DNA of 64,000 nt from the NCBI RefSeq assembly GCF_001293685.1, contig NZ_BCAG01000005.1, positions 248,001-312,000 on the forward strand, read 5' to 3'. The DNA comes from Desulfatitalea tepidiphila. Lineage in GTDB: Bacteria; Desulfobacterota; Desulfobacteria; Desulfobacterales; Desulfosarcinaceae. Under the pieces are notes generated by a model. That model was not told the DNA's origin. It made no database searches and saw only the letters and a program-made list of their open reading frames with translations. Within the stretch, counting starts at the first letter, position 1. Each line of letters begins with the position of its first letter. Positions 1 to 64,000 of this stretch are shown piece by piece. The position numbers were made by a program, and so were the translations under genes.

Positions 1-538
1 CCGCAAGGTGGCCCTGGACGCGCTCAAGGCCGCCCAGCCCTTTTTGCCCGAACTCAAGGATGAGACCGTCGATCCGTCCGGATTCGATGTGTGCCGGGAT
101 CTGGTTGCAGAGAATATCGGCATCGGCCCGGAGGCCTGGCAACGCCTCTGCGGCCGCTATGGCGGAGACGCGCGCATCGTCGTTGCCGACGCCCGGCCCG
201 AAGATCTGCTCCCCATTCCCGGCACCCAAACCCTGTGGGCCGAGCTGCCGTATTGCGCGGCCCATGAGTCGGTGCAGCACCTCGACGACCTGCTGCTGCG
301 TCGCGTGCGCATCGGTTTACTGCTTCCCGAGGGCGGCAAAAACTATCTGCCGCGCATCGGCCGGCTCTGCCGGGAGCCCCTTGGATGGGGGCGGCGCCGC
401 TGGCACGGTGAAACGTTCCGTTACCAGGAGTACTGGCACCAGACCCACGGCTTTCCCTGGCTGAAGTCGCCGGAAAGCATCTTGTCGAAACGCTTCCGGC
501 AAGTGAAGCGTCGTTTCATCCGTCTCCTCTTGCGCTGA
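1..538 (+). CDS. glpD: Glycerol-3-phosphate dehydrogenase (GlpD-like), C-terminal part, cut by window edge
   Basis: The frame is open from the first bases of the window, so the start lies upstream. The visible ~178 residues match the C-terminal helical domain of FAD-dependent glycerol-3-phosphate dehydrogenases: an [22 protein letters not shown] stretch corresponds to the conserved segment before the 'LLRR.R.G' motif. The family oxidises glycerol-3-phosphate to dihydroxyacetone phosphate at the membrane and passes electrons to quinone. The FAD domain is outside the window, so the assignment rests on this domain and on the sugar/glycerol kinase gene that follows after 22 bp. The C-terminus is very basic ([15 protein letters not shown]), which would suit membrane association. 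Confidence 0.72.
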
Positions 539-560
539 ATTTGAACGAGGTGCCCACCCC

Positions 561-2144
561 ATGCCCCAGCAAGATCTGATTCTGGCCATCGACAACGGCA
601 CTCAAAGCCTCAAGGCCATGGCGTTCGATCTCGACGGCAGAATGGCTGCCAAATCCCAGGTCACGTTCCAGCCCTATGTCTCCCCCCAGCCCGGTTGGGC
701 CGAACAGTCTCCGGAACGCTTCTGGAACGCCCTGTGCGAAGCGTGCCAGAACCTCTGGAAGAGCGGCAAAGTCTCCAGGGAAGCGCTGATCGGCGTGGCC
801 CTGACGACCCAGCGCGCCACGGTGGTCAACGTGGACCGGGAGGGCCGCCCGCTGCGTCCGGCCATCATCTGGCTCGATCAGCGCAAAGCGCGAGGCCTGC
901 CCCCTTTGGGCGGCGCCTGGGGCTGGATCTTCCGCCTGGCCGGCCTGAGCGGAACGATCGACTATATCCGCTCCGAAGCCGAAGCCAACTGGCTGGCCCT
1001 GCACGACGCGGAGATGTGGCGGCGCACCCACAAATATCTGCTGCTCTCCGGTTACCTCACCTACCGGCTCACCGGCGACTTCGTCGATTCGGTGGGGTGC
1101 CAGGTAGGGTACATCCCCTTTGACTACAAGCGGCTGCGCTGGGCCCGCAAATGGGACTGGCACTGGCGCTGCCTGCCGGTCGTGGAGACCATGCTGCCGA
1201 GGCTGATCGCGCCGGCCGACCCCCTGGGCCAGATCAGCGCCCGGGCAGCCAGGGAGACCGGCCTTCCGGCGGGACTGCCGGTCATTGCGGCGGCCGCAGA
1301 CAAGGCCTGCGAGGTGATCGGATCCGGTGCCCTGGCCAGCCATATCGGCTGTCTGAGCTATGGCACCACGGCCACCGTCAATATGACCCATGCCCGCTAT
1401 GTCGAGCCCATCCGCATCCTGCCCGCCTACCCTGCGGCCGTGCCGGGTCATTACAACGTGGAGGTCGAAGTCTATCGCGGCTACTGGATGGTCGAATGGT
1501 TCAAGCAGCAGTTCGGCCACCTGGAGCAGATAGAGGCCCAGCGCCAGGGGCTCACGGCCGAGGCCCTGTTCGAACGGCTGCTCGAACAGGTACCGCCCGG
1601 CGCCATGGGTTTGATGCTGCAGCCCTACTGGACCCCGGGTCTCAGATTTCCCGGCCCCGAGGCCAAGGGGGCGGTCATCGGTTTCGGCGACGTGCACACC
1701 CGCGCCCACCTGTACCGTGCGATGCTCGAAGGATTGGCCTATGCGCTGCGCGAAGGCAAGGAGCGGCTCGAGCGGCGGACCGACACCCGCATCACCACCT
1801 TGCGCGTCTCCGGCGGCGGCTCCCAGAGCGACCAGGCCCTGCAGCTCACGGCCGACATCTTCGGCCTGCCCGCCGCCCGGCCCCATCTATACGAAACCGC
1901 CGGCCTGGGCGCGGCCATCGATGCGGCCGTGGGCCTGGGCTGTTATCCCGATTTCACCTCGGCGGTGCAGGCCATGACGCACATCGAACGGCTGTTCGAA
2001 CCCGATCCGGTGCACCAGGACCGCTACGACCGCCTCTACCGGGAGGTCTATCGGCAGATGTACAAACGACTCAAGCCGCTCTATGAAAGGATCCGGGACA
2101 TTACCGGATATCCGGGCGAAGCGCAGGCATGGCCTGGGGATTGA
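561..2144 (+). CDS. FGGY-family carbohydrate kinase, glycerol kinase-like
   Basis: A 527-residue protein starting with the FGGY phosphate-binding signature ([15 protein letters not shown], about residues 10-24). Near the C-terminus it has the second ATPase signature ([19 protein letters not shown]). Family members phosphorylate glycerol, xylulose or related polyols with ATP. The gene directly follows the GlpD-like gene, so glycerol is the most economical substrate, but the sequence is not a canonical GlpK and another polyol is possible. The start is ATG with a purine-rich stretch (aacgagg) upstream. The length is normal for the family (about 500). A long open frame antisense to this gene is a codon-usage shadow. 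Confidence 0.82.
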
Positions 2145-2199
2145 ATCGCACCATGGCGATGTTTAGAGTACGTAAACATTAAAAAAGGACCATGCTGCC

Positions 2200-3699
2200 A
2201 TGAACGAACCGCTCGACAAATTTGATCTTTGCGTGATCGGGGCCGGACCGGGGGGATTCGCCGGCGCCATGCGGGCCATCGATGCCGGTCGCCAGGTGTG
2301 TCTGATCGAAGGCGATGAGATCGGCGGCACCGGGGTCAAATGGGGCGCTCTGGCCTCCAAGACCATGTGGGAGCTGGCCAAGGACTATGCCGTGGCCTCC
2401 AAGACCGATCGCGGGTATCGTTGTGCGGGTCTCAGTGTCGATTACGTGGCCGTGCGCGACACCGTCATCGAAGCGGTCAAAGAGAAGCAGTATCAACTGT
2501 TGTCCCAGATCGAAACGTTTGCCCGCGGCCATTGGCCGGGGCCCGGCAGCATCACCTATCTGCGCGGCTGGGGACGTTTCAGTGGCCCGGCGAGATTAAC
2601 GGTGGACCTGGCTGCCGGTGGAGAGCAGGAAGTCAGCGCCGACCACTTTCTGCTCTGCACCGGATCGAAACCGAGGCATTTCGGCCACATCACGGTGGAT
2701 CAGCAGCGCATCTTCGATTCGGACGGCATCCTGCAGTTGAAGCAATTTCCCAAACGCCTGATGATTGTCGGCGCCGGCGTCACGGGCTGCGAATACGCCA
2801 CCATTTTCTCCAATTTCGGCCAGACCCGGGTCTTTCTGGTGGATCACCAGGAGCGGGTCATTCCCTACGAGGACGAAGATGTCAGCGACTTTGTCAGCGC
2901 CAACCTGGAACGCCATGGCGTCAAGATTTTTCATTCGACCCGGCTGCGGGACATCCTGGCCAAACCCGAACATCTCGAAGTGGTGCTCGACTTCGACGAC
3001 GGCCACGCCACGGTGGTGGAGGTGGACGCCGTGCTCATCTCCATCGGCCGCACCCCCAACATCGAACGGCTCAACCTGGCGGCCGCGGGCGTGACGCCCG
3101 ACAGGGCCGGCTACCTGGACACCGATCCGGACGGCCGTGTGACCGGCCATATTTATGCGGCCGGAGACGTCACCCATCGTCCGGCCCTGGTCAATATGGC
3201 GATCATGGAGAGCCGGCATGCGGTCAAGCACATGTTCGACCTGCCGACCCAGCCGCTGACCTTTCCCAACATGTCCACGGTGATGTTTTTCTATCCGGCG
3301 GTCGCCGCGGTGGGGCTGAACGAAAAGGCGTGTCGCAGGAAAAAGATGCCTTACCGTGTGGCCACCTATGCCAACGCCCTGCTGCCCAGGGCCATCGCCA
3401 TGCGCGCTACCAGTGGATTCGTCAAAATCATCGTCAGCGACGACGATCATCAGAAAATCCTGGGGATGCGCGCGGCCGGACCCCAGGTGTCGAGCACGAT
3501 CATGTCCATCGCGCTACTCATCGATCAGGACAAAAATGCCATGGAGGTGCTGGGCGCCATGTTTCCCCACCCCACCATGTCCGAGGTCATACAGGAGTGC
3601 CTGCGCCTGCTGGCCGGCAAATCGATCTACAAGCCCGAGGCGTTTCCCGAGTTGCTGAAGATCCGGCGCTGGCGGCCGGAGACAGGATATATTCCATAG
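2200..3699 (+). CDS. Pyridine nucleotide-disulfide oxidoreductase family flavoprotein without redox cysteines (SthA-like)
   Basis: A 499-residue flavoprotein with an N-terminal FAD dinucleotide fold (VIGAGPGG, residues 12-19), a central NAD(P) fold (IVGAGVTGCEYA), the second FAD motif (YAAGDVT) and a C-terminal dimerisation domain with HPTMSE. Active members have two cysteines in GGTCxxxGCxPSK. Here the segment reads GGTGVKWGALASK, so both cysteines are replaced (Gly45, Ala50). The xxWG pattern resembles the soluble transhydrogenase SthA, which lacks the second cysteine. A disulfide-independent role such as NAD(P)H transhydrogenation or quinone reduction is inferred. It follows the polyol kinase by 55 bp and probably belongs to the same unit. 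ATG with upstream aaaaagga. Confidence 0.8.
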   Translation: MNEPLDKFDLCVIGAGPGGFAGAMRAIDAGRQVCLIEGDEIGGTGVKWGALASKTMWELAKDYAVASKTDRGYRCAGLSVDYVAVRDTVIEAVKEKQYQLLSQIETFARGHWPGPGSITYLRGWGRFSGPARLTVDLAAGGEQEVSADHFLLCTGSKPRHFGHITVDQQRIFDSDGILQLKQFPKRLMIVGAGVTGCEYATIFSNFGQTRVFLVDHQERVIPYEDEDVSDFVSANLERHGVKIFHSTRLRDILAKPEHLEVVLDFDDGHATVVEVDAVLISIGRTPNIERLNLAAAGVTPDRAGYLDTDPDGRVTGHIYAAGDVTHRPALVNMAIMESRHAVKHMFDLPTQPLTFPNMSTVMFFYPAVAAVGLNEKACRRKKMPYRVATYANALLPRAIAMRATSGFVKIIVSDDDHQKILGMRAAGPQVSSTIMSIALLIDQDKNAMEVLGAMFPHPTMSEVIQECLRLLAGKSIYKPEAFPELLKIRRWRPETGYIP

Positions 3700-3756
3700 A
3701 AGGTATCGGCAGATCGTGCCGGGAGGTGTTGATCCGCAAGGCCCGACCGGTAGGGG

Positions 3757-4033
3757 TTACCGATCGACACGCGCCTTCAAATCGGAGCCGGCTTTGAAAA
3801 AAGGCAGTCTTTTGGGCTTGACCTTGACCAGATCGCCGGATTTGGGATTGCGGCCGTCATAGCCATCGTAGGTCTTGACTTTGAAGGTGCACAACCCCCG
3901 GATCTCCACCCGTTCTCCCTTGCCGAGGGCATCGCAAATCTCGTTGAAAAAAAGATCGACAACTTTTTTTGGCTTCGCTTTTGGACAGGTTCTGCTGCTC
4001 TCCCAATGCCGTGATCAATTCAAGCTTGTTCAT
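3757..4033 (-). pseudogene. HU/IHF-family DNA-binding protein gene, frameshifted at a 7-base A run
   Basis: Read on the minus strand from ATG 4033, the protein starts MNKLELITALGEQQNLSKSE, a typical HU/IHF N-terminus. At the run of seven T on the plus strand (3964-3970; A on the coding strand) the frame changes. Removing one base gives a continuous 91-residue protein with the family signature FKVKTYDGYDGRNPKSG and a C-terminus KPKRLPFFKAGSDLKARV ending at TAA 3757. Family length is about 90, so a single extra A explains everything. As read, translation continues in a wrong frame. It may be a sequencing error, a genuine pseudogene, or a gene expressed by slippage on the A run. HU/IHF proteins bend DNA and assist sigma54 promoters. 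Confidence 0.85.
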
Positions 4034-4536
4034 AAGTCTCCCCGGTATACGATCTTAAAGAATATGGCCTTGGTCTGATCGGTCATGGTTCAACCCGCAG
4101 GCAAACGATCCAGCGACCAAGGCGCTTGCTTACCGGCAGGTCAACGTGATTGTCGATGTCTTCTTAAGGGCAGCCGGGCTGGCGACAAGAAGAAACAGTC
4201 GCCATATTACCGACCTGAAACCGGCAGGTCAACGCCGTTTTTTGAATGTGCAAATTTTTCAGCTTTATGAACGAAGCCGTCGGCTTGGATCACACGTCGT
4301 TCGAACCGGTGGGGCCGATCTCCGACCCTCCGGCCCCACGCCATCGCAACATGTTGTATTGATAATCAACCCACAATAAACGCCGCCCGATCCGCAGATA
4401 TCCGCTCAGAAGGCTTGACCCAGGTAATGCATTGGTTTAGTTTGTCATTCGACCGCTATGGTGGGTCGTCCGTTCCACCAACACGCCACACGTGGCAGCA
4501 CATCACACGAGGTCCTGCATCACACGAGGATAGCCC
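4034..4536. other. Intergenic region between HU/IHF-like and VWA-FHA genes
   Basis: About 500 bases with no convincing gene. It must hold the promoters of the divergent neighbours. A 15-base direct repeat (ACCGGCAGGTCAACG) occurs at 4132-4146 and 4220-4234. A strong 9-bp hairpin (GTGGGGCCG / CGGCCCCAC) spans 4309-4339 but lacks a T tract, so I do not call it a terminator. Short open frames here (about 60-77 codons) have no start context or family resemblance. Confidence 0.5.
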
Positions 4537-4569
4537 ATGAACATCGGATTCAATTTACGGAGATTCACG

Positions 4570-6396
4570 ATGAGGCGCATTGCCCGTCTTTCCATCGGCA
4601 TCGCCCTGCTCTGTTCCAGCGCGGGTCTCGCCTGGATTGCTGAGGTTTCTGCCGATGTCGGCACCGGCATCGATCTGATGTTCGTCATCGACAACTCGGG
4701 CAGCATGCGAAAAAACGACCCCGATTTCAACACGCCCCGGGTGGTCAGCACCTTTTTACGTCGCCTGCCGAAAGAAGCCCAGGTGGGCATGGTGTCGTTC
4801 GATCGATCGGCACGTCTGCTCGAGTCGCTCACGCCGCTGGACGACGATTCGGCGGAACAACGCTTTCTCAGAAGCCTCGAAAAAATCGACTATAAAGGAC
4901 AGTGGACCAACAGCGCCGCCGGTTTCGAACGTGCCTTGTACGAATTGAAGGTCAAGGGACGCCCGGATGCCCGGAAGGGGATCATTTTTATCACCGACGG
5001 CATCACGGACACCGGCGATCCGCACAAGGACCAGGAATTGAATCAGTGGCTGCGCCAGGATTTCACGGCCGAAAGCCGGGCTCTGGGGGTTCGCATTTTC
5101 GGGATCGCCTTTACCGAGGAGGCCGATTTCGTCCTCATCCAAGCCCTGGCTTCACGAACGGAGGGGGAGTATTACCGCACCTATGATGCGTCCGAGATTC
5201 TGATCGTCCTCGACGACATCCTGACCCGCTTTCAGCCCCCGACCGCCGACACACTGCCGCCCAAGGCGCCCCAACCACTGGCCACCCTGCCCGAACCCCA
5301 GGTGCAGCCGGTTGCCCAACCCCTGTCCGCCGCTGCGGAAGCCAACGGCGACGCCAAATCGATTATCAGCCTATTCAACCTGGTGTTGGCGCTGCTCACC
5401 ACGGTGGTGGCCGCCGGAATCGTCTTTCTCTTCGTGAAACAATACCGCTCCAAGCGGAAACCGGTTCGCCCAACGACCGACCCGCGCAAGCAACCCGAAG
5501 CCTATCTCGACGATGTGGATCGCGTCACCGGGAAAGAAGCGGGTCGGATCGCCATCACCAAGGCGCACACCACCATCGGCAGGGATCCACGCAACGATAT
5601 CACCATCGCTAAAGCCACGGTCTCGAGCTTTCATGCGACCATCGAGTACAGAGGCCTCGCCTTCTATATCGAGGACCAGCGCAGCACCAACGGTACGCGG
5701 GTCAACGACCAGGTGTTGCGCGCCAACACGCCCATGCGGCTGAAGAGCGGCGATCGCATCTCTTTTGCCACCTTTCACTTCAAGTTCACGATACCCGAAC
5801 AGATGCCCTTCGGAGAGACCGTGATGGTTTCGATGACCGCACTGGAAGGCCCGGAGTCGGGCTCGACCGTCATTATCGACCTCAACGATCAGGACAGCGC
5901 CCAGGGTTTGATCAGCTGCATGCAGAACCACCTGTTGCAGCTGTACTCCATGGGGCCCAAGTACAAGCAGTTTGCCACCAGCTATTTTCCTTACGATACC
6001 ATCGATGCCATCGCCTGCAAGGCCCACGCAAACCTGAAGAAAACCCAGTCCGACGGCCGGCAATATTGCGACGCGATCATCGAGAAAGAGACCTTCTATT
6101 TAATCTGCACCCTGCCGGTGCCGATCAGCAGCGCCGCGGAATGGTACCACGCGAACCACCAGGGTTTTACCAAGTTCGTCATGCAGTGGATCCGGTCGCC
6201 CCAGTACGAAACGGTCAAGTGCCGCAGGCTGTGCGTCTTCACCTTCGGCCAGGATCCGGCCACCTGGGTCAGCCTGACCATCGTACCCACGCACCCGGAA
6301 CCCGATCCCGTGGAGATCATATCCGTCGATTTCCTCACCGAATCGGAAAAGGCCATGCTGGCCCTGGACTTCGACCACCACGGCCGGGTGATGTAA
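4570..6396 (+). CDS. VWA domain - transmembrane - FHA domain membrane protein
   Basis: A 608-residue protein from ATG 4570, which has a Shine-Dalgarno (acggag) at good spacing and directly opens a signal peptide. An in-frame ATG at 4537 is an alternative. After the signal peptide comes a von Willebrand A domain with an intact MIDAS (DNSGS, residues 41-45; TDG near 155), so it probably faces the periplasm. One membrane helix lies at about 263-290, then a cytoplasmic FHA domain with GRDPRND, SSFHA and STNGTRVN, the phosphothreonine-binding signature. The final ~190 residues match nothing I recognise. This architecture suggests a sensor or scaffold linking a metal-dependent outer contact to Ser/Thr phosphorylation inside. 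No kinase gene is adjacent. Confidence 0.85.
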   Translation: MRRIARLSIGIALLCSSAGLAWIAEVSADVGTGIDLMFVIDNSGSMRKNDPDFNTPRVVSTFLRRLPKEAQVGMVSFDRSARLLESLTPLDDDSAEQRFLRSLEKIDYKGQWTNSAAGFERALYELKVKGRPDARKGIIFITDGITDTGDPHKDQELNQWLRQDFTAESRALGVRIFGIAFTEEADFVLIQALASRTEGEYYRTYDASEILIVLDDILTRFQPPTADTLPPKAPQPLATLPEPQVQPVAQPLSAAAEANGDAKSIISLFNLVLALLTTVVAAGIVFLFVKQYRSKRKPVRPTTDPRKQPEAYLDDVDRVTGKEAGRIAITKAHTTIGRDPRNDITIAKATVSSFHATIEYRGLAFYIEDQRSTNGTRVNDQVLRANTPMRLKSGDRISFATFHFKFTIPEQMPFGETVMVSMTALEGPESGSTVIIDLNDQDSAQGLISCMQNHLLQLYSMGPKYKQFATSYFPYDTIDAIACKAHANLKKTQSDGRQYCDAIIEKETFYLICTLPVPISSAAEWYHANHQGFTKFVMQWIRSPQYETVKCRRLCVFTFGQDPATWVSLTIVPTHPEPDPVEIISVDFLTESEKAMLALDFDHHGRVM

Positions 6397-6549
6397 AGCG
6401 CAGGTACAGTGACCTGTGCGCCAAACTTCGAGAGCCGCTTCATCGCAATGCGCCGGGCGCGGCCATTTTCCGCGGCCCACTAAAGAAAATAGTCCACCTG
6501 CCGATAATAAAAAAAATCCTCTGCTTTCCAGGAACGGGTTCGACGGCAT

Positions 6550-7269
6550 ATGAGCGATGTGGGCAAAATCGAAGGAGACAGGCTGGTTGAGCTGTTTCAG
6601 CACCTGATCGAAAAACGGGTCATCATATCCATGCATATGGTGGGCACGGACCTGGACCGCCTCACCTGCGTCACTGCCCTGAAAAAATCACCCGAAGGCG
6701 ATGTCCTGGACATCGACCTGCCCAACGATTTCAAATCATCTGTGAAACCAAACGGCCCGCTGAAATTGAAATTCAACTTCAACGGGCCGGACCACCTGGA
6801 GTATCTTTTTATCACCACCGGCGGCCAGATCGGCCGCCGGGAAATCACCGTTCCCCTCCCCCCCTACGTGGAGCGCATCCAACGCCGAAAAAACTTCCGC
6901 ATGGAGACGCCCCTGGGAACCAAGATGTTTCTCAAATCGGGCAGAGTTCAGGCCGTTTTCAGCCTGATCAACATCAGCCTGGGCGGTGCATACGGCACCC
7001 TGCTCAAGCACAATGCCAAGCACACGGACGGCATGATCTTGGAAATTGGCGAGGCCGTCGACAACCTCGGCATTTTCGTACCGGCCGGCAAGGACTGGGA
7101 AGAGCTGATCATCATCATCAAGCAGGCCGAGGTCCGCCGCATCGACCACGACCGCCAACATAGAAAATACAAATACGCCTTTGAATTCATGGACCTGGCG
7201 GCCAGTGAAAAGAGAAAACTGACCCAATCCATCTACCAGTTCCAACGGCAGTTCCTGCAGCGGCGATAA
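6550..7269 (+). CDS. PilZ-domain protein (YcgR-like, c-di-GMP effector)
   Basis: A 239-residue soluble protein. The N-terminal ~105 residues fit the YcgR-type N-domain. The C-terminal part has both halves of the c-di-GMP-binding PilZ signature: QRRKNFR (about residues 110-116) and NISLGG (about 141-146). YcgR proteins brake flagellar rotation or control surface behaviour when c-di-GMP rises. No flagellar or diguanylate cyclase genes are nearby, so the target is unknown. It lies 153 bp after the VWA-FHA gene in the same direction and may be co-transcribed. An extended palindrome follows its stop. Confidence 0.82.
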   Translation: MSDVGKIEGDRLVELFQHLIEKRVIISMHMVGTDLDRLTCVTALKKSPEGDVLDIDLPNDFKSSVKPNGPLKLKFNFNGPDHLEYLFITTGGQIGRREITVPLPPYVERIQRRKNFRMETPLGTKMFLKSGRVQAVFSLINISLGGAYGTLLKHNAKHTDGMILEIGEAVDNLGIFVPAGKDWEELIIIIKQAEVRRIDHDRQHRKYKYAFEFMDLAASEKRKLTQSIYQFQRQFLQRR

Positions 7270-7293
7270 TCCCACCCCGACAACGGCCTACTG

Positions 7294-7435
7294 AGTGCCC
7301 ATCCACGAATAGAATAATTTGGTCCAGATCAAGGCGCATGAAAAATTTAACCGCAGCCATATGGTTTATATTCCGAGGATTAAATTTTCGCGCAACGCCG
7401 ATATCGGGCAAATTGGCCATTCGTGGATGGGCACT
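7294..7435. repeat. 142-bp imperfect palindrome between convergent genes
   Basis: The outer 17 bases are a perfect inverted repeat (AGTGCCCATCCACGAAT at 7294-7310 and its complement at 7419-7435). The interior is also largely self-complementary: AATTTG, a GAAAATTTAA block and a CCGCAGCCATATGG...CCGAGG core recur inverted around a centre near 7365. It fills the gap between the convergent PilZ and quinone oxidoreductase genes and touches the latter's stop codon. It could act as a bidirectional transcription stop or be a MITE-like element. No target-site duplication is evident. Confidence 0.75.
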
Positions 7436-8423
7436 ACTGAGCGGCGACCTGCAGCACCAGCTTGCCGAAATGGCCCGAGGCCTCCATCTCCGCGTGGGCT
7501 CGGCCGGCCTCGGCCAAAGGCCTTACCGCGTGGATGAGGGGCGCGATGCGGCGGCTCTGGATGTGGGGCAGCACCTGCTGCACGAATGTTGCGGTGATGT
7601 CCGCCTTTTGCGCCACCGGCAGGGCACGCAGGACCGATCCGATGATCCGCTGCCGCTTGACCATCATCAGCCCCAGGTTTAGGGTGCCGGAGGCGCCGCC
7701 CATGAGCCCGATCACCACCAGGCGGCCGCCGATAGCCAGGGCGGCCTGGTTCTGGGCCAGGTAGGCCGCGCCGATGTGGTCCAGGATCACGTCCGCGCCG
7801 GCGCTCTCTGTGAAGCGGCGCACCTCGCCGGCGAAATCCTGCTGCCGGTAGTCGATGACCCGATCCGCCCCCAGCTCACGCACCCGATCCACCTTGCCGG
7901 AGGAGGCCGTGACGATGATCCGGCATCGGTCGAGCAACGCACGGCAAAGCTGGATGCCGGCCGTATTGACGCCCCCGCCGCCGCCGTGCAGCAGAACCGT
8001 CTCTCCCTCGCCGAGACCACCGATGAGAAAAAGGTTCAGAAAGGCAGTGATGTAGACCTCTGGAATCGCCGCAGCCTCCTCGAAGGTGATCGTCTCCGGA
8101 ATGGCCATCAGGTGCCCGGCATAGGCCAGAGCATATTCGGCATAACCGCCGCCGGCCACCAGCCCCATGACCCGATCGCCCGGTTGCCAGTCGGTCACGC
8201 CGTCGCCCAAGGCATCGACCACCCCGGCCACCTCCAGGCCGAGCACGTCCGATTCGCCGGGCGGCGGTGGATAGTTCCCCTTGCGCTGGACCGTATCGGC
8301 CCGGTTGACCGATGTGGCCATGACCCGCACGCGCACTTGTCCGCTGCCCGGTTCCGGGATGGGCAGTTCGCCGATACCCATGACCTCGGGCCCGCCGAAG
8401 CCGTTCAGTATAATTGCCTTCAT
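7434..8423 (-). CDS. NAD(P)H:quinone oxidoreductase, zinc-type MDR family (PIG3-like)
   Basis: A 329-residue medium-chain reductase/dehydrogenase from ATG 8423, preceded by a strong Shine-Dalgarno (gaggagg, 6-nt spacing). An upstream in-frame TTG lies inside that site and is not the start. It has the N-terminal GroES-like domain (MKAIILNGFGGPEVM, SVNRADTVQRKGNYPPP) and the NADP-binding fold with a glycine-rich LLHGGGGGVNTAGIQL segment. No structural zinc cysteines are visible, as expected for QOR/PIG3 proteins, which reduce quinones with NADPH. It is monocistronic, with a repeat element on each side. Confidence 0.85.
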   Translation of the reverse strand: MKAIILNGFGGPEVMGIGELPIPEPGSGQVRVRVMATSVNRADTVQRKGNYPPPPGESDVLGLEVAGVVDALGDGVTDWQPGDRVMGLVAGGGYAEYALAYAGHLMAIPETITFEEAAAIPEVYITAFLNLFLIGGLGEGETVLLHGGGGGVNTAGIQLCRALLDRCRIIVTASSGKVDRVRELGADRVIDYRQQDFAGEVRRFTESAGADVILDHIGAAYLAQNQAALAIGGRLVVIGLMGGASGTLNLGLMMVKRQRIIGSVLRALPVAQKADITATFVQQVLPHIQSRRIAPLIHAVRPLAEAGRAHAEMEASGHFGKLVLQVAAQ

Positions 8424-8481
8424 GTTCCGCCTCCTCAAACGCTTGAACCTCTGTTCGATGTTTTCGCCCAGCCGCCAGCAA

Positions 8482-8759
8482 TTCTAATTGAATCTGATTC
8501 ACCTTGAAGGGCGCACCTTCCAAAAGATTTTTGATAAAAAAATTCGCATCGCAACGGACATGGCAGGCGTGGGTGGGGCAGGCGGCCAGGGCCACGTGAG
8601 CCTGCGGTCATAGAGCCAGTTGAATGCAAACGGCGGACAAGCGGCCCACACTTTTGAACGCAGCGAGTTTCCGGGCCGCCCGCCGTGGATTTTACTGGCT
8701 CTTGACCGCTTGGCGTGTGGCATCAGCCGCCTGTTCCACACACGCCGGGTATAATGAAT
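8482..8759 (-). repeat. ~280-bp intergenic repeat element, copy A
   Basis: This segment is closely similar, in inverted orientation, to 14421-14797. Shared blocks run from TTCTAATTGAAT at 8482 through CCAGGGCCACGTGAGCCTGCGG and CTTGACCGCTTGGCGTGT to about 8759. The core is a long hairpin bounded by GAGCCAGT (8613-8620) and ACTGGCTC (8694-8701), with a GGCGG(A/G)C-GCGGCCCA stem. It carries no convincing gene. Two copies in one window argue for a dispersed non-coding mobile or structural element. It occupies most of the gap between the quinone oxidoreductase and SMP-30 genes. Confidence 0.85.
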
Positions 8760-8906
8760 AGCGCATCGATGATTTCGACCCGCGGCTTCGAGTCTTTCTT
8801 ATTGTTTGATAACAGGGTATTACTTGACGATTTGAAGGCCACGCATTACTCTGTCGCTCAAAGCCATCCGCTTCTTGCTCGTTAGATTCTAAAACCATAC
8901 CATGTG

Positions 8907-9782
8907 ATGAGCGATATGAACATCTCGGAAGTCAAAACCATCGGCAACGGCATTCTGCGGCCCGAAGGGGTCATGGCCCTGAACGACGGCTCCCTCTACA
9001 CCGCCGATGCCCGCGGGCAGATCGCCCACGTTCAACCCGACGGCCGCGTGGATTTTTTCGGTGATCTGGGCGGGGTGCCCAACGGCATCTGCATCGACCC
9101 GCAAGAGCGCTGCATCGTGGCCAACATCGGCAACGGCGAAGTACAGGCGCTTTCAAGGGACGGCTCTCACGAGGTGCTGTTGACCCAGGCCGAGGGCCGC
9201 CGCATGCGGGCGCCAAACTTCCCTTATGTGGACAGCAGGGGCCGTCTGTGGGTCTCCAACTCCACGGAGAAGGAAGACATCGAATCAGCCCTCTGGCAGC
9301 CGTTGCCCGACGGTTGCGTCGTGGTCGTGGAGGCGGGCCGCGAGCCGCGCATCGTGGCCGACGGCCTCTACTTCGCCAACGGCCTGACCCTGGACCGGGA
9401 CGAACGCTACCTCTACGTGGCCCAGACCATGCGGCGCAACATCGTTCGCTATGCTATCGAACCGGATGGGTCGTGCGGTCCGGCCGAGATCTTCGGACCC
9501 AGCCCGCTGAACCAGCTCGGTCTGCCCGACGGCATCGCCTTCGACGAGGCCGGCAATTTGTGGATCACCTTTCCCCAATGGAATGCCGTCGGCTACCTGA
9601 CGCCCGACGGCGAGCTCGAGATGGTCCTGGAAGACCCGGAAAAGCGCATCCTCCGGCGCCCGGCCAACATCTGTTTCGGCGGCCAGGACCGCAGGACGGC
9701 CTTCATCGGCAGCCTGGACGGCACCGCGATCCCCTATTTCCCGGTGCCCCATCCGGGCATGCGCCTGGTGCACCAGTCATGA
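8907..9782 (+). CDS. SMP-30/gluconolactonase/LRE-family beta-propeller protein
   Basis: A 291-residue protein with repeated propeller strands typical of the SMP-30/strictosidine synthase-like fold: RPEGVMALNDGSLYTADARG, PNGICIDP, ANGLTLDRDERYLYVAQT and LPDGIAFDEAGNLWITF. Metal-dependent members hydrolyse sugar lactones or phosphotriesters. Glu18-type and Asn/Asp propeller residues are present (PEGV, ANGL, LPDGIAFD). There is no signal peptide, so it is cytoplasmic. ATG 8907 is preferred over GTG 8904; no clear Shine-Dalgarno is visible. The physiological substrate cannot be told from context. Confidence 0.8.
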   Translation: MSDMNISEVKTIGNGILRPEGVMALNDGSLYTADARGQIAHVQPDGRVDFFGDLGGVPNGICIDPQERCIVANIGNGEVQALSRDGSHEVLLTQAEGRRMRAPNFPYVDSRGRLWVSNSTEKEDIESALWQPLPDGCVVVVEAGREPRIVADGLYFANGLTLDRDERYLYVAQTMRRNIVRYAIEPDGSCGPAEIFGPSPLNQLGLPDGIAFDEAGNLWITFPQWNAVGYLTPDGELEMVLEDPEKRILRRPANICFGGQDRRTAFIGSLDGTAIPYFPVPHPGMRLVHQS

Positions 9783-9844
9783 ACTCTGGGGCGTTTAGGC
9801 CGTGATTTGCACAATTCGGGAGGTATTGTCAGGGAAACAAACGA

Positions 9845-10585
9845 TCAATCGTCATCCTGGTCAAGGAAGCGCTTCACCGTACCGATGTGATATATGGCGA
9901 AAATCAGAATCAGGAGGCCGATGATGATGACCGCCCACGTCTCGACCTGTTCGACATCCACATAACGATTGACATAATCGAGCACGCCGTTTCCGATCAG
10001 GGAGTAGATCACAATGGAAGTCAAGGTGCCGCTGAAGACGATCAAAAAGTTGTTGATCGCCTTGTAGTTCAGCAGGTACCCGATGATCGAACCAATGACC
10101 GGGCCGGTCATGAAAAAGGGAAACATGACGAAGAGAAAGAGACCGACGGCACCATATCTCTTGATCCTGGTCTTCTGGCCCTGGGCGGTGAACTCCGCCT
10201 GGCGCACGGTGCTCTTGAGCAGCTTGGGCTCGATGACATTGCGCATGATCAAAACGACGATGCCATAGGCCACCAGGACGATGACGACCTCCAGATAAAA
10301 ATTGTAGACGATGGTGAGAGGAACCGACAAGCCGGCCGAAAGACAGGTGGCGATACCCAATCCCCGACCGCCCATGAGGTGAATGATGGCCGTGGAAGAG
10401 AGAACCCCATAGTGTTTGACATCCGCAAAGAGCAGATAGAGCAGATACAGCCCCAGGATCAGTATCATCAACAGGCCGATGGAAAGGATTTTAACTTCGA
10501 TCAAATCGAAGCGCTCTCGAATGAGAAAAGAGATTTTGCGGACGGCTCGATAGGCCAACCAGAACAATTTTCGGACGTATTTCAT
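9845..10585 (-). CDS. Small multidrug export protein-like (Sm_multidrug_ex) membrane protein
   Basis: A 246-residue integral membrane protein with about five to six hydrophobic helices. The central stretch RYGAVGLFLFVMFPFFMTG, followed by VIGSIIGYLL, fits the family named putative small multi-drug export protein. That name is historical and transport activity is not established for most members. The N-terminus is a basic cytoplasmic region (KLFWLAYRAVRKISFLIRERF) before the first helix, and the C-terminus ends in an acidic tail. The start has a gcggag Shine-Dalgarno. It diverges from the SulP gene over about 130 bp. Confidence 0.65.
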   Translation of the reverse strand: MKYVRKLFWLAYRAVRKISFLIRERFDLIEVKILSIGLLMILILGLYLLYLLFADVKHYGVLSSTAIIHLMGGRGLGIATCLSAGLSVPLTIVYNFYLEVVIVLVAYGIVVLIMRNVIEPKLLKSTVRQAEFTAQGQKTRIKRYGAVGLFLFVMFPFFMTGPVIGSIIGYLLNYKAINNFLIVFSGTLTSIVIYSLIGNGVLDYVNRYVDVEQVETWAVIIIGLLILIFAIYHIGTVKRFLDQDDD

Positions 10586-10712
10586 GGATGCTCCGCTTAA
10601 AGCGTCAATCGCTTATACTGGCACGGGAGCGACTCTGTCAATCGGTTGCTGAACCTGCCATGCATTCGATCGCTGCCGCGTCTTTCGGCGACCCAAACCC
10701 GGGATAGGCCAC

Positions 10713-12572
10713 ATGCATTTTCACCCCCAGGCCATTGTGCCGTTTCTTTCCTGGTTGCGTGGCTATCGACGCCCCTTTTTCAAGCCCGATCTCTTCGCCG
10801 GACTGACCGTGGCCGTGGTGGCCGTCCCCCAATCCATGGCCTATGCCCTGATCGCCGGGCTGCCCGTATCGTTCGGACTCTATGCCTCCATCGTGCCTAC
10901 GATTATCGGCTGTCTGTGGGGAAGCTCGTCCCATTTGATCACCGGACCCACCACGGCCGTCTCCCTCGTGGTGTTCAGCACCCTGTCATCCCTGGCCGAG
11001 CCCAACAGCGCCGGTTACATCGAGATGGCCCTGTTTCTGGCCCTTATGGTGGGCGCCCTTCAACTCATCATGGGTGTGGCCCGCCTGGGCACGCTGCTCA
11101 ATTTCGTCTCCCATGCCGTGCTGATCGGGTTCACCACCGGGGCGGCCGCTCTCATCGCGTTCAAGCAATTACCGGCCCTGCTCGGATTGAAAATCGAAAA
11201 AACATCGGTTTTTTTTGAACATCTATTTAACATTATCACCAATCTGCATGAGATCGAAATCATCAGTCTGGGCCTGGGCACGCTCACCATCGTGATCATT
11301 TTAGGATTCAAAAAATTCCGACCCAACTGGCCCGGGACGCTCCTGGCCATGGTAGCTGTGGGCAGCCTTGTGGCGATCTTCGACCTGGATCGGCAGGGTG
11401 TTGCGGTCGTGGGGGCGGTATCCGGGGATATTCCCCTGCCCGGCCTGCCGGACATGCATCTGCTCGCCCAAGCCGGCAAACTGGCTCCCGGGGCCCTGGC
11501 CATCGCCATTCTCGGATTGGTCGAAGCGGTCTCGATCGCCAAATCCATTGCCGACCAGACCCGCCAGCGCATCAATGTCAACCAGGAGTTTATCGGCCAG
11601 GGCCTGGCCAATGTCTCCGCGGCCCTTTTCAGCGGCTACGCCGGCAGTGGGTCGTTCACCCGGTCAGCGGTCAATTTCAGGGCCGGCGCCAGGACCCCCC
11701 TGAGCGGCATCATCTCGGGCATCGCGGTAGCCCTGACCGTGTTGATCGCCGCCCCCCTGGCCGCCAAGCTGCCCATATCGGCCCTGGCCGGCGTCCTGGT
11801 GGTGGTCGCCTATGACATGATCCGCGTCAGGGACATCGTCCGGACCCTGAAAACCACGCGCGGCGATGCGGCGGTGCTGGTCATCACCTTTGCCTCGACC
11901 CTCCTGCTCAATATCGAGTTCGCCATCTATGTGGGCGTGTTGCTCTCCATCGGCCTGCACCTAGCCGCCACTTCCCATCCGCGAATCCAGTCGGTCGTGC
12001 CGGATCCGGCCACCGGCAAAATGCGGGCGTCGTCCTACGGCGAAACGTGCTGCCAGATGGAGATCGTCGCCATCGAGGGTTCGCTGTTCTTTGGCTCCGC
12101 CGCATTTGTGCTGGACGATCTGCAGCGGCGGTTGCGCAGCCGGCCCCAGACGGCGAATTTGCTGATCCGCATGCACAAGGTCAACACCATGGATGCCAGC
12201 GGGGTCCACGTCCTGGAAATCCTGCTCGACGAGGTGCGGCGGCGCGGCGGCGGCATCTATTTCTCCGGCGTGAACCACGGCGTGTTCCTCGTGTTAAAAA
12301 ACTCCGGTTTTCTGAACGAGATCGGCGCCGGAAAAGTGCACGCCACCACCCGTGCCGCCATCCGCCAGGCCATGCGGGAATCGTTTTTTCCGGCCATCTG
12401 CGCCACATGCCCGGAGATCGTCTTCGAGGAGTGCCCGGCACTCAAACGCGGCCATTGGGAAATTTTCGGGCCGGACATCCACCCCCGGGACAGCCAAGCC
12501 GGCCTGGCCGAATCTGGACAACCGGCCATTGATCAAAGGGAAGAAAGCCATCCGGGAGCGCCTTCTTCATAA
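10713..12572 (+). CDS. SulP (SLC26) anion permease with C-terminal STAS domain
   Basis: A 619-residue transporter. The N-terminal SulP signature (DLFAGLTVAVVAVPQSMAYALIAGLP) and about a dozen helices are followed by a cytoplasmic STAS domain at roughly 430-560 (EIVAIEGSLFFGSA, IRMHKVNTMDASGVHVLEIL). SulP proteins move sulfate, bicarbonate or other anions. In a sulfate reducer, sulfate uptake is plausible but not shown. A ~60-residue tail after the STAS domain contains a CATCPEIVFEECPALKRGH segment of unknown role. The USP-like gene starts 17 bp downstream, indicating an operon. Confidence 0.88.
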   Translation: MHFHPQAIVPFLSWLRGYRRPFFKPDLFAGLTVAVVAVPQSMAYALIAGLPVSFGLYASIVPTIIGCLWGSSSHLITGPTTAVSLVVFSTLSSLAEPNSAGYIEMALFLALMVGALQLIMGVARLGTLLNFVSHAVLIGFTTGAAALIAFKQLPALLGLKIEKTSVFFEHLFNIITNLHEIEIISLGLGTLTIVIILGFKKFRPNWPGTLLAMVAVGSLVAIFDLDRQGVAVVGAVSGDIPLPGLPDMHLLAQAGKLAPGALAIAILGLVEAVSIAKSIADQTRQRINVNQEFIGQGLANVSAALFSGYAGSGSFTRSAVNFRAGARTPLSGIISGIAVALTVLIAAPLAAKLPISALAGVLVVVAYDMIRVRDIVRTLKTTRGDAAVLVITFASTLLLNIEFAIYVGVLLSIGLHLAATSHPRIQSVVPDPATGKMRASSYGETCCQMEIVAIEGSLFFGSAAFVLDDLQRRLRSRPQTANLLIRMHKVNTMDASGVHVLEILLDEVRRRGGGIYFSGVNHGVFLVLKNSGFLNEIGAGKVHATTRAAIRQAMRESFFPAICATCPEIVFEECPALKRGHWEIFGPDIHPRDSQAGLAESGQPAIDQREESHPGAPSS

Positions 12573-12589
12573 TTCGGGACATATTTATC

Positions 12590-13534
12590 ATGCTGAAAAT
12601 ACTGGTATATACTAACGGACAACCGATCGCCGAGAAGGCGCTGCACTTCGCCGCCGAATTGTCGCGACGACTGGCCGCCGAACTGGCTGTGATCACCGTG
12701 CGCAGCGGCACCCACGCCGCCGAAGAGCCGCCGCCGGTAGGCATCGCGTTTTCCCTGGCCGACCGTAAAGGTCTGCCCCACGGGCTTCAGATCCTGATCA
12801 CGGCCCTGGATTTCCTGGCCGGCCGGGCGATCCTTCCGATGCCCAAGGCCATCACGATTCAGGATTTTCCCCGCGGTTACCGATTCGTATGCAATGCGGC
12901 CGACGGACGGCGGGTCGCGTTTTATGAATCCTTCGGCCACCTGGTGGAAACCCTAAACCACGAGGTGGACGAGCATGGATACGATCTGCTCGTCGTGGCG
13001 CCGCCGCGGCGCAACCGCCTGGGGCGCTGGATGAGCGGCAATGCCATCCGGAAACTGGCCCTCGATCTGCAAACCTCTCTGCTGGTGGTTCGCGGCGGCG
13101 GACCGGACAGTCCGTATCTGGTATGCGCGGATGGGTCTCTGTCCGCCCGCTCGCAGTTTTCCCTGTTGCGGCGCCTGCTGCCCGCCATCGGTCCGCCGGT
13201 GAATCTGATATGGATTCAAAAAAGCGTCGATGACCAAAAGACGCGCCAAACCGCCCAGGCTTGTCTGTCGCAAGCCGGCCAATGGCTGAGCCAATCTCAT
13301 CGAGAATGCGGAATCATCGTAAAGGAAAGCGACCGGCCCGCAGAAGAGATCATCGCAACGGCCGGAACGGATGCCGTTGTCATGATGGGGGCCAGCCTGC
13401 GCCACGACGTCTATCGGCGCATGCGGGGCAGCCAGGCCATGCAGGTTCTGGACAGTTCACCGGCCAGCGTGCTGCTGGTCAAATTGCCGCCCGAGGAGGA
13501 TGTCGAGTTTATGAAGACGCCTCAGCAGGGTTGA
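12590..13534 (+). CDS. Tandem universal stress protein (USP)-like protein
   Basis: A 314-residue soluble protein with two USP-like alpha/beta halves. The first starts LKILVYTNGQPIAEKALHFAAELSRRL and ends LQTSLLVVRGG. The second (from about residue 178) starts PYLVCADGSLSARSQF and ends DSSPASVLLVKLPP. Typical ATP-binding Gly-x2-Gly-x9-Gly-Ser is not clearly conserved, so it may be a non-ATP-binding type. Its position 17 bp after the SulP permease suggests it modulates or responds to anion transport, as fused SulP-USP arrangements do elsewhere. That link is inference. Confidence 0.72.
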   Translation: MLKILVYTNGQPIAEKALHFAAELSRRLAAELAVITVRSGTHAAEEPPPVGIAFSLADRKGLPHGLQILITALDFLAGRAILPMPKAITIQDFPRGYRFVCNAADGRRVAFYESFGHLVETLNHEVDEHGYDLLVVAPPRRNRLGRWMSGNAIRKLALDLQTSLLVVRGGGPDSPYLVCADGSLSARSQFSLLRRLLPAIGPPVNLIWIQKSVDDQKTRQTAQACLSQAGQWLSQSHRECGIIVKESDRPAEEIIATAGTDAVVMMGASLRHDVYRRMRGSQAMQVLDSSPASVLLVKLPPEEDVEFMKTPQQG

Positions 13535-13566
13535 ATTCCAGCGCTGCAGCCAGTAATATAGCCGGC

Positions 13567-14379
13567 ATGGGGATAAAAAAAACCGCCTGGATCCACCGCA
13601 CCGCTTCCGTGCTCTTCGGCCTCATATGCGCCGCCCTGATGATGCTCAGCTGTGCATCGCCGCAACAGCCGATGCCGGCCCGTGCGCCCGCGCCGCCGCC
13701 TCCGGCCCCGGCGCCCATCGTCGAGCCGGAGGCGCCCCGGCTGCCGACCATTCAATTCACGATTCAAGCCGGGGCTTTTTCCACCAGTGATCGCGCGGCG
13801 CTCTATGCCGAACGACTCGAAGCAGCCGGCCTCGACGCCTACTATTTCATCGACACCGACGGCCTATACAAGGTCCGCTTCGAACGCTTCGAGACCCGGG
13901 AAGCGGCCCTGGCGCGCGCGCTGACCCTTCAGTCCCGGGGATTGATCGAAGCGTTCTATATCATCCACCCGGTGCCCGGCGCCCATCAGGCCGATGTGCG
14001 ACGCAACCTGCAGGAGAGCATCGTCGAGACGGCCCGTCGTTTCCTAGGCGTGCCCTACCGCTGGGGTGGCGCCTCGGTCAGGGACGGATTCGACTGCAGC
14101 GGCCTGACCATGACGGTTTACCGCCTCAACGGATTGGAACTGCCGCGCAATGCCTACAGTCAGTACCATGCCGGCATGTCGGTGTCCGGCCATGCCCTTG
14201 AACCGGGCGACCTGGTCTTCTTCGCCACCGGGAAAAGCCACAGGATCTCGCATGTGGGGATCTACACAGGCGACGGCCGTTTCATCCATGCACCCGGCCG
14301 GGGCAAACACATCCGCACGGCCAGCCTGTCCAACGGTTATTTCAAGCCACGCTACAAAGGGGCCCGCCGCTACCATTGA
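13567..14379 (+). CDS. SPOR - NlpC/P60 cell-wall peptidase, putative lipoprotein
   Basis: A 270-residue protein from ATG 13567. It has an N-terminal signal ending LMMLSCASP, which is lipobox-like though Met/Leu at -3/-2 are atypical. A Pro/Ala linker precedes a SPOR peptidoglycan-binding domain (about 60-135, TIQFTIQAGAFSTSDRAALYA). An NlpC/P60 domain follows (about 150-265) with catalytic Cys177 in DCSG and His229 in HVGIY. Such enzymes cleave gamma-D-Glu-diaminopimelate stems in peptidoglycan, and SPOR targets them to septal denuded glycan. The gene follows the USP gene by 32 bp. The long frame upstream of this ATG overlaps the USP gene and is not coding. Confidence 0.86.
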   Translation: MGIKKTAWIHRTASVLFGLICAALMMLSCASPQQPMPARAPAPPPPAPAPIVEPEAPRLPTIQFTIQAGAFSTSDRAALYAERLEAAGLDAYYFIDTDGLYKVRFERFETREAALARALTLQSRGLIEAFYIIHPVPGAHQADVRRNLQESIVETARRFLGVPYRWGGASVRDGFDCSGLTMTVYRLNGLELPRNAYSQYHAGMSVSGHALEPGDLVFFATGKSHRISHVGIYTGDGRFIHAPGRGKHIRTASLSNGYFKPRYKGARRYH

Positions 14380-14420
14380 TCAATTTGCCTAAGATCATTT
14401 CATCAATTTTAACTAAATCC

Positions 14421-14797
14421 CATCCATTAAATCCGGCCCGGGTGAAACAGGTGGCCGATGCTACACGCCAAGCGGTCAAGAGCCAGTGACATGCACGGCG
14501 GGCGGCCCAGAAACTCGCTGCGCTCAAACAGTCTGGGCCGCTTGTCCGCCGTCTGCATTTAACTGGCTCTATGGCCGCAGGCTCACGTGGCCCTGGCCAC
14601 CTGCCCCACCCGGGCCTGCCACAACCGTTGCCATTCGAATTTTTTAATCAAACAACGCTTGATAAAACCGTAAAAAGTCGCAGAGGCGTCATGCCGGTGA
14701 ACGCCGGGATCACGGAAATATACAAGTTCCGGGCGCATTACATAGCTGTCAACGCTTGGAAAGTGCGCCCTTCAGGTTGAATCACATTCAATTAGAA
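14421..14797 (+). repeat. Intergenic repeat element, copy B, carrying a nested insertion
   Basis: Inverted homologue of 8482-8759. The hairpin core is bounded by GAGCCAGT (14480-14487) and ACTGGCTC (14562-14569), with GGCGGGCGGCCCAG pairing to CTGGGCCGC...TCCGCC. Without the 97-bp insertion at 14662-14758 the two copies align base for base across the junction and have equal length (about 280). With copy A it brackets a 5.7-kb block in inverted orientation. It fills the gap between the NlpC/P60 and amylosucrase genes, and I see no gene in it. Confidence 0.85.
14662..14758 (+). repeat. 97-bp REP-like insertion with 9-bp target duplication, inside copy B
   Basis: CAACGCTTG occurs at 14653-14661 and again at 14750-14758, flanking 88 bases absent from copy A. 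That is the pattern of an insertion with a 9-bp target-site duplication. The insert contains CGTAAAAAGTCG and an imperfect palindrome CGTCATGCCGGTGAACGCCGGGATCA (14687-14712 in two halves), the layout of widespread REP-type elements. A related palindrome sits at 58005-58031. Confidence 0.8.
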
Positions 14798-14829
14798 CGG
14801 GTGAGGTTGGTTTCAGACCGCGTCGTCAT

Positions 14830-16788
14830 CTATGCCTCTCCGATGTGGAGCCAGGCAAACCGGTACCCGTCGAGGGCAATATCCTTTCCGGCCGGAAACC
14901 GTTCGGAGGTGACCAGGTCCACGCCGCCATTTCCGCCCACGTGCCCGCTGGCATAGTCCCAGGGCATGACCTGAGGATGTTCGGAAAAATTATTGACCAC
15001 CAGAACCCTCCGACCGCCGCCTTGGCGCAAGTACGCAAACAGGTGCGGGTTGCCCGAGTCGACCACCGTCATGCCGCCGTTACTGAAGGCTGGCAGCTGT
15101 TTGCGAATCCCGATCAGCCGCACCATTTCGTTGAAAAACCGCCATTGCAACGTATCGGCATCGGTCAAATCGTCACGGGCCTCCCATTTGCGTTTCGATC
15201 GATGCACCCAACGGCTGTCGGCGGCTTTGGCCGGATCGGAGAGAAAGGTGTAATCGTTGAGCATGCCCCACTCGTCGCCCAGGTAGATGAGTGGAATCCC
15301 CCCGGCGCTGAGCATGATGCTGCGCATTAAATTGATGCGCCGCACGGCCCACTCGATCAACTGGGGGTCCTCCTGCTCCAGGGCCTGCTCCAGGCCTGCC
15401 AGACTGGCCAGGGTACCCGATACCCGCAGGTCGCCGTTGGCCGGATTGAATTGAAACGGCAACCCCTTGGCAAACGAGCCTGGAAAGCGACCGGTATAAA
15501 AATCATTGAGAAAACGGCGGTGTCCCACCGGATCGATGCCCATCCGACGGGCGTCGTCATCATCGAAGGTCCATCCGATATCGTCATGGCAGCGCAGGTA
15601 ATTGACCCAGGCGCATCCCTCGGGAAGACGGCTGCGGTGACGCATGGCGTGCGCGAGCAGATTGACCTCCCGAGTGGCCAACGATTCCCACAGCAGTGCC
15701 ATCAAGGTGGGATTGTAGGAGAGCTGACACTCGTCCGGCCGCACGTAGGAGATCACGTGGTCCGGGTGCACGATGGCCTCGGATTTGAAGAGCAGGCAGG
15801 GTGCGGCGATACGGGCCAGGGTATTGAAGGCCTGTACGATCAGGTGCGCCTCGGGTTGGTTCTCGCAGTCGGTACCCAAGCGCTTCCAGATAAAGGCCAC
15901 CGCGTCCAGCCGGAGCACCGTCACGCCTTGATTGGCCAGAAACAGCATCTCTTCGGCCATGGCGCGGAACACCTCGGGATTGGCATAGTTCAGGTCCCAC
16001 TGGTAGCTGTTGAACGTGGTCCAGACCCATTTCCCCATACCGTCATGCCAGGTGAAGCTGCCGCGCCGCACGGTGGGGAAAATATCGCGCAGGTGGCGCT
16101 GGTACTGGTCGGGCAGGCCGCGGTCGTCAAACAGATGATAGAAAGCCTGGTAGTGGCGGTCCCCCGCCTGGGCGCGTTGGGCCCAGTGATGCTCGTCGGA
16201 GGTGTGGTTGAACACGAAATCGAGTACCAGGTCGATGCCCTCGTTGCGCAGGGCTCCGGCCAACTGGTTCAATTCCACCATGTTGCCGATGTCCGGATTG
16301 ATGGCCCGGTAGTCGCTGACCGCATAGCCGCCGTCATTGTCGCCGTGAGGCACGGCAAACAGGGGCATGAGGTGCAGATAGGTCAGCCCCAGCTGCTTGA
16401 AATAGACGATATGCTCGTGCAGCTTGGCCAGCTTGTCGCTGAACAGGTCCACGTAGAGCACGCCGCCCACCGTGGCCTCGGATTGGAACCAGTCCGCCTG
16501 CCATTCCCGGTAGCCATCCAGGGACTTGAGATCGTCCGGCCGCGCCAACCAGCTCTTGGCGGCGGTCCGCACGATCTGCTCGAGGTGATAGAAAAAGTCG
16601 TACTGCCATCCATAGAGCTGGTGAAGCAAAACGAACAGGCGTTCCCAATGATGGGTCAGCCGCCTCTCGAAAAGATCCCAGATAGCGGTGTTCGCGTCGA
16701 TATCGACGCTCAACTCCTTTTTCAATCGATCTAAAATGCGCTCCAGCGCGACAGGTGCGTGGATAACGATCCATTGTGGGTCGGCCAT
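14830..16788 (-). CDS. Amylosucrase (GH13 subfamily 4)
   Basis: A 652-residue alpha-amylase-family enzyme from ATG 16788. An upstream in-frame TTG lies in the Shine-Dalgarno region aaggaga. Diagnostic segments are GGVLYVDLFSDKL, LTYLHLMPLF, NDGGYAVSDYR, VLDFVFNHTSDEHHWAQRA and WVWTTFNSYQWDLNY. Predicted catalytic residues are the nucleophile Asp295 (RLDAVAF), acid/base Glu337 (KSEAIV) and Asp402 after His401 (CHDD). All are offset by nine from Asp286/Glu328/Asp393 of the Neisseria enzyme. Amylosucrase makes alpha-1,4-glucan from sucrose. There is no signal peptide, so it acts in the cytoplasm. No sucrose genes are adjacent. Confidence 0.92.
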   Translation of the reverse strand: MADPQWIVIHAPVALERILDRLKKELSVDIDANTAIWDLFERRLTHHWERLFVLLHQLYGWQYDFFYHLEQIVRTAAKSWLARPDDLKSLDGYREWQADWFQSEATVGGVLYVDLFSDKLAKLHEHIVYFKQLGLTYLHLMPLFAVPHGDNDGGYAVSDYRAINPDIGNMVELNQLAGALRNEGIDLVLDFVFNHTSDEHHWAQRAQAGDRHYQAFYHLFDDRGLPDQYQRHLRDIFPTVRRGSFTWHDGMGKWVWTTFNSYQWDLNYANPEVFRAMAEEMLFLANQGVTVLRLDAVAFIWKRLGTDCENQPEAHLIVQAFNTLARIAAPCLLFKSEAIVHPDHVISYVRPDECQLSYNPTLMALLWESLATREVNLLAHAMRHRSRLPEGCAWVNYLRCHDDIGWTFDDDDARRMGIDPVGHRRFLNDFYTGRFPGSFAKGLPFQFNPANGDLRVSGTLASLAGLEQALEQEDPQLIEWAVRRINLMRSIMLSAGGIPLIYLGDEWGMLNDYTFLSDPAKAADSRWVHRSKRKWEARDDLTDADTLQWRFFNEMVRLIGIRKQLPAFSNGGMTVVDSGNPHLFAYLRQGGGRRVLVVNNFSEHPQVMPWDYASGHVGGNGGVDLVTSERFPAGKDIALDGYRFAWLHIGEA

Positions 16789-16994
16789 GTCAGATGATGG
16801 GTCTCCTTTCCTCAAGACATTGCTTACAACTTAATATACCGTGCCGAAAATGCAACCGCGGATCCCTGCCTGGGTGCCGGCCTGCATCTCGGTCGCTTTA
16901 CAAGAGAGCGGTTTGGGGCTATCATCGGCATCATTCATTGACATCTAAAAAGGCTTCGCATGGCGGAGCGACACATCGCAACCGAGGTATCCCC

Positions 16995-18062
16995 ATGACC
17001 CGGCATTCGAAACGACGCAGGAAAGAGGTCGGCAGCTCTCCGGGGACCCTGCTGTTCGTCGGCGAACAAAAAACAGATCGACCGCGAATATCGGTGATGG
17101 CTTACAGCGCCGAATCCTTGGACGAACAGGACATACAGGAGGTGGATCGGCTGAAATCCCTTCGTCAAAGCCCCTCGAAAAAATGGATCAACCTGATCGG
17201 CATCCACGACACGACGATGCTTGAAAAATTCGGTGTTCTATTCGACATCCACCCCCTGACGCTGGAAGATATCGGCAATACCGGGCATCGGCCGAAGATC
17301 GAAGAGTTCGAAAACTATCTCTACCTGGTCCTTAAAATGCTTCAATTCGATCCGGCGGGATTAAAAATCGAAGCCGAGCAGGTCAGTCTCTTACTTGGCC
17401 CTGATTTCTTGATCTCTTTTCAAGAGGCCTCTGGGGATGTCTTCGAACCGGTGCGTCAGAGGATTCGAAAGGCGAAGGGGCGCATCCGCAAATCAGGCTG
17501 CGATTATCTGGCCTACGCGCTGATCGACGCCATCGTCGACCATTACTACTTGATTCTGGAACGACTGGGAGAACGCATAGAAGCGCTGGAAGAAAGCATC
17601 GTTTCCCAAGAGATCCAGCAGCAGACAGTGAGAGAGATTCACTTCCTGAGGAGCGAAATAATCTTCATGCGCAAACAGATCTGGCCGTTGCGCGAGATGG
17701 TCTCCCAGCTGAGCAAGGGAGAATTCGACCTCGTTCAACCGGCCACCCATCCGTTTTTAAGCGATGTTTACGATCACGTGATCCAAATCCTGGACACCGT
17801 CGAAACCTACCGGGAAATGTTGGGCGGTTTGCTGGAACTCTACATGTCCAGCGTCAGCAACCGCATGAACGAAGTGATGAAGGTGTTGACCATCATCGCC
17901 ACGATCTTTATCCCCATCACCTTCGTGGCAGGTATTTACGGCATGAATTTCGACCACATGCCCGAACTGCGCTGGCGCTGGGGATACTTGGGCGTCTGGG
18001 GAATTATCGCCGCCATCGTCGGGGCCATGTTGCTTTACTTCAGAAGGAAAAAATGGCTGTGA
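16995..18062 (+). CDS. corA: CorA-family Mg2+/Co2+ transport protein
   Basis: A 355-residue protein from ATG 16995 with gagg upstream. It has a large soluble N-terminal domain (HPLTLEDIGNTGHRPKIEEFENYLYLVLKML) and long charged helices. The two C-terminal membrane helices carry the pore signature YGMNF, after TIIATIFIPITFVAGI. CorA pentamers import magnesium and sometimes cobalt or nickel. The length is typical. The gene diverges from amylosucrase. A longer open frame extends upstream of this start but has no Shine-Dalgarno and no family similarity. Confidence 0.9.
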   Translation: MTRHSKRRRKEVGSSPGTLLFVGEQKTDRPRISVMAYSAESLDEQDIQEVDRLKSLRQSPSKKWINLIGIHDTTMLEKFGVLFDIHPLTLEDIGNTGHRPKIEEFENYLYLVLKMLQFDPAGLKIEAEQVSLLLGPDFLISFQEASGDVFEPVRQRIRKAKGRIRKSGCDYLAYALIDAIVDHYYLILERLGERIEALEESIVSQEIQQQTVREIHFLRSEIIFMRKQIWPLREMVSQLSKGEFDLVQPATHPFLSDVYDHVIQILDTVETYREMLGGLLELYMSSVSNRMNEVMKVLTIIATIFIPITFVAGIYGMNFDHMPELRWRWGYLGVWGIIAAIVGAMLLYFRRKKWL

Positions 18063-18257
18063 GCGGGTCGCATCCCCGCCGGTTTCAGAGTCGAAACGTT
18101 GACGAAAAGCCGCAACTTGATAAACGGTCCTCTATGGTTTGAAATTTTAAATTCCGTTGCCGCCCCAAGGCAATAAATCGTTGATTGCAACGCCCACCTC
18201 GCATATGAATAGGCTCCAAAATGGGATTTGTATCCGCACTCGATTCAGAGGCATCGC

Positions 18258-19673
18258 ATGCAAGCGTTACTGGTCATTTCAAGCATTGAAGACGACATCG
18301 AAAAGATCCGCCGGGCATTTGATACCGACGTCAAGATCGACGGCATCCGCGATTTTGCCCAGGCCGCGCCCATGCTGTCCCGGGCGCGTTACGACTGGCT
18401 CTTCGTCGACCTGGACATCATGGCCGACCACATGCACGGCGGGGATTTCAGCGAAACCTTGAATCCGCTGCAAAAACAGTCGCCTTCAATTGAAATCGTC
18501 ATCATGGCCGCACCCGAACATATCCGCAAGGCCGTCGGGTTGGTCAAGCAGGGCGCCAGCGACTACATCACCTATCCAGTCTCCACGGATGAGGTCCGTC
18601 TGGTGGTCGATACCATCAAAAAGACCGCCATACGCCAATCGGAACTCGATTACCTGAGGGATAAATTCTGGAAAGCCGATGCCCTGGAGGTGATCCAGAC
18701 CAAAAGTCCGGCCATGGTCGAGGTATTTAAAAAAATCCGATCCGTCGCCGCCACCAAGACCACGGTCATCCTGACCGGCGAAACCGGGACCGGCAAGAGC
18801 GTGCTGGCCAAACTCATCCACCAGCACAGCAATCGGCAAAAGGCGCAGTTCATCAGCGTGCACTGCGGCGCCATACCCGACACGCTGTTGGAAAGCGAGC
18901 TCTTCGGCCATGAAAAAGGGGCCTTTACCGGCGCCCTGCGCAAAAAGCTCGGCAAGTTCGAAATCGCCAACGGCGGGACCATCTTCCTCGATGAAATCGG
19001 TACGTTGACCCCCCAGGCCCAGATCAAACTCTTACAGGTCCTGCAGGACGGCACCTTCAGCCGTGTGGGCGGAGAAGAGACGATCTGCACCAATGCCCGG
19101 GTGATCGCCGCCACCAATACCGATTTGAAAGCGGCCAGTGAAGAGGGCTCTTTTCGCAAGGATTTGTACTACCGGCTCAATGTCTTTCCTATCCACATCC
19201 CTCCCTTGCGGGATCGGATCGAGGACCTGCCACAGTTGATTCATTTCTTTTTGACCCGCCTGAACCGCGAGTTCCAGAAGTCGATCCAATCGGTGCATCC
19301 CCATGTATTGCAAAACCTGTCCAAATATCAATGGCCCGGCAATGTGCGCGAGCTGGAAAACCTGATGGAGCGGGCCTATATTCTGGAAGATGCCACGGTG
19401 TTGACACCCACCGGATTTCCTCAGGAGTTGTTCGAACAACTCTGCGAGGCGGCCGTCATGCCGGTACACACCAACATGCCCCTTTCCGAAGCCCGCCGCA
19501 TGGCCCTAGACGATTTCGAACGGCGCTACATCAAGGACCTGCTGGGCCGCAACCGGGGCAAAATCAACGCATCGGCCGCAGAGGCGGGCATCACCACGCG
19601 CCAGCTGCATAAGCTGATGAGCCACCACGGCATTCACAAGGAAGAATTCAAGGCTAAGACAGTCATGGAATAG
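18258..19673 (+). CDS. NtrC-type sigma54 activator with degenerate receiver domain
   Basis: A 471-residue protein from ATG 18258 (agagg upstream). Its AAA+ domain is intact: Walker A GETGTGKS, the sigma54-contact loop GAFTGA, FLDEIGTL and the DLYYRLNVFPI block. A Fis-like C-terminal HTH follows (KINASAAEAGITTRQLHKLM). The N-terminal receiver keeps Asp51 (FVDLDI), but the acidic pocket is Ser8-Ser9, the switch Thr is Ala84 (VIMAAP) and the conserved Lys is Tyr106 (DYITYP). Phospho-transfer is therefore doubtful. It probably works as a constitutive or ligand/partner-controlled activator. It heads a run of regulatory genes and is a candidate for the sigma54 promoters nearby. Confidence 0.9.
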   Translation: MQALLVISSIEDDIEKIRRAFDTDVKIDGIRDFAQAAPMLSRARYDWLFVDLDIMADHMHGGDFSETLNPLQKQSPSIEIVIMAAPEHIRKAVGLVKQGASDYITYPVSTDEVRLVVDTIKKTAIRQSELDYLRDKFWKADALEVIQTKSPAMVEVFKKIRSVAATKTTVILTGETGTGKSVLAKLIHQHSNRQKAQFISVHCGAIPDTLLESELFGHEKGAFTGALRKKLGKFEIANGGTIFLDEIGTLTPQAQIKLLQVLQDGTFSRVGGEETICTNARVIAATNTDLKAASEEGSFRKDLYYRLNVFPIHIPPLRDRIEDLPQLIHFFLTRLNREFQKSIQSVHPHVLQNLSKYQWPGNVRELENLMERAYILEDATVLTPTGFPQELFEQLCEAAVMPVHTNMPLSEARRMALDDFERRYIKDLLGRNRGKINASAAEAGITTRQLHKLMSHHGIHKEEFKAKTVME

Positions 19674-19717
19674 AGACCATTGGTGGCGATCTGCAATCGT
19701 CATGGAACTGAAAAAAA

Positions 19718-21226
19718 ATGCCATTCGGCACACTGACATCTGAGAACCGGCTTATTCTGGAAACTATCCAGGGCATCCTGGTGCGTCTTTCAATGGACGG
19801 CCGTATCCAAACGTTTTGCTGCATGACGGAAGAGGGCGGCCACCTCGCCCATCTCAATCCCCAAGGCGCTTTTTGGCACGATCTTTTCGAACCCCTCGAT
19901 GGCCAACTTGAATGGCGCGATTTTTTCCATGATGTGCTTCTGATCGACGGCCGCGGCCGACATCTCAACTGGATCGCCGATGCCGTCGGCGAGCCAATCC
20001 GCTTGGAATGGCAATTTAAAAGGGTCGGAACATCTGCAGATCCCAGCAGTTTTCTACTCGGCATCGGTCGCGTAATAACACGGCGCATGGCCAATGAAGA
20101 ACGAATGGCTGCGGAACATCATCGCTTGGTCGAAGATAATAAAGAGATGACCTGCCTCTACGGCATATCACAGATCATCGTCGAAATGGGCGGTACTTTT
20201 GACGACAAGCTGACCGCCATTGCCCAATTGATGATTCCGGCCCTGCATTGTCCTGAAAGAGCTACAGTGCATATTCGACTCAACAATGTTTCGTACAAAA
20301 CCCCGGGCTTCGACCAAGCCGACGAGCGCATCTCCGAAAAGGTCGTCGTCCTGGGAGAGGAGCGGGGCCAAGTAGAGATCGGCTACCGGCTTCGGTATCA
20401 GCCTGCCGATCCCCAGAAGGTTGACTTCAACAATAAGGAGCGACGTCTTCTCAAGAATGTCGCCAGACAGCTTGCCTTCAAGCTGGAGAAACGAGAACTT
20501 CAGGAGCAACTCAAGCATGCTGATCGTCTGGTCACCATCGGGCAATTGGCCGCCGGCATCGCCCACGAGCTCAACAACCCCCTGGCCGACATCCTCGGAT
20601 TTGCCCAGCTCGCATCCCGACGTCCCGACCTGCCCGAAGAGACCTATCAGGACCTGGTCCGAATCGTTAAATCCGCTCTATATGCCCGTGAGGTGATCAA
20701 AAGGATCCTCCTCTTCAGCCGGCAAAGCCGTCCCCACAAAACCGAAGCGGACCTCAATGCAATCGTCGATGAATGGCTCGATTTTATTCGATTCCGCTGC
20801 GCCAAGAGCAACATCGAAGTGGATCTCGAACTCGATCCTGGACTGCCGCCCATCGTTGGGGACCCTGCCCAGCTCAACCAAGTGCTCGTCAACCTGGTCA
20901 TCAACGCGATCCACGCCATGAACGAAGGCGGACGACTGACCATTGCGACCGGCAGGGATGGCGACAAGGTCTATCTGCTTGTTCGGGACACAGGATCGGG
21001 CATCAATACAGAGATCATGGACAAAATTTTCCTGCCTTTCTTTACCACCAAGGATGTGGACCAGGGGACGGGATTGGGTTTGTCGGTAGTCTACGGGATC
21101 GTTCAAGAACACGGCGGCCAAGTGACGGTGCGCAGCAAAGAGGGGGCTGGTTCGACCTTTCAGATCGTCTTTCCCCTGACAAAGCCGGCCCCATGTGCAG
21201 TGGAAACGGAGTCGCAACCCAAATGA
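19718..21226 (+). CDS. Soluble sensor histidine kinase (PAS-like, GAF-like, HisKA, HATPase)
   Basis: A 502-residue protein without membrane helices. The N-terminal ~120 residues look PAS-like (LVRLSMDGRIQTF...GIGRVITRRMANEER). A GAF-like middle follows (about 140-250), then the H-box with His283 (LAAGIAHELNNPLADILGF), N-box (NLVINAIHAMNEGG), G1 DTGSGI and G2 GTGLGLSVVYGI. It autophosphorylates in response to a cytoplasmic cue. Its stop overlaps the start of the following NtrC-type regulator by four bases (ATGA), so that regulator is its probable partner. Confidence 0.9.
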   Translation: MPFGTLTSENRLILETIQGILVRLSMDGRIQTFCCMTEEGGHLAHLNPQGAFWHDLFEPLDGQLEWRDFFHDVLLIDGRGRHLNWIADAVGEPIRLEWQFKRVGTSADPSSFLLGIGRVITRRMANEERMAAEHHRLVEDNKEMTCLYGISQIIVEMGGTFDDKLTAIAQLMIPALHCPERATVHIRLNNVSYKTPGFDQADERISEKVVVLGEERGQVEIGYRLRYQPADPQKVDFNNKERRLLKNVARQLAFKLEKRELQEQLKHADRLVTIGQLAAGIAHELNNPLADILGFAQLASRRPDLPEETYQDLVRIVKSALYAREVIKRILLFSRQSRPHKTEADLNAIVDEWLDFIRFRCAKSNIEVDLELDPGLPPIVGDPAQLNQVLVNLVINAIHAMNEGGRLTIATGRDGDKVYLLVRDTGSGINTEIMDKIFLPFFTTKDVDQGTGLGLSVVYGIVQEHGGQVTVRSKEGAGSTFQIVFPLTKPAPCAVETESQPK

Positions 21227-22554
21227 ACCCCAAAGCGGTCAGATTGCTAGCGGTCGATGACAGCCCCAGCACCCTGGAAGTCATCCAGCGCATCTTGAAA
21301 TCCGCCGGCTATGACACCAGAACCTGTCATAGCGTCGTGGAGGCGGTGAGCGCTCTGAGCCGGACCCCGTTCGACCTGGTCATCACCGATTACAAGATGC
21401 CCAAACACAGCGGCATGGACCTGATCCAGTATGTCCATGAGAACCACCAGGACACGGCGGTCATCATGGTGACCGGATATGCTACCATCGACGGCGCCGT
21501 GGAAGCTGTAAAAAAAGGGGCCGAAACCTATCTGGCCAAACCGTTCACGGACCAGGAACTGCTCACGGCCGTAGAAGAAGCCCTCGAAAAACTCGCACGG
21601 CGGCGCAACGTCCAGACTGAGGCTCAACCGTCGATGTTTCATGACATCATCGGCACCTCGCCCGGTATGCAGCACGTATTCAAGCTCATTGACAAGGCAG
21701 CGGCCATGAACGTCAACGTAATGATCTCCGGAGAAAGTGGCACGGGAAAGGAACTGGTGGCACGGGCCATTCACTACGGCGGTCCTCGTTCAGCGGCACC
21801 CTTTGTACCGGTCAACTGCACGGCCATACCCGACAGCCTGCTCGAGAGCGAGTTGTTCGGTCATGTGAAAGGCGCCTTCACGGGGGCCAACACCTCCAGG
21901 GCGGGCTTTTTCCAGATAGCGGAGAACGGTACGATATTTCTGGATGAAATCGGCGATGCCAGCCTCAATCTGCAAGGCAAGCTGTTGAGGGCCATACAGA
22001 GCAAAGAGATTTTTATGGTTGGTTCCAGCACGGTTCAGAAGGTCGATACCCGCATCATTGCCGCCACACACAAAGACTTGCCAACACTGGTCCAAAAAGG
22101 ACTTTTCAGGGAAGATCTTTACTATCGGCTGAATATTATCGACATTTCAATCCCGCCGCTAAGAGATCGAAAAGAGGACGTCCCGGCTTTAGTCAATTAT
22201 TTCGTAACCCAATTCTGCCAAGATATTGGCCGAAAGCCGCCGACCTTTACCGATAGAGCCCTCGATGCCCTGATCAATCACAGTTGGCCGGGCAACATCC
22301 GAGAACTGGAAAATCTATTGCAGCGTCTTTTGGTCATCGTGGACGGTGACCTCATCGATTCCGGCGATTTTCCCGACAGCATGCGGTTAAACATCGATAC
22401 CGCCCAATCGGGCAGCCGGTCGCTCGCAGAAGTCGAAGCGGAACACATTTTGAAAGTACTGGCAGTAGTCGGTGGCAACAAAACCCAGGCCGCCGAAATT
22501 TTGGGTATCGACCGTAAAACCCTCCGAGAAAAACTCAAAAAGATCCGACCATAG
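21223..22554 (+). CDS. NtrC-family response regulator (receiver - AAA+ - HTH)
   Basis: A 443-residue protein. ATG 21223 overlaps the kinase stop (ATGA) with ggag upstream, so translation is coupled. The receiver is complete: Asp12-Asp13, phospho-acceptor Asp56 (VITDYKMP), Thr in VMVTGYAT and Lys in LAKPF. The AAA+ domain has GESGTGKE, GAFTGA and FLDEIGDA, and the C-terminal Fis-type helix-turn-helix is NKTQAAEILGIDRKTLREKL. It should activate sigma54 transcription when phosphorylated. The first sigma54 promoter lies 170 bp downstream, before the next kinase operon. The frame is open further upstream but only as a shadow of the kinase gene. Confidence 0.93.
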   Translation: MNPKAVRLLAVDDSPSTLEVIQRILKSAGYDTRTCHSVVEAVSALSRTPFDLVITDYKMPKHSGMDLIQYVHENHQDTAVIMVTGYATIDGAVEAVKKGAETYLAKPFTDQELLTAVEEALEKLARRRNVQTEAQPSMFHDIIGTSPGMQHVFKLIDKAAAMNVNVMISGESGTGKELVARAIHYGGPRSAAPFVPVNCTAIPDSLLESELFGHVKGAFTGANTSRAGFFQIAENGTIFLDEIGDASLNLQGKLLRAIQSKEIFMVGSSTVQKVDTRIIAATHKDLPTLVQKGLFREDLYYRLNIIDISIPPLRDRKEDVPALVNYFVTQFCQDIGRKPPTFTDRALDALINHSWPGNIRELENLLQRLLVIVDGDLIDSGDFPDSMRLNIDTAQSGSRSLAEVEAEHILKVLAVVGGNKTQAAEILGIDRKTLREKLKKIRP

Positions 22555-22722
22555 CTCTTCGCAAGGCAGCGGAGAATATCGCCCCACCCGGGGAAAAACA
22601 CCCCAATCAACACCCTTTCGGCTTTCATCTTCATATCGCTCCTCCCACCTAAAATCATCCATATCCACCAGATTTAATTGAATTCTCATGCAGAAATAAA
22701 ATCGCGACCGTCTACCGGAAAA

Positions 22723-22738
22723 TGGCACGCCAGGTGCA
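22723..22738 (+). promoter_or_regulatory. Sigma54 (-24/-12) promoter
   Basis: TGGCACGCCAGGTGCA: the -24 element TGGCAC is exact, GG and GC are separated by exactly 10 bases, and the -12 element is GTGCA (consensus TTGCA/T). It lies 50 bp before the dCache kinase ATG 22788, which has aaagga as Shine-Dalgarno. A half-copy (CATGCAG, 22687-22693) of the palindrome at 42013 lies 30 bp upstream. Confidence 0.8.
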
Positions 22739-22787
22739 TTAATGACCATACTGGATCCAACTCATAGCTATCAAAGGATGTGTCAGA

Positions 22788-24533
22788 ATGGAAAACCACG
22801 AAAATCTTCAACAGCGATATTATCGCACCTTTTTTCGCAACATAATTTTTACCATTCTCGCCGCATCGGTAACCCCCATGATCATCGTCGGCATTTTTAT
22901 CTTCGACAACTTCAGGACATCATACAAGCAAAAAGTGCACGACCATTTGGAACTGGTAGCCTGGCATCACAAGAAAAACATCAATTTTTTCCTTCAGGAA
23001 AAACTGGCCAACATCCGCGCCATCGCCGATCACTACAGCTATGATTCCTTCAACAATCCTTATTTTATAAAACAAAAGCTCACGGAGCTTCAACAAGCAT
23101 ACAATCGTGTGTTTGTGGATCTGGGCTTGATCAATCATGAGGGTATCCAAGTCTCCTATGCCGGCCCACACGCACTCCTGAATGCAGACTATTCCAAAGC
23201 GGAATGGTTCAAAAAGGCAATCAATGCCTCGCATTTCACCAGCGACGTGTTTTCCGGACTGAGAGCCGAACCGCACTTTATTATCTCGTCCAGACAATAT
23301 TATAGAGGAGAGCCCTGGATCTTAAGAGCGACCATCGATTTTCGATCCTTCAACGATCTGGTAGAAAATCTTCGTATCGGCAAAACCGGCTTTGCCTTCA
23401 TATTGAACAAATCAGGCGAGTTCCAAACCAGGCCCAGTGCAACAACGGAAAATCCCAAAGATCTTCTCACGTTGATCACCACAAATGGCATGAGTTCATC
23501 CCCCATGGTGATCATCAAAAAGAACCAAAACGGAAAAAAGCTCATTTACGCGACAGTCCACCTCAAGCAAGGCGACTGGTGGATGATACTTCAACAGGAT
23601 CTGACGGATGCTTACTCAGACCTTTATCGAACTCAGCAAATCGCCATCATCATCATGCTGGTCGGCGGTCTGGGCATCGTCGGCACAAGCCTGCTGCTCA
23701 GCCGAGGCCTGATTAAACGCATTTCCCAGGCGGACAGGGAGAAGACGCTGGCGGACAAAGAACGCGAAATGATGTCCCAGCAGGTGATCGAAACCGGCAA
23801 ACTGGCCTCTATCGGCGAACTGGCCGCCGGAATCGCCCATGAGATCAACAACCCCGTCGCCATCATGGTGGAAGAAGCCGGCTGGATTCAGGACCTGATT
23901 GAGGAAGAGAGGCCTGCGATGGCGAACAGCGATAACCTGAGCGAAATCGAAAGAGCCCTGCGCCAGATCCACACCCAGGGTAAGCGCTGCAAGGATATCA
24001 CCCACAAACTTCTCAGTTTTGCACGCAAGACCGATTCTCGCGTGAACGCTGTTTCAATCAACGAGGCCTTGGACGAGGTGGTCTACCTTTCCGAACAGCG
24101 AGCTAAATATAGCAGCATCAAAATCAACAAACATTTTCAGCAAAACCTGCCTCACATCCAAGCCAGTGAAACCGAATTGCAGCAAGTACTGCTGAATATT
24201 GTCAACAACGCATTGGATGCCATGGAAAAAACCGGCGGAGAAATCAACATCCGATCAGGGATGGAAGACAATTTCATCGTCGTCGAGCTGGCAGACAGCG
24301 GGCCGGGCATCGCCCAGGCAAATCTCGGACGAATTTTCGATCCATTTTTCACGACAAAGCCGGTAGGAAAAGGAACGGGATTGGGATTGTCGATCTGCTA
24401 CGGCATCATTAACAAGATGGGGGGCCAGATCGATGCAAAAAGCGAGGTGAACAAAGGAACCGTTTTTACCATTCGGATGCCGATCAACGGAAGCTCAACC
24501 GAAAAAGGCCAACAACAGAAACAAAGCGCTTAG
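22788..24533 (+). CDS. Membrane sensor histidine kinase with dCache domain
   Basis: A 581-residue kinase. TM1 lies at about 19-40, then a ~240-residue periplasmic double-Cache domain (DLGLINHEGIQVSYAGPH, EPWILRATIDFRSFNDLVENLRIGKTGFAFILN) and TM2 at about 284-304. A coiled linker leads to the HisKA domain with His351 (GIAHEINNP) and an HATPase with NNALDAM, DSGPGI and GTGLGLS. dCache domains of this type bind small carboxylates or amino acids (DctB is an example). It heads an operon with two receivers and a DASS permease, behind a sigma54 promoter. Paralogues sit at 34056 and 42204, each also in front of receiver and permease genes. Confidence 0.92.
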   Translation: MENHENLQQRYYRTFFRNIIFTILAASVTPMIIVGIFIFDNFRTSYKQKVHDHLELVAWHHKKNINFFLQEKLANIRAIADHYSYDSFNNPYFIKQKLTELQQAYNRVFVDLGLINHEGIQVSYAGPHALLNADYSKAEWFKKAINASHFTSDVFSGLRAEPHFIISSRQYYRGEPWILRATIDFRSFNDLVENLRIGKTGFAFILNKSGEFQTRPSATTENPKDLLTLITTNGMSSSPMVIIKKNQNGKKLIYATVHLKQGDWWMILQQDLTDAYSDLYRTQQIAIIIMLVGGLGIVGTSLLLSRGLIKRISQADREKTLADKEREMMSQQVIETGKLASIGELAAGIAHEINNPVAIMVEEAGWIQDLIEEERPAMANSDNLSEIERALRQIHTQGKRCKDITHKLLSFARKTDSRVNAVSINEALDEVVYLSEQRAKYSSIKINKHFQQNLPHIQASETELQQVLLNIVNNALDAMEKTGGEINIRSGMEDNFIVVELADSGPGIAQANLGRIFDPFFTTKPVGKGTGLGLSICYGIINKMGGQIDAKSEVNKGTVFTIRMPINGSSTEKGQQQKQSA

Positions 24534-24599
24534 CAGGACAATGCAAGGATTAACTGGACGTCCCTGATAATTAACGTGGGCAATTAGAGGAGATAACAC

Positions 24600-25031
24600 A
24601 TGACAATCGCCAAAGTGATGCTAGTCGACGATGAGAAACCGTTCGTGGACACCATGATCAAACGCCTGAACAAACGTGAAGTGGATATCGTACCAGCTTA
24701 TAACGGACAGGAGGCATTGGACAAGCTGGCCGAAGACAGCACCATCGAAGTGGTCATCCTGGACATTAAAATGCCGGTCATGGATGGGATGGAGGCCCTA
24801 AATAAAATTAAAAGCAAACACCCATTGGTCGAAGTCATCATGCTCACCGGTCACGCTACGGTTGAAACTGGTATCGAGGGAATGAAAATGGGCGCCTTTG
24901 ACTATCTCATGAAACCGTGCAACGCCGATGAACTTGTCGAAAAGGTACAACAGGCTGCTGCAAAAAAGCGTCAGCATGAAGAAAAAATTATGGAAGCGAG
25001 AATCAAGGCAATTACCCTGCGTAAACCATAG
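24600..25031 (+). CDS. Stand-alone receiver (CheY-like) protein
   Basis: A 143-residue receiver with all active-site residues: Asp10/Asp11, phospho-acceptor Asp55 (VILDIKMP), Thr83 (MLTGHAT) and Lys105 (LMKPCN). A short charged helical tail follows (EEKIMEARIKAI) and there is no DNA-binding output. The Shine-Dalgarno is gaggaga. It lies between the dCache kinase and the permease and probably takes phosphate from that kinase. Its target is likely a protein, possibly the neighbouring permease. Confidence 0.9.
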   Translation: MTIAKVMLVDDEKPFVDTMIKRLNKREVDIVPAYNGQEALDKLAEDSTIEVVILDIKMPVMDGMEALNKIKSKHPLVEVIMLTGHATVETGIEGMKMGAFDYLMKPCNADELVEKVQQAAAKKRQHEEKIMEARIKAITLRKP

Positions 25032-25156
25032 CCGATAGCTCTGAGTTGGAGATGAACTCGGGCGGTCAGGATGTATTCGAATTTTCAAACAGAGAGTGTA
25101 GCGGCCACTGAGAGGGGCAATTCGGCCTGTAAAGAGAAGATGCATAAGGACAAACG

Positions 25157-25558
25157 ATGACGGTAAAACTTGACGACAAGAGCGCTCCCATCAACGTGTT
25201 GTTGGTCGACGATGAGATTTGCTATGTCAATGTTTTAGCGAATCGGCTTTCGAAACGTAAAATTGCGGCCAGCAAAGCATACAGTGGTACGGAAGCAATC
25301 CGGAAATTGCGGGAACAGGATTTTGATGTCGTTGTCCTGGATCTCAAGCTCGAAGACATGGACGGCATCGAAGTATTAAAAATATTGAAAAAAATGATAC
25401 CCGACCTCAATGTGATCATGCTCACCGGCCATGGCTCGGAACAAGCCGCCAAAGACGGAATTAAAGAGGGGGCTTTTGATTATCTCACCAAGCCCTGCGA
25501 ACTGCACGAGTTGATCGCAAAGATTCGGGAAGCGCACCAACAACACCAAGGAGGCTGA
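25157..25558 (+). CDS. Stand-alone receiver protein
   Basis: A 133-residue receiver with Asp18/Asp19, phospho-acceptor Asp62, Thr90 and Lys112. The loop after Asp62 reads LKLEDMDG, lacking the usual Pro of KMPGMDG, which distinguishes it from the other receivers here. It ends soon after the last helix (HQQHQGG) with no output domain. It lies 126 bp after the previous receiver and 140 bp before the permease. Confidence 0.88.
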   Translation: MTVKLDDKSAPINVLLVDDEICYVNVLANRLSKRKIAASKAYSGTEAIRKLREQDFDVVVLDLKLEDMDGIEVLKILKKMIPDLNVIMLTGHGSEQAAKDGIKEGAFDYLTKPCELHELIAKIREAHQQHQGG

Positions 25559-25698
25559 CCACTGCATCCGATGACGGGGCTTACAAGCGCCGACAGCCAT
25601 ACAAACGGGCCATCGGATGTGTTGAAACGAACATCAAATAAAAAAATCCATCCCAGGTAGTGATAGGTTTATTGCTCGTGGGCTCCAAGGAGAATTAG

Positions 25699-27285
25699 AT
25701 GTCATTCCTGCTCAAATCCAAACATGTTCAAATTCTTTTCGCTTTTATCCTGGGCGCTCTAATTTTGATGCTGCCCAGGCCGGAAGGCACCCAATTCAGG
25801 ATTTCCGGCGACAGCAGTTATGGATTTTACGAAACCATTCGCGAACACTTCAACCGCGTGACACCTCCCGACACGGCTGCCGAAAACTACATCGTCGAGG
25901 TTCAGAAATCGAGCGATATCGGCTCCTACGAAAAATATCTCAAAACAAAGATCGCCGAAGGTCAGAACGGCGATATCCAATTTGAAACGGTGAACGGCCT
26001 TACCCCCAAAGCCATGCGATTCCTGGCGGTGTTGGTCGTGTTGATTTTTCTCTTCCTGGTGGAGCCCATCCCTCTCGAAATCACCGCCATCCTCATCGGC
26101 GTCTCCCTGGTGGTCATGCAGATCGTGGATGTCAAAACGGCATGGGCACCCTATATGCATCCGGTGGTGGTCTTCATCATGTGCTGCCTCATCTTCGCCA
26201 TTTCACTGGAAAAGGCCGGACTGACCAAACGATTGGGGCACTTCATCGTCAAAAAGGCGGGCACCAACGTAGTCCGCTTTACCTTTTTAATCAGTATCGG
26301 CCTGGGACTCTCCTCGTCCTTTATGCACGATGCCGCCGCTGTCTCCATCGGCATCGTCACCATGTTGCCGCTCATGCGTGCCGCTGGCATTCAGCCCCAT
26401 TCCAACACGGCCAAGTTCATGTTGATTTCCCTGGCCTTCGCCTGTTCATGCGGCGGTATGGGCACCCTGATCGGTGGCGGCCGCTGCATGGTATCTGCGG
26501 CATTCCTGAAGGAGTTCACCGGCATCGAAATCAATTTCTTCGACTGGATCAAGTATGCCATGCCCATGGCCCTGGTGACCGTTCCCGCCTCGGTCATGGT
26601 CTGCTATCTGGTATTTCGGCCGGACAAGACTCTGGAACTGCCCAAATATGATGAAGCCCTGCCCCCCTGGTCGGCCAAGGAAAAAATCACTTTGATCATC
26701 ATCGGTGCGGCCTTCGTGCTCTGGTTGACCAAAGGGATGCATGGCCTGGACTATTCGGTGACCGGCATGCTGGCCGTGGCCGCATTGGTGCTGGCTGGCA
26801 TTTTGAAGTGGGACGACGTGCATGAGAACCTGGAGTGGGGCACGGCCCTGTTCATCTTCGGCGGTGGCATCTCCCTGGGGCTGGCAATGGGATACTCGGG
26901 TGCGGCAGACTACTTCGCCCATCTGTTCTTCCCACTGATCAAGGGCGGCGGCTGGCTTTTGCTGTTCGCCGGTGTGGCCGTCTTCGGCGCCCTGGTGACC
27001 AACGCCATGGCCAATGTGGCCGCGGCTGCATTGATTCTGCCCATCGTCATTCCCATGGCGCAGCTGGAGGGAGTCGATCCGCGTGTGCTGGCCTTGTGCC
27101 TCGGCACCGCCACCTCCTTTGCCATGCTGCTGGTCATCGGCTGCCCGCCCAATGCCATTGCTTACAGTTTCCGCCAGTTCAAGGCCTCGGACATTACCAA
27201 GGTCGGCCTGGTGGCCACGCCGGTGCTGCTCATCATGCTGATCGCGGTGGCGGCGGTGTGGTGGAAAATTCTGGGCCTGGTATAG
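25699..27285 (+). CDS. SLC13/DASS-family anion permease
   Basis: A 528-residue transporter. TM1 (residues 9-27) is followed by an extracytoplasmic segment of about 75 residues, unusual for the family, and then the DASS core starting FLAVLVVLIFLFLVEPIPLEITAIL. The two hairpin motifs that are Ser-Asn-Thr in VcINDY are His210-Asp-Ala (FMHDAAAVS) and Ala438-Asn-Val (MANVAAAALILP). The family imports di/tricarboxylates or sulfate with Na+; the altered motifs leave substrate and ion open. The Shine-Dalgarno is aaggag. It sits within a receiver-rich operon and is about 80% identical by eye to the permease at 29247. Confidence 0.9.
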   Translation: MSFLLKSKHVQILFAFILGALILMLPRPEGTQFRISGDSSYGFYETIREHFNRVTPPDTAAENYIVEVQKSSDIGSYEKYLKTKIAEGQNGDIQFETVNGLTPKAMRFLAVLVVLIFLFLVEPIPLEITAILIGVSLVVMQIVDVKTAWAPYMHPVVVFIMCCLIFAISLEKAGLTKRLGHFIVKKAGTNVVRFTFLISIGLGLSSSFMHDAAAVSIGIVTMLPLMRAAGIQPHSNTAKFMLISLAFACSCGGMGTLIGGGRCMVSAAFLKEFTGIEINFFDWIKYAMPMALVTVPASVMVCYLVFRPDKTLELPKYDEALPPWSAKEKITLIIIGAAFVLWLTKGMHGLDYSVTGMLAVAALVLAGILKWDDVHENLEWGTALFIFGGGISLGLAMGYSGAADYFAHLFFPLIKGGGWLLLFAGVAVFGALVTNAMANVAAAALILPIVIPMAQLEGVDPRVLALCLGTATSFAMLLVIGCPPNAIAYSFRQFKASDITKVGLVATPVLLIMLIAVAAVWWKILGLV

Positions 27286-27327
27286 CGCTGTCAAAAAAAT
27301 GCTTCTATTCTAAGCAGGAGTCAACAG

Positions 27328-28482
27328 ATGGCAGTGGAATACCTCAATCATATCCGCCTGCTTCTCATCGATGATGAAGACCATTTTCGCCAGACCCTGT
27401 TCAAACGGCTGGAAAGAAGAGGCCTGCGGGTGCGCCAGGCGGACAGCGGCGAAACGGGCCTCGCCCTCTTGAAGGCTGAACCGGTGGATGTGGTCGTACT
27501 GGATGTGAAAATGCCCGGTTTGGACGGCATTGAAGCCCTCAAATGGATCAAGGCCCAATGGCCCCAAACCGAAGTCATCTTTCTCACCGGTCACTCCACC
27601 ACCCAGGATGGGGTCGAAGGCATCAAGTCCGGCGCCTTCGACTACCTGAGCAAACCCATCGAATTCGAGCATCTGCTGGAAAAGATCAAACACGCCTACC
27701 AAAAAAAGACCAGAGATGAGGAGCGCCGCCAGGAGGCGGCTTACAAGGCCAGAATCGAGCAGCAGATGATCGCCACCGAACGTCTCGCTTCCATGGGGAC
27801 CCTGGCGGCCGGGGTGGCCCATGAAATCAACAACCCTCTGGCAATCATCAATGAAGCCGCTGGATTTCTCAGCCTGCTGCTGAAGAAGGAAGAGTTGGCC
27901 GCCATGCCACGCCGGCAGGACTTTGAAAAGGCCATTCAAAAGATCAGCAACGCGGTCAAACGCGCCCGGGTCATTACCCACCAGCTGCTGGGCAGCGTCC
28001 GCAAGCAGGAACCGGTTTTCGCCGAAGTGGATTTGTATGAGTTGGCCACGGAAACCCTTCAATTGGTGCATAAGGAAGCGGCCAACAAGGAAATCCGGAT
28101 AATCCAGTCCCAAGGCGGAAATCCCGGTCCGATCTGGATCGACCCCAACCAGGTCCGGCAGATTCTGATCAATCTGTTGACCAATGCCATCCATGCCACT
28201 GGTAAAGATGGCAAAATCGAAGTGCGCATCGAGGCGGACCCGGAAACCTCAACCCTGATCGTCAGCGACACCGGCAAAGGCATCCCCAGGGAGAACATGG
28301 AGAAAATATTCGAACCGTTCTTCAGTGACAAACCGCCGGGTGAAGGTACCGGTCTCGGCCTTTTCGTCACCCGCCAGATCGTGGAAAAACTGGGCGGCAA
28401 AATAGAAGTCCAGAGTCGGGTCGGTGTGGGAACCAGCATGAAAATCATTCTCCCCAACCGAAACCCGCTGAAGTCGACTTAG
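27328..28482 (+). CDS. Receiver-histidine kinase protein (N-terminal receiver, soluble)
   Basis: A 384-residue cytoplasmic protein with the receiver first (Asp15/16, Asp59 in VVLDVKMPGLDG, Thr87, Lys109). A coiled segment leads to HisKA with His165 (GVAHEINNP) and an HATPase with NAIHATG, DTGKGI and GTGLGLF. In this order the receiver serves as the sensor input: it gets phosphate from another kinase (likely the dCache kinase at 22788) and gates its own kinase, which could then serve the receiver at 28546. The Shine-Dalgarno is gcaggag. It lies between the first DASS gene and that receiver. Confidence 0.9.
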   Translation: MAVEYLNHIRLLLIDDEDHFRQTLFKRLERRGLRVRQADSGETGLALLKAEPVDVVVLDVKMPGLDGIEALKWIKAQWPQTEVIFLTGHSTTQDGVEGIKSGAFDYLSKPIEFEHLLEKIKHAYQKKTRDEERRQEAAYKARIEQQMIATERLASMGTLAAGVAHEINNPLAIINEAAGFLSLLLKKEELAAMPRRQDFEKAIQKISNAVKRARVITHQLLGSVRKQEPVFAEVDLYELATETLQLVHKEAANKEIRIIQSQGGNPGPIWIDPNQVRQILINLLTNAIHATGKDGKIEVRIEADPETSTLIVSDTGKGIPRENMEKIFEPFFSDKPPGEGTGLGLFVTRQIVEKLGGKIEVQSRVGVGTSMKIILPNRNPLKST

Positions 28483-28545
28483 CGCGCCTCGTGGGCGCCA
28501 GACAGATCAATCAAGACTGAAAATCGTGCAAAGGAGAAAACGAAC

Positions 28546-28986
28546 ATGGTTAAAATTCCGACCAGAATATTGCTGGTTGATGATGAAAAAGATTTCGTCG
28601 AAATGCTCTCCATGCGCCTCACCGAATCAGGAGAACAGGTGACGGTGGCCTACAGCGGGCAGGAGTGCCTTGAGAAACTGGCCCGCACGGCGGTGGACGT
28701 GGTCATTCTGGACATCAAGATGCCGGGCATGGACGGCATTCAAACCCTCAGGGAAATCAAAGGCATGTTCCCGCTGGTGGAGGTCATCCTGCTGACGGGA
28801 CACGGCACCACCGAAACGGCCGTTAAGGGAATGAAGCTGGGGGCCTTCGACTACCTGCTGAAACCGGCGGACTTCGAAGATTTGAGCGCCAAACTCGAAG
28901 GTGCCAAGAAGAAGAAAGATGAACAGGATGAACGCATCCGGCAGGCCGAAGCCAGACTTTTATTGCGCAAGGGTGGCAATATCTGA
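28546..28986 (+). CDS. Stand-alone receiver protein
   Basis: A 146-residue receiver with Asp12/13, Asp56 (VILDIKMPGMDG), Thr in LLTGHGT and Lys in LLKPAD. The tail is a positively charged helix (EGAKKKKDEQDERIRQAEAR) ending LLLRKGGNI. It is nearly identical in layout, length and tail to the receiver at 30882, so the two arose by duplication together with the flanking permease. No output domain. Confidence 0.9.
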   Translation: MVKIPTRILLVDDEKDFVEMLSMRLTESGEQVTVAYSGQECLEKLARTAVDVVILDIKMPGMDGIQTLREIKGMFPLVEVILLTGHGTTETAVKGMKLGAFDYLLKPADFEDLSAKLEGAKKKKDEQDERIRQAEARLLLRKGGNI

Positions 28987-29211
28987 TCCAGATTGACCCG
29001 ATCGGGTCTGGCCTGGCCAGCCCGGATACAGAGACACTTTTTAGCTCAAGGGCCGCTAAACCCCAAGGAGGTGCACCGACCGCTCCGCAGGCAGCAATGA
29101 TGCGAACGGTGATATAGACGACAAATGACCCTCCCCGCCGGGCGATGGACGGGATTGCTGAAATCAGTTCCTTTTTGTAGTGCAAAAACACTTTCCCCGG
29201 TACGCGGCGCA

Positions 29212-29231
29212 ATGCCACGCGCTGGTGGCAT
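29212..29231 (+). promoter_or_regulatory. Hairpin next to the ribosome-binding site of the second DASS gene
   Basis: ATGCCAC (29212-29218) and GTGGCAT (29225-29231) form a 7-bp stem with a 6-base loop, two bases before the aaggag Shine-Dalgarno of the permease at 29247. The preceding 225 bases hold no gene. It could tune translation or mRNA stability; no ligand-binding structure is evident. Confidence 0.4.
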
Positions 29232-29246
29232 CAAGGAGAACGATCG

Positions 29247-30827
29247 ATGCTAGCGGTCGCAAAATCTAAAAAGGTCCAAATTTGTTTCGCATTTTTGCTC
29301 GGTGCCATTGTCTTACTGTTGCCCAGACCGGAAGGAACCCGTTTCAGGGTTACGGGCGACAACAACCAACGCTTTTTCCAAACCATCCAGGAAACATTCG
29401 AACTGGTCCAACCGGCGGATAAGACCGGCGATGGCTATGTGGTGGCAGTGCGCCATGCGCAACCGGGAGCGGATGGTGTACTGAACCAAAAGGCCAAGGC
29501 CTTCGCTGACGGGACCATCCAGATCGACTACCTCGATGGTCTCTCGCCGAAGGCGATGCGCTTTCTGGCGGTTCTGGTGGTGCTGATCTTCCTGTTCCTG
29601 GTCGAACCCATTCCCCTGGAAGTAACGGCCGTGTTGATCGGCGCTTCGCTCGTTCTCATGGGGATCGTGGATGTCAAAACCGCCTGGGCGCCCTACATGC
29701 ATCCGGTGGTGGTCTTCATCATGTGCTGTCTCATTTTTGCCATCTCCCTGGACAAAGCGGGCTTGACCAAACGAATGGGACATTTCATAGTCCAGAAGGC
29801 AGGCACTAATGTGGTCCGGTTCACATTTGTCATCAGCACGGGTTTGGGCATGGCCTCCATGTTCATGCACGATGCCGCGGCCGTCTCCATCGGCATCGTC
29901 ACCATGCTGCCGTTAATGCGCGCCGCCGACATCAAACCTCACTCTAGTACCGCCAAATTCATGTTGATCTCCCTGGCATTCGCATGCTCGTGCGGGGGAA
30001 TGGGGACACTCATCGGCGGCGGCCGCTGCATGGTATCGGCCGCGTTTCTAAAAGAGTTCACGGGGATTGAACTCGACTTCTTCGACTGGATCAAATACGC
30101 CATGCCCATGGCCATTGTCACGGTCCCTGCTGCCGTACTCATCTGCTACCTCGTATTTCGCCCGGACAAAACTTTAGAGCTGCCCAAGTTCGATGAGAAG
30201 CTGCCGCCGTGGTCGTTTCAGGAGATCATCACCCTGGTCATCATCGGTATCGCCTTTGTACTCTGGTTAACCAAGGGGCTTCACGGTCTCGACTACTCGG
30301 TCACCGGCATGATCGCGGTGGCTGCCCTGGTACTGGTGGGCATATTGAAATGGGACGACATCCACGAAAACCTGGAGTGGGGCACGGCCCTGTTCATCTT
30401 CGGTGGGGGCATCTCGTTGGGGTTGGCCATGGGTTACTCGGGAGCGGCCGACTATTTTGCCAACATTTTTTTCCCGCTCGTCAAGGGCGGCGGCTGGCTG
30501 CTGCTCTTCATCGGTGTTGCGATTTTCGGCGCACTGGTGACCAACGCCATGGCCAATGTGGCAGCCGCTGCACTGATCTTGCCGATCGTGATTCCCATGG
30601 CGCAACTGGAGGGAGTTGACCCGCGGGTGCTGGCCTTATGCCTCGGCACCGCTACTTCTTTTGCCATGCTGCTGGTCATTGGCTGCCCACCCAATGCCAT
30701 TGCCTACAGCTTTCGACAATTCAAGGCATCGGATATCACCAAGGCCGGCCTGGTGGCCACACCGGTCCTGATCGCCATCCTCGTTGGCATCGCCTTTGTC
30801 TGGTGGAAATTTCTGGGGTTGGTATAA
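29247..30827 (+). CDS. SLC13/DASS-family anion permease, paralogue of 25699
   Basis: A 526-residue transporter closely similar to the gene at 25699 through the whole core, including FMHDAAAVSIGIVTMLPLMRAA and MANVAAAALILPIVIPMA in place of the classical Ser-Asn-Thr motifs. It diverges mainly in the ~75-residue extracytoplasmic segment after TM1 (PADKTGDGYVVAVRHAQPGA). Such a pattern suggests the same transported ion but a different outer partner or affinity. ATG with aaggag; an alternative start is not supported. It is followed 54 bp later by its receiver (30882). Confidence 0.9.
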   Translation: MLAVAKSKKVQICFAFLLGAIVLLLPRPEGTRFRVTGDNNQRFFQTIQETFELVQPADKTGDGYVVAVRHAQPGADGVLNQKAKAFADGTIQIDYLDGLSPKAMRFLAVLVVLIFLFLVEPIPLEVTAVLIGASLVLMGIVDVKTAWAPYMHPVVVFIMCCLIFAISLDKAGLTKRMGHFIVQKAGTNVVRFTFVISTGLGMASMFMHDAAAVSIGIVTMLPLMRAADIKPHSSTAKFMLISLAFACSCGGMGTLIGGGRCMVSAAFLKEFTGIELDFFDWIKYAMPMAIVTVPAAVLICYLVFRPDKTLELPKFDEKLPPWSFQEIITLVIIGIAFVLWLTKGLHGLDYSVTGMIAVAALVLVGILKWDDIHENLEWGTALFIFGGGISLGLAMGYSGAADYFANIFFPLVKGGGWLLLFIGVAIFGALVTNAMANVAAAALILPIVIPMAQLEGVDPRVLALCLGTATSFAMLLVIGCPPNAIAYSFRQFKASDITKAGLVATPVLIAILVGIAFVWWKFLGLV

Positions 30828-30881
30828 TATTTATTCAAAACAGGCGGCAATGAACCGAAGTACACCGAGGAGGCCAAAAAT

Positions 30882-31322
30882 ATGATTAAAGTTCCGACCC
30901 GGATATTGATAGTCGACGATGAACACGATTTCGTTGAAATGCTCAGCATGCGTCTCAAAGAAGCCGGTGAAGTGGTGGATGCAGCCTATGATGGTGAAGG
31001 ATGCATTCGAAAGCTCCGACAGGACGGATTCGATGTGGTCATTTTAGACATTAAAATGCCCGGCATGGACGGCATCCAGACGTTGCGAAAAATTAAAATC
31101 ATGTTCCCACTGGTGGAAGTCATTCTGTTGACCGGACACGGCACGACGGAAACGGCAGTAGAGGGAATGAAGCTGGGCGCTTTCGATTACCTGTTGAAAC
31201 CAGCAGACTTTGAGGACCTCGAGACCAAACTGGAAGGCGCCCGGCGCAAAAAAAGCGAACAGGAAGAGCGCATACGGCAGGCCGAAGCGCGCTTACTGCT
31301 GAGAAAAGGCGGCAACATCTAA
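30882..31322 (+). CDS. Stand-alone receiver protein, paralogue of 28546
   Basis: A 146-residue receiver with Asp12/13, phospho-acceptor Asp56, Thr in LLTGHGT and Lys in LLKPAD, and the same charged tail ending LLLRKGGNI as the protein at 28546. Conservation of the tail in both copies suggests it is the contact surface for a shared target. It is the last gene of the operon and is followed by a terminator hairpin. Confidence 0.9.
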   Translation: MIKVPTRILIVDDEHDFVEMLSMRLKEAGEVVDAAYDGEGCIRKLRQDGFDVVILDIKMPGMDGIQTLRKIKIMFPLVEVILLTGHGTTETAVEGMKLGAFDYLLKPADFEDLETKLEGARRKKSEQEERIRQAEARLLLRKGGNI

Positions 31323-31341
31323 ATGTTGCTCACAACCATGG

Positions 31342-31371
31342 CACCCCGACCCTTTCAAAAGGGCCGGGGTG
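31342..31371 (+). terminator. Rho-independent terminator
   Basis: CACCCCG-A-CCCTTT and AAAGGG-C-CGGGGTG pair with only a two-base centre (so the loop opens slightly), followed by TGGTCTTTT. It lies 20 bp after the stop of the last receiver gene, between two convergent operons. Confidence 0.75.
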
Positions 31372-31456
31372 TGGTCTTTTCCGATGTTCGATCCCAAGAA
31401 AGCTTCCCCGCACGAGTGTGGCTGCGGCATGGGCAGGTCAAAGCTGGCGGTCAACC

Positions 31457-31945
31457 TTATTCGGACTGATCGATCTCTCTGAGCTTGCTCAGAATCTCAC
31501 GGGCCGAATGCCCCATGGATATTCGCAGCATGGCATCCATTTTTTTCTCTTCGATCTGCTTCTTGTTCATCACCCGCTGCCTGAATGCCTGAGCCAGGGT
31601 ATCCAACAGGCGATCGAATTCACAGGGCTTCTGCAAATAGGAGAATGCACCGGCACGTGAACACTCAGCGGCGGAATCGATGGTGCCGTGACCCGTGAGA
31701 ATTACGATTTCCATCCAGGGATGCTGCTTTTTCAACGCCTCAAGCGTCTCTTTTCCGTCCATGCCGGGCATTTTCAAATCTACCAAAGCGATATCAATGG
31801 GCTGGTTCCTGGCGACTTCAAGTGCCTTGTCTCCCCTGTTGACGGCTGTGACATTGAAGTCGCGCATTTCCAGGCTGCGGCTGATGGAATGCAGAAACTG
31901 TTCCTCGTCATCAACAATCAACAAATTAATCTTATTGGTTATCAT
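31457..31945 (-). CDS. Stand-alone receiver protein
   Basis: A 162-residue receiver with Asp12/13, Asp56 (ALVDLKMPGMDG), Thr in ILTGHGT and Lys in LQKPCE. A ~35-residue charged tail follows (NKKQIEEKKMDAMLRISMGHSAREIL) with no DNA-binding motif. It is the third gene of a minus-strand operon after the dCache kinase and the receiver-permease fusion, 66 bp downstream of the fusion gene. Confidence 0.9.
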   Translation of the reverse strand: MITNKINLLIVDDEEQFLHSISRSLEMRDFNVTAVNRGDKALEVARNQPIDIALVDLKMPGMDGKETLEALKKQHPWMEIVILTGHGTIDSAAECSRAGAFSYLQKPCEFDRLLDTLAQAFRQRVMNKKQIEEKKMDAMLRISMGHSAREILSKLREIDQSE

Positions 31946-32011
31946 AATGTTTTCTCCGTTCTGATGGGTGAATAACTTTAAATTTCAAGTTGTCACAGCT
32001 GCTGTGCCAGA

Positions 32012-34078
32012 CTAAAAGCCAAACCATTTCCAATAACCCCAGAATACCCAGATCCAAAGCACCGCCATGCTCAGAATAAAGACCATGGTACCATGGATTA
32101 AAAAGTCCTTCATCGTGATCAACTGTTCGCCGGTTTCAGGATCCTTTGCGATACTGAAGACTATGGCGTTGTTGGGCGTACCGATAATCAGGATGTGGGC
32201 AAAGGATGAAGCAAAAGCCGTTGCCAGCCCCACCAGCAGCGGTGACGTGCCAGACAAGGTGGCCATGGGTACCGTGATCGGGCCGATGGCGGCCACCGTG
32301 GCGCCGTCGCTCATGAAGTTGGTCATGATGCCGGTGATCAGGCTGGTGGAAATGCATAAACCCGTTCCGGCCATGAGAAAATCGGGCAGCAGATTCACGA
32401 AACCCGAGGCCAGCCACAAGGCCGCACCGGAGGCCGCCAAACCGTAACCCATGGCGCTCGCGGCTGCATAGAGCGCCACCACGTCCCAGTGGATGCCGTT
32501 GATGTCCTTCCAGCGCAGAATGCCCAGAATGTTCAACAGCACCAGGGCCAGCAGGGCCGGACCGCCCATGCCCAGTTTGTCGGACAGGGTCGACCACATC
32601 AGTATCAGCAGTACAAGCACGAAAGCCGCTTTGTACTCATCCCGAGTCATTTTTCCGATCTTTTCCGACTCCCGCCGCACCTCGGCCGCCACATTGACGT
32701 TGGGCGACAAAATCTTCTTTCTGAAGACGATCAGAAAGTAGGCCGCAATGACGATGGACATCACCGGCACGAACGGCAAGCCGCGCGCCACCCACTGCCC
32801 GAAGGAGAGCTGGACCCCGTAGTCGGCGAAGATGCCCAGCATCACGGCGTTGCGGCCGCCAGCGGCCGGTGATCCGGGTCCTCCCACATTGCCGCAGAAG
32901 GTGAGCATCAGCAGCAGCATGACCACCAGGGCCTTGTCCTGATTCAGGTTGGCCGATCGGATGGCGCCCAGGTATACCATCATGAGAATCGGCGCGATAA
33001 AAGCCACCAGGGCGTGCTCGGATAAGAATGAGGCCGTGACCGAAAGCAACGGAGCGAAGATAAAACAGAACTTGACCAGATTGGTGCTGGTACCCAGCAG
33101 CAGTATGCCGATGCGCCGGTCCAGGCCGGTTTTGGTGATCGCCGCGGCCAATGCCAGAACGCTGAAAATGAACACCACCGAATCCTTGGCATAGGCCTGG
33201 GCCACGTCTCCTGGTGTGAAAACGCCGAAGAAGTACATCAAAACGCCGACCAACAGGGCCGTTACACCGATGGGAATCGCCCCCGTGGCCCAGAAGAGCG
33301 CGGCCACGACCAGAACCCCCACCATCACCTTGGCCCGCAGGGCCACCTGCGTGTCGGTGGCCGGTCCTTTGGTGACCTTGCCATCGGCGTTCAGGGTATT
33401 GCTGCTGATCTTGGCCTTGGCGCCATAATATTCGACAATGGTCTGACCGGGTTTCATCTTCTTGTAGTCCGAGTAGCCCGTTATGGACTCGGCGGGCTTG
33501 CCTTGTTTGGGAGTGGTCAACAGAGTATAGAGGGACTTTGGTGTGGGCATCAACGCGATGAAAAGAAACAGCACTGCACCCAGGATGATAATGCCGGGCC
33601 GCGCATTGTGAGCGCCGATGAGCCACTGTTTTAGACTGGTCCGTTGAATATCCGGGATCTCGTGGCGGGCCAGCGCCTTGACTCTTTCCGAAGCCGCGGC
33701 CTGAATGGCGTCGATCAGGTCTTCGATGGGGCAAGGTTTTTCGATGTATCGAAATACGTCGTGCTTGCCCGTGATACGGGCCGATTCGGTGGTGCCGTGT
33801 CCGGTATGCATGATCACCTGGACCTCCGGACGGATTTTTTTGATCTCCTTTAAGGTCTGAATTCCGTCCATCCCCGGCATTTTCTGATCCAGAATGACCA
33901 CTTCCGGATTTTCGTGGCGCACCAACTTGATGGCGTCTTCGCCGTTGTCAACATCGAGGACCTTGTAATTTCGCACCACCAGCTGCTGGGCCAGGCCCTT
34001 GCGAAAATCTGGTTCGTCGTCAATCAGCAGAACTTTCGGCAACCCGTTGCCGTCGCTAATCGGCATTGCTTTTTCCAT
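32012..34078 (-). CDS. Receiver domain fused to SLC13/DASS-type permease
   Basis: One continuous frame of 688 residues from ATG 34078 (Shine-Dalgarno aaggag, 7-nt spacing; 23-base overlap with the kinase gene). Residues 13-130 are a complete receiver: Asp20/21, phospho-acceptor Asp64 (VILDQKMPGMDG), Thr92 (MHTGHGT) and Lys114 (IEKPCP). A ~30-residue linker leads to TM1 (about 162-181), an extracytoplasmic segment of ~75 residues and a DASS-like core with Ser353-Glu-His and Ser590-Asp-Gly at the positions of the classical Ser-Asn-Thr motifs. The receiver is thus covalently tied to a transporter, so phosphorylation probably gates transport. Both halves are intact and no frameshift is needed. 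Confidence 0.92.
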   Translation of the reverse strand: MEKAMPISDGNGLPKVLLIDDEPDFRKGLAQQLVVRNYKVLDVDNGEDAIKLVRHENPEVVILDQKMPGMDGIQTLKEIKKIRPEVQVIMHTGHGTTESARITGKHDVFRYIEKPCPIEDLIDAIQAAASERVKALARHEIPDIQRTSLKQWLIGAHNARPGIIILGAVLFLFIALMPTPKSLYTLLTTPKQGKPAESITGYSDYKKMKPGQTIVEYYGAKAKISSNTLNADGKVTKGPATDTQVALRAKVMVGVLVVAALFWATGAIPIGVTALLVGVLMYFFGVFTPGDVAQAYAKDSVVFIFSVLALAAAITKTGLDRRIGILLLGTSTNLVKFCFIFAPLLSVTASFLSEHALVAFIAPILMMVYLGAIRSANLNQDKALVVMLLLMLTFCGNVGGPGSPAAGGRNAVMLGIFADYGVQLSFGQWVARGLPFVPVMSIVIAAYFLIVFRKKILSPNVNVAAEVRRESEKIGKMTRDEYKAAFVLVLLILMWSTLSDKLGMGGPALLALVLLNILGILRWKDINGIHWDVVALYAAASAMGYGLAASGAALWLASGFVNLLPDFLMAGTGLCISTSLITGIMTNFMSDGATVAAIGPITVPMATLSGTSPLLVGLATAFASSFAHILIIGTPNNAIVFSIAKDPETGEQLITMKDFLIHGTMVFILSMAVLWIWVFWGYWKWFGF

Positions 34079-35804
34079 TGATGGCTCCTTTGCTTTTGTT
34101 TTTGGGCAGCACCACGGTGAACGCACTGCCAGCTCCCGGCAAGCTTTGGACCTCGATGGTTCCGCCCATAGATTCAATGATTCCGATGGAAACACTCAGC
34201 CCCAATCCGGTTCCTTTGCCAACTTCCTTCGTGGTGTAGAACGGATCGAAAATCCTTTTGAGTTGTTCGCTGTCCATACCCTTGCCTGTATCGGTAATGG
34301 TGACACGAACCGTTTCTTCATCCTGGTTCGTGGAAATGGTAATCTTTCCGGGCCCCTGAATGGCGTCCCCCGCATTGTTGATCAGGTTTAAAAATACCTG
34401 GCGAAGCTGATCCTGATCGACCATCACCATCGCCAGGTCTGCATCAAATTGCCTTTCTACGGAGATATCGTCCAATCCCAAAGAACGCTCCTTGAATCCC
34501 AGCAAGACATCATCAATGATGGCGTTGATATTGGAACGCGCCAGGTGGGGCTCACTTTTACGCCCATAATTCAGCAGCTGTTGGGTTATTTTCCTCGCCC
34601 GGAAAACGGCTTCTTCGACAACCTTGATCTCCTGTATGATCTGAGCCGGAGATGCATCCATGTTAAATTCAGGATTGAGCATGTCCTTGATCACACCGCT
34701 TGTGGCCAATATGATGGCGAGTGGGTTGTTGATTTCGTGCGCCACCCCGGTGGCCAACGCCCCCAGTGACGCCAGTTTGGAGGCGTGCAGCAGCTGCGCT
34801 GTCAACGCGTCCTGCTTCTCGGCGTTTTCCCTGGCTTTTGCCACCAGTGCGTGGGTCGCCATCCAAATTGTCATGCCCACGATCACCAGGATAACTGTCG
34901 AGCCGATCAGCATGAACTTGCGGGCCTTGTAGAGCTGGGCGTAGGCAATACTCAACGGTTCGCTCACCAGAAGAGACCAGGGCACCTCTTTCAACCAGGC
35001 GTGAGCCATAAGGACAGCATCACCATTGGTCACAATCGTCTGGGCGCCGGAAGGCACGTCCACGGGTGGGATATAACTGCTTACCGACAGCGCCTCATCG
35101 ACTCCTTGATCGGCCAATTGGATACGCCCTTCGCGGTTGACCAGAGCGGAGGCCACGCCTTGTCCGCGGTTGATCGTTTTGAGAAAGAGATAGAATTTGT
35201 CGGGATCCAAAGTGGCCCGCAATATGACAGGATGGTCATTCACGGTCTGCTTTGCGGCAATGGTAAAATGAAGTTTATTCCGAAACCCAAGATAGATATC
35301 ACTGATGGCATAACCGTTTTCAGAGGACTCCAATGTAGAGAACCAATCCTGAGCGCTGTAATCTTTGTTTTGAAGAAAAGGAAAGGGGCCAGCATAGCCA
35401 ATTTGCATTCCATGCTGGGTCAAATAACCAATATCGATAAAGGCATCGCTGGTTTGTCTCAACTGCCGGAGAAGACTGTCCATTTGCTGTTGGGATGGCA
35501 CCAGACTGAAAGCGGGGTTATGAAAGAGAGCGAAAATATTCACCAACCGTTCCTGGAGAAAAAGATCGACAGTGTTGCGTTGACTTTCGGCTATGGCGGC
35601 CAGATTCAGCTTTCCGGTCTCTTTCAATGTCATATGAAATTGATAATGAAAATAAGCTGAAAGCAATATCAGGGGAACGAGAAAAGCAGCCATCAACCCC
35701 AATAAAAATTTACGTTCCAGCTTTATGAAGTAAGCCTTAAGATCCACTTGCTTGTCTGGGTCTGTAGAGACGTGTTGGCCAAGTGATGGTGGCAGTGAAG
35801 ACAT
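34056..35804 (-). CDS. Membrane sensor histidine kinase with dCache domain
   Basis: A 582-residue kinase. A ~25-residue cytoplasmic lead comes first, then TM1 at about 35-56 and a dCache domain with DIGYLTQHGMQIGYAGPF and VILRATLDPDKFYLFLKTI. TM2 lies at about 287-308. The H-box has His356 (GVAHEINNP), and the HATPase has NNAGDAIQG, DTGKGM and GTGLGLSV. It heads the operon with the receiver-permease fusion, with which it overlaps, so the fused receiver is its obvious substrate. The Shine-Dalgarno is aaagg. A sigma54 promoter lies 93 bp upstream. Confidence 0.92.
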   Translation of the reverse strand: MSSLPPSLGQHVSTDPDKQVDLKAYFIKLERKFLLGLMAAFLVPLILLSAYFHYQFHMTLKETGKLNLAAIAESQRNTVDLFLQERLVNIFALFHNPAFSLVPSQQQMDSLLRQLRQTSDAFIDIGYLTQHGMQIGYAGPFPFLQNKDYSAQDWFSTLESSENGYAISDIYLGFRNKLHFTIAAKQTVNDHPVILRATLDPDKFYLFLKTINRGQGVASALVNREGRIQLADQGVDEALSVSSYIPPVDVPSGAQTIVTNGDAVLMAHAWLKEVPWSLLVSEPLSIAYAQLYKARKFMLIGSTVILVIVGMTIWMATHALVAKARENAEKQDALTAQLLHASKLASLGALATGVAHEINNPLAIILATSGVIKDMLNPEFNMDASPAQIIQEIKVVEEAVFRARKITQQLLNYGRKSEPHLARSNINAIIDDVLLGFKERSLGLDDISVERQFDADLAMVMVDQDQLRQVFLNLINNAGDAIQGPGKITISTNQDEETVRVTITDTGKGMDSEQLKRIFDPFYTTKEVGKGTGLGLSVSIGIIESMGGTIEVQSLPGAGSAFTVVLPKNKSKGAINGKSNAD

Positions 35805-35896
35805 GTGAACCTTTTACCTGTTTAGGGGCACGCGGTCCCAATCTTGAAATTGATCGATTCAATAAAGTTTGTTTTCAACATCTGTAGAAGAAATTG

Positions 35897-35912
35897 AGCA
35901 AACCACATGCCA
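35897..35912 (-). promoter_or_regulatory. Sigma54 (-24/-12) promoter
   Basis: On the minus strand TGGCATGTGGTTTGCT: the -24 element TGGCAT (one mismatch) and -12 element TTGCT (exact), with 10 bases between GG and GC. It lies 93 bp upstream of the dCache kinase start at 35804. Confidence 0.8.
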
Positions 35913-35954
35913 CATCACACATGGTTGTTTATTCTTTTATTTCAGTATGTTTGG

Positions 35955-35975
35955 TAAAAATCGGCCTTGGCCGAA
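35955..35975 (-). terminator. Short rho-independent terminator
   Basis: On the minus strand TCGGC-CAAG-GCCGA is followed by TTTTTA. It ends the operon that finishes at 36042 and lies just upstream of the sigma54 promoter at 35897. The stem is short (5 bp), so this is moderate evidence. Confidence 0.5.
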
Positions 35976-36041
35976 GAAGCGACAGTGGCAGTTCGTTTTG
36001 CATGGTGTAAAAGAACCGAACACAAGAGAAGATGTCGAGGC

Positions 36042-36449
36042 TTATTTGCTGCGGGTCTGGGTGGGATCTTTTTTACTGTTTTGTTCCGACAGGATCACAC
36101 GGATTTTTTGCTTCAGCAGATCCACGCTTTGGCCGCTCTTTTCGACAAACGCCACGGCCCTGCCGGGTGTGCGGATGGAAAAGCAATCGGAGGCCAGACA
36201 ATGAAAAATGACGGTCAGGGTTGGCCGCTCCGCCAACATCCGGCCAAAAGCGGCCGGATCCTCCAGGCCCGGCATATCGGGATCGATAACCAGGGCATCC
36301 AGCTTGCCGGGCCGGTGAATCCAATTCTTGAGCTGATCGGCGTTATCGGCCGAATAGACGCGATGGCCTTCGCTTTTCAACTCCCGCTGCACGAAATCCC
36401 TTATCCGCGGGTTCCGATCGGCGATGAGGATGACATATTCTCTGTCCAT
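36042..36449 (-). CDS. Receiver-like protein (divergent)
   Basis: A 135-residue protein from ATG 36449, two bases after the acetyltransferase gene. It has a receiver fold with Asp11 and phospho-acceptor-like Asp56 (LVIDPDMPGLED). The second acidic residue is Arg12, the switch Thr region reads FHCLAS, and Lys is kept without the usual Pro (VEKSG). Phosphorylation is uncertain. The C-terminal tail is basic/charged (SEQNSKKDPTQTRSK). It is the last gene of the USP-acetyltransferase operon. Confidence 0.75.
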   Translation of the reverse strand: MDREYVILIADRNPRIRDFVQRELKSEGHRVYSADNADQLKNWIHRPGKLDALVIDPDMPGLEDPAAFGRMLAERPTLTVIFHCLASDCFSIRTPGRAVAFVEKSGQSVDLLKQKIRVILSEQNSKKDPTQTRSK

Positions 36450-36450
36450 A

Positions 36451-37062
36451 TCATTCAAACGCCTTGGAAAGTTCATATTCACGGCTGCCGCTGATGTGTC
36501 TGATACTGAACCCGAGTCTCCGCCCCAGGGCCAACATCTGTCGGTTTTCAGCCAGCACGATGCCATAGATGCGCTCGTAGCCGCGTTTTTGGGCAATGGA
36601 CAAACAGTTCTGCAACAAGCATGCGCCGATGCCCTTCCCCTGTAAGGCATCGGCCACCAGGACGGAAAATTCGGCTGTACCGGGAAGATTGGTCTCGACC
36701 ACACGGGCATCGCCCACCATTCTCTCTTCGCCGGCCTCCCTCGAAATCGCAACCAAGGCGATCTCACGACTGTAGTCGATCCGCGTAAACCGTTCCAGCA
36801 TGGCGGGCGGCAATTGACGAAAATAAGTAAAAAACCGAAGGTAGACCGAGTGCGGGGTAAGCGTATCAAAAAGCGCCTCGAGCAAAGGAGCATCGCTCTC
36901 CTGAATGGGACGAATCTTCAGGCGCCCCACTTCCGGCAATTTGACAAAAAATTCATAATGATCCGCATATAAAAGTCCAGACGGTACGCTTGGCAATGTC
37001 AGCTCATCAGATACGCCGGCCTCATCATCTCTGGTGGCCTTGAAACCCACCCGGCTGTCCAT
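36451..37062 (-). CDS. GNAT-family N-acetyltransferase (Pat-like)
   Basis: A 203-residue protein from ATG 37062 (aagga upstream; an in-frame TTG at 37080 overlaps that site). The GNAT core has LKIRPIQESDAPLLEALF, SVYLRFFTYF and the acetyl-CoA motif ALQGKGIGACLLQ, then AENRQMLALGRRLGF. This type resembles protein lysine acetyltransferases. It lies between two universal stress protein genes and a receiver-like gene. In mycobacteria a related acetyltransferase modifies a USP, so USP acetylation is a reasonable hypothesis here. Confidence 0.82.
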   Translation of the reverse strand: MDSRVGFKATRDDEAGVSDELTLPSVPSGLLYADHYEFFVKLPEVGRLKIRPIQESDAPLLEALFDTLTPHSVYLRFFTYFRQLPPAMLERFTRIDYSREIALVAISREAGEERMVGDARVVETNLPGTAEFSVLVADALQGKGIGACLLQNCLSIAQKRGYERIYGIVLAENRQMLALGRRLGFSIRHISGSREYELSKAFE

Positions 37063-37104
37063 GGCAGGGATCCTTTCCAAACCTCAACGCAACGGTTCAA
37101 GCGA

Positions 37105-38037
37105 TTAATTGACGATCCATACATTATGCTTTCTGCCAACATGCAGAATCTTGTGACTGACCCGACCGATGAGAAAGTCATCGAGGTTGGTCACGCCCTT
37201 ACGGCCGACGACGATGGTGTTGTAATTGTCGGCCTCGGCGAACTCAACCAGCGCGCCGGCGCGACTGGGCTTGTTCCTGATGATACGGCTGTCGATCTTT
37301 TCCCCATCATAGCCATAGGGGGCCAAACACTTTCTCGCCTTTTCAAATGCTTCTTCCAGGGCATTTTCGTAGGCTTTGACGTCCGTCTCGGCGCCCTCCC
37401 CCACCACGGAGGCGCCGTTCCGACGCACCACCACGGCCAGGGCAATCGTGTAGCCGCGGCCCTGGGTCATCCGGCCGACAAAATCCACCGCCCGCATGGC
37501 ATTATCCGACAAATCCATACCGATCAATATCTTCTTGTTGTCCGGTTTGCGGCCTGCGAACACCAGCGGTGCCATGTGGAGGCCGTCGAGCACCTTAAAC
37601 GCCACGCTGCCGATGACGACCCCGGCCAGGCGTCCCATGCCGCGGCGCCTGATAACAACCGCATCGTAAGGCTTGCGGGCATTGGCCACCGCTGCGATGA
37701 GGTCCCGCGCCACTCCGTGCTGGCGATCGTGGATAACCGTTTTTACCCGCTCGGGATCGAAATTGGCGGTGATCAAAATCCTCCGGCATCTCTCCATGTG
37801 CTTTTCGATGAGTTGCCGCTGGTGCTGCTCCCATCCCAGCAGTTGCCCGGAAATGTGTATGGCCGCCGGTTCCCTGGCCAGATCGTAGTGACTTTCGGGG
37901 ACTTTTCTGAAGACATGGAACAGACGGACCTCGGCATTGACCAAGGCCGTCAAGCCTGCCAGGTATTTTACGGTTCGCACGCTACGATCCGACCCGTCCA
38001 GGGCCACGAGGATCCTTTCTATGGGTTTGTCAGGCAT
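37105..38037 (-). CDS. Tandem universal stress protein
   Basis: A 310-residue protein with two USP domains: ERILVALDGSDRSVRTVKYLAGL to about residue 160, and KKILIGMDLSDNAMRAVDFVGRM to the end. The second half carries an ATP-type loop (VVGRKGVTNLDDFLIGRVSHKIL). The first half has RRRGMGRLAGVVIGSVAFKVL. It is co-directional with a single-domain USP upstream and the GNAT gene downstream. Confidence 0.88.
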   Translation of the reverse strand: MPDKPIERILVALDGSDRSVRTVKYLAGLTALVNAEVRLFHVFRKVPESHYDLAREPAAIHISGQLLGWEQHQRQLIEKHMERCRRILITANFDPERVKTVIHDRQHGVARDLIAAVANARKPYDAVVIRRRGMGRLAGVVIGSVAFKVLDGLHMAPLVFAGRKPDNKKILIGMDLSDNAMRAVDFVGRMTQGRGYTIALAVVVRRNGASVVGEGAETDVKAYENALEEAFEKARKCLAPYGYDGEKIDSRIIRNKPSRAGALVEFAEADNYNTIVVGRKGVTNLDDFLIGRVSHKILHVGRKHNVWIVN

Positions 38038-38180
38038 ACCGAATTCTCCTTATCGGTCGATGACGTTTCGTTCACGGGCCATTAAACAGACTGGACATGA
38101 AGAAACGATTGCAGGATAGGACGACATGATCGGGGATGCCATCCCCAGGCTTACGGCTTCACTGCACAGGTCTCTTCAGA

Positions 38181-38648
38181 CTATCCAACCGCTCCCGGCG
38201 GCAGGGTAACCAGGGGGATCGGGCTGCTGTGAACCATTTTGCGCGCAACCGACCCGACGATGGTATCGGCCAGATTGGATCGTCCCTTGGTTCCCATCAC
38301 CAGCATATCGGCTTTTTCCTCTTTGATCGCGGTGAGCAGTTCCTGATGCGGAACGCCGATGCGCACCAATTTGCGTTTGACGAGATCCTGGGCCCCGGCC
38401 TGTTCCACGAGATTATCCAATTGATTGCGCCTGAAGGTCTTGTTCTCTTCCACCACTTTGTCGAAAAAGCCGGGATCGTAATAGGCATCCGTGGCCGTTC
38501 TGATGGCACTGATATCACGCTGGTTATAAACGTTCACCAGAATGATCTCGGCGCCCAGGGCCTGGGCCAGCTGCATGGCGTACTGTACCGATGGAAGTGA
38601 ATAGTCCGACAGATCGACCGCCACCATAATTCTTTCAATTTTTCGCAT
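38181..38648 (-). CDS. Single-domain universal stress protein (UspA family)
   Basis: A 155-residue protein from ATG 38648, which has gaggag at 7-nt spacing (the in-frame ATG at 38654 is too close to it). It has a full USP domain with the ATP-binding Gly-x2-Gly-x9-Gly-Ser pattern (GTKGRSNLADTIVGSV) and a LVNVYNQRD strand. It heads a four-gene operon (USP, tandem USP, GNAT, receiver-like) behind a perfect sigma54 promoter. Confidence 0.9.
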   Translation of the reverse strand: MRKIERIMVAVDLSDYSLPSVQYAMQLAQALGAEIILVNVYNQRDISAIRTATDAYYDPGFFDKVVEENKTFRRNQLDNLVEQAGAQDLVKRKLVRIGVPHQELLTAIKEEKADMLVMGTKGRSNLADTIVGSVARKMVHSSPIPLVTLPPGAVG

Positions 38649-38714
38649 GGCCATCTCCTCGTATAAAGGGTTACTTGCGCAGTCGCTAAGACAATTGATG
38701 TTAAACGTGAGTAG

Positions 38715-38730
38715 AGCAACCGCCGTGCCA
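38715..38730 (-). promoter_or_regulatory. Sigma54 (-24/-12) promoter, perfect consensus
   Basis: On the minus strand TGGCACGGCGGTTGCT: both elements (TGGCAC, TTGCT) match the consensus exactly, with 10 bases between GG and GC. It lies 67 bp upstream of the USP start at 38648. The remaining ~170 bases up to 38904 are AT-rich with short palindromes and no gene. Confidence 0.88.
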
Positions 38731-38904
38731 CTTCGAAGATATTGCGATCGTAATTATCTTATTGGATTTTTTTAATAATTTATCAGTATTAAACGGGGCC
38801 GATCCAAAGCCTCGATGATCGGGGCGATCGAATTTTTCATCTTGTAAAAAAAACTGACAAGTGCCGTTTGATGCTGCAATGGCGATCGTTGGGGGCCGTC
38901 CGAA

Positions 38905-40341
38905 TCAATCGGGCTGTTCAACCGAGGTTTTAAATGAGAGATGGTACTTTTCAATTTTGGCGTGCAAGGTCGGCCGGGTGATTCCCAACAATTTGGCCGC
39001 GCGTGACCGGTTGCCGTCCGTAAAAGTCAGCGCTTCGCGAATCAGCAGGGCAGCGAAGCGATCGGTGGCCGACTCGAAAAGATGTTCATCTTCCTGATCT
39101 TGCAGCGCCTCGCGAATCCACTGGCGCAGGCACTCTTCATAGCTCTCCAGGCCGGTCGATCTATCCCGGCCATGATCCTCCCGTACCGCGTTGAGAATAT
39201 CCTCTTCGCGCAGGGGGGCTCCCCGGTTGAAGATCAGGGCCTTTTGCAAGGTGTTGGAAAGTTCACGTACATTACCCGGCCAGGGCAACTGCTTCAGTAC
39301 AGCCAGGGCCTCTTTGGTAATCGGCGGGGCATCGAGCCCCAGTTCGGCGGCATGTTTGGATAGATGATAGTTGGCCAAGGCCTCGATGTCTTCGATCCGC
39401 TGACTCAGGGTCGGCAGCCAAATGGTGATGACCTTCAAACGGTAATAAAGATCTTCTCTGAACTGACCGGCCGTGATCATCTGCTCCAAATGGCGGTTCG
39501 TGGCGGCGATGATGCGCACATCCACGGTGATCGTTTCGCGTCCGCCCAACCGCTCGATGCATCGCTCCTGAAGCAACCGCAAAATCTTGGCTTGCAAATT
39601 GATGGGCATATCGCCGATTTCATCCAGAAAGATCGTACCGCCGTTGGCCTGTTCGATTTTTCCGATGCGGCGATGGGTAGCGCCGGTAAAAGCGCCTTTC
39701 TCATATCCGAAAAGTTCGCTTTCGAGCAGCGTATCGGGTATGGCCACGCAGTTGATCACCAGAAACGGACGATTGGCTCGTTGGCTGTGCTGGTAGATCG
39801 CCCGGGCGGCCAGTTCCTTCCCCGTACCCGAATCGCCCCGAATCAGCACGGTGGCATCGGTGGCAGCCACCCGGCCGATGGCTTTGTAGACTTCCTGCAT
39901 GGCCGGGCTCTTTCCGATCATGGCATCGCGGTCGGCCTTATCGGGCAAGCTGTTCAGGTGCACCGGAGAACGCATGAACCGTCCGGCATTGAGCGCCTGT
40001 CGGATGATGTTGAGCATGTCGGGAATGTCGAACGGTTTGAGAATATAGTCGAAGGCACCCATCTTGGTCGCCTGGATGGCGGTTTCGGTCGTGCCGTAGG
40101 CGGTCATGATGATAACCGGCAATTTGGGCTCCATGGCATGCAGGTGTTCGAACGCGGCCAAGCCATTCATGCCTGGCAATCGAACGTCCAGTATCGCCAG
40201 ATCGGGGCAAGCCTCCTGGACGGCTTGAATGCCGGCCTCGCCCGAGGCGGCGCTTCGCACGCGATACCCCTCCTGGGTGAGAAGCTTTTCAAAACTCTTG
40301 CGCAATTGATCGTCATCGTCGATGACCAGAATGGTGTTCAT
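38905..40341 (-). CDS. NtrC-family response regulator (receiver - AAA+ - HTH)
   Basis: A 478-residue protein. The receiver is complete (Asp8/Asp9, Asp52 in AILDVRLPGMNG, Thr in IMTAYGT, Lys in LKPFD). The AAA+ domain has GDSGTGKE, GAFTGA and FLDEIGDM. A ~60-residue insert leads to a Fis-type HTH (GNRSRAAKLLGITRPTLHAKI). It starts one base after the stop of the kinase at 40343, its evident partner. With a sigma54 promoter in front of the pair, it may activate its own operon as well as the divergent kinase-permease operon. Confidence 0.93.
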   Translation of the reverse strand: MNTILVIDDDDQLRKSFEKLLTQEGYRVRSAASGEAGIQAVQEACPDLAILDVRLPGMNGLAAFEHLHAMEPKLPVIIMTAYGTTETAIQATKMGAFDYILKPFDIPDMLNIIRQALNAGRFMRSPVHLNSLPDKADRDAMIGKSPAMQEVYKAIGRVAATDATVLIRGDSGTGKELAARAIYQHSQRANRPFLVINCVAIPDTLLESELFGYEKGAFTGATHRRIGKIEQANGGTIFLDEIGDMPINLQAKILRLLQERCIERLGGRETITVDVRIIAATNRHLEQMITAGQFREDLYYRLKVITIWLPTLSQRIEDIEALANYHLSKHAAELGLDAPPITKEALAVLKQLPWPGNVRELSNTLQKALIFNRGAPLREEDILNAVREDHGRDRSTGLESYEECLRQWIREALQDQEDEHLFESATDRFAALLIREALTFTDGNRSRAAKLLGITRPTLHAKIEKYHLSFKTSVEQPD

Positions 40342-40342
40342 C

Positions 40343-41806
40343 TCAAACCCCCTTTAACGGCAGATGAATTATAAAGGTCGCACCGGCCGTATCGGATGGA
40401 TCCAGGGCGAGGGTACCTCCATGCTCGGCCACGATACGCTTGGCGATGCTCAGGCCGAGGCCGGTACCTTCATCCTTGGTGGTGAAAAATGGCTGAAAGA
40501 TCTTCTCCACATTGGCTGGAGAGACGCCGGGACCGTTATCGGAAATGTAGAGAACGACCATTTTTTGGTCGTTGTCCAGCTCCACACACTCATCGATGAC
40601 GATCGTGCCGCCGCTTTTCATCTCCTCGCAGGCATTGACGATCAGATTGACCAGCACCTCCTTGAGCTGTTCCGGATCGGCCATGACTTCGGGCAGCATT
40701 TCCGATCGCACCACATCGACCTTGACACCATAGGAATCCAGCCGATGAGACAGGAGTTGAAGCACATGATCCACGATGACCGAGGGGCTGATCGGCTGCA
40801 TGACCAGTTTGGGCGGGCGTGAAAACTCAAGAAAATTCTGGACAATGGTGTCGATGTGGCGAATTTCCTGAGAGATCACCTCGAAATCCTCCTTTTGAGT
40901 GGCATCCAGCTCGAGGGAGCGGCCCAGCGAAAACAGACGCATCTTCACGGAAGTAAAAGGGTTGCGGATGCTGTGGGCCATGCCCGCGGCCAGACGGCCG
41001 ACCATGGCCATCTTTTCCGCTTGCAACAGGTTTTCACGACTTTTCTCGAGTTCCTGATGGGCCTGATTCACATCGACCAGCAGGCTATCGATGCTGCGTC
41101 CCAAGGCTGCGACGACATTAACCGGACGCGAAGAGGGTGCCCCTTTGGTCGTGCTCTTCAGCATGGCATAGACGGGTGAAAAGATTTGATGGACCAACAG
41201 CATGCCCAACACGATCGCCAGCACCATTTGAATGGCAATGGTGATGATCGTGATAAACCGCAGCTTGTTGCCGCCTTTTGTCAAATCACTTCTGACCTGG
41301 CGAATATGGGTGAGGTGCTCAAGCTTATGGGCTTCACACTTGGCAATGATTTCCTCGAATAGCTGTCTTACGGTTTGATGGAGTTGGGTGCCTTGCTCCC
41401 GCTCGCCGCGTTTGTAATGTTCTATCACGCGCTCTTTAAGGCGCACGTAATCGATATATCGATCTGCGATTTCCTGAATCTTGGCCTGTTGTTCAGGGGT
41501 GTTGGCCTGTTGCTGGGCCTGTCCCAGCTGCTCCTGGAACACCCGATGCTGCTGCGTAAAACTTTGCAGCCACCCTGGATCGCCATCCAGAAAGTAGTAG
41601 GTCACGAATCCCTTCTGGTTGACCAACGCCAATTCAAGGGCCGCTGCGGATTCAAAGGCGGCCATGCTGCGGTCGACGATTCCATTGAAAAGCCCTTGAA
41701 TGCGGTAAGTGTACCAAACCATGACCGAACCGCTGGACAAGGCGATCAACATCAGGCCCGATAACAATAAATAGATGCGTGTTTTCAAGTTGAGTGTCCG
41801 CCACAT
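40343..41806 (-). CDS. Membrane sensor histidine kinase with 4-helix-bundle-like periplasmic domain
   Basis: A 487-residue kinase from ATG 41806 (ggag upstream). TM1 is at about 8-30. A ~160-residue helical, Gln-rich periplasmic domain (VFQEQLGQAQQQANTPEQQA) resembles MCP-type four-helix bundles rather than dCache. TM2 is at about 188-210. The kinase core has His278 (GMAHSIRNPF), NLIVNACEEM, DNGPGV and GTGLGLSIA. Together with the NtrC-type regulator that follows one base later it forms a ZraSR/NtrBC-like pair. The signal is unknown. Confidence 0.9.
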   Translation of the reverse strand: MWRTLNLKTRIYLLLSGLMLIALSSGSVMVWYTYRIQGLFNGIVDRSMAAFESAAALELALVNQKGFVTYYFLDGDPGWLQSFTQQHRVFQEQLGQAQQQANTPEQQAKIQEIADRYIDYVRLKERVIEHYKRGEREQGTQLHQTVRQLFEEIIAKCEAHKLEHLTHIRQVRSDLTKGGNKLRFITIITIAIQMVLAIVLGMLLVHQIFSPVYAMLKSTTKGAPSSRPVNVVAALGRSIDSLLVDVNQAHQELEKSRENLLQAEKMAMVGRLAAGMAHSIRNPFTSVKMRLFSLGRSLELDATQKEDFEVISQEIRHIDTIVQNFLEFSRPPKLVMQPISPSVIVDHVLQLLSHRLDSYGVKVDVVRSEMLPEVMADPEQLKEVLVNLIVNACEEMKSGGTIVIDECVELDNDQKMVVLYISDNGPGVSPANVEKIFQPFFTTKDEGTGLGLSIAKRIVAEHGGTLALDPSDTAGATFIIHLPLKGV

Positions 41807-41871
41807 CTCCTGTCTCCACCTCGCATATTGTTGCGGCCGCACCGGTCATAAGGGTCCGTCTTGCAAACGCC

Positions 41872-41887
41872 GCGCCATTCTCATTTC
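41872..41887 (-). promoter_or_regulatory. Sigma54 (-24/-12) promoter for the kinase/NtrC pair
   Basis: On the minus strand TGGCGCGGCGTTTGCA: one mismatch in the -24 element, exact TTGCA at -12, and 10 bases between GG and GC. It lies 66 bp upstream of the kinase start at 41806. Confidence 0.8.
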
Positions 41888-42012
41888 CAGATAAAATTAA
41901 TATTTACAGATAATTACACACAACCCGACCGCTTCATCGCTGAATGATTGTCAGCATTTTTTACATAATGTGCGAAAAATCGACATTAAAATCAATCCTG
42001 AATGCGCCTGGA

Positions 42013-42027
42013 CTGCATGACATGCAG
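42013..42027. promoter_or_regulatory. Perfect 15-bp palindrome, candidate enhancer (UAS) between divergent sigma54 promoters
   Basis: CTGCATG-A-CATGCAG is a perfect inverted repeat. It lies 126 bp from one sigma54 promoter (41872-41887, leftward) and 122 bp from the other (42149-42164, rightward), the usual distance for an NtrC-type activator site. The rest of the 41807-42203 intergenic region has no gene and is AT-rich, which would favour IHF-type bending. Confidence 0.55.
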
Positions 42028-42148
42028 ACAGTGCGTAAAATTGCCTGACATCCGGTGAGCGTCCCTTCCCAAAGACCTGCTCATGGGATTCTCATTCTTT
42101 AACCAATAATTCAAATAGATAGAAGGCGCATAGATGTGCCATGGGGTT

Positions 42149-42164
42149 TGGCATCATCGTTGCT
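42149..42164 (+). promoter_or_regulatory. Sigma54 (-24/-12) promoter
   Basis: TGGCATCATCGTTGCT: one mismatch in -24, exact TTGCT at -12, and 10 bases between GG and GC. Transcription would start near 42175, about 29 bases before the TTG start of the dCache kinase. This also shows that the in-frame ATG at 42141 lies upstream of the transcript and is not the start. Confidence 0.82.
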
Positions 42165-42203
42165 CATGCCTTTTTTGCCGTAACCAAACCCGGGAGGACC
42201 ACT

Positions 42204-43925
42204 TTGAAAGACTACTACACGCGCACGCTGCGCAACATGCTCATCATTCGCGTCTTCCTCGTTCCATTTGCAGTGATGCTGGTGGTTTATGGCACCATCA
42301 TCTACTTCTTTGCATCCTATTCCGTCCGACAAGTGAGAAACGAATTGGTGGGCATCGCCGAAGGCCATCGCAATATCATCGACCAGTTCCTCTCCGAGAA
42401 AGCCGCTATTCTGCAATTCACAGCCGCCAGCTTCAGTCGTGAACAGCTGCGTCAGAGAAATCATCTGGACATGATCTTCAAAAACCTACAGACCCAGTCC
42501 AAGGCCTTCTTCGACCTGGGGGTATTCGATCAGAACGGCCGGCATGTGGCCTATGCCGGCCCCTTCGACCTGCTCGGCAAGAGCTACGCGGAGGCCGAGT
42601 GGTTCAAAAGGGTTCAAAACGTTTCAGTATACATCTCAGACGAATTCCTCGGCTACCGGCAAATCCCCCACTTCATTATCGCCGTCAAGAAGGAAGAGAC
42701 GGAAATCGCCTGGTACCTGAGGGCTACCATCGACACCTATTACTTCAATGATCTGGTGGAGAACATCCGCATCGGTCGCACCGGAGAGGCCTATATTGTC
42801 AACCGGGAAGGCGTCCTGCAGACCAAGCGGCGTTCTGGCGGACGGATCATGGAACCAGACCCCGATTTCGTCAAATACGCCACTATCGACCATGGGAAGA
42901 CAACCTTTTTCACCTCAGGCGGCTGGCGCAATGGGTACCTGTATGCGTCGGCCCCTATTCAGCAAACCAACTGGCAGCTGATCGTACGCCAATCCATCGG
43001 CGACGCCTATGCCCCCCTGGTCTCCTCCACGCTGGTTTCGTTTCTTCTGTTATTGGGCGGCAGTGTTATGGTGGTGCTCATGGGCTTTTTCATGGCTGCC
43101 AACGTGGCCGCGCAGCTGAAGTCGGCCGACCTGGAAAAGCGTGAGATGAAGACTCAGTTGATCCTGGCCGGAAAGCTGGCCGAAGTGGGTGAAATGAGCA
43201 CGGGCATCGCCCATGAAATCAACAATCCACTGCAGGTCATGAAATCCGAAGTGGCCATGATTCAGTCCCTGACCGAGGATATCAGCCCCATCATCGAGAA
43301 CCAGGCGCCTCAAATGCTGATCCAGTTGAAAGACTGCACACGGGAGATCGGAGACCAAATCAACCGCTGCAGCCATATTACCCAGGGATTGCTCAATTTC
43401 GCCCGTAAGCGTGAAAACACCAAGGAGCCGATCGTTCTCGAGCAATTTGTGCCCAAAATGGTCCAAATGGTGGATCAACGAGCACGTCTGGAAAATATCC
43501 GCATCGTCCAGGAGATCGAGTCGGATTTGCCGCAAATCGTCAGCGACCCCAACCAGCTGCAGCAAGTCTTTCTGAATCTCTTCAATAACGCCATCTATGC
43601 GCTCAAGGAGCGCATCTCACCTGAAATCCGCGTCCGCGTAACCAAAGAGAATACGACGATCCTCATCTCTGTTTCAGACAATGGCTGTGGGTTTTCGTCC
43701 GAATCCATGGAAAAGGCGTTCCTGCCCTTTTACACCACCAAACCGGTGGGTCAGGGAACCGGACTTGGTCTGAGTACGGTCTACGGCATCATCAAGGGGT
43801 TGGGCGGCGACATCACCCTGACCAGCGAGCAAGGCGCAGGTTCGGAATTTCAAATCCGCCTACCCATAGAAGAAATAGACAACACCAGCGTTCAATTTAA
43901 TCATACTTTGTCTCAAAGGAGGTAA
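42204..43925 (+). CDS. Membrane sensor histidine kinase with dCache domain (TTG start)
   Basis: A 573-residue kinase. TTG 42204 has gggagg at 6-nt spacing and follows the predicted transcription start, and its N-terminus (LKDYYTRTLRNMLI) aligns with that of the paralogue at 22788. TM1 is at about 12-34. The dCache domain has DLGVFDQNGRHVAYAGPF and WYLRATIDTYYFNDLVENIRIGRTG. TM2 is at about 272-294. The H-box has His337 (GIAHEINNP), then NNAIYAL, DNGCGF and GTGLGLST. Its stop is part of the Shine-Dalgarno (aaaggagg) of the next receiver gene, so the two are tightly coupled. Confidence 0.9.
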   Translation: MKDYYTRTLRNMLIIRVFLVPFAVMLVVYGTIIYFFASYSVRQVRNELVGIAEGHRNIIDQFLSEKAAILQFTAASFSREQLRQRNHLDMIFKNLQTQSKAFFDLGVFDQNGRHVAYAGPFDLLGKSYAEAEWFKRVQNVSVYISDEFLGYRQIPHFIIAVKKEETEIAWYLRATIDTYYFNDLVENIRIGRTGEAYIVNREGVLQTKRRSGGRIMEPDPDFVKYATIDHGKTTFFTSGGWRNGYLYASAPIQQTNWQLIVRQSIGDAYAPLVSSTLVSFLLLLGGSVMVVLMGFFMAANVAAQLKSADLEKREMKTQLILAGKLAEVGEMSTGIAHEINNPLQVMKSEVAMIQSLTEDISPIIENQAPQMLIQLKDCTREIGDQINRCSHITQGLLNFARKRENTKEPIVLEQFVPKMVQMVDQRARLENIRIVQEIESDLPQIVSDPNQLQQVFLNLFNNAIYALKERISPEIRVRVTKENTTILISVSDNGCGFSSESMEKAFLPFYTTKPVGQGTGLGLSTVYGIIKGLGGDITLTSEQGAGSEFQIRLPIEEIDNTSVQFNHTLSQRR

Positions 43926-43927
43926 CC

Positions 43928-44377
43928 ATGCCCTTAACGAACGTGCTGATCGTCGACGACGAGGAACGATTTTTAAAGACCACCCAGACCCTGTTAGAAA
44001 AGGAGGGGTACAAAGTCTTCACGGCCGCCGACGGGTACAAGGGGCTCGATGCCCTGAAAGACAGACGCATCGATGTGGTCGTGCTGGATGTCAAAATGCC
44101 CGGCATGGACGGCGTCGAAGTCCTGAAGCGCATCAAGGCGGAACATCCTTTGGTGGAAGTGCTCATGCTCACCGGCCATGCCACCATGGAAACGGCCATC
44201 GACGGCCTCAAATTGGGCGCCTTCGATTATCTGACCAAACCCTGTGACATTGCCACCCTCAAGGAGAAGATCATGGCTGCCTATGACAAGCGGTCGGCCA
44301 TGCTGGAAAAGATTCAAAAGGCCAAATTCGATCGTATCATCAGCCATCCCATGGAAGTCTTTTCCAAAGATGAATAG
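43928..44377 (+). CDS. Stand-alone receiver protein
   Basis: A 149-residue receiver with Asp10/11, Asp54 (VVLDVKMPGMDG), Thr in MLTGHAT and Lys in LTKPCD, plus a ~30-residue charged tail. It begins two bases after the dCache kinase stop and is very probably its phosphorylation target. No output domain. Confidence 0.9.
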   Translation: MPLTNVLIVDDEERFLKTTQTLLEKEGYKVFTAADGYKGLDALKDRRIDVVVLDVKMPGMDGVEVLKRIKAEHPLVEVLMLTGHATMETAIDGLKLGAFDYLTKPCDIATLKEKIMAAYDKRSAMLEKIQKAKFDRIISHPMEVFSKDE

Positions 44378-44448
44378 GACCGACCCGCACCGGTTTGTTA
44401 CATGCAGGTATTAACCACTGAAGGAGAACGCAAAGGAGAATGGATCCC

Positions 44449-45363
44449 ATGTCAACGAAGATACGCGTATTGATGGTGGACGACGAAGAACGCTTTCGTG
44501 AAACCACCGCCAAGCTCCTGACCAACCGGGGCTTTGAAACCACTATTGCCGGAAGTGGTGAGGAAGCGATTGAAATCATTCAAAACAAACCTCACGACGT
44601 TGTCGTGCTGGACATCAAGATGCCCGGTATGGATGGACACCAGGCCTTGTCGAAAATCAAGCACCTGCAGCCCGATGCCCAGGTGATCATGCTCACCGGG
44701 CATGGCACGCCCAATTCGGCCCGCGCCGCCTTGACCCAGGATGCCTTCGATTACTTGAGCAAACCTTGCGACATCGACATTCTTACGGCCAAGATCAACG
44801 CGGCCTACCTGGAGAAAAGGGGGGAAGGGAAAAAGGGGGGCCGACGAGAGAAAAAGGTTCGCGACATCATGATCCATGTCGAAGACTACTCCAAGGTATC
44901 GGTGGATGATACGGTCAAGGACGCCGTATCGACCCTCTTGACCTCCTTCAACAAATTCATCTCCAGCGGCCGCCTCATGGAGACCGGCCATCGCTCGCTG
45001 TTGGTTTACGATCGATCGGGCAAGCTTGCCGGCATCCTCAGCATCACCGATCTCATGCGGGCCTTGCGACCGGCCTACCTATCGGCAGCCAAGCCCTCCA
45101 TGGCCGACAGTATGCAGTATTCGGCCATGTTCTGGGAAGGGCTCTTCACCACCCAGGCCAGGGCCCTGGCCAACAAAAAGGTAGGCGAAATCATGTCCGA
45201 CACGCCAATATCTGTAGACCAGGAGAGCAATCTGATGGAGGTTGCCAATCTCATGTTCACCTCCAGAATCCGGCGCCTCATCGTCACCGACCTCAACAAG
45301 AAGGTCGTCGGTGTGGTGCGGGAACAGGAAATCTTCTTCGAAATCGCCAACATCATCATCTGA
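44449..45363 (+). CDS. Receiver - tandem CBS domain protein
   Basis: A 304-residue protein from ATG 44449 (aaggag at 10 nt; the ATG at 44440 is only one base from it). The receiver has Asp11/12, phospho-acceptor Asp55 (VVLDIKMPGMDG), Thr83 and Lys105. A Lys/Gly/Arg-rich linker (EKRGEGKKGGRREKK) leads to a CBS pair: VRDIMIHVEDYSKVSVDDTV...LAGILSITDLMRAL (about 137-210) and VGEIMSDTPISVDQES...IRRLIVTDLNKKVVGVVREQE (about 245-304). CBS pairs bind adenine nucleotides and gate many channels and transporters. With the permease gene 53 bp downstream, this looks like a transport regulator combining phosphorylation and energy status. Confidence 0.9.
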   Translation: MSTKIRVLMVDDEERFRETTAKLLTNRGFETTIAGSGEEAIEIIQNKPHDVVVLDIKMPGMDGHQALSKIKHLQPDAQVIMLTGHGTPNSARAALTQDAFDYLSKPCDIDILTAKINAAYLEKRGEGKKGGRREKKVRDIMIHVEDYSKVSVDDTVKDAVSTLLTSFNKFISSGRLMETGHRSLLVYDRSGKLAGILSITDLMRALRPAYLSAAKPSMADSMQYSAMFWEGLFTTQARALANKKVGEIMSDTPISVDQESNLMEVANLMFTSRIRRLIVTDLNKKVVGVVREQEIFFEIANIII

Positions 45364-45416
45364 TTCCGTGCAGAACGATGACGCACCGGATGATCCCGTT
45401 CAGGAGGTAAATCACT

Positions 45417-47270
45417 ATGGCAGCGGTTCAAAAGGCAAAGCCCACCGGCTATGACAAATATGTGGATTGGAAGCTATTCGCTATTCCTGTGGTATTGTTC
45501 TTTCTAATCCTATTTCTGCCGACCGTATCCGGCATGAAAGATGTCGGCGCCGAATACAAGGTCGGTCCCAAGGCGGTGATCGCCCATATCACCCAAACCC
45601 TTTTCAATATTCAACCGGCGGACGCCGAGCAGTGGCAGCGGCTCACTGCTCAGATCATGGAGCAAAACATGCAGATGGGCGCCTTCGGCAAGGCGCGATT
45701 TCTAAAACGTGATCTTGCATGGTGCAGAAAGTACAAAATCAGCGCCGACGCATCGAATCTCGAAAAAGCGCGGCAGTACGTTGAGGCCAACCTGAGCGAC
45801 GAGCAGTTCAGAAAATTGATGCAGGAGAGCAGCGATTTACGGAAGAGCGGCCTTGATTTTAATCAACTCACCGGAGATGATAAAAAAGCCGCCCAAAAGG
45901 GCGCGTGGCATATCAAGGTCACCATCGCCATGGTCGTCTTCGTGGTTTTCTGTTTCCTGACCGAGTGCATCCCTCTGCCAGGTGTCGCCTTTTGCATCGG
46001 ACTGATCCTGGTCTTTTCCGGGGTGGTCAGCCGACAGGAGGTGGCCATGCTCTACTGGGACGACGCCGTATGGTTCATCATGGGCAGCCTCATGTTCGCG
46101 GCGGCCTTCGTCAAGACCGGCGTGGACAAGCGGGTCTGCCTGGCCATCTTCAAGCGCATGGCTGTTCCCAGCGTGCGCTGGATCACGCTGATCTTTTTCA
46201 TCATCATCGCCCCCCTGGCGTCGTTCATCTCCGACCATGCCCTGGCCGCCATGTTCCTGCCCATCGGGATCCTTCTATACCAGAACAGCCTGACCGACGA
46301 AATCCCAGAGGACATGGAACTGGCCAAGATGTTGATGATCACCATCGCCATGGCCTGCAACATCGGCGGCTTCGGCGCACCATCAGGCGGCGCCCGCAAC
46401 GTCATCATGATGACCTACCTCAACGACATGTTCGGTATGGACATCGGCTACTTCCAATGGGTCAGTTACGCCATGCCGTTCGTCATCTGCATGATCCCCA
46501 TCACCTGGTTCGTCACCACCTGGCGCTTCAAGCCCCGCATCACCTCCCTGGCGCCGGCCATGGATCAGCTCAAACGAGAAATCGACAAAATGGGCGGTTG
46601 GAACCGCCAGCAAATCGTTTCGATCATTATCTTCCTGGTCATGGTTTTTGGCTGGTTCACCGAGAAAGTCTTCTACGACATGGGGATTCTCCCGGTCCGC
46701 CTGGGGATCGGAGTCATCGCCATCGCCGGGGCCGTGGCTTACCTGTTGAGCGGCGTGGTCAATTGGCGCGATTACCAGCAAAAGGTCGACTGGGGCGTGG
46801 TCTGGCTTTACGCAGGCGCCATCATCTTCGGCCGCACCCTGGACAGCACCGGCGCCGCCTACTGGCTGGCCCGCACCTGCATTGAAGGCCTGGCCCATTT
46901 TGGAATGGACGCCGGAGCGCCACTATTGGTGCTCAACAACGCCATGACGGCTGTCATCACCAATCTGATGGCTGACGGCCCGGCGGCAGCGGCGGTGGGC
47001 CCCATCTCCCTCAACATGGCCGGCCTCGTGCATCCGGGCACCACTTTCCTGCCGTTTATCGCCATGAGTACCGCCTGCGCCTCCTCGTTCGCCTACTGCA
47101 TGATCATCGGCACGCCGCCCAATGCCATCGTCTACGCCAGCGGGTACCTGGGACCCAAGGACTTTCTGCGCGTCGGCGTCATCATGTGGATCGTGGCCAA
47201 CGCGTTTCTCATGATCCTCACGCTGGGATATTGGGTTGTAAGAGGATTCGGCGGTTTGCCGGCATTTTAG
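45417..47270 (+). CDS. SLC13/DASS-type permease with large extracytoplasmic insert
   Basis: A 617-residue transporter. TM1 is at about 19-39, then ~125 residues of charged extracytoplasmic sequence (QQ/LT-rich helices, e.g. DAEQWQRLTAQIMEQN), then the DASS-like core (TIAMVVFVVFCFLTECIPLPG). The classical Ser-Asn-Thr motifs are Ser272-Asp-His (FISDHALAAMFLP) and Ala519-Asp-Gly (MADGPAAAAVGP), like the receiver fusion and unlike the pair at 25-31 kb. A strong aggagg Shine-Dalgarno is present. It is the transport gene of the third dCache operon. Confidence 0.9.
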   Translation: MAAVQKAKPTGYDKYVDWKLFAIPVVLFFLILFLPTVSGMKDVGAEYKVGPKAVIAHITQTLFNIQPADAEQWQRLTAQIMEQNMQMGAFGKARFLKRDLAWCRKYKISADASNLEKARQYVEANLSDEQFRKLMQESSDLRKSGLDFNQLTGDDKKAAQKGAWHIKVTIAMVVFVVFCFLTECIPLPGVAFCIGLILVFSGVVSRQEVAMLYWDDAVWFIMGSLMFAAAFVKTGVDKRVCLAIFKRMAVPSVRWITLIFFIIIAPLASFISDHALAAMFLPIGILLYQNSLTDEIPEDMELAKMLMITIAMACNIGGFGAPSGGARNVIMMTYLNDMFGMDIGYFQWVSYAMPFVICMIPITWFVTTWRFKPRITSLAPAMDQLKREIDKMGGWNRQQIVSIIIFLVMVFGWFTEKVFYDMGILPVRLGIGVIAIAGAVAYLLSGVVNWRDYQQKVDWGVVWLYAGAIIFGRTLDSTGAAYWLARTCIEGLAHFGMDAGAPLLVLNNAMTAVITNLMADGPAAAAVGPISLNMAGLVHPGTTFLPFIAMSTACASSFAYCMIIGTPPNAIVYASGYLGPKDFLRVGVIMWIVANAFLMILTLGYWVVRGFGGLPAF

Positions 47271-47280
47271 AACTTCCGAA

Positions 47281-47312
47281 AGGTCCCTTCCTTGATCCTA
47301 AGGAGGGGACCT
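47281..47312 (+). promoter_or_regulatory. Strong hairpin after the permease gene
   Basis: AGGTCCCTTCCTT and AAGGAGGGGACCT form a 13-bp stem with one G-T pair and a 6-base loop. It starts 10 bp after the permease stop. No T tract follows, so it may protect the 3' end or attenuate transcription rather than stop it completely. The small membrane-protein gene lies just downstream. Confidence 0.55.
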
Positions 47313-47360
47313 CTGCCCACTAAAAACCAACTATCTCATTCATGCGAAAGGTACAACGGA

Positions 47361-47519
47361 ATGAAACAGCACATAACCTCTAAGCCCTCTTCCATCCGGA
47401 AACGAATCAAAACCTTCGGCCGTGTGAAGTTCAGCAAGAACGCGGAGCGGACCGCTTTTTTCGTCCTCACGTTGATCATGCTGGCCGCCGGCCTTTTGGC
47501 AAAAATGGAGATCTGGTAG
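47361..47519 (+). CDS. Small single-helix membrane protein, unrecognised
   Basis: A 52-residue frame from ATG 47361 with gaaagg about 10 bases upstream. The N-terminal 30 residues are strongly basic (SSIRKRIKTFGRVKFSK), followed by one hydrophobic helix (TAFFVLTLIMLAAGLLA, residues 31-47) and a short KMEIW end. By charge bias the N-terminus should be cytoplasmic. I recognise no family. Its place after the permease and its size fit a small regulatory subunit of a transporter, but a spurious frame is possible. Confidence 0.5.
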   Translation: MKQHITSKPSSIRKRIKTFGRVKFSKNAERTAFFVLTLIMLAAGLLAKMEIW

Positions 47520-47706
47520 CCGGTCTCTGCCTCTCTGATCCAACCAGCAAAGCCCAGCAAAGCGATGCAGCTTGACCCGCCACCAGCCATCCACCTCCAC
47601 ACCGCAATTGGCATGCCCAACTTACCTGTGTTATAAATTCAAGCTGAGAATACAACGGTAGCTTGGCCCTTCATGCAATCATAATAGAACTATACAAAAG
47701 AGAGAT

Positions 47707-49005
47707 ATGAACCCATCGCACGCCTTGACGGATGACGATCAAATGCTCGCCGAATTGAAAAACCTTCGGCGCATGTTTCACCAACGGCCGGAAATCGGAT
47801 TTCATGAATTCTGGACGACCGCAAAGATTTGCGAATACCTCTCACGATTGAATTGCACGCTCTTTTACGGCGACAGTTTGTATAGGGATTTTCCTGAGCC
47901 GGAATTGCTCTCCCAGTGGACGGATAACCGCACCGATCGTGCCGGCGAAGACCAACAAACCCAAAGCTGGATCGACCAACTCAACGGCCGCACCGGCGTG
48001 GTGGCATGGATCGAGGGAGGTGAGCCGGGTCCGACCTTCGGATTTCGGTTCGACATCGACGGCCTGCCCATCGCCGAATCGACCGAAAAGACCCATCGGC
48101 CATTTTCGCAGGGGTTTCATGCCATCAACGGCAACATGCACGCCTGCGGCCACGACGGCCATATGGCCATGGGACTCGTTCTGGCCAGGCTGCTGGTTGA
48201 GCAAGCCCCCCAGCTACAAGGCAACTACTATCTTTTCTTCCAGCCGGCCGAAGAGGCCATTTTCGGCGGTAAAATTTTCTCTAAACTGCCTTTCGTGAAA
48301 AAGATCGATTACTTCTTTGCCATCCACATCGGCCTGATCCCTTCGCGGAATGTGATCTGCGGGCTATCGTTTCTGGCCGACAAGCGATACCAGGTGACGT
48401 TCCGCGGCCGAAGCGCCCATGCCGGCGCAGAGCCCGAGGCCGGCCGCAACGCCTTGCTGGCGGCTTGCGTCGCGGTCACCCAGCTCTATGCCCTTTCCCG
48501 CCACAGCCAAGGCGCATCGCGGATCAACGTCGGCGGGTTCAGCGCCGAGAATGCGGCCAACATCATCGCCGACAAAGCCCGATTCGAGCTGGATTTAAGG
48601 GGGGAGACCAACGCCATCTGCGACTACCTTGATCGCCGGGCCCGGGAGATGATCCGGGGCGCGGCGCAGATGCATGCCTTGAAGGCCGACATGACGTTTG
48701 TGGCCGACGCGGAAACCGCCGTCAACTCACCGGAGCTCATCCAGGAGGTAAAAAAAGCGTGCCTGGATATCGGCATCGAAGAAGAGGCGATCGTCGACCG
48801 CTTCCTCGTGTCGGGCAGTGAAGACGCCACCTTCATCATGAATGAAGTACTTCGCAACGGCGGATTGGCCACCTATATCGGTCTCTGTTCGCCGACATAC
48901 GGTGGCCATCACAACGAGACGTTCGACTTCGACGAGGATCTCCTCACTCGGGGCGTGCGGCTCTTATATCAACTTGCCAACAATATGATGGACAAACCCG
49001 CATGA
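47707..49005 (+). CDS. M20-family amidohydrolase (AbgA-like)
   Basis: A 432-residue metal-dependent hydrolase. Motifs are MFHQRPEIGFHEF, FRFDIDGLPI, MHACGHDGHMAMGL (metal-binding His/Asp), FQPAEEA (catalytic/metal Glu pair), the dimerisation segment RGRSAHAGAEPEAGRNAL and the terminal GGHHNETFDFDE. Family members remove acyl groups from amino acids; AbgA cleaves p-aminobenzoyl-glutamate. An unusual ~35-residue insertion (about 60-100, DSLYRDFPEPELL and onward) lies before the first metal motif. Cytoplasmic. Gagag upstream of ATG. Confidence 0.87.
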   Translation: MNPSHALTDDDQMLAELKNLRRMFHQRPEIGFHEFWTTAKICEYLSRLNCTLFYGDSLYRDFPEPELLSQWTDNRTDRAGEDQQTQSWIDQLNGRTGVVAWIEGGEPGPTFGFRFDIDGLPIAESTEKTHRPFSQGFHAINGNMHACGHDGHMAMGLVLARLLVEQAPQLQGNYYLFFQPAEEAIFGGKIFSKLPFVKKIDYFFAIHIGLIPSRNVICGLSFLADKRYQVTFRGRSAHAGAEPEAGRNALLAACVAVTQLYALSRHSQGASRINVGGFSAENAANIIADKARFELDLRGETNAICDYLDRRAREMIRGAAQMHALKADMTFVADAETAVNSPELIQEVKKACLDIGIEEEAIVDRFLVSGSEDATFIMNEVLRNGGLATYIGLCSPTYGGHHNETFDFDEDLLTRGVRLLYQLANNMMDKPA

Positions 49006-49064
49006 TAAACTGAAGCGCGGCGCTATCCGATACTGCCCGGTGGCTCTGCGAGAAAAGGTGCTGC

Positions 49065-50261
49065 ATGTCTCTGCTGTTCTCTCCCCTGAAAATCGGCCAG
49101 TTGACCCTCCCCAACCGGTTCGTCTGCTCGGCCACCTACGAGGGTATGGCCGACGCCTCCGGCCGGGTGAGCGACGCTTTCATCCAGCGCTATGTGCAGC
49201 TGGCCCGGGGTGGCGTGGGCCTGGCCATCACCGGCCACATGTTCGTTCAACGTTCCGGTCGCGCCATGCCGTTTCAGACCGGCATCCACCAGGACGATAT
49301 GATCCCGGGCTTGAAACAACTGACATCCGCGGTTCATGCGGCCGGCGGCCGCATCGTCTTCCAGTTGTCCCACGCCGGTCGCCAGACCACGAAGAAAATG
49401 GCCGGGCAGCGGCCCCTGGCGCCGTCCGCCATCGGCAGGGACCCGGTCAACTTCGTCAAGCCAGAGGCCATGACCGATGAAGAAATCGACCTCACCATCG
49501 AGTCTTTCGCTTCTGCGGCCGGCAGAGCGGTGGCGGCCCATGCCGACGGCATCCAGCTTCACTGCGCCCACGGCTACCTGATCAACGAATTCCTGTCGCC
49601 CTATTTCAATGTTCGCAAAGACGCCTGGGGCGGCAGCGATGAAAACCGCTTCAGGTTCCTTCAGGAGATTGTCCGCGAGGTCAAATCGGTTCTGCCGGAC
49701 AACTTTCCAGTGCTGGTGAAGATCAACACCAATGACCACACCCCCGGCCAAGGCATCACCCCCGACCTGACAGCCAAATATGCCGCCTGGTTGCGGGCCA
49801 TGGACATCGACGCGGTGGAGATCAGCTGCGGCACGGCCAACTACTCCTTCATGAACATGTGCCGCGGAGATGTGCCCACACCCGAACTGCTCGGGAGCCT
49901 GCCCTGGTGGAAAAGGCCGTTGGGCCGCCGCATCCTCGCAAAGATGCAGGGCCGCTACGATCTTGAAGAGGGCTACAACCGCCAGGCCGCCAAAACCATT
50001 AAACCGGCCCTCGGGCATACGCCCCTGGTCCTGGTGGGCGGTCTGCGGACCGTCGCTCAGATGGAAACTTTGCTGGAAGAGGGCCATGCAGACCTGATCG
50101 CCATGGCACGCCCCTTCATCCGGGAGCCGGCGCTGGTGCACAAGATCAAGTCGGGCGAAATCGACAGGGTGGCCTGCGTCTCCTGCAACCGCTGCCTGGC
50201 CGCCGTGACGGCCGGACTGCCGATTCGCTGCTATCAGAGACGCTGGCCCAGCAAGCTTTAG
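49065..50261 (+). CDS. NADH:flavin oxidoreductase, old yellow enzyme family
   Basis: A 398-residue FMN TIM barrel. It opens SLLFSPLKIGQLTLPNRFV and carries FQLSHAGRQT, HADGIQLHCAHGYLINEFLSPYFNVRKDAWGG in two adjoining blocks and a C-terminal phosphate-binding VLVGGLRT. The tail has CVSCNRC, the start of the iron-sulfur cluster motif of 2,4-dienoyl-CoA reductase-like enzymes. The protein ends shortly after, so it has the barrel without the second flavin domain. The substrate is unknown. Its 3' end overlaps the convergent glucan synthase gene by four bases. Confidence 0.87.
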   Translation: MSLLFSPLKIGQLTLPNRFVCSATYEGMADASGRVSDAFIQRYVQLARGGVGLAITGHMFVQRSGRAMPFQTGIHQDDMIPGLKQLTSAVHAAGGRIVFQLSHAGRQTTKKMAGQRPLAPSAIGRDPVNFVKPEAMTDEEIDLTIESFASAAGRAVAAHADGIQLHCAHGYLINEFLSPYFNVRKDAWGGSDENRFRFLQEIVREVKSVLPDNFPVLVKINTNDHTPGQGITPDLTAKYAAWLRAMDIDAVEISCGTANYSFMNMCRGDVPTPELLGSLPWWKRPLGRRILAKMQGRYDLEEGYNRQAAKTIKPALGHTPLVLVGGLRTVAQMETLLEEGHADLIAMARPFIREPALVHKIKSGEIDRVACVSCNRCLAAVTAGLPIRCYQRRWPSKL

Positions 50262-52852
50262 GCGGATGCCGTGCTCTTTTTTAAACCGGCGTTGCTCGAA
50301 CGTCTGGCCGGAAAGGCGCTGACCAAAGCAACGAAGAGGGTGGCGGCGTAGGGAATGGATTGAACGACCAGTACGGTGACCCACAGATTGATGTCCAGGG
50401 TGTCCATTTTCTGCAGATAGGCGATGGTGCCGGCGGCGCTGACCAGTGCCAGGAAGAGCAGGAACTCTTCCACGCAGACCGACAGCGCTTTAAGCAGGGG
50501 GGATCCGCCCACCATTTTGGGGGTGCGGAAGAACGGCTTGTCTTTGGTGAAAAATCCGGAAAGCACCGCCCGGGCCACGGTGTGAGAGAGGGCAAGTCCG
50601 GCGATGGCTGCGGCCAGGGTCTGCAGGATGGTGGCCTTGACCCGCGTACGGTAGAGATAAAACGATTTGGCCATTTTAAAAGCGAACAGGGCCAGCGGCA
50701 GGATCGAAAAGATGACCAGCGGGGGGTCGACTTTCAGGGGCGCCGCGATCATGGCCACGGCCCAGCACAAAGCAGCCAGGTTGAACAGCAGATTGGCGCC
50801 ATCGGCCAGCCAGGGAAGCCACCCGGCGATAAAGTGGTATCGCTGGCCGCGGGTCAATCGTTTCATCTTGTCGGAGAGCAGATGCGACGCGTGCCGGCGC
50901 AAAATCTGGATGGCGCCGTAGGCCCACCGGTGGCGCTGCTTTTTGTAATCCATGAAGGTATCCGGAATGAGGCCTCTCCCATAAGAGGTGGGCGTATAGA
51001 AAGCCTCGTAACCCTCCTCGAAAATTCGCAATCCCAGTTCCGCATCTTCGGTGATGCACCAGGGCGCCCATCCACCCACCTCCTCCAGGGCCTGACGCCG
51101 AATCAGGGTCATGGTGCCGTGCTGGATGATGGCGTTGCGTTCGTTGCGCGTCACCATGCCGATGAAGAAAAAGCCCCGGTATTCGGCATAGCACATGGCC
51201 TTGAATCCGCTCCAGGCCGAATCCCGGTAATCCTGGGGTGCCTGGACGATACCGATATGCAGGGATTGGAACTGGGGCACCAGTTCCCTGAGCCAATGCG
51301 GATAGACCATATAGTCGCTGTCGATCACGGCGATGATGGAGGCGTCGGCGTGGGTGCGGGCCAGGGCGTAGTTCAGGGCGCCGGCCTTAAAGCCCGAGAG
51401 CGGATCGACATGGAAAAAACGGAACCGCTCCCCGAGCTGCTCGCAATGGGCCTGGACCGGTTCCCAGACGCCGGGATCCTTGGTGTTGTTATCCACCACG
51501 ATCACCTCGAAGCGGGGATAGTCGAGTGTCGCCAGGCTGTCGAGAGTCTCGATCACCATGTCGGGCGGCTCGTTATAAATGGGCAGGTGAAGCGACACCA
51601 TGGGCAACTGGTCATCGTCCATGGCCACGGGCTTCAACCTGCGCCGCCAGCGGATGATCCAACGCGCCTCGGCCCATTCGTGGGCCTCGGTGAGCAGCAC
51701 GGCGATCACGCCGATCATGCCGCAAATCATCACCAAACCCACCAGGACGGTGACCACCGTCAAATATTGAGAGGTGTAATCGTAGACCACCCACACCGCT
51801 CCAGAAGCCACGGCGAACACCATCACGGCCAGAAAACCGCGTCCCCGGTTACCCAGCGTCTGACTGTCGATCAACAGGATGGCGAAGGTCACGGCGGCGA
51901 TCAACACCGAGATACCGGCCAATATGTACCAGTTTGCGATGGGGACGATGGGTTCGGTGAAGGGAAACTTTTCCTGGCGGTTGACATCGTAAACCCCCCA
52001 GTAGGCCCCCACCGAGCCTTCGGTATCCTTTTTCCACGGCTGATCAAAGGCCTCCATCACATAGTAGACATATTTTTCCTTGCTGGCGCGCGCCAGGAAG
52101 CGGCGCAGGAAAGTGGCCTGGTTGGCCGGCGACGCCACGGCCGATTGCCGGGTGCGGCCGTTGCTCGGCCACCCCACCTCGGCGATCACGATCGGCTTTT
52201 TGGGAAACATTTCCTTTAGAAGGTCAATCTTTTCGACCACATAATCCACAGCCGCGTCGATATGCACCCCTTCCCAATACGGCAGCATGTGAACAGCCAG
52301 ATAATCCACGTGATCAGCCAGCTCCGGATATTTGGTCCAGACATGCCACGGCTCGGCCGTGCTGACCGGGATGCCCAGTTTTCTACGGGCCGAGTCCAGG
52401 TATCCGATGAGCGTCTCGACGGGCAGATCCGCCCGCAGGATCGACTCGTTGCCGATGACGATGCGTACGATGTTGGGGTTGGTATTGGCGATGCGCAGCA
52501 TGGTCTCGATATCGGCCTCGTTTTTTTCCAGGTCCGCGCCGATCCAGACGCCCAGGGCCACATTGATTCTGTATTTCAATGCGAGTTCAGGTATCTTGGC
52601 CTGAACATGTTCCACGCTGTAGGTTCGCACCGCGTGGGTCTTGCCCTGGAGCAGGGCCAGGTCGCTTTCGATCTGGGCCTCCGAGGGATATTGGGCTGCC
52701 AGGGGACTCTGGCCGGCCTGAAACGGTGAAAAGGAGAACCCCTGTATACGGGTGGGCCAGGGCGGCTCCTGCTCCGGACGGTTGGCCACGGCCCAGATGC
52801 TCACGGCCAATATGGCGACGGCGATGGCAATGATGACACTTGAAGTTTTCAT
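50258..52852 (-). CDS. GH17-like / GT2 membrane beta-glucan synthase (NdvB-like)
   Basis: An 864-residue protein. A signal-anchor comes first, then an extracytoplasmic glycoside hydrolase family 17-like domain (about 35-300) with acid/base IGNES and nucleophile IAEVGWPSNG. Membrane helices at about 305-395 are followed by a cytoplasmic GT2 domain (about 415-680) with PIYNEP, VIDSDY, TEDAELG and the product-binding QRHRWAYG, and then five or so C-terminal helices. GT2 enzymes with this domain order make beta-1,3 or cyclic beta-glucans, and the GH17 part transglycosylates the product. Four bases overlap the OYE gene. A glycoside hydrolase is encoded divergently. Confidence 0.88.
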   Translation of the reverse strand: MKTSSVIIAIAVAILAVSIWAVANRPEQEPPWPTRIQGFSFSPFQAGQSPLAAQYPSEAQIESDLALLQGKTHAVRTYSVEHVQAKIPELALKYRINVALGVWIGADLEKNEADIETMLRIANTNPNIVRIVIGNESILRADLPVETLIGYLDSARRKLGIPVSTAEPWHVWTKYPELADHVDYLAVHMLPYWEGVHIDAAVDYVVEKIDLLKEMFPKKPIVIAEVGWPSNGRTRQSAVASPANQATFLRRFLARASKEKYVYYVMEAFDQPWKKDTEGSVGAYWGVYDVNRQEKFPFTEPIVPIANWYILAGISVLIAAVTFAILLIDSQTLGNRGRGFLAVMVFAVASGAVWVVYDYTSQYLTVVTVLVGLVMICGMIGVIAVLLTEAHEWAEARWIIRWRRRLKPVAMDDDQLPMVSLHLPIYNEPPDMVIETLDSLATLDYPRFEVIVVDNNTKDPGVWEPVQAHCEQLGERFRFFHVDPLSGFKAGALNYALARTHADASIIAVIDSDYMVYPHWLRELVPQFQSLHIGIVQAPQDYRDSAWSGFKAMCYAEYRGFFFIGMVTRNERNAIIQHGTMTLIRRQALEEVGGWAPWCITEDAELGLRIFEEGYEAFYTPTSYGRGLIPDTFMDYKKQRHRWAYGAIQILRRHASHLLSDKMKRLTRGQRYHFIAGWLPWLADGANLLFNLAALCWAVAMIAAPLKVDPPLVIFSILPLALFAFKMAKSFYLYRTRVKATILQTLAAAIAGLALSHTVARAVLSGFFTKDKPFFRTPKMVGGSPLLKALSVCVEEFLLFLALVSAAGTIAYLQKMDTLDINLWVTVLVVQSIPYAATLFVALVSAFPARRSSNAGLKKSTASA

Positions 52853-53022
52853 TTATGGAGCGGCTCTATAAATATAGACGTGATACGCACCCTATATGGA
52901 TGTGACATGACGGATCGGTATTTTCTTTCCAGCCGCTAATTATCTGCATTTTCAGAGATGCTCAAGTTTTTTTCGCAACGGCTCGATAATGATTATAATG
53001 ATGCCAAAAGGAGTTTGCCGTA

Positions 53023-54603
53023 TTGATCCTCTCTGCTGCCACTAGACGATGCTGGTTTGTTATCGCGCTGATCCTGTTGCCATTCGCCGGGTCTTGGCCT
53101 GCGCCGTGCCAGGCGCAACCGATACCACCAGATCAGACGATAGGCCAGACGATTGACCAGACGATCGGGCAGGCGCCCGATCCGGCCAGCGTTCAGGCGC
53201 CAGATCATGTGACCGCCCGGGCGCCGGATCAGAAGACGGAACACCCGGGGATCGAAAGACCAAGGTCGGTTGCCGCGGTTCAAGAATCGGTCCAGGATCT
53301 GATCGAAGGTTCGGTCCAGGGTTCAGTCCGGGGTTCGATCCGGGTCACAATCCAGCGTCGGGATGAGGGGTTCACTCTCTATCGCGGCGGCGAACCCTAC
53401 TACATCAAAGGCATCGGCGGCAGCCGCTTCCTGGAAGGTGCCGCGGCCGCGGGGGCCAATTCGGTGCGCACCTGGGACGCCGGCGATGCGGACGAAGTGC
53501 TGGAACGCGCCCACACACTGGGTATGACCGTCATGCTCGGCATCTGGCTCTCCCACGACCCGGCGGACTACGAAGACCCCTCCTATCGCCAGATGAAAAT
53601 CGACCAGGTGCAAGACCTGGCGCAACGCCATCGCAACCATCCGGCGCTGCTCATGTGGGCTTTGGGCAACGAGATCAACCTCGAGGGCGCCGACACCGAG
53701 TCGGCCTGGCGATTCGTCGATGACCTGGCCCGCCTCATCCGGCAGCACGACGATGCCCATCCGGTGGTTTCGGTCATCGCCTGCAATCCGGACACCCTGG
53801 AAAACATCGCCATTTTCGCACCGGCCCTGGATGCCGTGGGCATCAATGCCTACGGAACCCTGGCCGACATCCGGGCCATGGTGGACAGCTCCCCTTACAC
53901 GGGGCCCTACATGATCACCGAATGGGGCGTCAAAGGCCACTGGGAGGCCCAGCACACCGCCTGGGGCCGACCCCTTGAGCCCACCAGCGCGTGGAAGGCC
54001 GATTTCCAGCTGGCCGGCTACGAACGCGACATCCTGGCCAACCGGGACCGGTGCATCGGCGCCTACGTCTTTCTCTGGGGCCAAAAACAGGAACGCACCC
54101 CCACCTGGTACAGCATGATCCTGGAAGAGCTGCCCGGCATCGCCCAGGCCGGCCTGTTCAGCCCCGCGGTCGACGCCATGCACTACAACTGGACCGGCTC
54201 CTGGCCGGCCAACCGCGCTCCCGAGGTGCTCGACATGCTGATCAACGGCATTCCGGCCGAACAGGGCGTCGTCGTTGCCCCCGGAGAAGCGTTGAGCTCA
54301 TGGGTCAACGCCCGCGATCCCGAAGCCGATCGCCTGACCTATGTGTGGGAGCTGCTCGAAGAGCCCTCGGTGTTGGGCAGCGGCGGCTCGTTTGAACCCC
54401 GGCCGGCCAGCCTGGCCCGCATCACCCAGGACCAGTCGCCGGAGCTCAACCTCTCGGCGCCCCTGTCGGCCGGCGAATATCGCCTCTTCGTCTACGTCCT
54501 GGACAACAACGGCCACGCGGCCACGGCCAACATCCCTTTCCAGGTGCGCCCCTTCTCCGAACAGGAAGCCAGCGTGGCCTCGTCCCAGCCGAACCCCGGA
54601 TAA
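53023..54603 (+). CDS. Secreted glycoside hydrolase, GH2-type TIM barrel
   Basis: A 526-residue protein with a TTG start (aaaaggag about 9 bases upstream) and a signal peptide ending around APCQAQ. A repetitive linker follows (QTIGQTIDQTIGQ; then VQESVQDLIEGSVQGSVRGS). A TIM barrel with YYIKGIGG, ANSVRTWD, the acid/base ALGNEIN and nucleophile MITEWGV follows, then a beta-sandwich tail. The motifs fit clan A retaining hydrolases close to GH2/GH5; the exact family is uncertain. It is divergent from the GH17-GT2 gene across 170 bp and so likely acts on the same glucan. Confidence 0.75.
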   Translation: MILSAATRRCWFVIALILLPFAGSWPAPCQAQPIPPDQTIGQTIDQTIGQAPDPASVQAPDHVTARAPDQKTEHPGIERPRSVAAVQESVQDLIEGSVQGSVRGSIRVTIQRRDEGFTLYRGGEPYYIKGIGGSRFLEGAAAAGANSVRTWDAGDADEVLERAHTLGMTVMLGIWLSHDPADYEDPSYRQMKIDQVQDLAQRHRNHPALLMWALGNEINLEGADTESAWRFVDDLARLIRQHDDAHPVVSVIACNPDTLENIAIFAPALDAVGINAYGTLADIRAMVDSSPYTGPYMITEWGVKGHWEAQHTAWGRPLEPTSAWKADFQLAGYERDILANRDRCIGAYVFLWGQKQERTPTWYSMILEELPGIAQAGLFSPAVDAMHYNWTGSWPANRAPEVLDMLINGIPAEQGVVVAPGEALSSWVNARDPEADRLTYVWELLEEPSVLGSGGSFEPRPASLARITQDQSPELNLSAPLSAGEYRLFVYVLDNNGHAATANIPFQVRPFSEQEASVASSQPNPG

Positions 54604-54618
54604 AAGAGGAACGATCCC

Positions 54619-56097
54619 CTATTTCTGGGTCGCCATCCTCGGGCTGATGATCACGTCGATGCGTCGGTTCTGGGCCCGGCCTTCCGCGGTTTCATTGGGC
54701 GCGATCGGCTTTGAAAAACCGTAGCCGATGGCCATTATTTTTCTGGCCGGCAACGTGCCGTTGGCTACCAGATATTGGCGCACCGACTCGGCACGCTCTT
54801 CGGACAGAATCTGATTGCTCTGCTTGGATCCAGTACTGTCGGTGTGTCCCTCGACGATCACATCGGGCTGCCCGAAAGTGACGATCGCCTTCTGCACCTT
54901 GCTCAACAGATCGTAGTTGGCCGGTAGAATCACGGCCTGTCCCACCGGGAACTGCATGCCCTTGAGCCGAATCACCAGTTGGTTCAGCTGCTTGTAAACC
55001 TCGGCCTCATCGGGTGTGAAATAGCCCTGCACAGTGACGAATTGCTCGTTGAAGCGTTTCTCCTCGGCCAGTCGCTCCTTGTCGTATTTCACCCTCTGGG
55101 AGGTGCCTTCCAATTCCCCCAACCGGTCGCCGAGCCGCCGGATCAACTGGTTTTTCTCATCGACACTGTTGGAGGCCGACGCAAACTCGCTCTGGAGGGC
55201 ACCGATCGCGGCGAGGATACCGGTCTGCTGATCTTCGAAGGCCGCGTTGCGGTGATCGGTCAGCTTCAGCTTGGTGTTGACGCCGGACAACAACGATTCG
55301 ATCCACAAGGCGGCCGCTTCGGGGGGCATCTCATCCAGCCGACGGCTCGCATCAGCGATGACCATCGCTCTTTCGGCCATGAAGCGCGCGTCGGCCGCCT
55401 TCTGCTGGATCCCCTGCTGATCATACCGGTTCTGGGCAATATGGGTATCCGCCTGGGCGAATGCCTCTTGAGCGTCTCTAAAAGAGTGAGGCGCGATGTC
55501 GTCGACATCCATCTCCTTGGCCCTGGCCAGCATCTGCTGCACGTCGCCGAGCGCCGCCTGGCGAATGGCCTGCAACTCCAGCTCACGGAATTGGTCGCTG
55601 ACCCCTTTCTGGCGATCGCGTGCATACTGAAAATCGTTGTCGTCCATGGCTCGCGTCAGTTTTAAAAAGTCGCTCTCCGCCTTGGCATATGCGTTTTCGA
55701 ACTGTTGGGCATTGACCGCTTGGGCTGCCCGGCGGCTTTCTATGGCCTCGGCCAGTTGATCGCGCGACCGCAGGGCCACCACCCGTGCCTGTTGCAGCTC
55801 GGCCCGCCCCTGGGCGATATGATTCAGGATACCGCTTAATTCCGAACCCTTGTCGAGGCCCTGGCGGGCGGCGTTATGGGAGGCGGCGGCCCGTGTAAAC
55901 CATGTGGGAGACAGCACATCCACCTGCTCACCCCTGGCGTCCTGCAGCTCTTGGCCCAATTGGGCGATCATTTCGCTGGGGTTGCCGGTGCGTTCGACCG
56001 GTTCGACTTTCAACGGCGCGCCGCCGCAAGCGGTGAAAAGCAGTGCGCAGAGAAAAAGGGAAACCCACCTGCCGGCGTTAACGGTTTGTTTTTTCAT
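54619..56097 (-). CDS. OmpA-family lipoprotein with helical N-terminal region
   Basis: A 492-residue protein from ATG 56097 (ggggagg, 6-nt spacing; the ATG at 56112 lies in that site). The signal ends in the lipobox LFTACGG. Residues ~40-370 are mainly helical (ARGEQVD, DUF4398-like repeats, coiled coils). The C-terminal OmpA domain (about 380-490) has VIVEGHTDSTGSKQSNQILSEERAESV and GRAQNRRIDV, which bind diaminopimelate of peptidoglycan. It anchors the outer membrane to the wall. Convergent with the glycoside hydrolase gene. Confidence 0.87.
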   Translation of the reverse strand: MKKQTVNAGRWVSLFLCALLFTACGGAPLKVEPVERTGNPSEMIAQLGQELQDARGEQVDVLSPTWFTRAAASHNAARQGLDKGSELSGILNHIAQGRAELQQARVVALRSRDQLAEAIESRRAAQAVNAQQFENAYAKAESDFLKLTRAMDDNDFQYARDRQKGVSDQFRELELQAIRQAALGDVQQMLARAKEMDVDDIAPHSFRDAQEAFAQADTHIAQNRYDQQGIQQKAADARFMAERAMVIADASRRLDEMPPEAAALWIESLLSGVNTKLKLTDHRNAAFEDQQTGILAAIGALQSEFASASNSVDEKNQLIRRLGDRLGELEGTSQRVKYDKERLAEEKRFNEQFVTVQGYFTPDEAEVYKQLNQLVIRLKGMQFPVGQAVILPANYDLLSKVQKAIVTFGQPDVIVEGHTDSTGSKQSNQILSEERAESVRQYLVANGTLPARKIMAIGYGFSKPIAPNETAEGRAQNRRIDVIISPRMATQK

Positions 56098-56160
56098 ACG
56101 GCACCTCCCCATCTGGATGGTTTGTTGGCTTATTCGGGTTTTCGGCCATCTGAAATGGCA

Positions 56161-57807
56161 CTAATTCACCACCTGCCGCCTCAATATGGTGTCCTTTTGC
56201 CACCGTCGGTCGTCACGGCGAGGATACTCAATATTGTAGTGCAGGCCGCGGCTCTCCTTGCGGTGAGTGGCGCATTTGATGATCAATTCGGCCACCGTGG
56301 CGATGTTGCGCAGTTCGATCAGATCGGGCACCACCTTGAAGTGCCAGTAGTAGTCCTGAATTTCGCTCTGAATGATGTCGATACGACGGCGGGCCCGCTC
56401 GAGCCGCTTGTCCGATCGCACGATCCCCACGTAGTTCCACATCAACCGCCGGATCTCGTCCCAATTGTGGGTGATCACGATCATCTCGTCGCTGTTGCTG
56501 GTTCCCACGTCGTCCCAGGCCGGTGGTTCGGGCAGCGGACTGAAATGGTTGGTCTGCAACTGGCGAATCACCTCCTTGGCGGCGGCATCGGCATATACCA
56601 GGGCTTCGAGCAGGGAGTTGCTGGCCAGGCGGTTGGCGCCGTGCAACCCAGTGCAGGCGGTCTCCCCGACGGCATAGAGGTTGAGGATATCGGTGCGGCC
56701 GAAAATGTCGGTCACCACCCCGCCGCACATGTAGTGAGCGGCCGGCACCACCGGGATGGGGTCGCGGGTCATGTCGATCCCCAGGCTCAGGCACTTGGCG
56801 TAGATATTGGGAAACCGCTCGCGGACCATGTCCGCCGGCTTGTGCGTGATATCCAGAAATACCGAATGGTCGCCGCTCTTTTTCAATTCGGTATCGATGG
56901 CCCGGGCCACCACGTCGCGGCAGGCCAGATCCTTCTGGGGATCGTAGTCGGCCATGAAGGCGCGCCCCGCCGAATCGATGAGAATACCGCCCTCCCCGCG
57001 CACCGCCTCGGAAATCAGGAAGTTCTTGGCATCCGGATGAAACAGGCAAGTGGGATGAAACTGAACGAATTCCAGATTGGCGACAGTGGCGCCGGCCCGG
57101 TAGGCCATGGCGATGCCGTCTCCGGTGGCGATGTCCGGGTTGCTGGTGTAGAGGTAGACCTTGCCGGTGCCGCCGGTGGCCAACAGGGTGATATGGGCCG
57201 CAAAGGTTTTCACCCGCTGGGTTTCCCGTTCGAGCACATAGGCACCGCAGCAGAAATCTTCATGGGTGGTCGTCACCAGGCCGCGTTTGATGCGGGCCGA
57301 GTGGGTGATCAGGTCGATGGCGACGTGATCCTCATAGAGTTGGATGTTGGGGTGGTTGCGAACCAGATCCACCAACACCTGCTCGACCTCTTTACCGGTC
57401 ATGTCGTGGGCGTGCACGATGCGATTCTTGCTGTGCCCGCCTTCGCGGCCCAGATCGAAAGCCGTACCGGCATCCTCGGCTGGGCCGGCTTCGGGTCTCA
57501 AATTGAAATGCACGCCCAACCCGATCAATTCGTTGATCCTTTCGGGCCCGGCCTTGACGACCATTTCCACCACATCCGGATTGCATAGCCCATCTCCGGA
57601 ATTCAGCGTGTCCTGGATATGCAGGTCGAAACTGTCCGTCGCACCGAAAACGGTGGCGATACCGCCCTGGGCCAGGTTGGTGTTGCTGTCCATGGCCGCC
57701 TTCTTGGTCACCAGGGCCACCGTGCCTTGCTCGGCCACCTTGAGGGCAAACATCAATCCGGCCACACCGCTGCCGATTACCAGGACATCGGTTTTAATAT
57801 CGGTCAT
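56161..57807 (-). CDS. nadB: L-aspartate oxidase
   Basis: A 548-residue flavoprotein of the succinate dehydrogenase/fumarate reductase family. FAD motifs are VLVIGSGVAGLMFALK and LATGGTGKVY, and active-site segments are SNTNLAQGGIA, EFVQFHPTCLF, SEAVRGEGGILID and PVVPAAHYMCGGV. The C-terminal RRIDIIQSEIQDYYW fits NadB rather than SdhA/FrdA. It oxidises aspartate to iminoaspartate for NAD synthesis; under anaerobiosis fumarate can be the acceptor. NadA and NadC are not in the window. It lies 63 bp upstream of the OmpA gene in the same direction. Confidence 0.93.
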   Translation of the reverse strand: MTDIKTDVLVIGSGVAGLMFALKVAEQGTVALVTKKAAMDSNTNLAQGGIATVFGATDSFDLHIQDTLNSGDGLCNPDVVEMVVKAGPERINELIGLGVHFNLRPEAGPAEDAGTAFDLGREGGHSKNRIVHAHDMTGKEVEQVLVDLVRNHPNIQLYEDHVAIDLITHSARIKRGLVTTTHEDFCCGAYVLERETQRVKTFAAHITLLATGGTGKVYLYTSNPDIATGDGIAMAYRAGATVANLEFVQFHPTCLFHPDAKNFLISEAVRGEGGILIDSAGRAFMADYDPQKDLACRDVVARAIDTELKKSGDHSVFLDITHKPADMVRERFPNIYAKCLSLGIDMTRDPIPVVPAAHYMCGGVVTDIFGRTDILNLYAVGETACTGLHGANRLASNSLLEALVYADAAAKEVIRQLQTNHFSPLPEPPAWDDVGTSNSDEMIVITHNWDEIRRLMWNYVGIVRSDKRLERARRRIDIIQSEIQDYYWHFKVVPDLIELRNIATVAELIIKCATHRKESRGLHYNIEYPRRDDRRWQKDTILRRQVVN

Positions 57808-57888
57808 GTCGTTGTTCTCGATTCTCGGTTTAAAAATTTAGAAAGTAAGACAGTGGGGATTTTGTCATGGCGGTAGAGGAAAGAAAAA

Positions 57889-58193
57889 AGTTTAAAGTGT
57901 TAAGTTTAAAGTTTAAAGTGGTGGTATTCTGTCGATTATATTTTAAGATCCTGCAACAATTCATTGCTGGAGGGCGCCGTGAAAAATCAGTAATTACCAT
58001 TTACCGTCATACCGGAGGAAACCGGGGTCCAACGATTTCGGTAGGTTCTATATGCTGTTTCAAGTCCTGCCCGAACCATAGACCAGAGTTCGGCACAACG
58101 CCCTTACGACTTCTTACGAATCCATTAATATGAAGGTTCCTTATAAATGGCCATCTTCCTTCACTTAAAACTTAAATCTTTCAACTTTAAACT
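57889..58193. repeat. Intergenic stretch bounded by inverted AGTTTAAAGT-type tracts
   Basis: The left tract (57889-57920) repeats AGTTTAAAGT/TTAAGTTTAAAG. The right tract (58162-58193) is its approximate inverted complement (CACTTAAAACTTAAA, CAACTTTAAACT). Between them lies an AT-rich region with one REP-like palindrome and no convincing gene. TTCCTTCACTTAAAAC at 58156-58171 recurs exactly at 63109-63124; both lie 3' of minus-strand genes. It fills the gap between the SH3-protein gene and nadB. Confidence 0.6.
58005..58031 (+). repeat. REP-like palindrome
   Basis: CGTCATACCGGAGGAAACCGGGGTCCA, read as the stem ACCGG/CCGGGGT around GGAAA with flanking CGTCAT. It resembles the palindrome inside the nested insertion at 14687-14712 (CGTCATGCCGG...GCCGGGATCA). 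Confidence 0.6.
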
Positions 58194-58201
58194 ATCTGTT
58201 C

Positions 58202-58864
58202 CTACAACAACCCCGTCCGGCGTTTGGGTTTTTTCAAAATGAATCCCACGATCATCCCCAAAAACACCAAACCACCGCCATAAAGCAGCCCCTCATAAAT
58301 CTTGTTGTTGGCCAATTTGTTGAATTCGCTCTCAAATTTTTCGGCTTTGGCGCGCGCCTCCTGAAGCTCCTTCACGTTTTTTTCATAGGTGGCTTTGAAT
58401 TTGAGAAATTCGGCCGATTCACGCTTCAATGCATCGTAGGCATTCTGCACCTTGTTCAGTTCGTCCCGGGTCTGTTTGAGCTCATCTCCGACCGAGCGGT
58501 TTCCGGAACTCAAATCGGCAATCTTCTGTTCGAGCGCTTTGTTCTGGGCGATCGCTTCGTCATGTTTGCGCTGCAGGCGTTCCAATCGGAGTGCGGCGGG
58601 AGGTGTCGCTGTCAGAAAGCGGTTCTGCACCCAACCCTCTTTGCCATTGGCCAACCGGATCTGGGACCATTCATCGCCCTCATCCAGCAGCTCCACGAGC
58701 GAACCGGTGGGCACCAGGGCAATGATCTTGCGATCCGTGGCCGGTCCTGTACGCAGGGTAATTTCAAACTCCTCGGACACATATCGGTTATCTGCAAAAA
58801 CCAGAGAGACACTCAGCAAGGTGCAGAGCAGGACGCAAAGGCCTGCTGTCATCGATCGATTCAT
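58202..58864 (-). CDS. SH3-domain / coiled-coil membrane protein (YgiM-like)
   Basis: A 220-residue protein. A signal peptide ends around VFADNRYVSE. An extracytoplasmic SH3b domain (about 27-85: TLRTGPATDRKIIALVPTGS, GKEGWVQNRFL) precedes a long coiled coil (about 93-190), and a C-terminal membrane helix (LLYGGGLVFLGMIVGFIL) is followed by KKPKRR. This is the domain order of YgiM/TIGR04211 proteins; their role is poorly known, probably envelope related. Ggggag upstream of ATG. Confidence 0.85.
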   Translation of the reverse strand: MNRSMTAGLCVLLCTLLSVSLVFADNRYVSEEFEITLRTGPATDRKIIALVPTGSLVELLDEGDEWSQIRLANGKEGWVQNRFLTATPPAALRLERLQRKHDEAIAQNKALEQKIADLSSGNRSVGDELKQTRDELNKVQNAYDALKRESAEFLKFKATYEKNVKELQEARAKAEKFESEFNKLANNKIYEGLLYGGGLVFLGMIVGFILKKPKRRTGLL

Positions 58865-59052
58865 TGGATCATACTCCCCTGGGGTTTTTTAGCCGCGGCT
58901 GGCATCCTTGTTGCCCCTTTTCGGCTGGTGGTCGGCGAGGGCCGGAATGGTCCGTATTCTTTGATGAAAATTGAGCTTCTGTCAATAATTTCTTTGATTA
59001 GCGCCCATATTATGCTAATTTATTTTTAATTTCAGTACAAAAGGGAACCCGG

Positions 59053-59505
59053 ATGATCGCCTACGATTTGCAATGTTCAAACGGCCATCGTTTCGAAGGC
59101 TGGTTTGAAGATGCCAAGACCTTTGAAAAACAGAACAAACAGGCCTTGATCGCTTGCCCGATGTGTAACGATACGGCCATCACCCGCCTGCCGTCGACCT
59201 TCGCCATCAAAGGCATCAAAAACCCGCAACCGACGACCTTCAAATCCAAAACGCCGGCCGAGGCCGAGATCATCATGCGCGCCATTTCCGATTATGTGGA
59301 ACAAAACTTCGACAATGTGGGCACCGATTTCGCGAAGGAGGCGCTCAAGATCCACTATGGCGTCACCGAGCCACGCAACATCCGCGGCGTGAGCACCAGT
59401 CAGGAGGAGGAAACATTGCGCCAGGAAGGTGTCCAGTTCTTTAAGTTCCCGGCCGGCGAAGAAAAACCTGCACCCCCGTCCTCTTCCGAATCAGAATCCG
59501 ATTGA
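59053..59505 (+). CDS. DUF1178 family protein
   Basis: A 150-residue protein beginning MIAYDLQCSNGHRFEGWF, with two zinc-ribbon-like cysteine sites (Cys8 and the CPMC pair at about 35-38). This is the family pattern; the C-terminal half is charged and ends in an acidic Ser/Glu tail. Function unknown. Length is typical. Its last 15 bases overlap the convergent recD2 gene. Confidence 0.85.
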   Translation: MIAYDLQCSNGHRFEGWFEDAKTFEKQNKQALIACPMCNDTAITRLPSTFAIKGIKNPQPTTFKSKTPAEAEIIMRAISDYVEQNFDNVGTDFAKEALKIHYGVTEPRNIRGVSTSQEEETLRQEGVQFFKFPAGEEKPAPPSSSESESD

Positions 59506-61689
59506 ATTCTCCACAGCGCCCAGCCGCCATGACAGAAGACTCTGCCGTCTGCGCGGCTGGTCGGCTTCGACGGCAACCCGCACGGCCTTGGGCGACCCGA
59601 CCAGCACCACCATCTGCCGCGCCCGGGTCAGGGCGGTATAGAGCAGATTGCGCTGCAGCATGACATAATGCTGGGTCACCAGCGGCACCACGATGGCCGG
59701 ATATTCCGAGCCTTGGGATTTGTGCACGGAGATGGCATAGGCCAGGGAGAGCTCATCCAGATCGGTCTCATCATAATCCACCTCGCGGCCGTCATATTCG
59801 ACAGTCAAGCGCCGCGCCTCCGCATCGATCCGGCAAATGGTGCCGATCTCGCCGTTGAATACCTCCTTCTGATAGTTGTTGCGCAGATGCATCACCTTGT
59901 CGCGCAGGTAAAAACGGCCGCCCATGGGTTGCCCTTGGGCCGCACCCGGATTGAGCGCCGCCTGGAGCACCTGATTCAAATGCAAGGTGCCCGCCACGCC
60001 CTTGTGCATGGGGGTCAATACCTGCACCTGGCGCACGCCGTCCAATCCGGTTTGTGACGGAATATGGCGGGCGCACAAATCGACGATGGTGCGGGCGGTC
60101 TCCTCGGGCGTGCCTCTTTCGATAAAGGTAAAGGGTTGGAGGGTGGCTTCCGAGGCCGCCGGGTCCCATCGGGGAATGCAGCCCAGGCGCACCTGGTGGG
60201 CGCCGGCGACGATCGGACTTTCCGCGGACTGCCGGAACACGCTTTTCAACTCATAAGTGGCGGCCGCATGGGCCTGGATCAGGTCGGCCAGGACCGTTCC
60301 CGGCCCGACCGAAGGCAGCTGGAACACATCCCCCACGAGGATGATACGGGCCTGCAGGGGCAACGCTTTGAGCAGGTGCCCCATCAGAAGGGCGTCCACC
60401 ATGGAGGCCTCATCGACGATCAGGGCCTGGGTGTCGAGGGGATCGTCCTGGTCGCGCTCGAATCCCCCCTCGCTCAAATTGAAACCAAGGAGCTTATGCA
60501 GGGTGGCGGCAGGCCGTCCCGTCACCTCGGCCATGCGGCGCGCCGCCCGACCGGTGGGCGCGGCCAGGAGATAGTCCCGGCCCACGGCTTCGAAAACCGC
60601 AGCGATGGCGCGTATCAACGTGGTTTTACCGGTTCCCGGACCACCGGTGATGATGACCGCGGGCTGGTTCATGACGCTTTGCAGCACGGACAACTGGGTG
60701 TCGGACAACTGGATGGCCATCCGTCTGACGACGGTCTCCATGATCTGGTCGGCATTCACAGGCGGCGGGGACACCGGTATGTCGCGCCTGGCCAGGATCC
60801 GGCGGGCGATCTGTACCTCGGCGTCATAAAGCGGGGCCAGGTACACCGGTTCATCCGGCGCGTCGGTGCAGACCACGAGGCGCTCGTCGGCCGCCATCTC
60901 GGTCAAGGCGGACGCCACGGTGTGAAAATCGAGGTCGAAAGCGGTACAGCACCGTTCGACCAACGCCTGGCGAGGGACGAACATGTGGCCCTCTTCGGCC
61001 GCCTCCTCGATGAGAAAATTGAGACAGGCCCTGGCCCGCTCGGCTTCGTCCACAGTCAGATCGGAACCGCGCACGATGGCATCGGCGATGTAAAACCCGA
61101 TGCGCGGCAAATCGGCGGCCAACCGGTAAGGTTCGGATTGCAGGATGGAGAGCGCCTCCTGGCCGTAGGTCTTGTAGATGCGGGCGCCGTAGGCCGGCCT
61201 GACGCCGTGGGTTTGTAAAAATGCCATCAACGTCCGCACATGATGGTGGGCGCGCCAGGCCTCGCCGATGCGGCGGGCGGTCTCCGGTCCGATGCCGCGC
61301 ACCTCTGCCAGTCGGTCGGGATCGTTTTCGATGACGGTCAACGTATCGGCCTGGAAGTGGTTCAGCAGACGCTCCGCGGTCTTGGGACCGATGCCCTGGA
61401 TCAACCCGGACGAGAGGTAGCGCCGTATCTCCTCGATCCCCGAAGGCAACAGCACCTCGAATTGTGACACGTTGAATTGCTCACCGTAACGCGGGTGGTG
61501 ACGCCAGGTACCGGTGAGTCGCAGGGTTTCGCCCGGCCTGGGCTCGGGCAGATGGCCCAGGATGGTCACCAGGTTGCCATGGTCCGAAGGACGAAACCGG
61601 GCGATCATGTAATGGTTGTCGGGATTGCGGAAGGTGACGCGCTCGATCTGGCCTTCCAGATGGGCGGCGGGTGGGGTTGGCATGGTCAT
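59491..61689 (-). CDS. recD2: RecD2-type ATP-dependent 5'-3' DNA helicase
   Basis: A 732-residue helicase. ATG 61689 overlaps the stop of the upstream phosphatase gene (ATGA); ATG 61683 is an alternative. The N-terminal OB-like region and helix-hairpin-helix segments (LIQGIGPKTAERLLNHF, VRGIGPETARRIGEAW) are followed by Walker A GGPGTGKTTLIRA, Walker B VDEASMVD and motif VI VHKSQGSEYPAIVVP with TALTRARQ. RecD2 proteins act in DNA repair outside RecBCD. The frame extends further upstream only as a shadow of the phosphatase gene. Confidence 0.92.
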   Translation of the reverse strand: MTMPTPPAAHLEGQIERVTFRNPDNHYMIARFRPSDHGNLVTILGHLPEPRPGETLRLTGTWRHHPRYGEQFNVSQFEVLLPSGIEEIRRYLSSGLIQGIGPKTAERLLNHFQADTLTVIENDPDRLAEVRGIGPETARRIGEAWRAHHHVRTLMAFLQTHGVRPAYGARIYKTYGQEALSILQSEPYRLAADLPRIGFYIADAIVRGSDLTVDEAERARACLNFLIEEAAEEGHMFVPRQALVERCCTAFDLDFHTVASALTEMAADERLVVCTDAPDEPVYLAPLYDAEVQIARRILARRDIPVSPPPVNADQIMETVVRRMAIQLSDTQLSVLQSVMNQPAVIITGGPGTGKTTLIRAIAAVFEAVGRDYLLAAPTGRAARRMAEVTGRPAATLHKLLGFNLSEGGFERDQDDPLDTQALIVDEASMVDALLMGHLLKALPLQARIILVGDVFQLPSVGPGTVLADLIQAHAAATYELKSVFRQSAESPIVAGAHQVRLGCIPRWDPAASEATLQPFTFIERGTPEETARTIVDLCARHIPSQTGLDGVRQVQVLTPMHKGVAGTLHLNQVLQAALNPGAAQGQPMGGRFYLRDKVMHLRNNYQKEVFNGEIGTICRIDAEARRLTVEYDGREVDYDETDLDELSLAYAISVHKSQGSEYPAIVVPLVTQHYVMLQRNLLYTALTRARQMVVLVGSPKAVRVAVEADQPRRRQSLLSWRLGAVENSIGF

Positions 61690-62276
61690 CGCCGACCGTC
61701 CGGTGAAACGGCGCGGCCAAGAAGGTATCGGGCCGCATCCAGGAGATCGGCCGCCACCATGTCTGGACGGATATGCAGCTCGGCCAGCTCCTTTTCTGCC
61801 CGGAGGCCGTTGCCGGTGCGCACCAGAATGGTGGTGCCGCAGCCGGCATTGCAACCGCAAAGCATATCCTTGACGCTGTCGCCGATCATGACGCTGTCGA
61901 CCGGGTCGATGCCGTATCGCCGGCAGGCCTGTTGAATCAAACCGGGCGCGGGTTTGCGGCAATCGCAGGCTTCATCGGGCCGGTGGGGACAATAGAAAAT
62001 ATCGAGAATGTCGCCGCCCGTGGCGGACACGGCGGCTTTCAGCTTCCGATGGGTCTCCTCGAGCACCCTTAGGGGAACCATGCCCCGACCGATGATCGAC
62101 TGGTTGGTGATGACGATCAGACGGAAACCGGCTTGGCTCAACAGGCGCAAGGCCTCGAGGCTGCCCGGCAGGAATTGGAACTCGTCCCAGGTTTTGATGT
62201 AGTCGGGCGAATCACGGTTGATCACGCCGTCGCGGTCCAGGAAAATCACCTTTTTGAGCTGTGCGGCGATCGCCAA
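61686..62276 (-). CDS. gmhB: D-glycero-beta-D-manno-heptose 1,7-bisphosphate 7-phosphatase
   Basis: A 196-residue HAD phosphatase with the catalytic FLDRDGVIN, the TNQS motif, a zinc site YCPHRPDEACDCRKP and VMIGDSVKDM. It dephosphorylates heptose bisphosphate in LPS inner-core synthesis; histidinol-phosphatase relatives share the layout. The nominal start is TTG 62276, directly abutting ggagg. The spacing fits an ATC two codons later better, so the exact start is uncertain. It begins four bases after the rlpA stop and overlaps recD2 by four bases. Confidence 0.87.
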   Translation of the reverse strand: MAIAAQLKKVIFLDRDGVINRDSPDYIKTWDEFQFLPGSLEALRLLSQAGFRLIVITNQSIIGRGMVPLRVLEETHRKLKAAVSATGGDILDIFYCPHRPDEACDCRKPAPGLIQQACRRYGIDPVDSVMIGDSVKDMLCGCNAGCGTTILVRTGNGLRAEKELAELHIRPDMVAADLLDAARYLLGRAVSPDGRR

Positions 62277-62280
62277 CCTC

Positions 62281-63033
62281 CTATTCCGCGACGATAAAGG
62301 TTTCGGGGTATCCGTTTTGCCGCAACAGCTGTTCGTATTGCTCGGCCTCGGCCAGTTCGGTGCTCAGGCCCACCCGGACCCGGTAGAAGGTGCGCACGCC
62401 ATCGTCATAGGGCACCATGTGGGCGTTTTTGTAAATCTGGTCCAGCCGCTGAACCAGCCGTTCGGCGTTGGTCCGCTCAGCAAATGCCCCCACCTGAAAG
62501 GTGAAATTGCCGGAATAGTAGTCCATGGGCCGATAGGCGGTGGCTTGCCCCGAAGCCGATGATTCGACCGGCGCGCCCAGAGCCACGATCTTGACCGGCG
62601 CGGTTCCCGGCCCCACCACCCCGAGCTCGCTCGCGGCCGCATAGGAGAGATCGATGATGCGCCCGCGCACGAACGGCCCCCGGTCGTTGATGCGCACATC
62701 CAGGGTGCGATTGTTGTTCAGGTTGTGCACGCGAACGAAGGTGCCCAGGGGAAGGGTCTTGTGCGCCGCCGTCATGGCGTGCATGTCGTAGATCTCGCCG
62801 TTGGATGTCTTGCGGCCATGAAACTCGTGGCCGTACCAGGAGGCCACCCCCTCCTGCTCGAATCCGCGGGCATGGGAAAGCGGCTGGTACCATTCCCCGT
62901 AGACCCGATAAGGCTTGGGCTGGCCGGGCACCTCCGTCGGACGTCTCTGGGACGGCGACGGCAAAGTGGAACACGCCTGCAGCCCCAGAGGCACTATCAA
63001 CGCCAGGATTAAAACGGCACGTCGCAATTGCAT
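62281..63033 (-). CDS. rlpA: RlpA-type septal lytic transglycosylase lipoprotein with SPOR domain
   Basis: A 250-residue lipoprotein from ATG 63033, which directly opens the signal peptide ending LGLQACSTLP. The double-psi beta-barrel has EGVASWYGHEFHGRKTSNGE, AAHKTLPLGTFVRV and RINDRGPFVRGRIIDLSYAAA with the catalytic Glu/His/Asp set. A C-terminal SPOR domain follows (NFTFQVGAFAERTNAERLV). It cleaves denuded glycan at the septum. First gene of the rlpA-gmhB-recD2 unit. Confidence 0.9.
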   Translation of the reverse strand: MQLRRAVLILALIVPLGLQACSTLPSPSQRRPTEVPGQPKPYRVYGEWYQPLSHARGFEQEGVASWYGHEFHGRKTSNGEIYDMHAMTAAHKTLPLGTFVRVHNLNNNRTLDVRINDRGPFVRGRIIDLSYAAASELGVVGPGTAPVKIVALGAPVESSASGQATAYRPMDYYSGNFTFQVGAFAERTNAERLVQRLDQIYKNAHMVPYDDGVRTFYRVRVGLSTELAEAEQYEQLLRQNGYPETFIVAE

Positions 63034-63148
63034 GTGAAATGGCGAATACACCTTACCCCATTCGACGTCACGCCGCTCAAAGCAACTCAAATCGTCCAAT
63101 CGCTATCATTCCTTCACTTAAAACTTTACACTTAAAACTGTCTTCGTG

Positions 63149-64000
63149 TCATTCTTCCAAAGCGATCTTCAGCACATCCATCATTTTCGACACAAAATGG
63201 AAGGTGATGTCGTTTTTCACCTTCTCCGGTATATCGATCAGGTCTTTCTCGTTCTCCTTGCACATGATGATCGTCTTGATGCCCGCGCGGTGCGCGGCCA
63301 GCACCTTTTCCTTGATGCCGCCCACCTGCAGCACCTGGCCGCGCAAGGTGATCTCCCCGGTCATGGCCAGGTCCTTGCGGATCTTCCTGTTGGTCAGCAG
63401 AGAGACCAGGGCCGTCAGCATGGTGACGCCGGCCGAGGGGCCGTCCTTGGGAATCGCACCGGCCGGCACATGGATGTGGATGTCATGGCTGTCGAAAAAA
63501 TCATCGTCGATCTTCAGCTCCTTGGCACGGGAACGGATGAAGCTCAGTGCGGCCGTGGCCGACTCTTTCATGACATCCCCCAACTGGCCGGTCAGCGTGA
63601 GGCCCTTCTTGCCTTTCATGGCCGTAGCCTCGATAAAGAGCAGGTCGCCGCCGACCGGCGTCCAGGCCAGCCCCATGGCCACGCCGGGGGTACTCATGCG
63701 TGCCTTGACCTCGGAGGTGAATTTTACCGGCCCGAGGTATTCGGCCAGATCCGACGCCTTGATCGATGCTTTCTTGATGCTGTCCTCGGCCACCTTCGTG
63801 GCCACGCCCCGGCAGACCGTGCCGATTTCGCGCTCGAGGTTGCGCAGCCCCGCCTCCCGGGTGTATCCGGAGATGATGTTGCGGATCGCCCCCACGGCAA
63901 AGGTGATCTGGTTGGCTTTGAGCCCGTTCTCCTTGCGCTGGCGCGGGACCAGATAACGCTGGGCGATGTTGATCTTTTCATCCTCTGTGTAACCGACCAG
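63149..64000 (-). CDS. lon: ATP-dependent protease Lon, C-terminal part, cut by window edge
   Basis: The minus-strand frame is open to the window edge ([21 protein letters not shown] at 64000). The ~283 residues visible cover the end of the AAA+ lid ([14 protein letters not shown]) and the whole protease domain with the catalytic dyad: Ser in [11 protein letters not shown] and Lys in [14 protein letters not shown]. Lon degrades misfolded and regulatory proteins. The 115 bases to rlpA hold the repeated TTCCTTCACTTAAAAC tract. Confidence 0.95.

Follow-up and report, generated by a model that had tools for sequence, protein, structure and literature searches.

A two-component receiver fused to a DASS-fold permease in Desulfatitalea tepidiphila is a conserved protein and a candidate for uptake control by phosphorylation

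The window, i.e., the whole stretch of 64,000 nucleotides analysed here, holds between positions 18228 and 47270 four DASS genes, six kinase genes, six receiver-only genes and one receiver-CBS gene. In one of the four DASS genes the permease is joined in frame to an N-terminal receiver. The features needed below are as follows.

32012..34078, minus strand: receiver-permease fusion gene, 688 aa (translation, Pfam, conservation, AAGGAG before the ATG)
33698..34039, minus strand: receiver domain, residues 14-127 (Pfam, conserved phosphorylation site, fold match)
33599..33697, minus strand: last part of receiver helix 5 plus the linker, residues 128-160 (constant length, model)
32015..33598, minus strand: DASS-fold permease, residues 161-688 (Pfam, fold, SEH at 353-355, SDG at 590-592)
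34056..35804, minus strand: membrane histidine kinase with a Cache-like sensor, probable cognate kinase (Pfam, H356, model, linkage)
31457..31945, minus strand: receiver-only gene directly downstream of the fusion, 162 aa (Pfam, conserved position)
22788..24533, plus strand: dCache histidine kinase (Pfam, cut-off passed)
24600..25031, plus strand: receiver-only gene (Pfam, Response_reg only)
25157..25558, plus strand: receiver-only gene (Pfam, Response_reg only)
25699..27285, plus strand: unfused DASS permease (Pfam)
27328..28482, plus strand: receiver-histidine kinase protein (Pfam)
28546..28986, plus strand: receiver-only gene (Pfam, Response_reg only)
29247..30827, plus strand: unfused DASS permease (Pfam, above the TIGR00785 cut-off)
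30882..31322, plus strand: receiver-only gene (Pfam, Response_reg only)
42141..43925, plus strand: dCache histidine kinase (Pfam, cut-off passed)
43928..44377, plus strand: receiver-only gene (Pfam, Response_reg only)
44440..45363, plus strand: receiver with a CBS pair (Pfam)
45417..47270, plus strand: unfused DASS permease, 617 aa (above the TIGR00785 cut-off)

The fusion gene is a 688-codon frame that runs on the minus strand from 34078 to 32012, and the plus strand over the same interval is broken by stops. Its 5' end, ATG included, overlaps the last 23 bp of the kinase gene 35804..34056, and AAGGAG is found 6 nt 5' of the ATG. Pfam places Response_reg at residues 16-126 (93.9 bits against a cut-off of 30.2, E 9e-27) and Na_sulph_symp at residues 245-686 (134.8 bits against a cut-off of 27, E 6e-39), and the AF2 model of the full fusion has a pLDDT of 79.3 and a pTM of 0.73. 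A first-pass annotation of this DNA had described an uninterrupted receiver-permease frame that overlaps a kinase gene and carries the phosphorylation residues D20, D21, D64, T92 and K114, and it had named a stop or frameshift between residues 130 and 162 as the weak point. No such break is present in the frame, all five residues are where they were placed, and the fusion, its complete phosphorylation site and the kinase gene directly 5' of it all stand. The strand had been left out, and the gene is on the minus strand.

The search for receiver-SLC13 fusions across genomes that had been proposed with that annotation showed that, of 389 genomes from this class of mostly sulfate reducers, at least 36 carry the fusion. 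In 32 of them it is full length (33 genes) and in four it is cut by contig ends; since scoring covered the three best candidates of each genome, this count is a lower bound. The fusion genomes cover 16 family labels, and the genus Desulfatitalea contributes 4 of its 11 genomes. In a phylum-wide sample of 395 genomes, three, the window's own included, have a full-length fusion at a threshold of E 1e-130. The scan of named genomes gave at least 76 loci within the best 80 of 126 places; 53 of these were annotated, and 23 short or partial matches were left out. Receiver and permease share one frame at 47 of the 53, with 42 of these frames reaching 640 aa or more, and the named fusion loci include Desulfatitalea alkaliphila M08but, an isolate. 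Some named fusion records are labelled as other phyla (Poribacteria, Planctomycetota, Nealsonbacteria and others), and these may be mis-binned. Two groups of candidates were rejected. Five whole-length matches with internal stops (L054, L055, L056, L163 and L164) are separate neighbouring genes, and among ten permeases with long frames (over 700 aa from stop to stop, with the match from residue 159 or later), the five at L172-L176 start at 537-544 aa and have no receiver.

Could the frame be an artefact of sequencing, assembly or frame assignment? Full-length fusions at 50-89% identity are present in 31 other genomes and a fusion is present in the cultured isolate D. alkaliphila; the gene is under purifying selection, and the link between its halves is free of gaps (see below). 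We therefore reject this explanation, whose probability is negligible. The fusion is confirmed as a real conserved protein.

The receiver half matches receiver domain folds with Z of 18-19. It also has what a two-component response regulator carries, i.e., a score above the PF00072 cut-off, an acidic pair, the phospho-acceptor Asp, Thr/Ser and Lys. The codon of the phospho-acceptor Asp64 is 33889..33887 on the minus strand. Conservation of the site was counted in two sets. D64, T92 and K114 are present in 30 of 30 fusions aligned from the whole-protein search, which are 30 of the 33 full-length genes, the three without loci being left out; this set was picked for frames with DDE near the N-terminus, so only these three residues were counted in it. 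Conversely, D20 and D21 are present in all 44 fusions chosen by domain score; the named-genome scan behind that set (best 80 of 126 places) used the pattern LDQKMPxM, which contains D64, so only the acidic pair was counted there. The two sets overlap in genes, and near-copies occur in both. The 44-fusion set is without L039, L041, L042 and L165. Three of these, L039, L041 and L165, are the named records L085, L111 and L126, and L042, which equals no named record, is counted in the 30-fusion set as L012.

Across the 44 fusions, residues 120-172, which cover helix 5, the linker and the start of TM1, form 53 columns without a gap. Unlike this link, the N-terminal tail is free to vary. Majority identity in the same fusions is 24% for the tail, 68% for the linker, 76% for the receiver and 79% for the permease core. 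In eight pairs, dN/dS of the receiver is 0.04-0.10, that of the linker (33 codons) 0-0.13 and that of the permease 0.045-0.10, with several dS values near saturation. In the model, helix 5 comprises residues 118-138 and is followed by a short helix at 149-154 and then TM1. The mean charge is +1.3 on the N-terminal side and +1.7 in the first loop, which does not settle the topology; by homology to VcINDY, we take the receiver N-terminus to be cytoplasmic.

The permease half is a DASS-fold PF00939 permease that falls outside TIGR00785. It scores 164.8 bits against the cut-off of 198.6 of this NCBI DASS family, which the window permeases at 29247 and 45417 pass. Its fold matches NaDC3 (8uve) with Z of 29.4 over 442 residues at 3.0 A and NaS1 (8y5u) with Z of 28.4 (VIA-align; Foldseek also matched), and the Pho90 structures (PDB 8r33-8r35) with Z of 27.7-28.1 at 18% identity in the fold alignment. 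Two SNT motifs are the mark of Na+-coupled carboxylate transporters. In the VcINDY alignment, these motifs are absent from the fused permease and from the other three permeases of the window. At the SNT positions, the fused permease has SEH (S353-E354-H355) and SDG (S590-D591-G592), both invariant in 43 aligned fusions. The same two motifs are found in the 15 closest unfused orthologues (rows L014-L028, taken by search rank alone), and the four lower-ranked loci L029-L032 read SAH, SAP, SAP and SGH at the first motif, the last in a broken frame. Fused and unfused permeases differ at 22 clade-marking positions (44 fused against 31 unfused rows, the latter being 22 genes with nine counted twice). 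Among these are Glu266, Asp274 and Lys548 of the unfused orthologues, which 93-100% of fusions replace by Gly, Ala and Ala; Gly266 is present in 93% of the 44 fusions, and Glu266 in 25 of 26 unfused permease rows compared. The loss of these three residues in the fused clade possibly reflects an adaptation of the permease to its attached receiver.

A kinase gene lies directly upstream of the fusion at 39 of 44 loci with upstream sequence, and at 36 of them it has a Cache sensor. The phospho-histidine H356 is present in 28 of 28 aligned upstream kinases. From this genomic linkage, the kinase at 34056 is the probable cognate kinase of the fused receiver. It had been labelled dCache, and by Pfam this label is weak for the protein itself (26.3 bits against a cut-off of 45); it gains support from the paralogues at 22788 and 42141, which pass, and from a structural model. 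The model of the 34056 kinase (pLDDT 79.7, pTM 0.48) has a periplasmic part that we read as two stacked Cache-like modules. Among the 50 Foldseek matches listed for it there is no named dCache domain; they are to the kinase half or to multi-domain sensor kinases. At eight fusion loci, the upstream Cache kinase (681-735 aa) has its own N-terminal receiver before the sensor, which is an unusual order:

L086, 5893-7938: upstream Cache kinase with an N-terminal receiver
L087, 2349-4394: upstream Cache kinase with an N-terminal receiver
L090, 5870-7915: upstream Cache kinase with an N-terminal receiver
L091, 2792-4870: upstream Cache kinase with an N-terminal receiver
L104, 5677-7884: upstream Cache kinase with an N-terminal receiver
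L123, 5717-7810: upstream Cache kinase with an N-terminal receiver
L126, 5780-7825: upstream Cache kinase with an N-terminal receiver
L131, 6064-8109: upstream Cache kinase with an N-terminal receiver

Downstream, the surroundings are conserved as well. A receiver-only gene follows the fusion directly at 33 of 42 loci, and the remaining nine downstream genes encode a Cache kinase (four), a CBS protein (four) or a receiver-CBS protein (one). Equivalents of D20, D64, T92 and K114 are present in all of 36 downstream receiver-only proteins and D21 in 97%. A second set often comes next, consisting of a Cache kinase, a receiver, an unfused permease of about 617 aa and a receiver-CBS protein; in the window it lies at 42141-47270. 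Domain labels at the relatives' loci are from profiles built on the window proteins. The first-pass annotation had pointed to output-less receivers near permeases, and the six in the window are real. By Pfam they have no DNA-binding domain. Five match Response_reg only, and in 31457-31945 Response_reg is accompanied by FleQ and VpsR matches near or below their cut-offs. Outside the class, the receiver-kinase-permease module seems to exist too. In records labelled Omnitrophota and Zixiibacteriota (L136:7584-10367 and L139:7560-10333), the gene after a Cache kinase encodes a tandem double receiver of 285 aa, and an unfused permease of 618 aa comes next.

Three further observations concern the cluster and its vicinity. 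The receiver-CBS gene type of window 44440-45363 recurs beside a DASS permease at many loci; through its CBS pair, an energy or adenylate signal may reach these permeases. At 36042-36494 (minus strand) there is a weak receiver (30.5 bits), which is the C-terminal part of a 283-aa frame whose N-terminal part overlaps a GNAT gene; by eye it has no Thr and only part of the acidic pair, and it is perhaps a pseudo-receiver. At 10713-13534 (plus strand), the gene of a SulP permease with a STAS domain precedes that of a universal stress protein. SulP is the second uptake system in the sulfate-uptake paper cited for the DASS cluster (PMC11887813).

How did the fusion arise? In the permease tree, a branch with support of 84/83 sets apart the 48 fused rows, among them the L039, L041, L042 and L165 copies, and the 16 unfused orthologues form their own clade (99/99). 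Rows L166 and L113 have long branches. No unfused row falls inside the fused clade among the 64 rows of the tree. A receiver tree of 117 rows groups its 18 fused receivers in a single clade (SH-aLRT 99), and this tree has too few columns to single out the stand-alone sister of the fused receiver. The permease tree is consistent with a single fusion event, without proving it. Sink receivers are known in two-component systems, and receivers are abundant in this cluster, so the fused receiver could merely drain phosphate from the kinase, or be carried along passively, without effect on the permease. A tree that fits a single fusion and has no unfused row within the fused clade speaks against this, as does a linker under purifying selection and without indels, and we regard such a role as very unlikely. 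The 16 unfused orthologues were picked by the motif LSEHALVA, so SEH carries no weight in them. A Cache kinase follows within 400 bp at 14 of the 16 loci (one is cut by the end of its stretch), and at five the end of a receiver-only gene lies no more than 60 bp upstream, in three of these at 16-18 bp. Since unfused permeases lie beside receiver genes and the fusion joins the two, separate receivers would by the gene-fusion argument also act with the permease.

We favor the reading in which the kinase phosphorylates the fused receiver and the receiver gates the permease, and judge it the best and a reasonably probable one from the conserved residues, link and gene order. The Cache-type kinase would sense an outside solute and phosphorylate Asp64. 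The change in shape of the receiver would then pass through the linker of fixed length to TM1 and the cytoplasmic face, altering the rate of transport at a constant amount of protein, with control of either sign. Receiver-only proteins would act in trans in relatives without the fusion and on the other permeases of the cluster. A receiver acting on a permease had been put forward as the reason for so many output-less receivers at this locus; it remains their best explanation, as unfused orthologues adjoin receiver genes, and stand-alone receivers may thus gate permeases in trans.

Two alternatives keep a role for the fused receiver. Potentially, the protein is a transceptor, in which the receiver is a module for docking or phosphate exchange, the permease reports its occupancy to the kinase, and the output is a downstream receiver or sigma-54 regulators. 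A kinase and NtrC-type pair does lie close by (window 38905-41842), as it does at several relatives, and the receiver-only gene that usually follows the fusion would suit this scheme. Docking alone, however, needs no full phosphorylation site, yet every copy has one, including the fast-evolving L166 and L113, and the fixed linker favors transfer of force into the permease. We hold the transceptor to be unlikely. Alternatively, phosphorylation could set the amount or place of the permease through proteolysis or clustering, and not its rate. The yeast transporters Pho87 and Pho90 are also degraded via their SPX domain, according to the part of the source available (PMC7381174). Tagging needs no gap-free link, and the search for degradation signals, made through Pfam domains, tests this reading weakly. 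This second alternative seems to us distinctly improbable.

The locus type itself has been published; for the receiver-permease protein, the literature searched gave no description. According to the 2025 paper (PMC11887813), Desulfosarcina variabilis has a 30.5-kb DASS cluster that also encodes CBS proteins and two-component systems, related clusters bring the total to 26 species, and the DASS transporters of the D. variabilis cluster are abundant and formed constitutively. There, the kinases are proposed to sense outside sulfate and the regulators, called WalR type, to act on expression; the words 'fused' and 'receiver' are absent from the main text. The window cluster has the gene content of this sulfate-uptake cluster of sulfate-reducing bacteria, in which about 30 kb encode DASS permeases together with Cache kinases, regulators and CBS proteins. 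The first-pass annotation had missed this, together with the divergence of the permease and its lack of SNT motifs. Because the locus type is a published DASS cluster for sulfate uptake in sulfate reducers, the best candidate substrate is sulfate or another oxyanion. Sulfate is disfavored by the absence of SNT motifs, by the score below the DASS cut-off and by dsrA, for which fusion genomes show no enrichment (31 of 36, against 325 of 389 in the sample, a weak test as 84% of the sample is dsrA-positive). We place this assignment just short of an even chance.

If the receiver gates transport, two-component control of uptake would take one protein-protein step, without gene expression. From constitutive formation, output-less receivers and the fusion, we infer that control acts on activity as well. 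According to work cited in PMC5840216, Desulfobacterium autotrophicum expresses its DASS and SulP genes differently depending on sulfate, which points to a transcriptional layer; in the part of that source available, response regulator, two-component and fusion gave no match in a word search. High outside sulfate switches off high-affinity sulfate accumulation, an observation for which the same source cites Stahlmann 1991. The published transcriptional reading (PMC11887813) and the unaffected transport of CbrA, described below, weigh against gating, as far as the available parts of these sources go. Our wider proposal, which we offer tentatively and think somewhat less likely than its opposite, is that response regulators with a secondary transporter as output are a lineage of their own, and that the islands of about 30 kb are post-translational switches of uptake, in which kinases that sense an anion outside the cell act on the rate of transport by way of receivers, covalent here and in trans elsewhere. 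If true, sulfate uptake would be controlled at the level of activity beside expression. Gating by the fused receiver would also explain the many output-less receivers kept beside DASS permeases and make the switch-off at high sulfate that Stahlmann 1991 is cited for testable by one mutation in one gene.

Response regulators are classed by their output domain. No receiver-SLC13 fusion was found in the mostly open-access literature on receiver-transporter proteins and output domains that we searched, and a word search of the available text of two surveys found neither transporter nor permease (PMC4558063, PMC5847659). The first-pass annotation had presented a transporter as an unusual output, which is overstated given the precedents of the SPX-DASS proteins Pho87/Pho90 and of CbrA. 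CbrA and CrbS, the SLC5-STAC histidine kinases, resemble the fusion in that each combines a secondary transporter with a two-component part in a single polypeptide (PMC13022988 and PMC7096432 for CbrA, in the parts available). However, CbrA carries a kinase, SLC5 and STAC and acts on a separate transcriptional regulator, whereas here a receiver sits on a permease in which Pfam finds neither an SLC5 nor a kinase domain; CbrA transport is unchanged when its signalling domains are removed, as the available part of PMC7096432 has it. To the Desulfosarcina DASS cluster (Dvar_38230, Dvar_38430; about 30 kb), the locus is likened by its gene content of DASS, Cache kinases, response regulators and CBS proteins (PMC11887813, available part). 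The fused permease shares its fold with VcINDY, NaS1 and NaDC3 and differs from them by SEH and SDG in place of SNT, by Gly266 and by the N-terminal receiver. The neighboring receiver-only proteins are like the output-less regulators of the CheY/Spo0F type, which act by protein contact, whereas in the fusion the presumed target is covalently attached. Another parallel is in yeast. Pho87 and Pho90 also have an N-terminal regulatory domain on a DASS-fold permease, and this domain restrains transport, its removal raising uptake up to eightfold in the available part of the report (PMC7381174). That domain is SPX instead of a two-component receiver, and it comes without an adjoining kinase gene; Pfam at E 0.001 found Response_reg and no SPX domain in the fusion. 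By this analogy, the fusion may function as Pho90 does, although it falls outside the SPX-DASS permeases.
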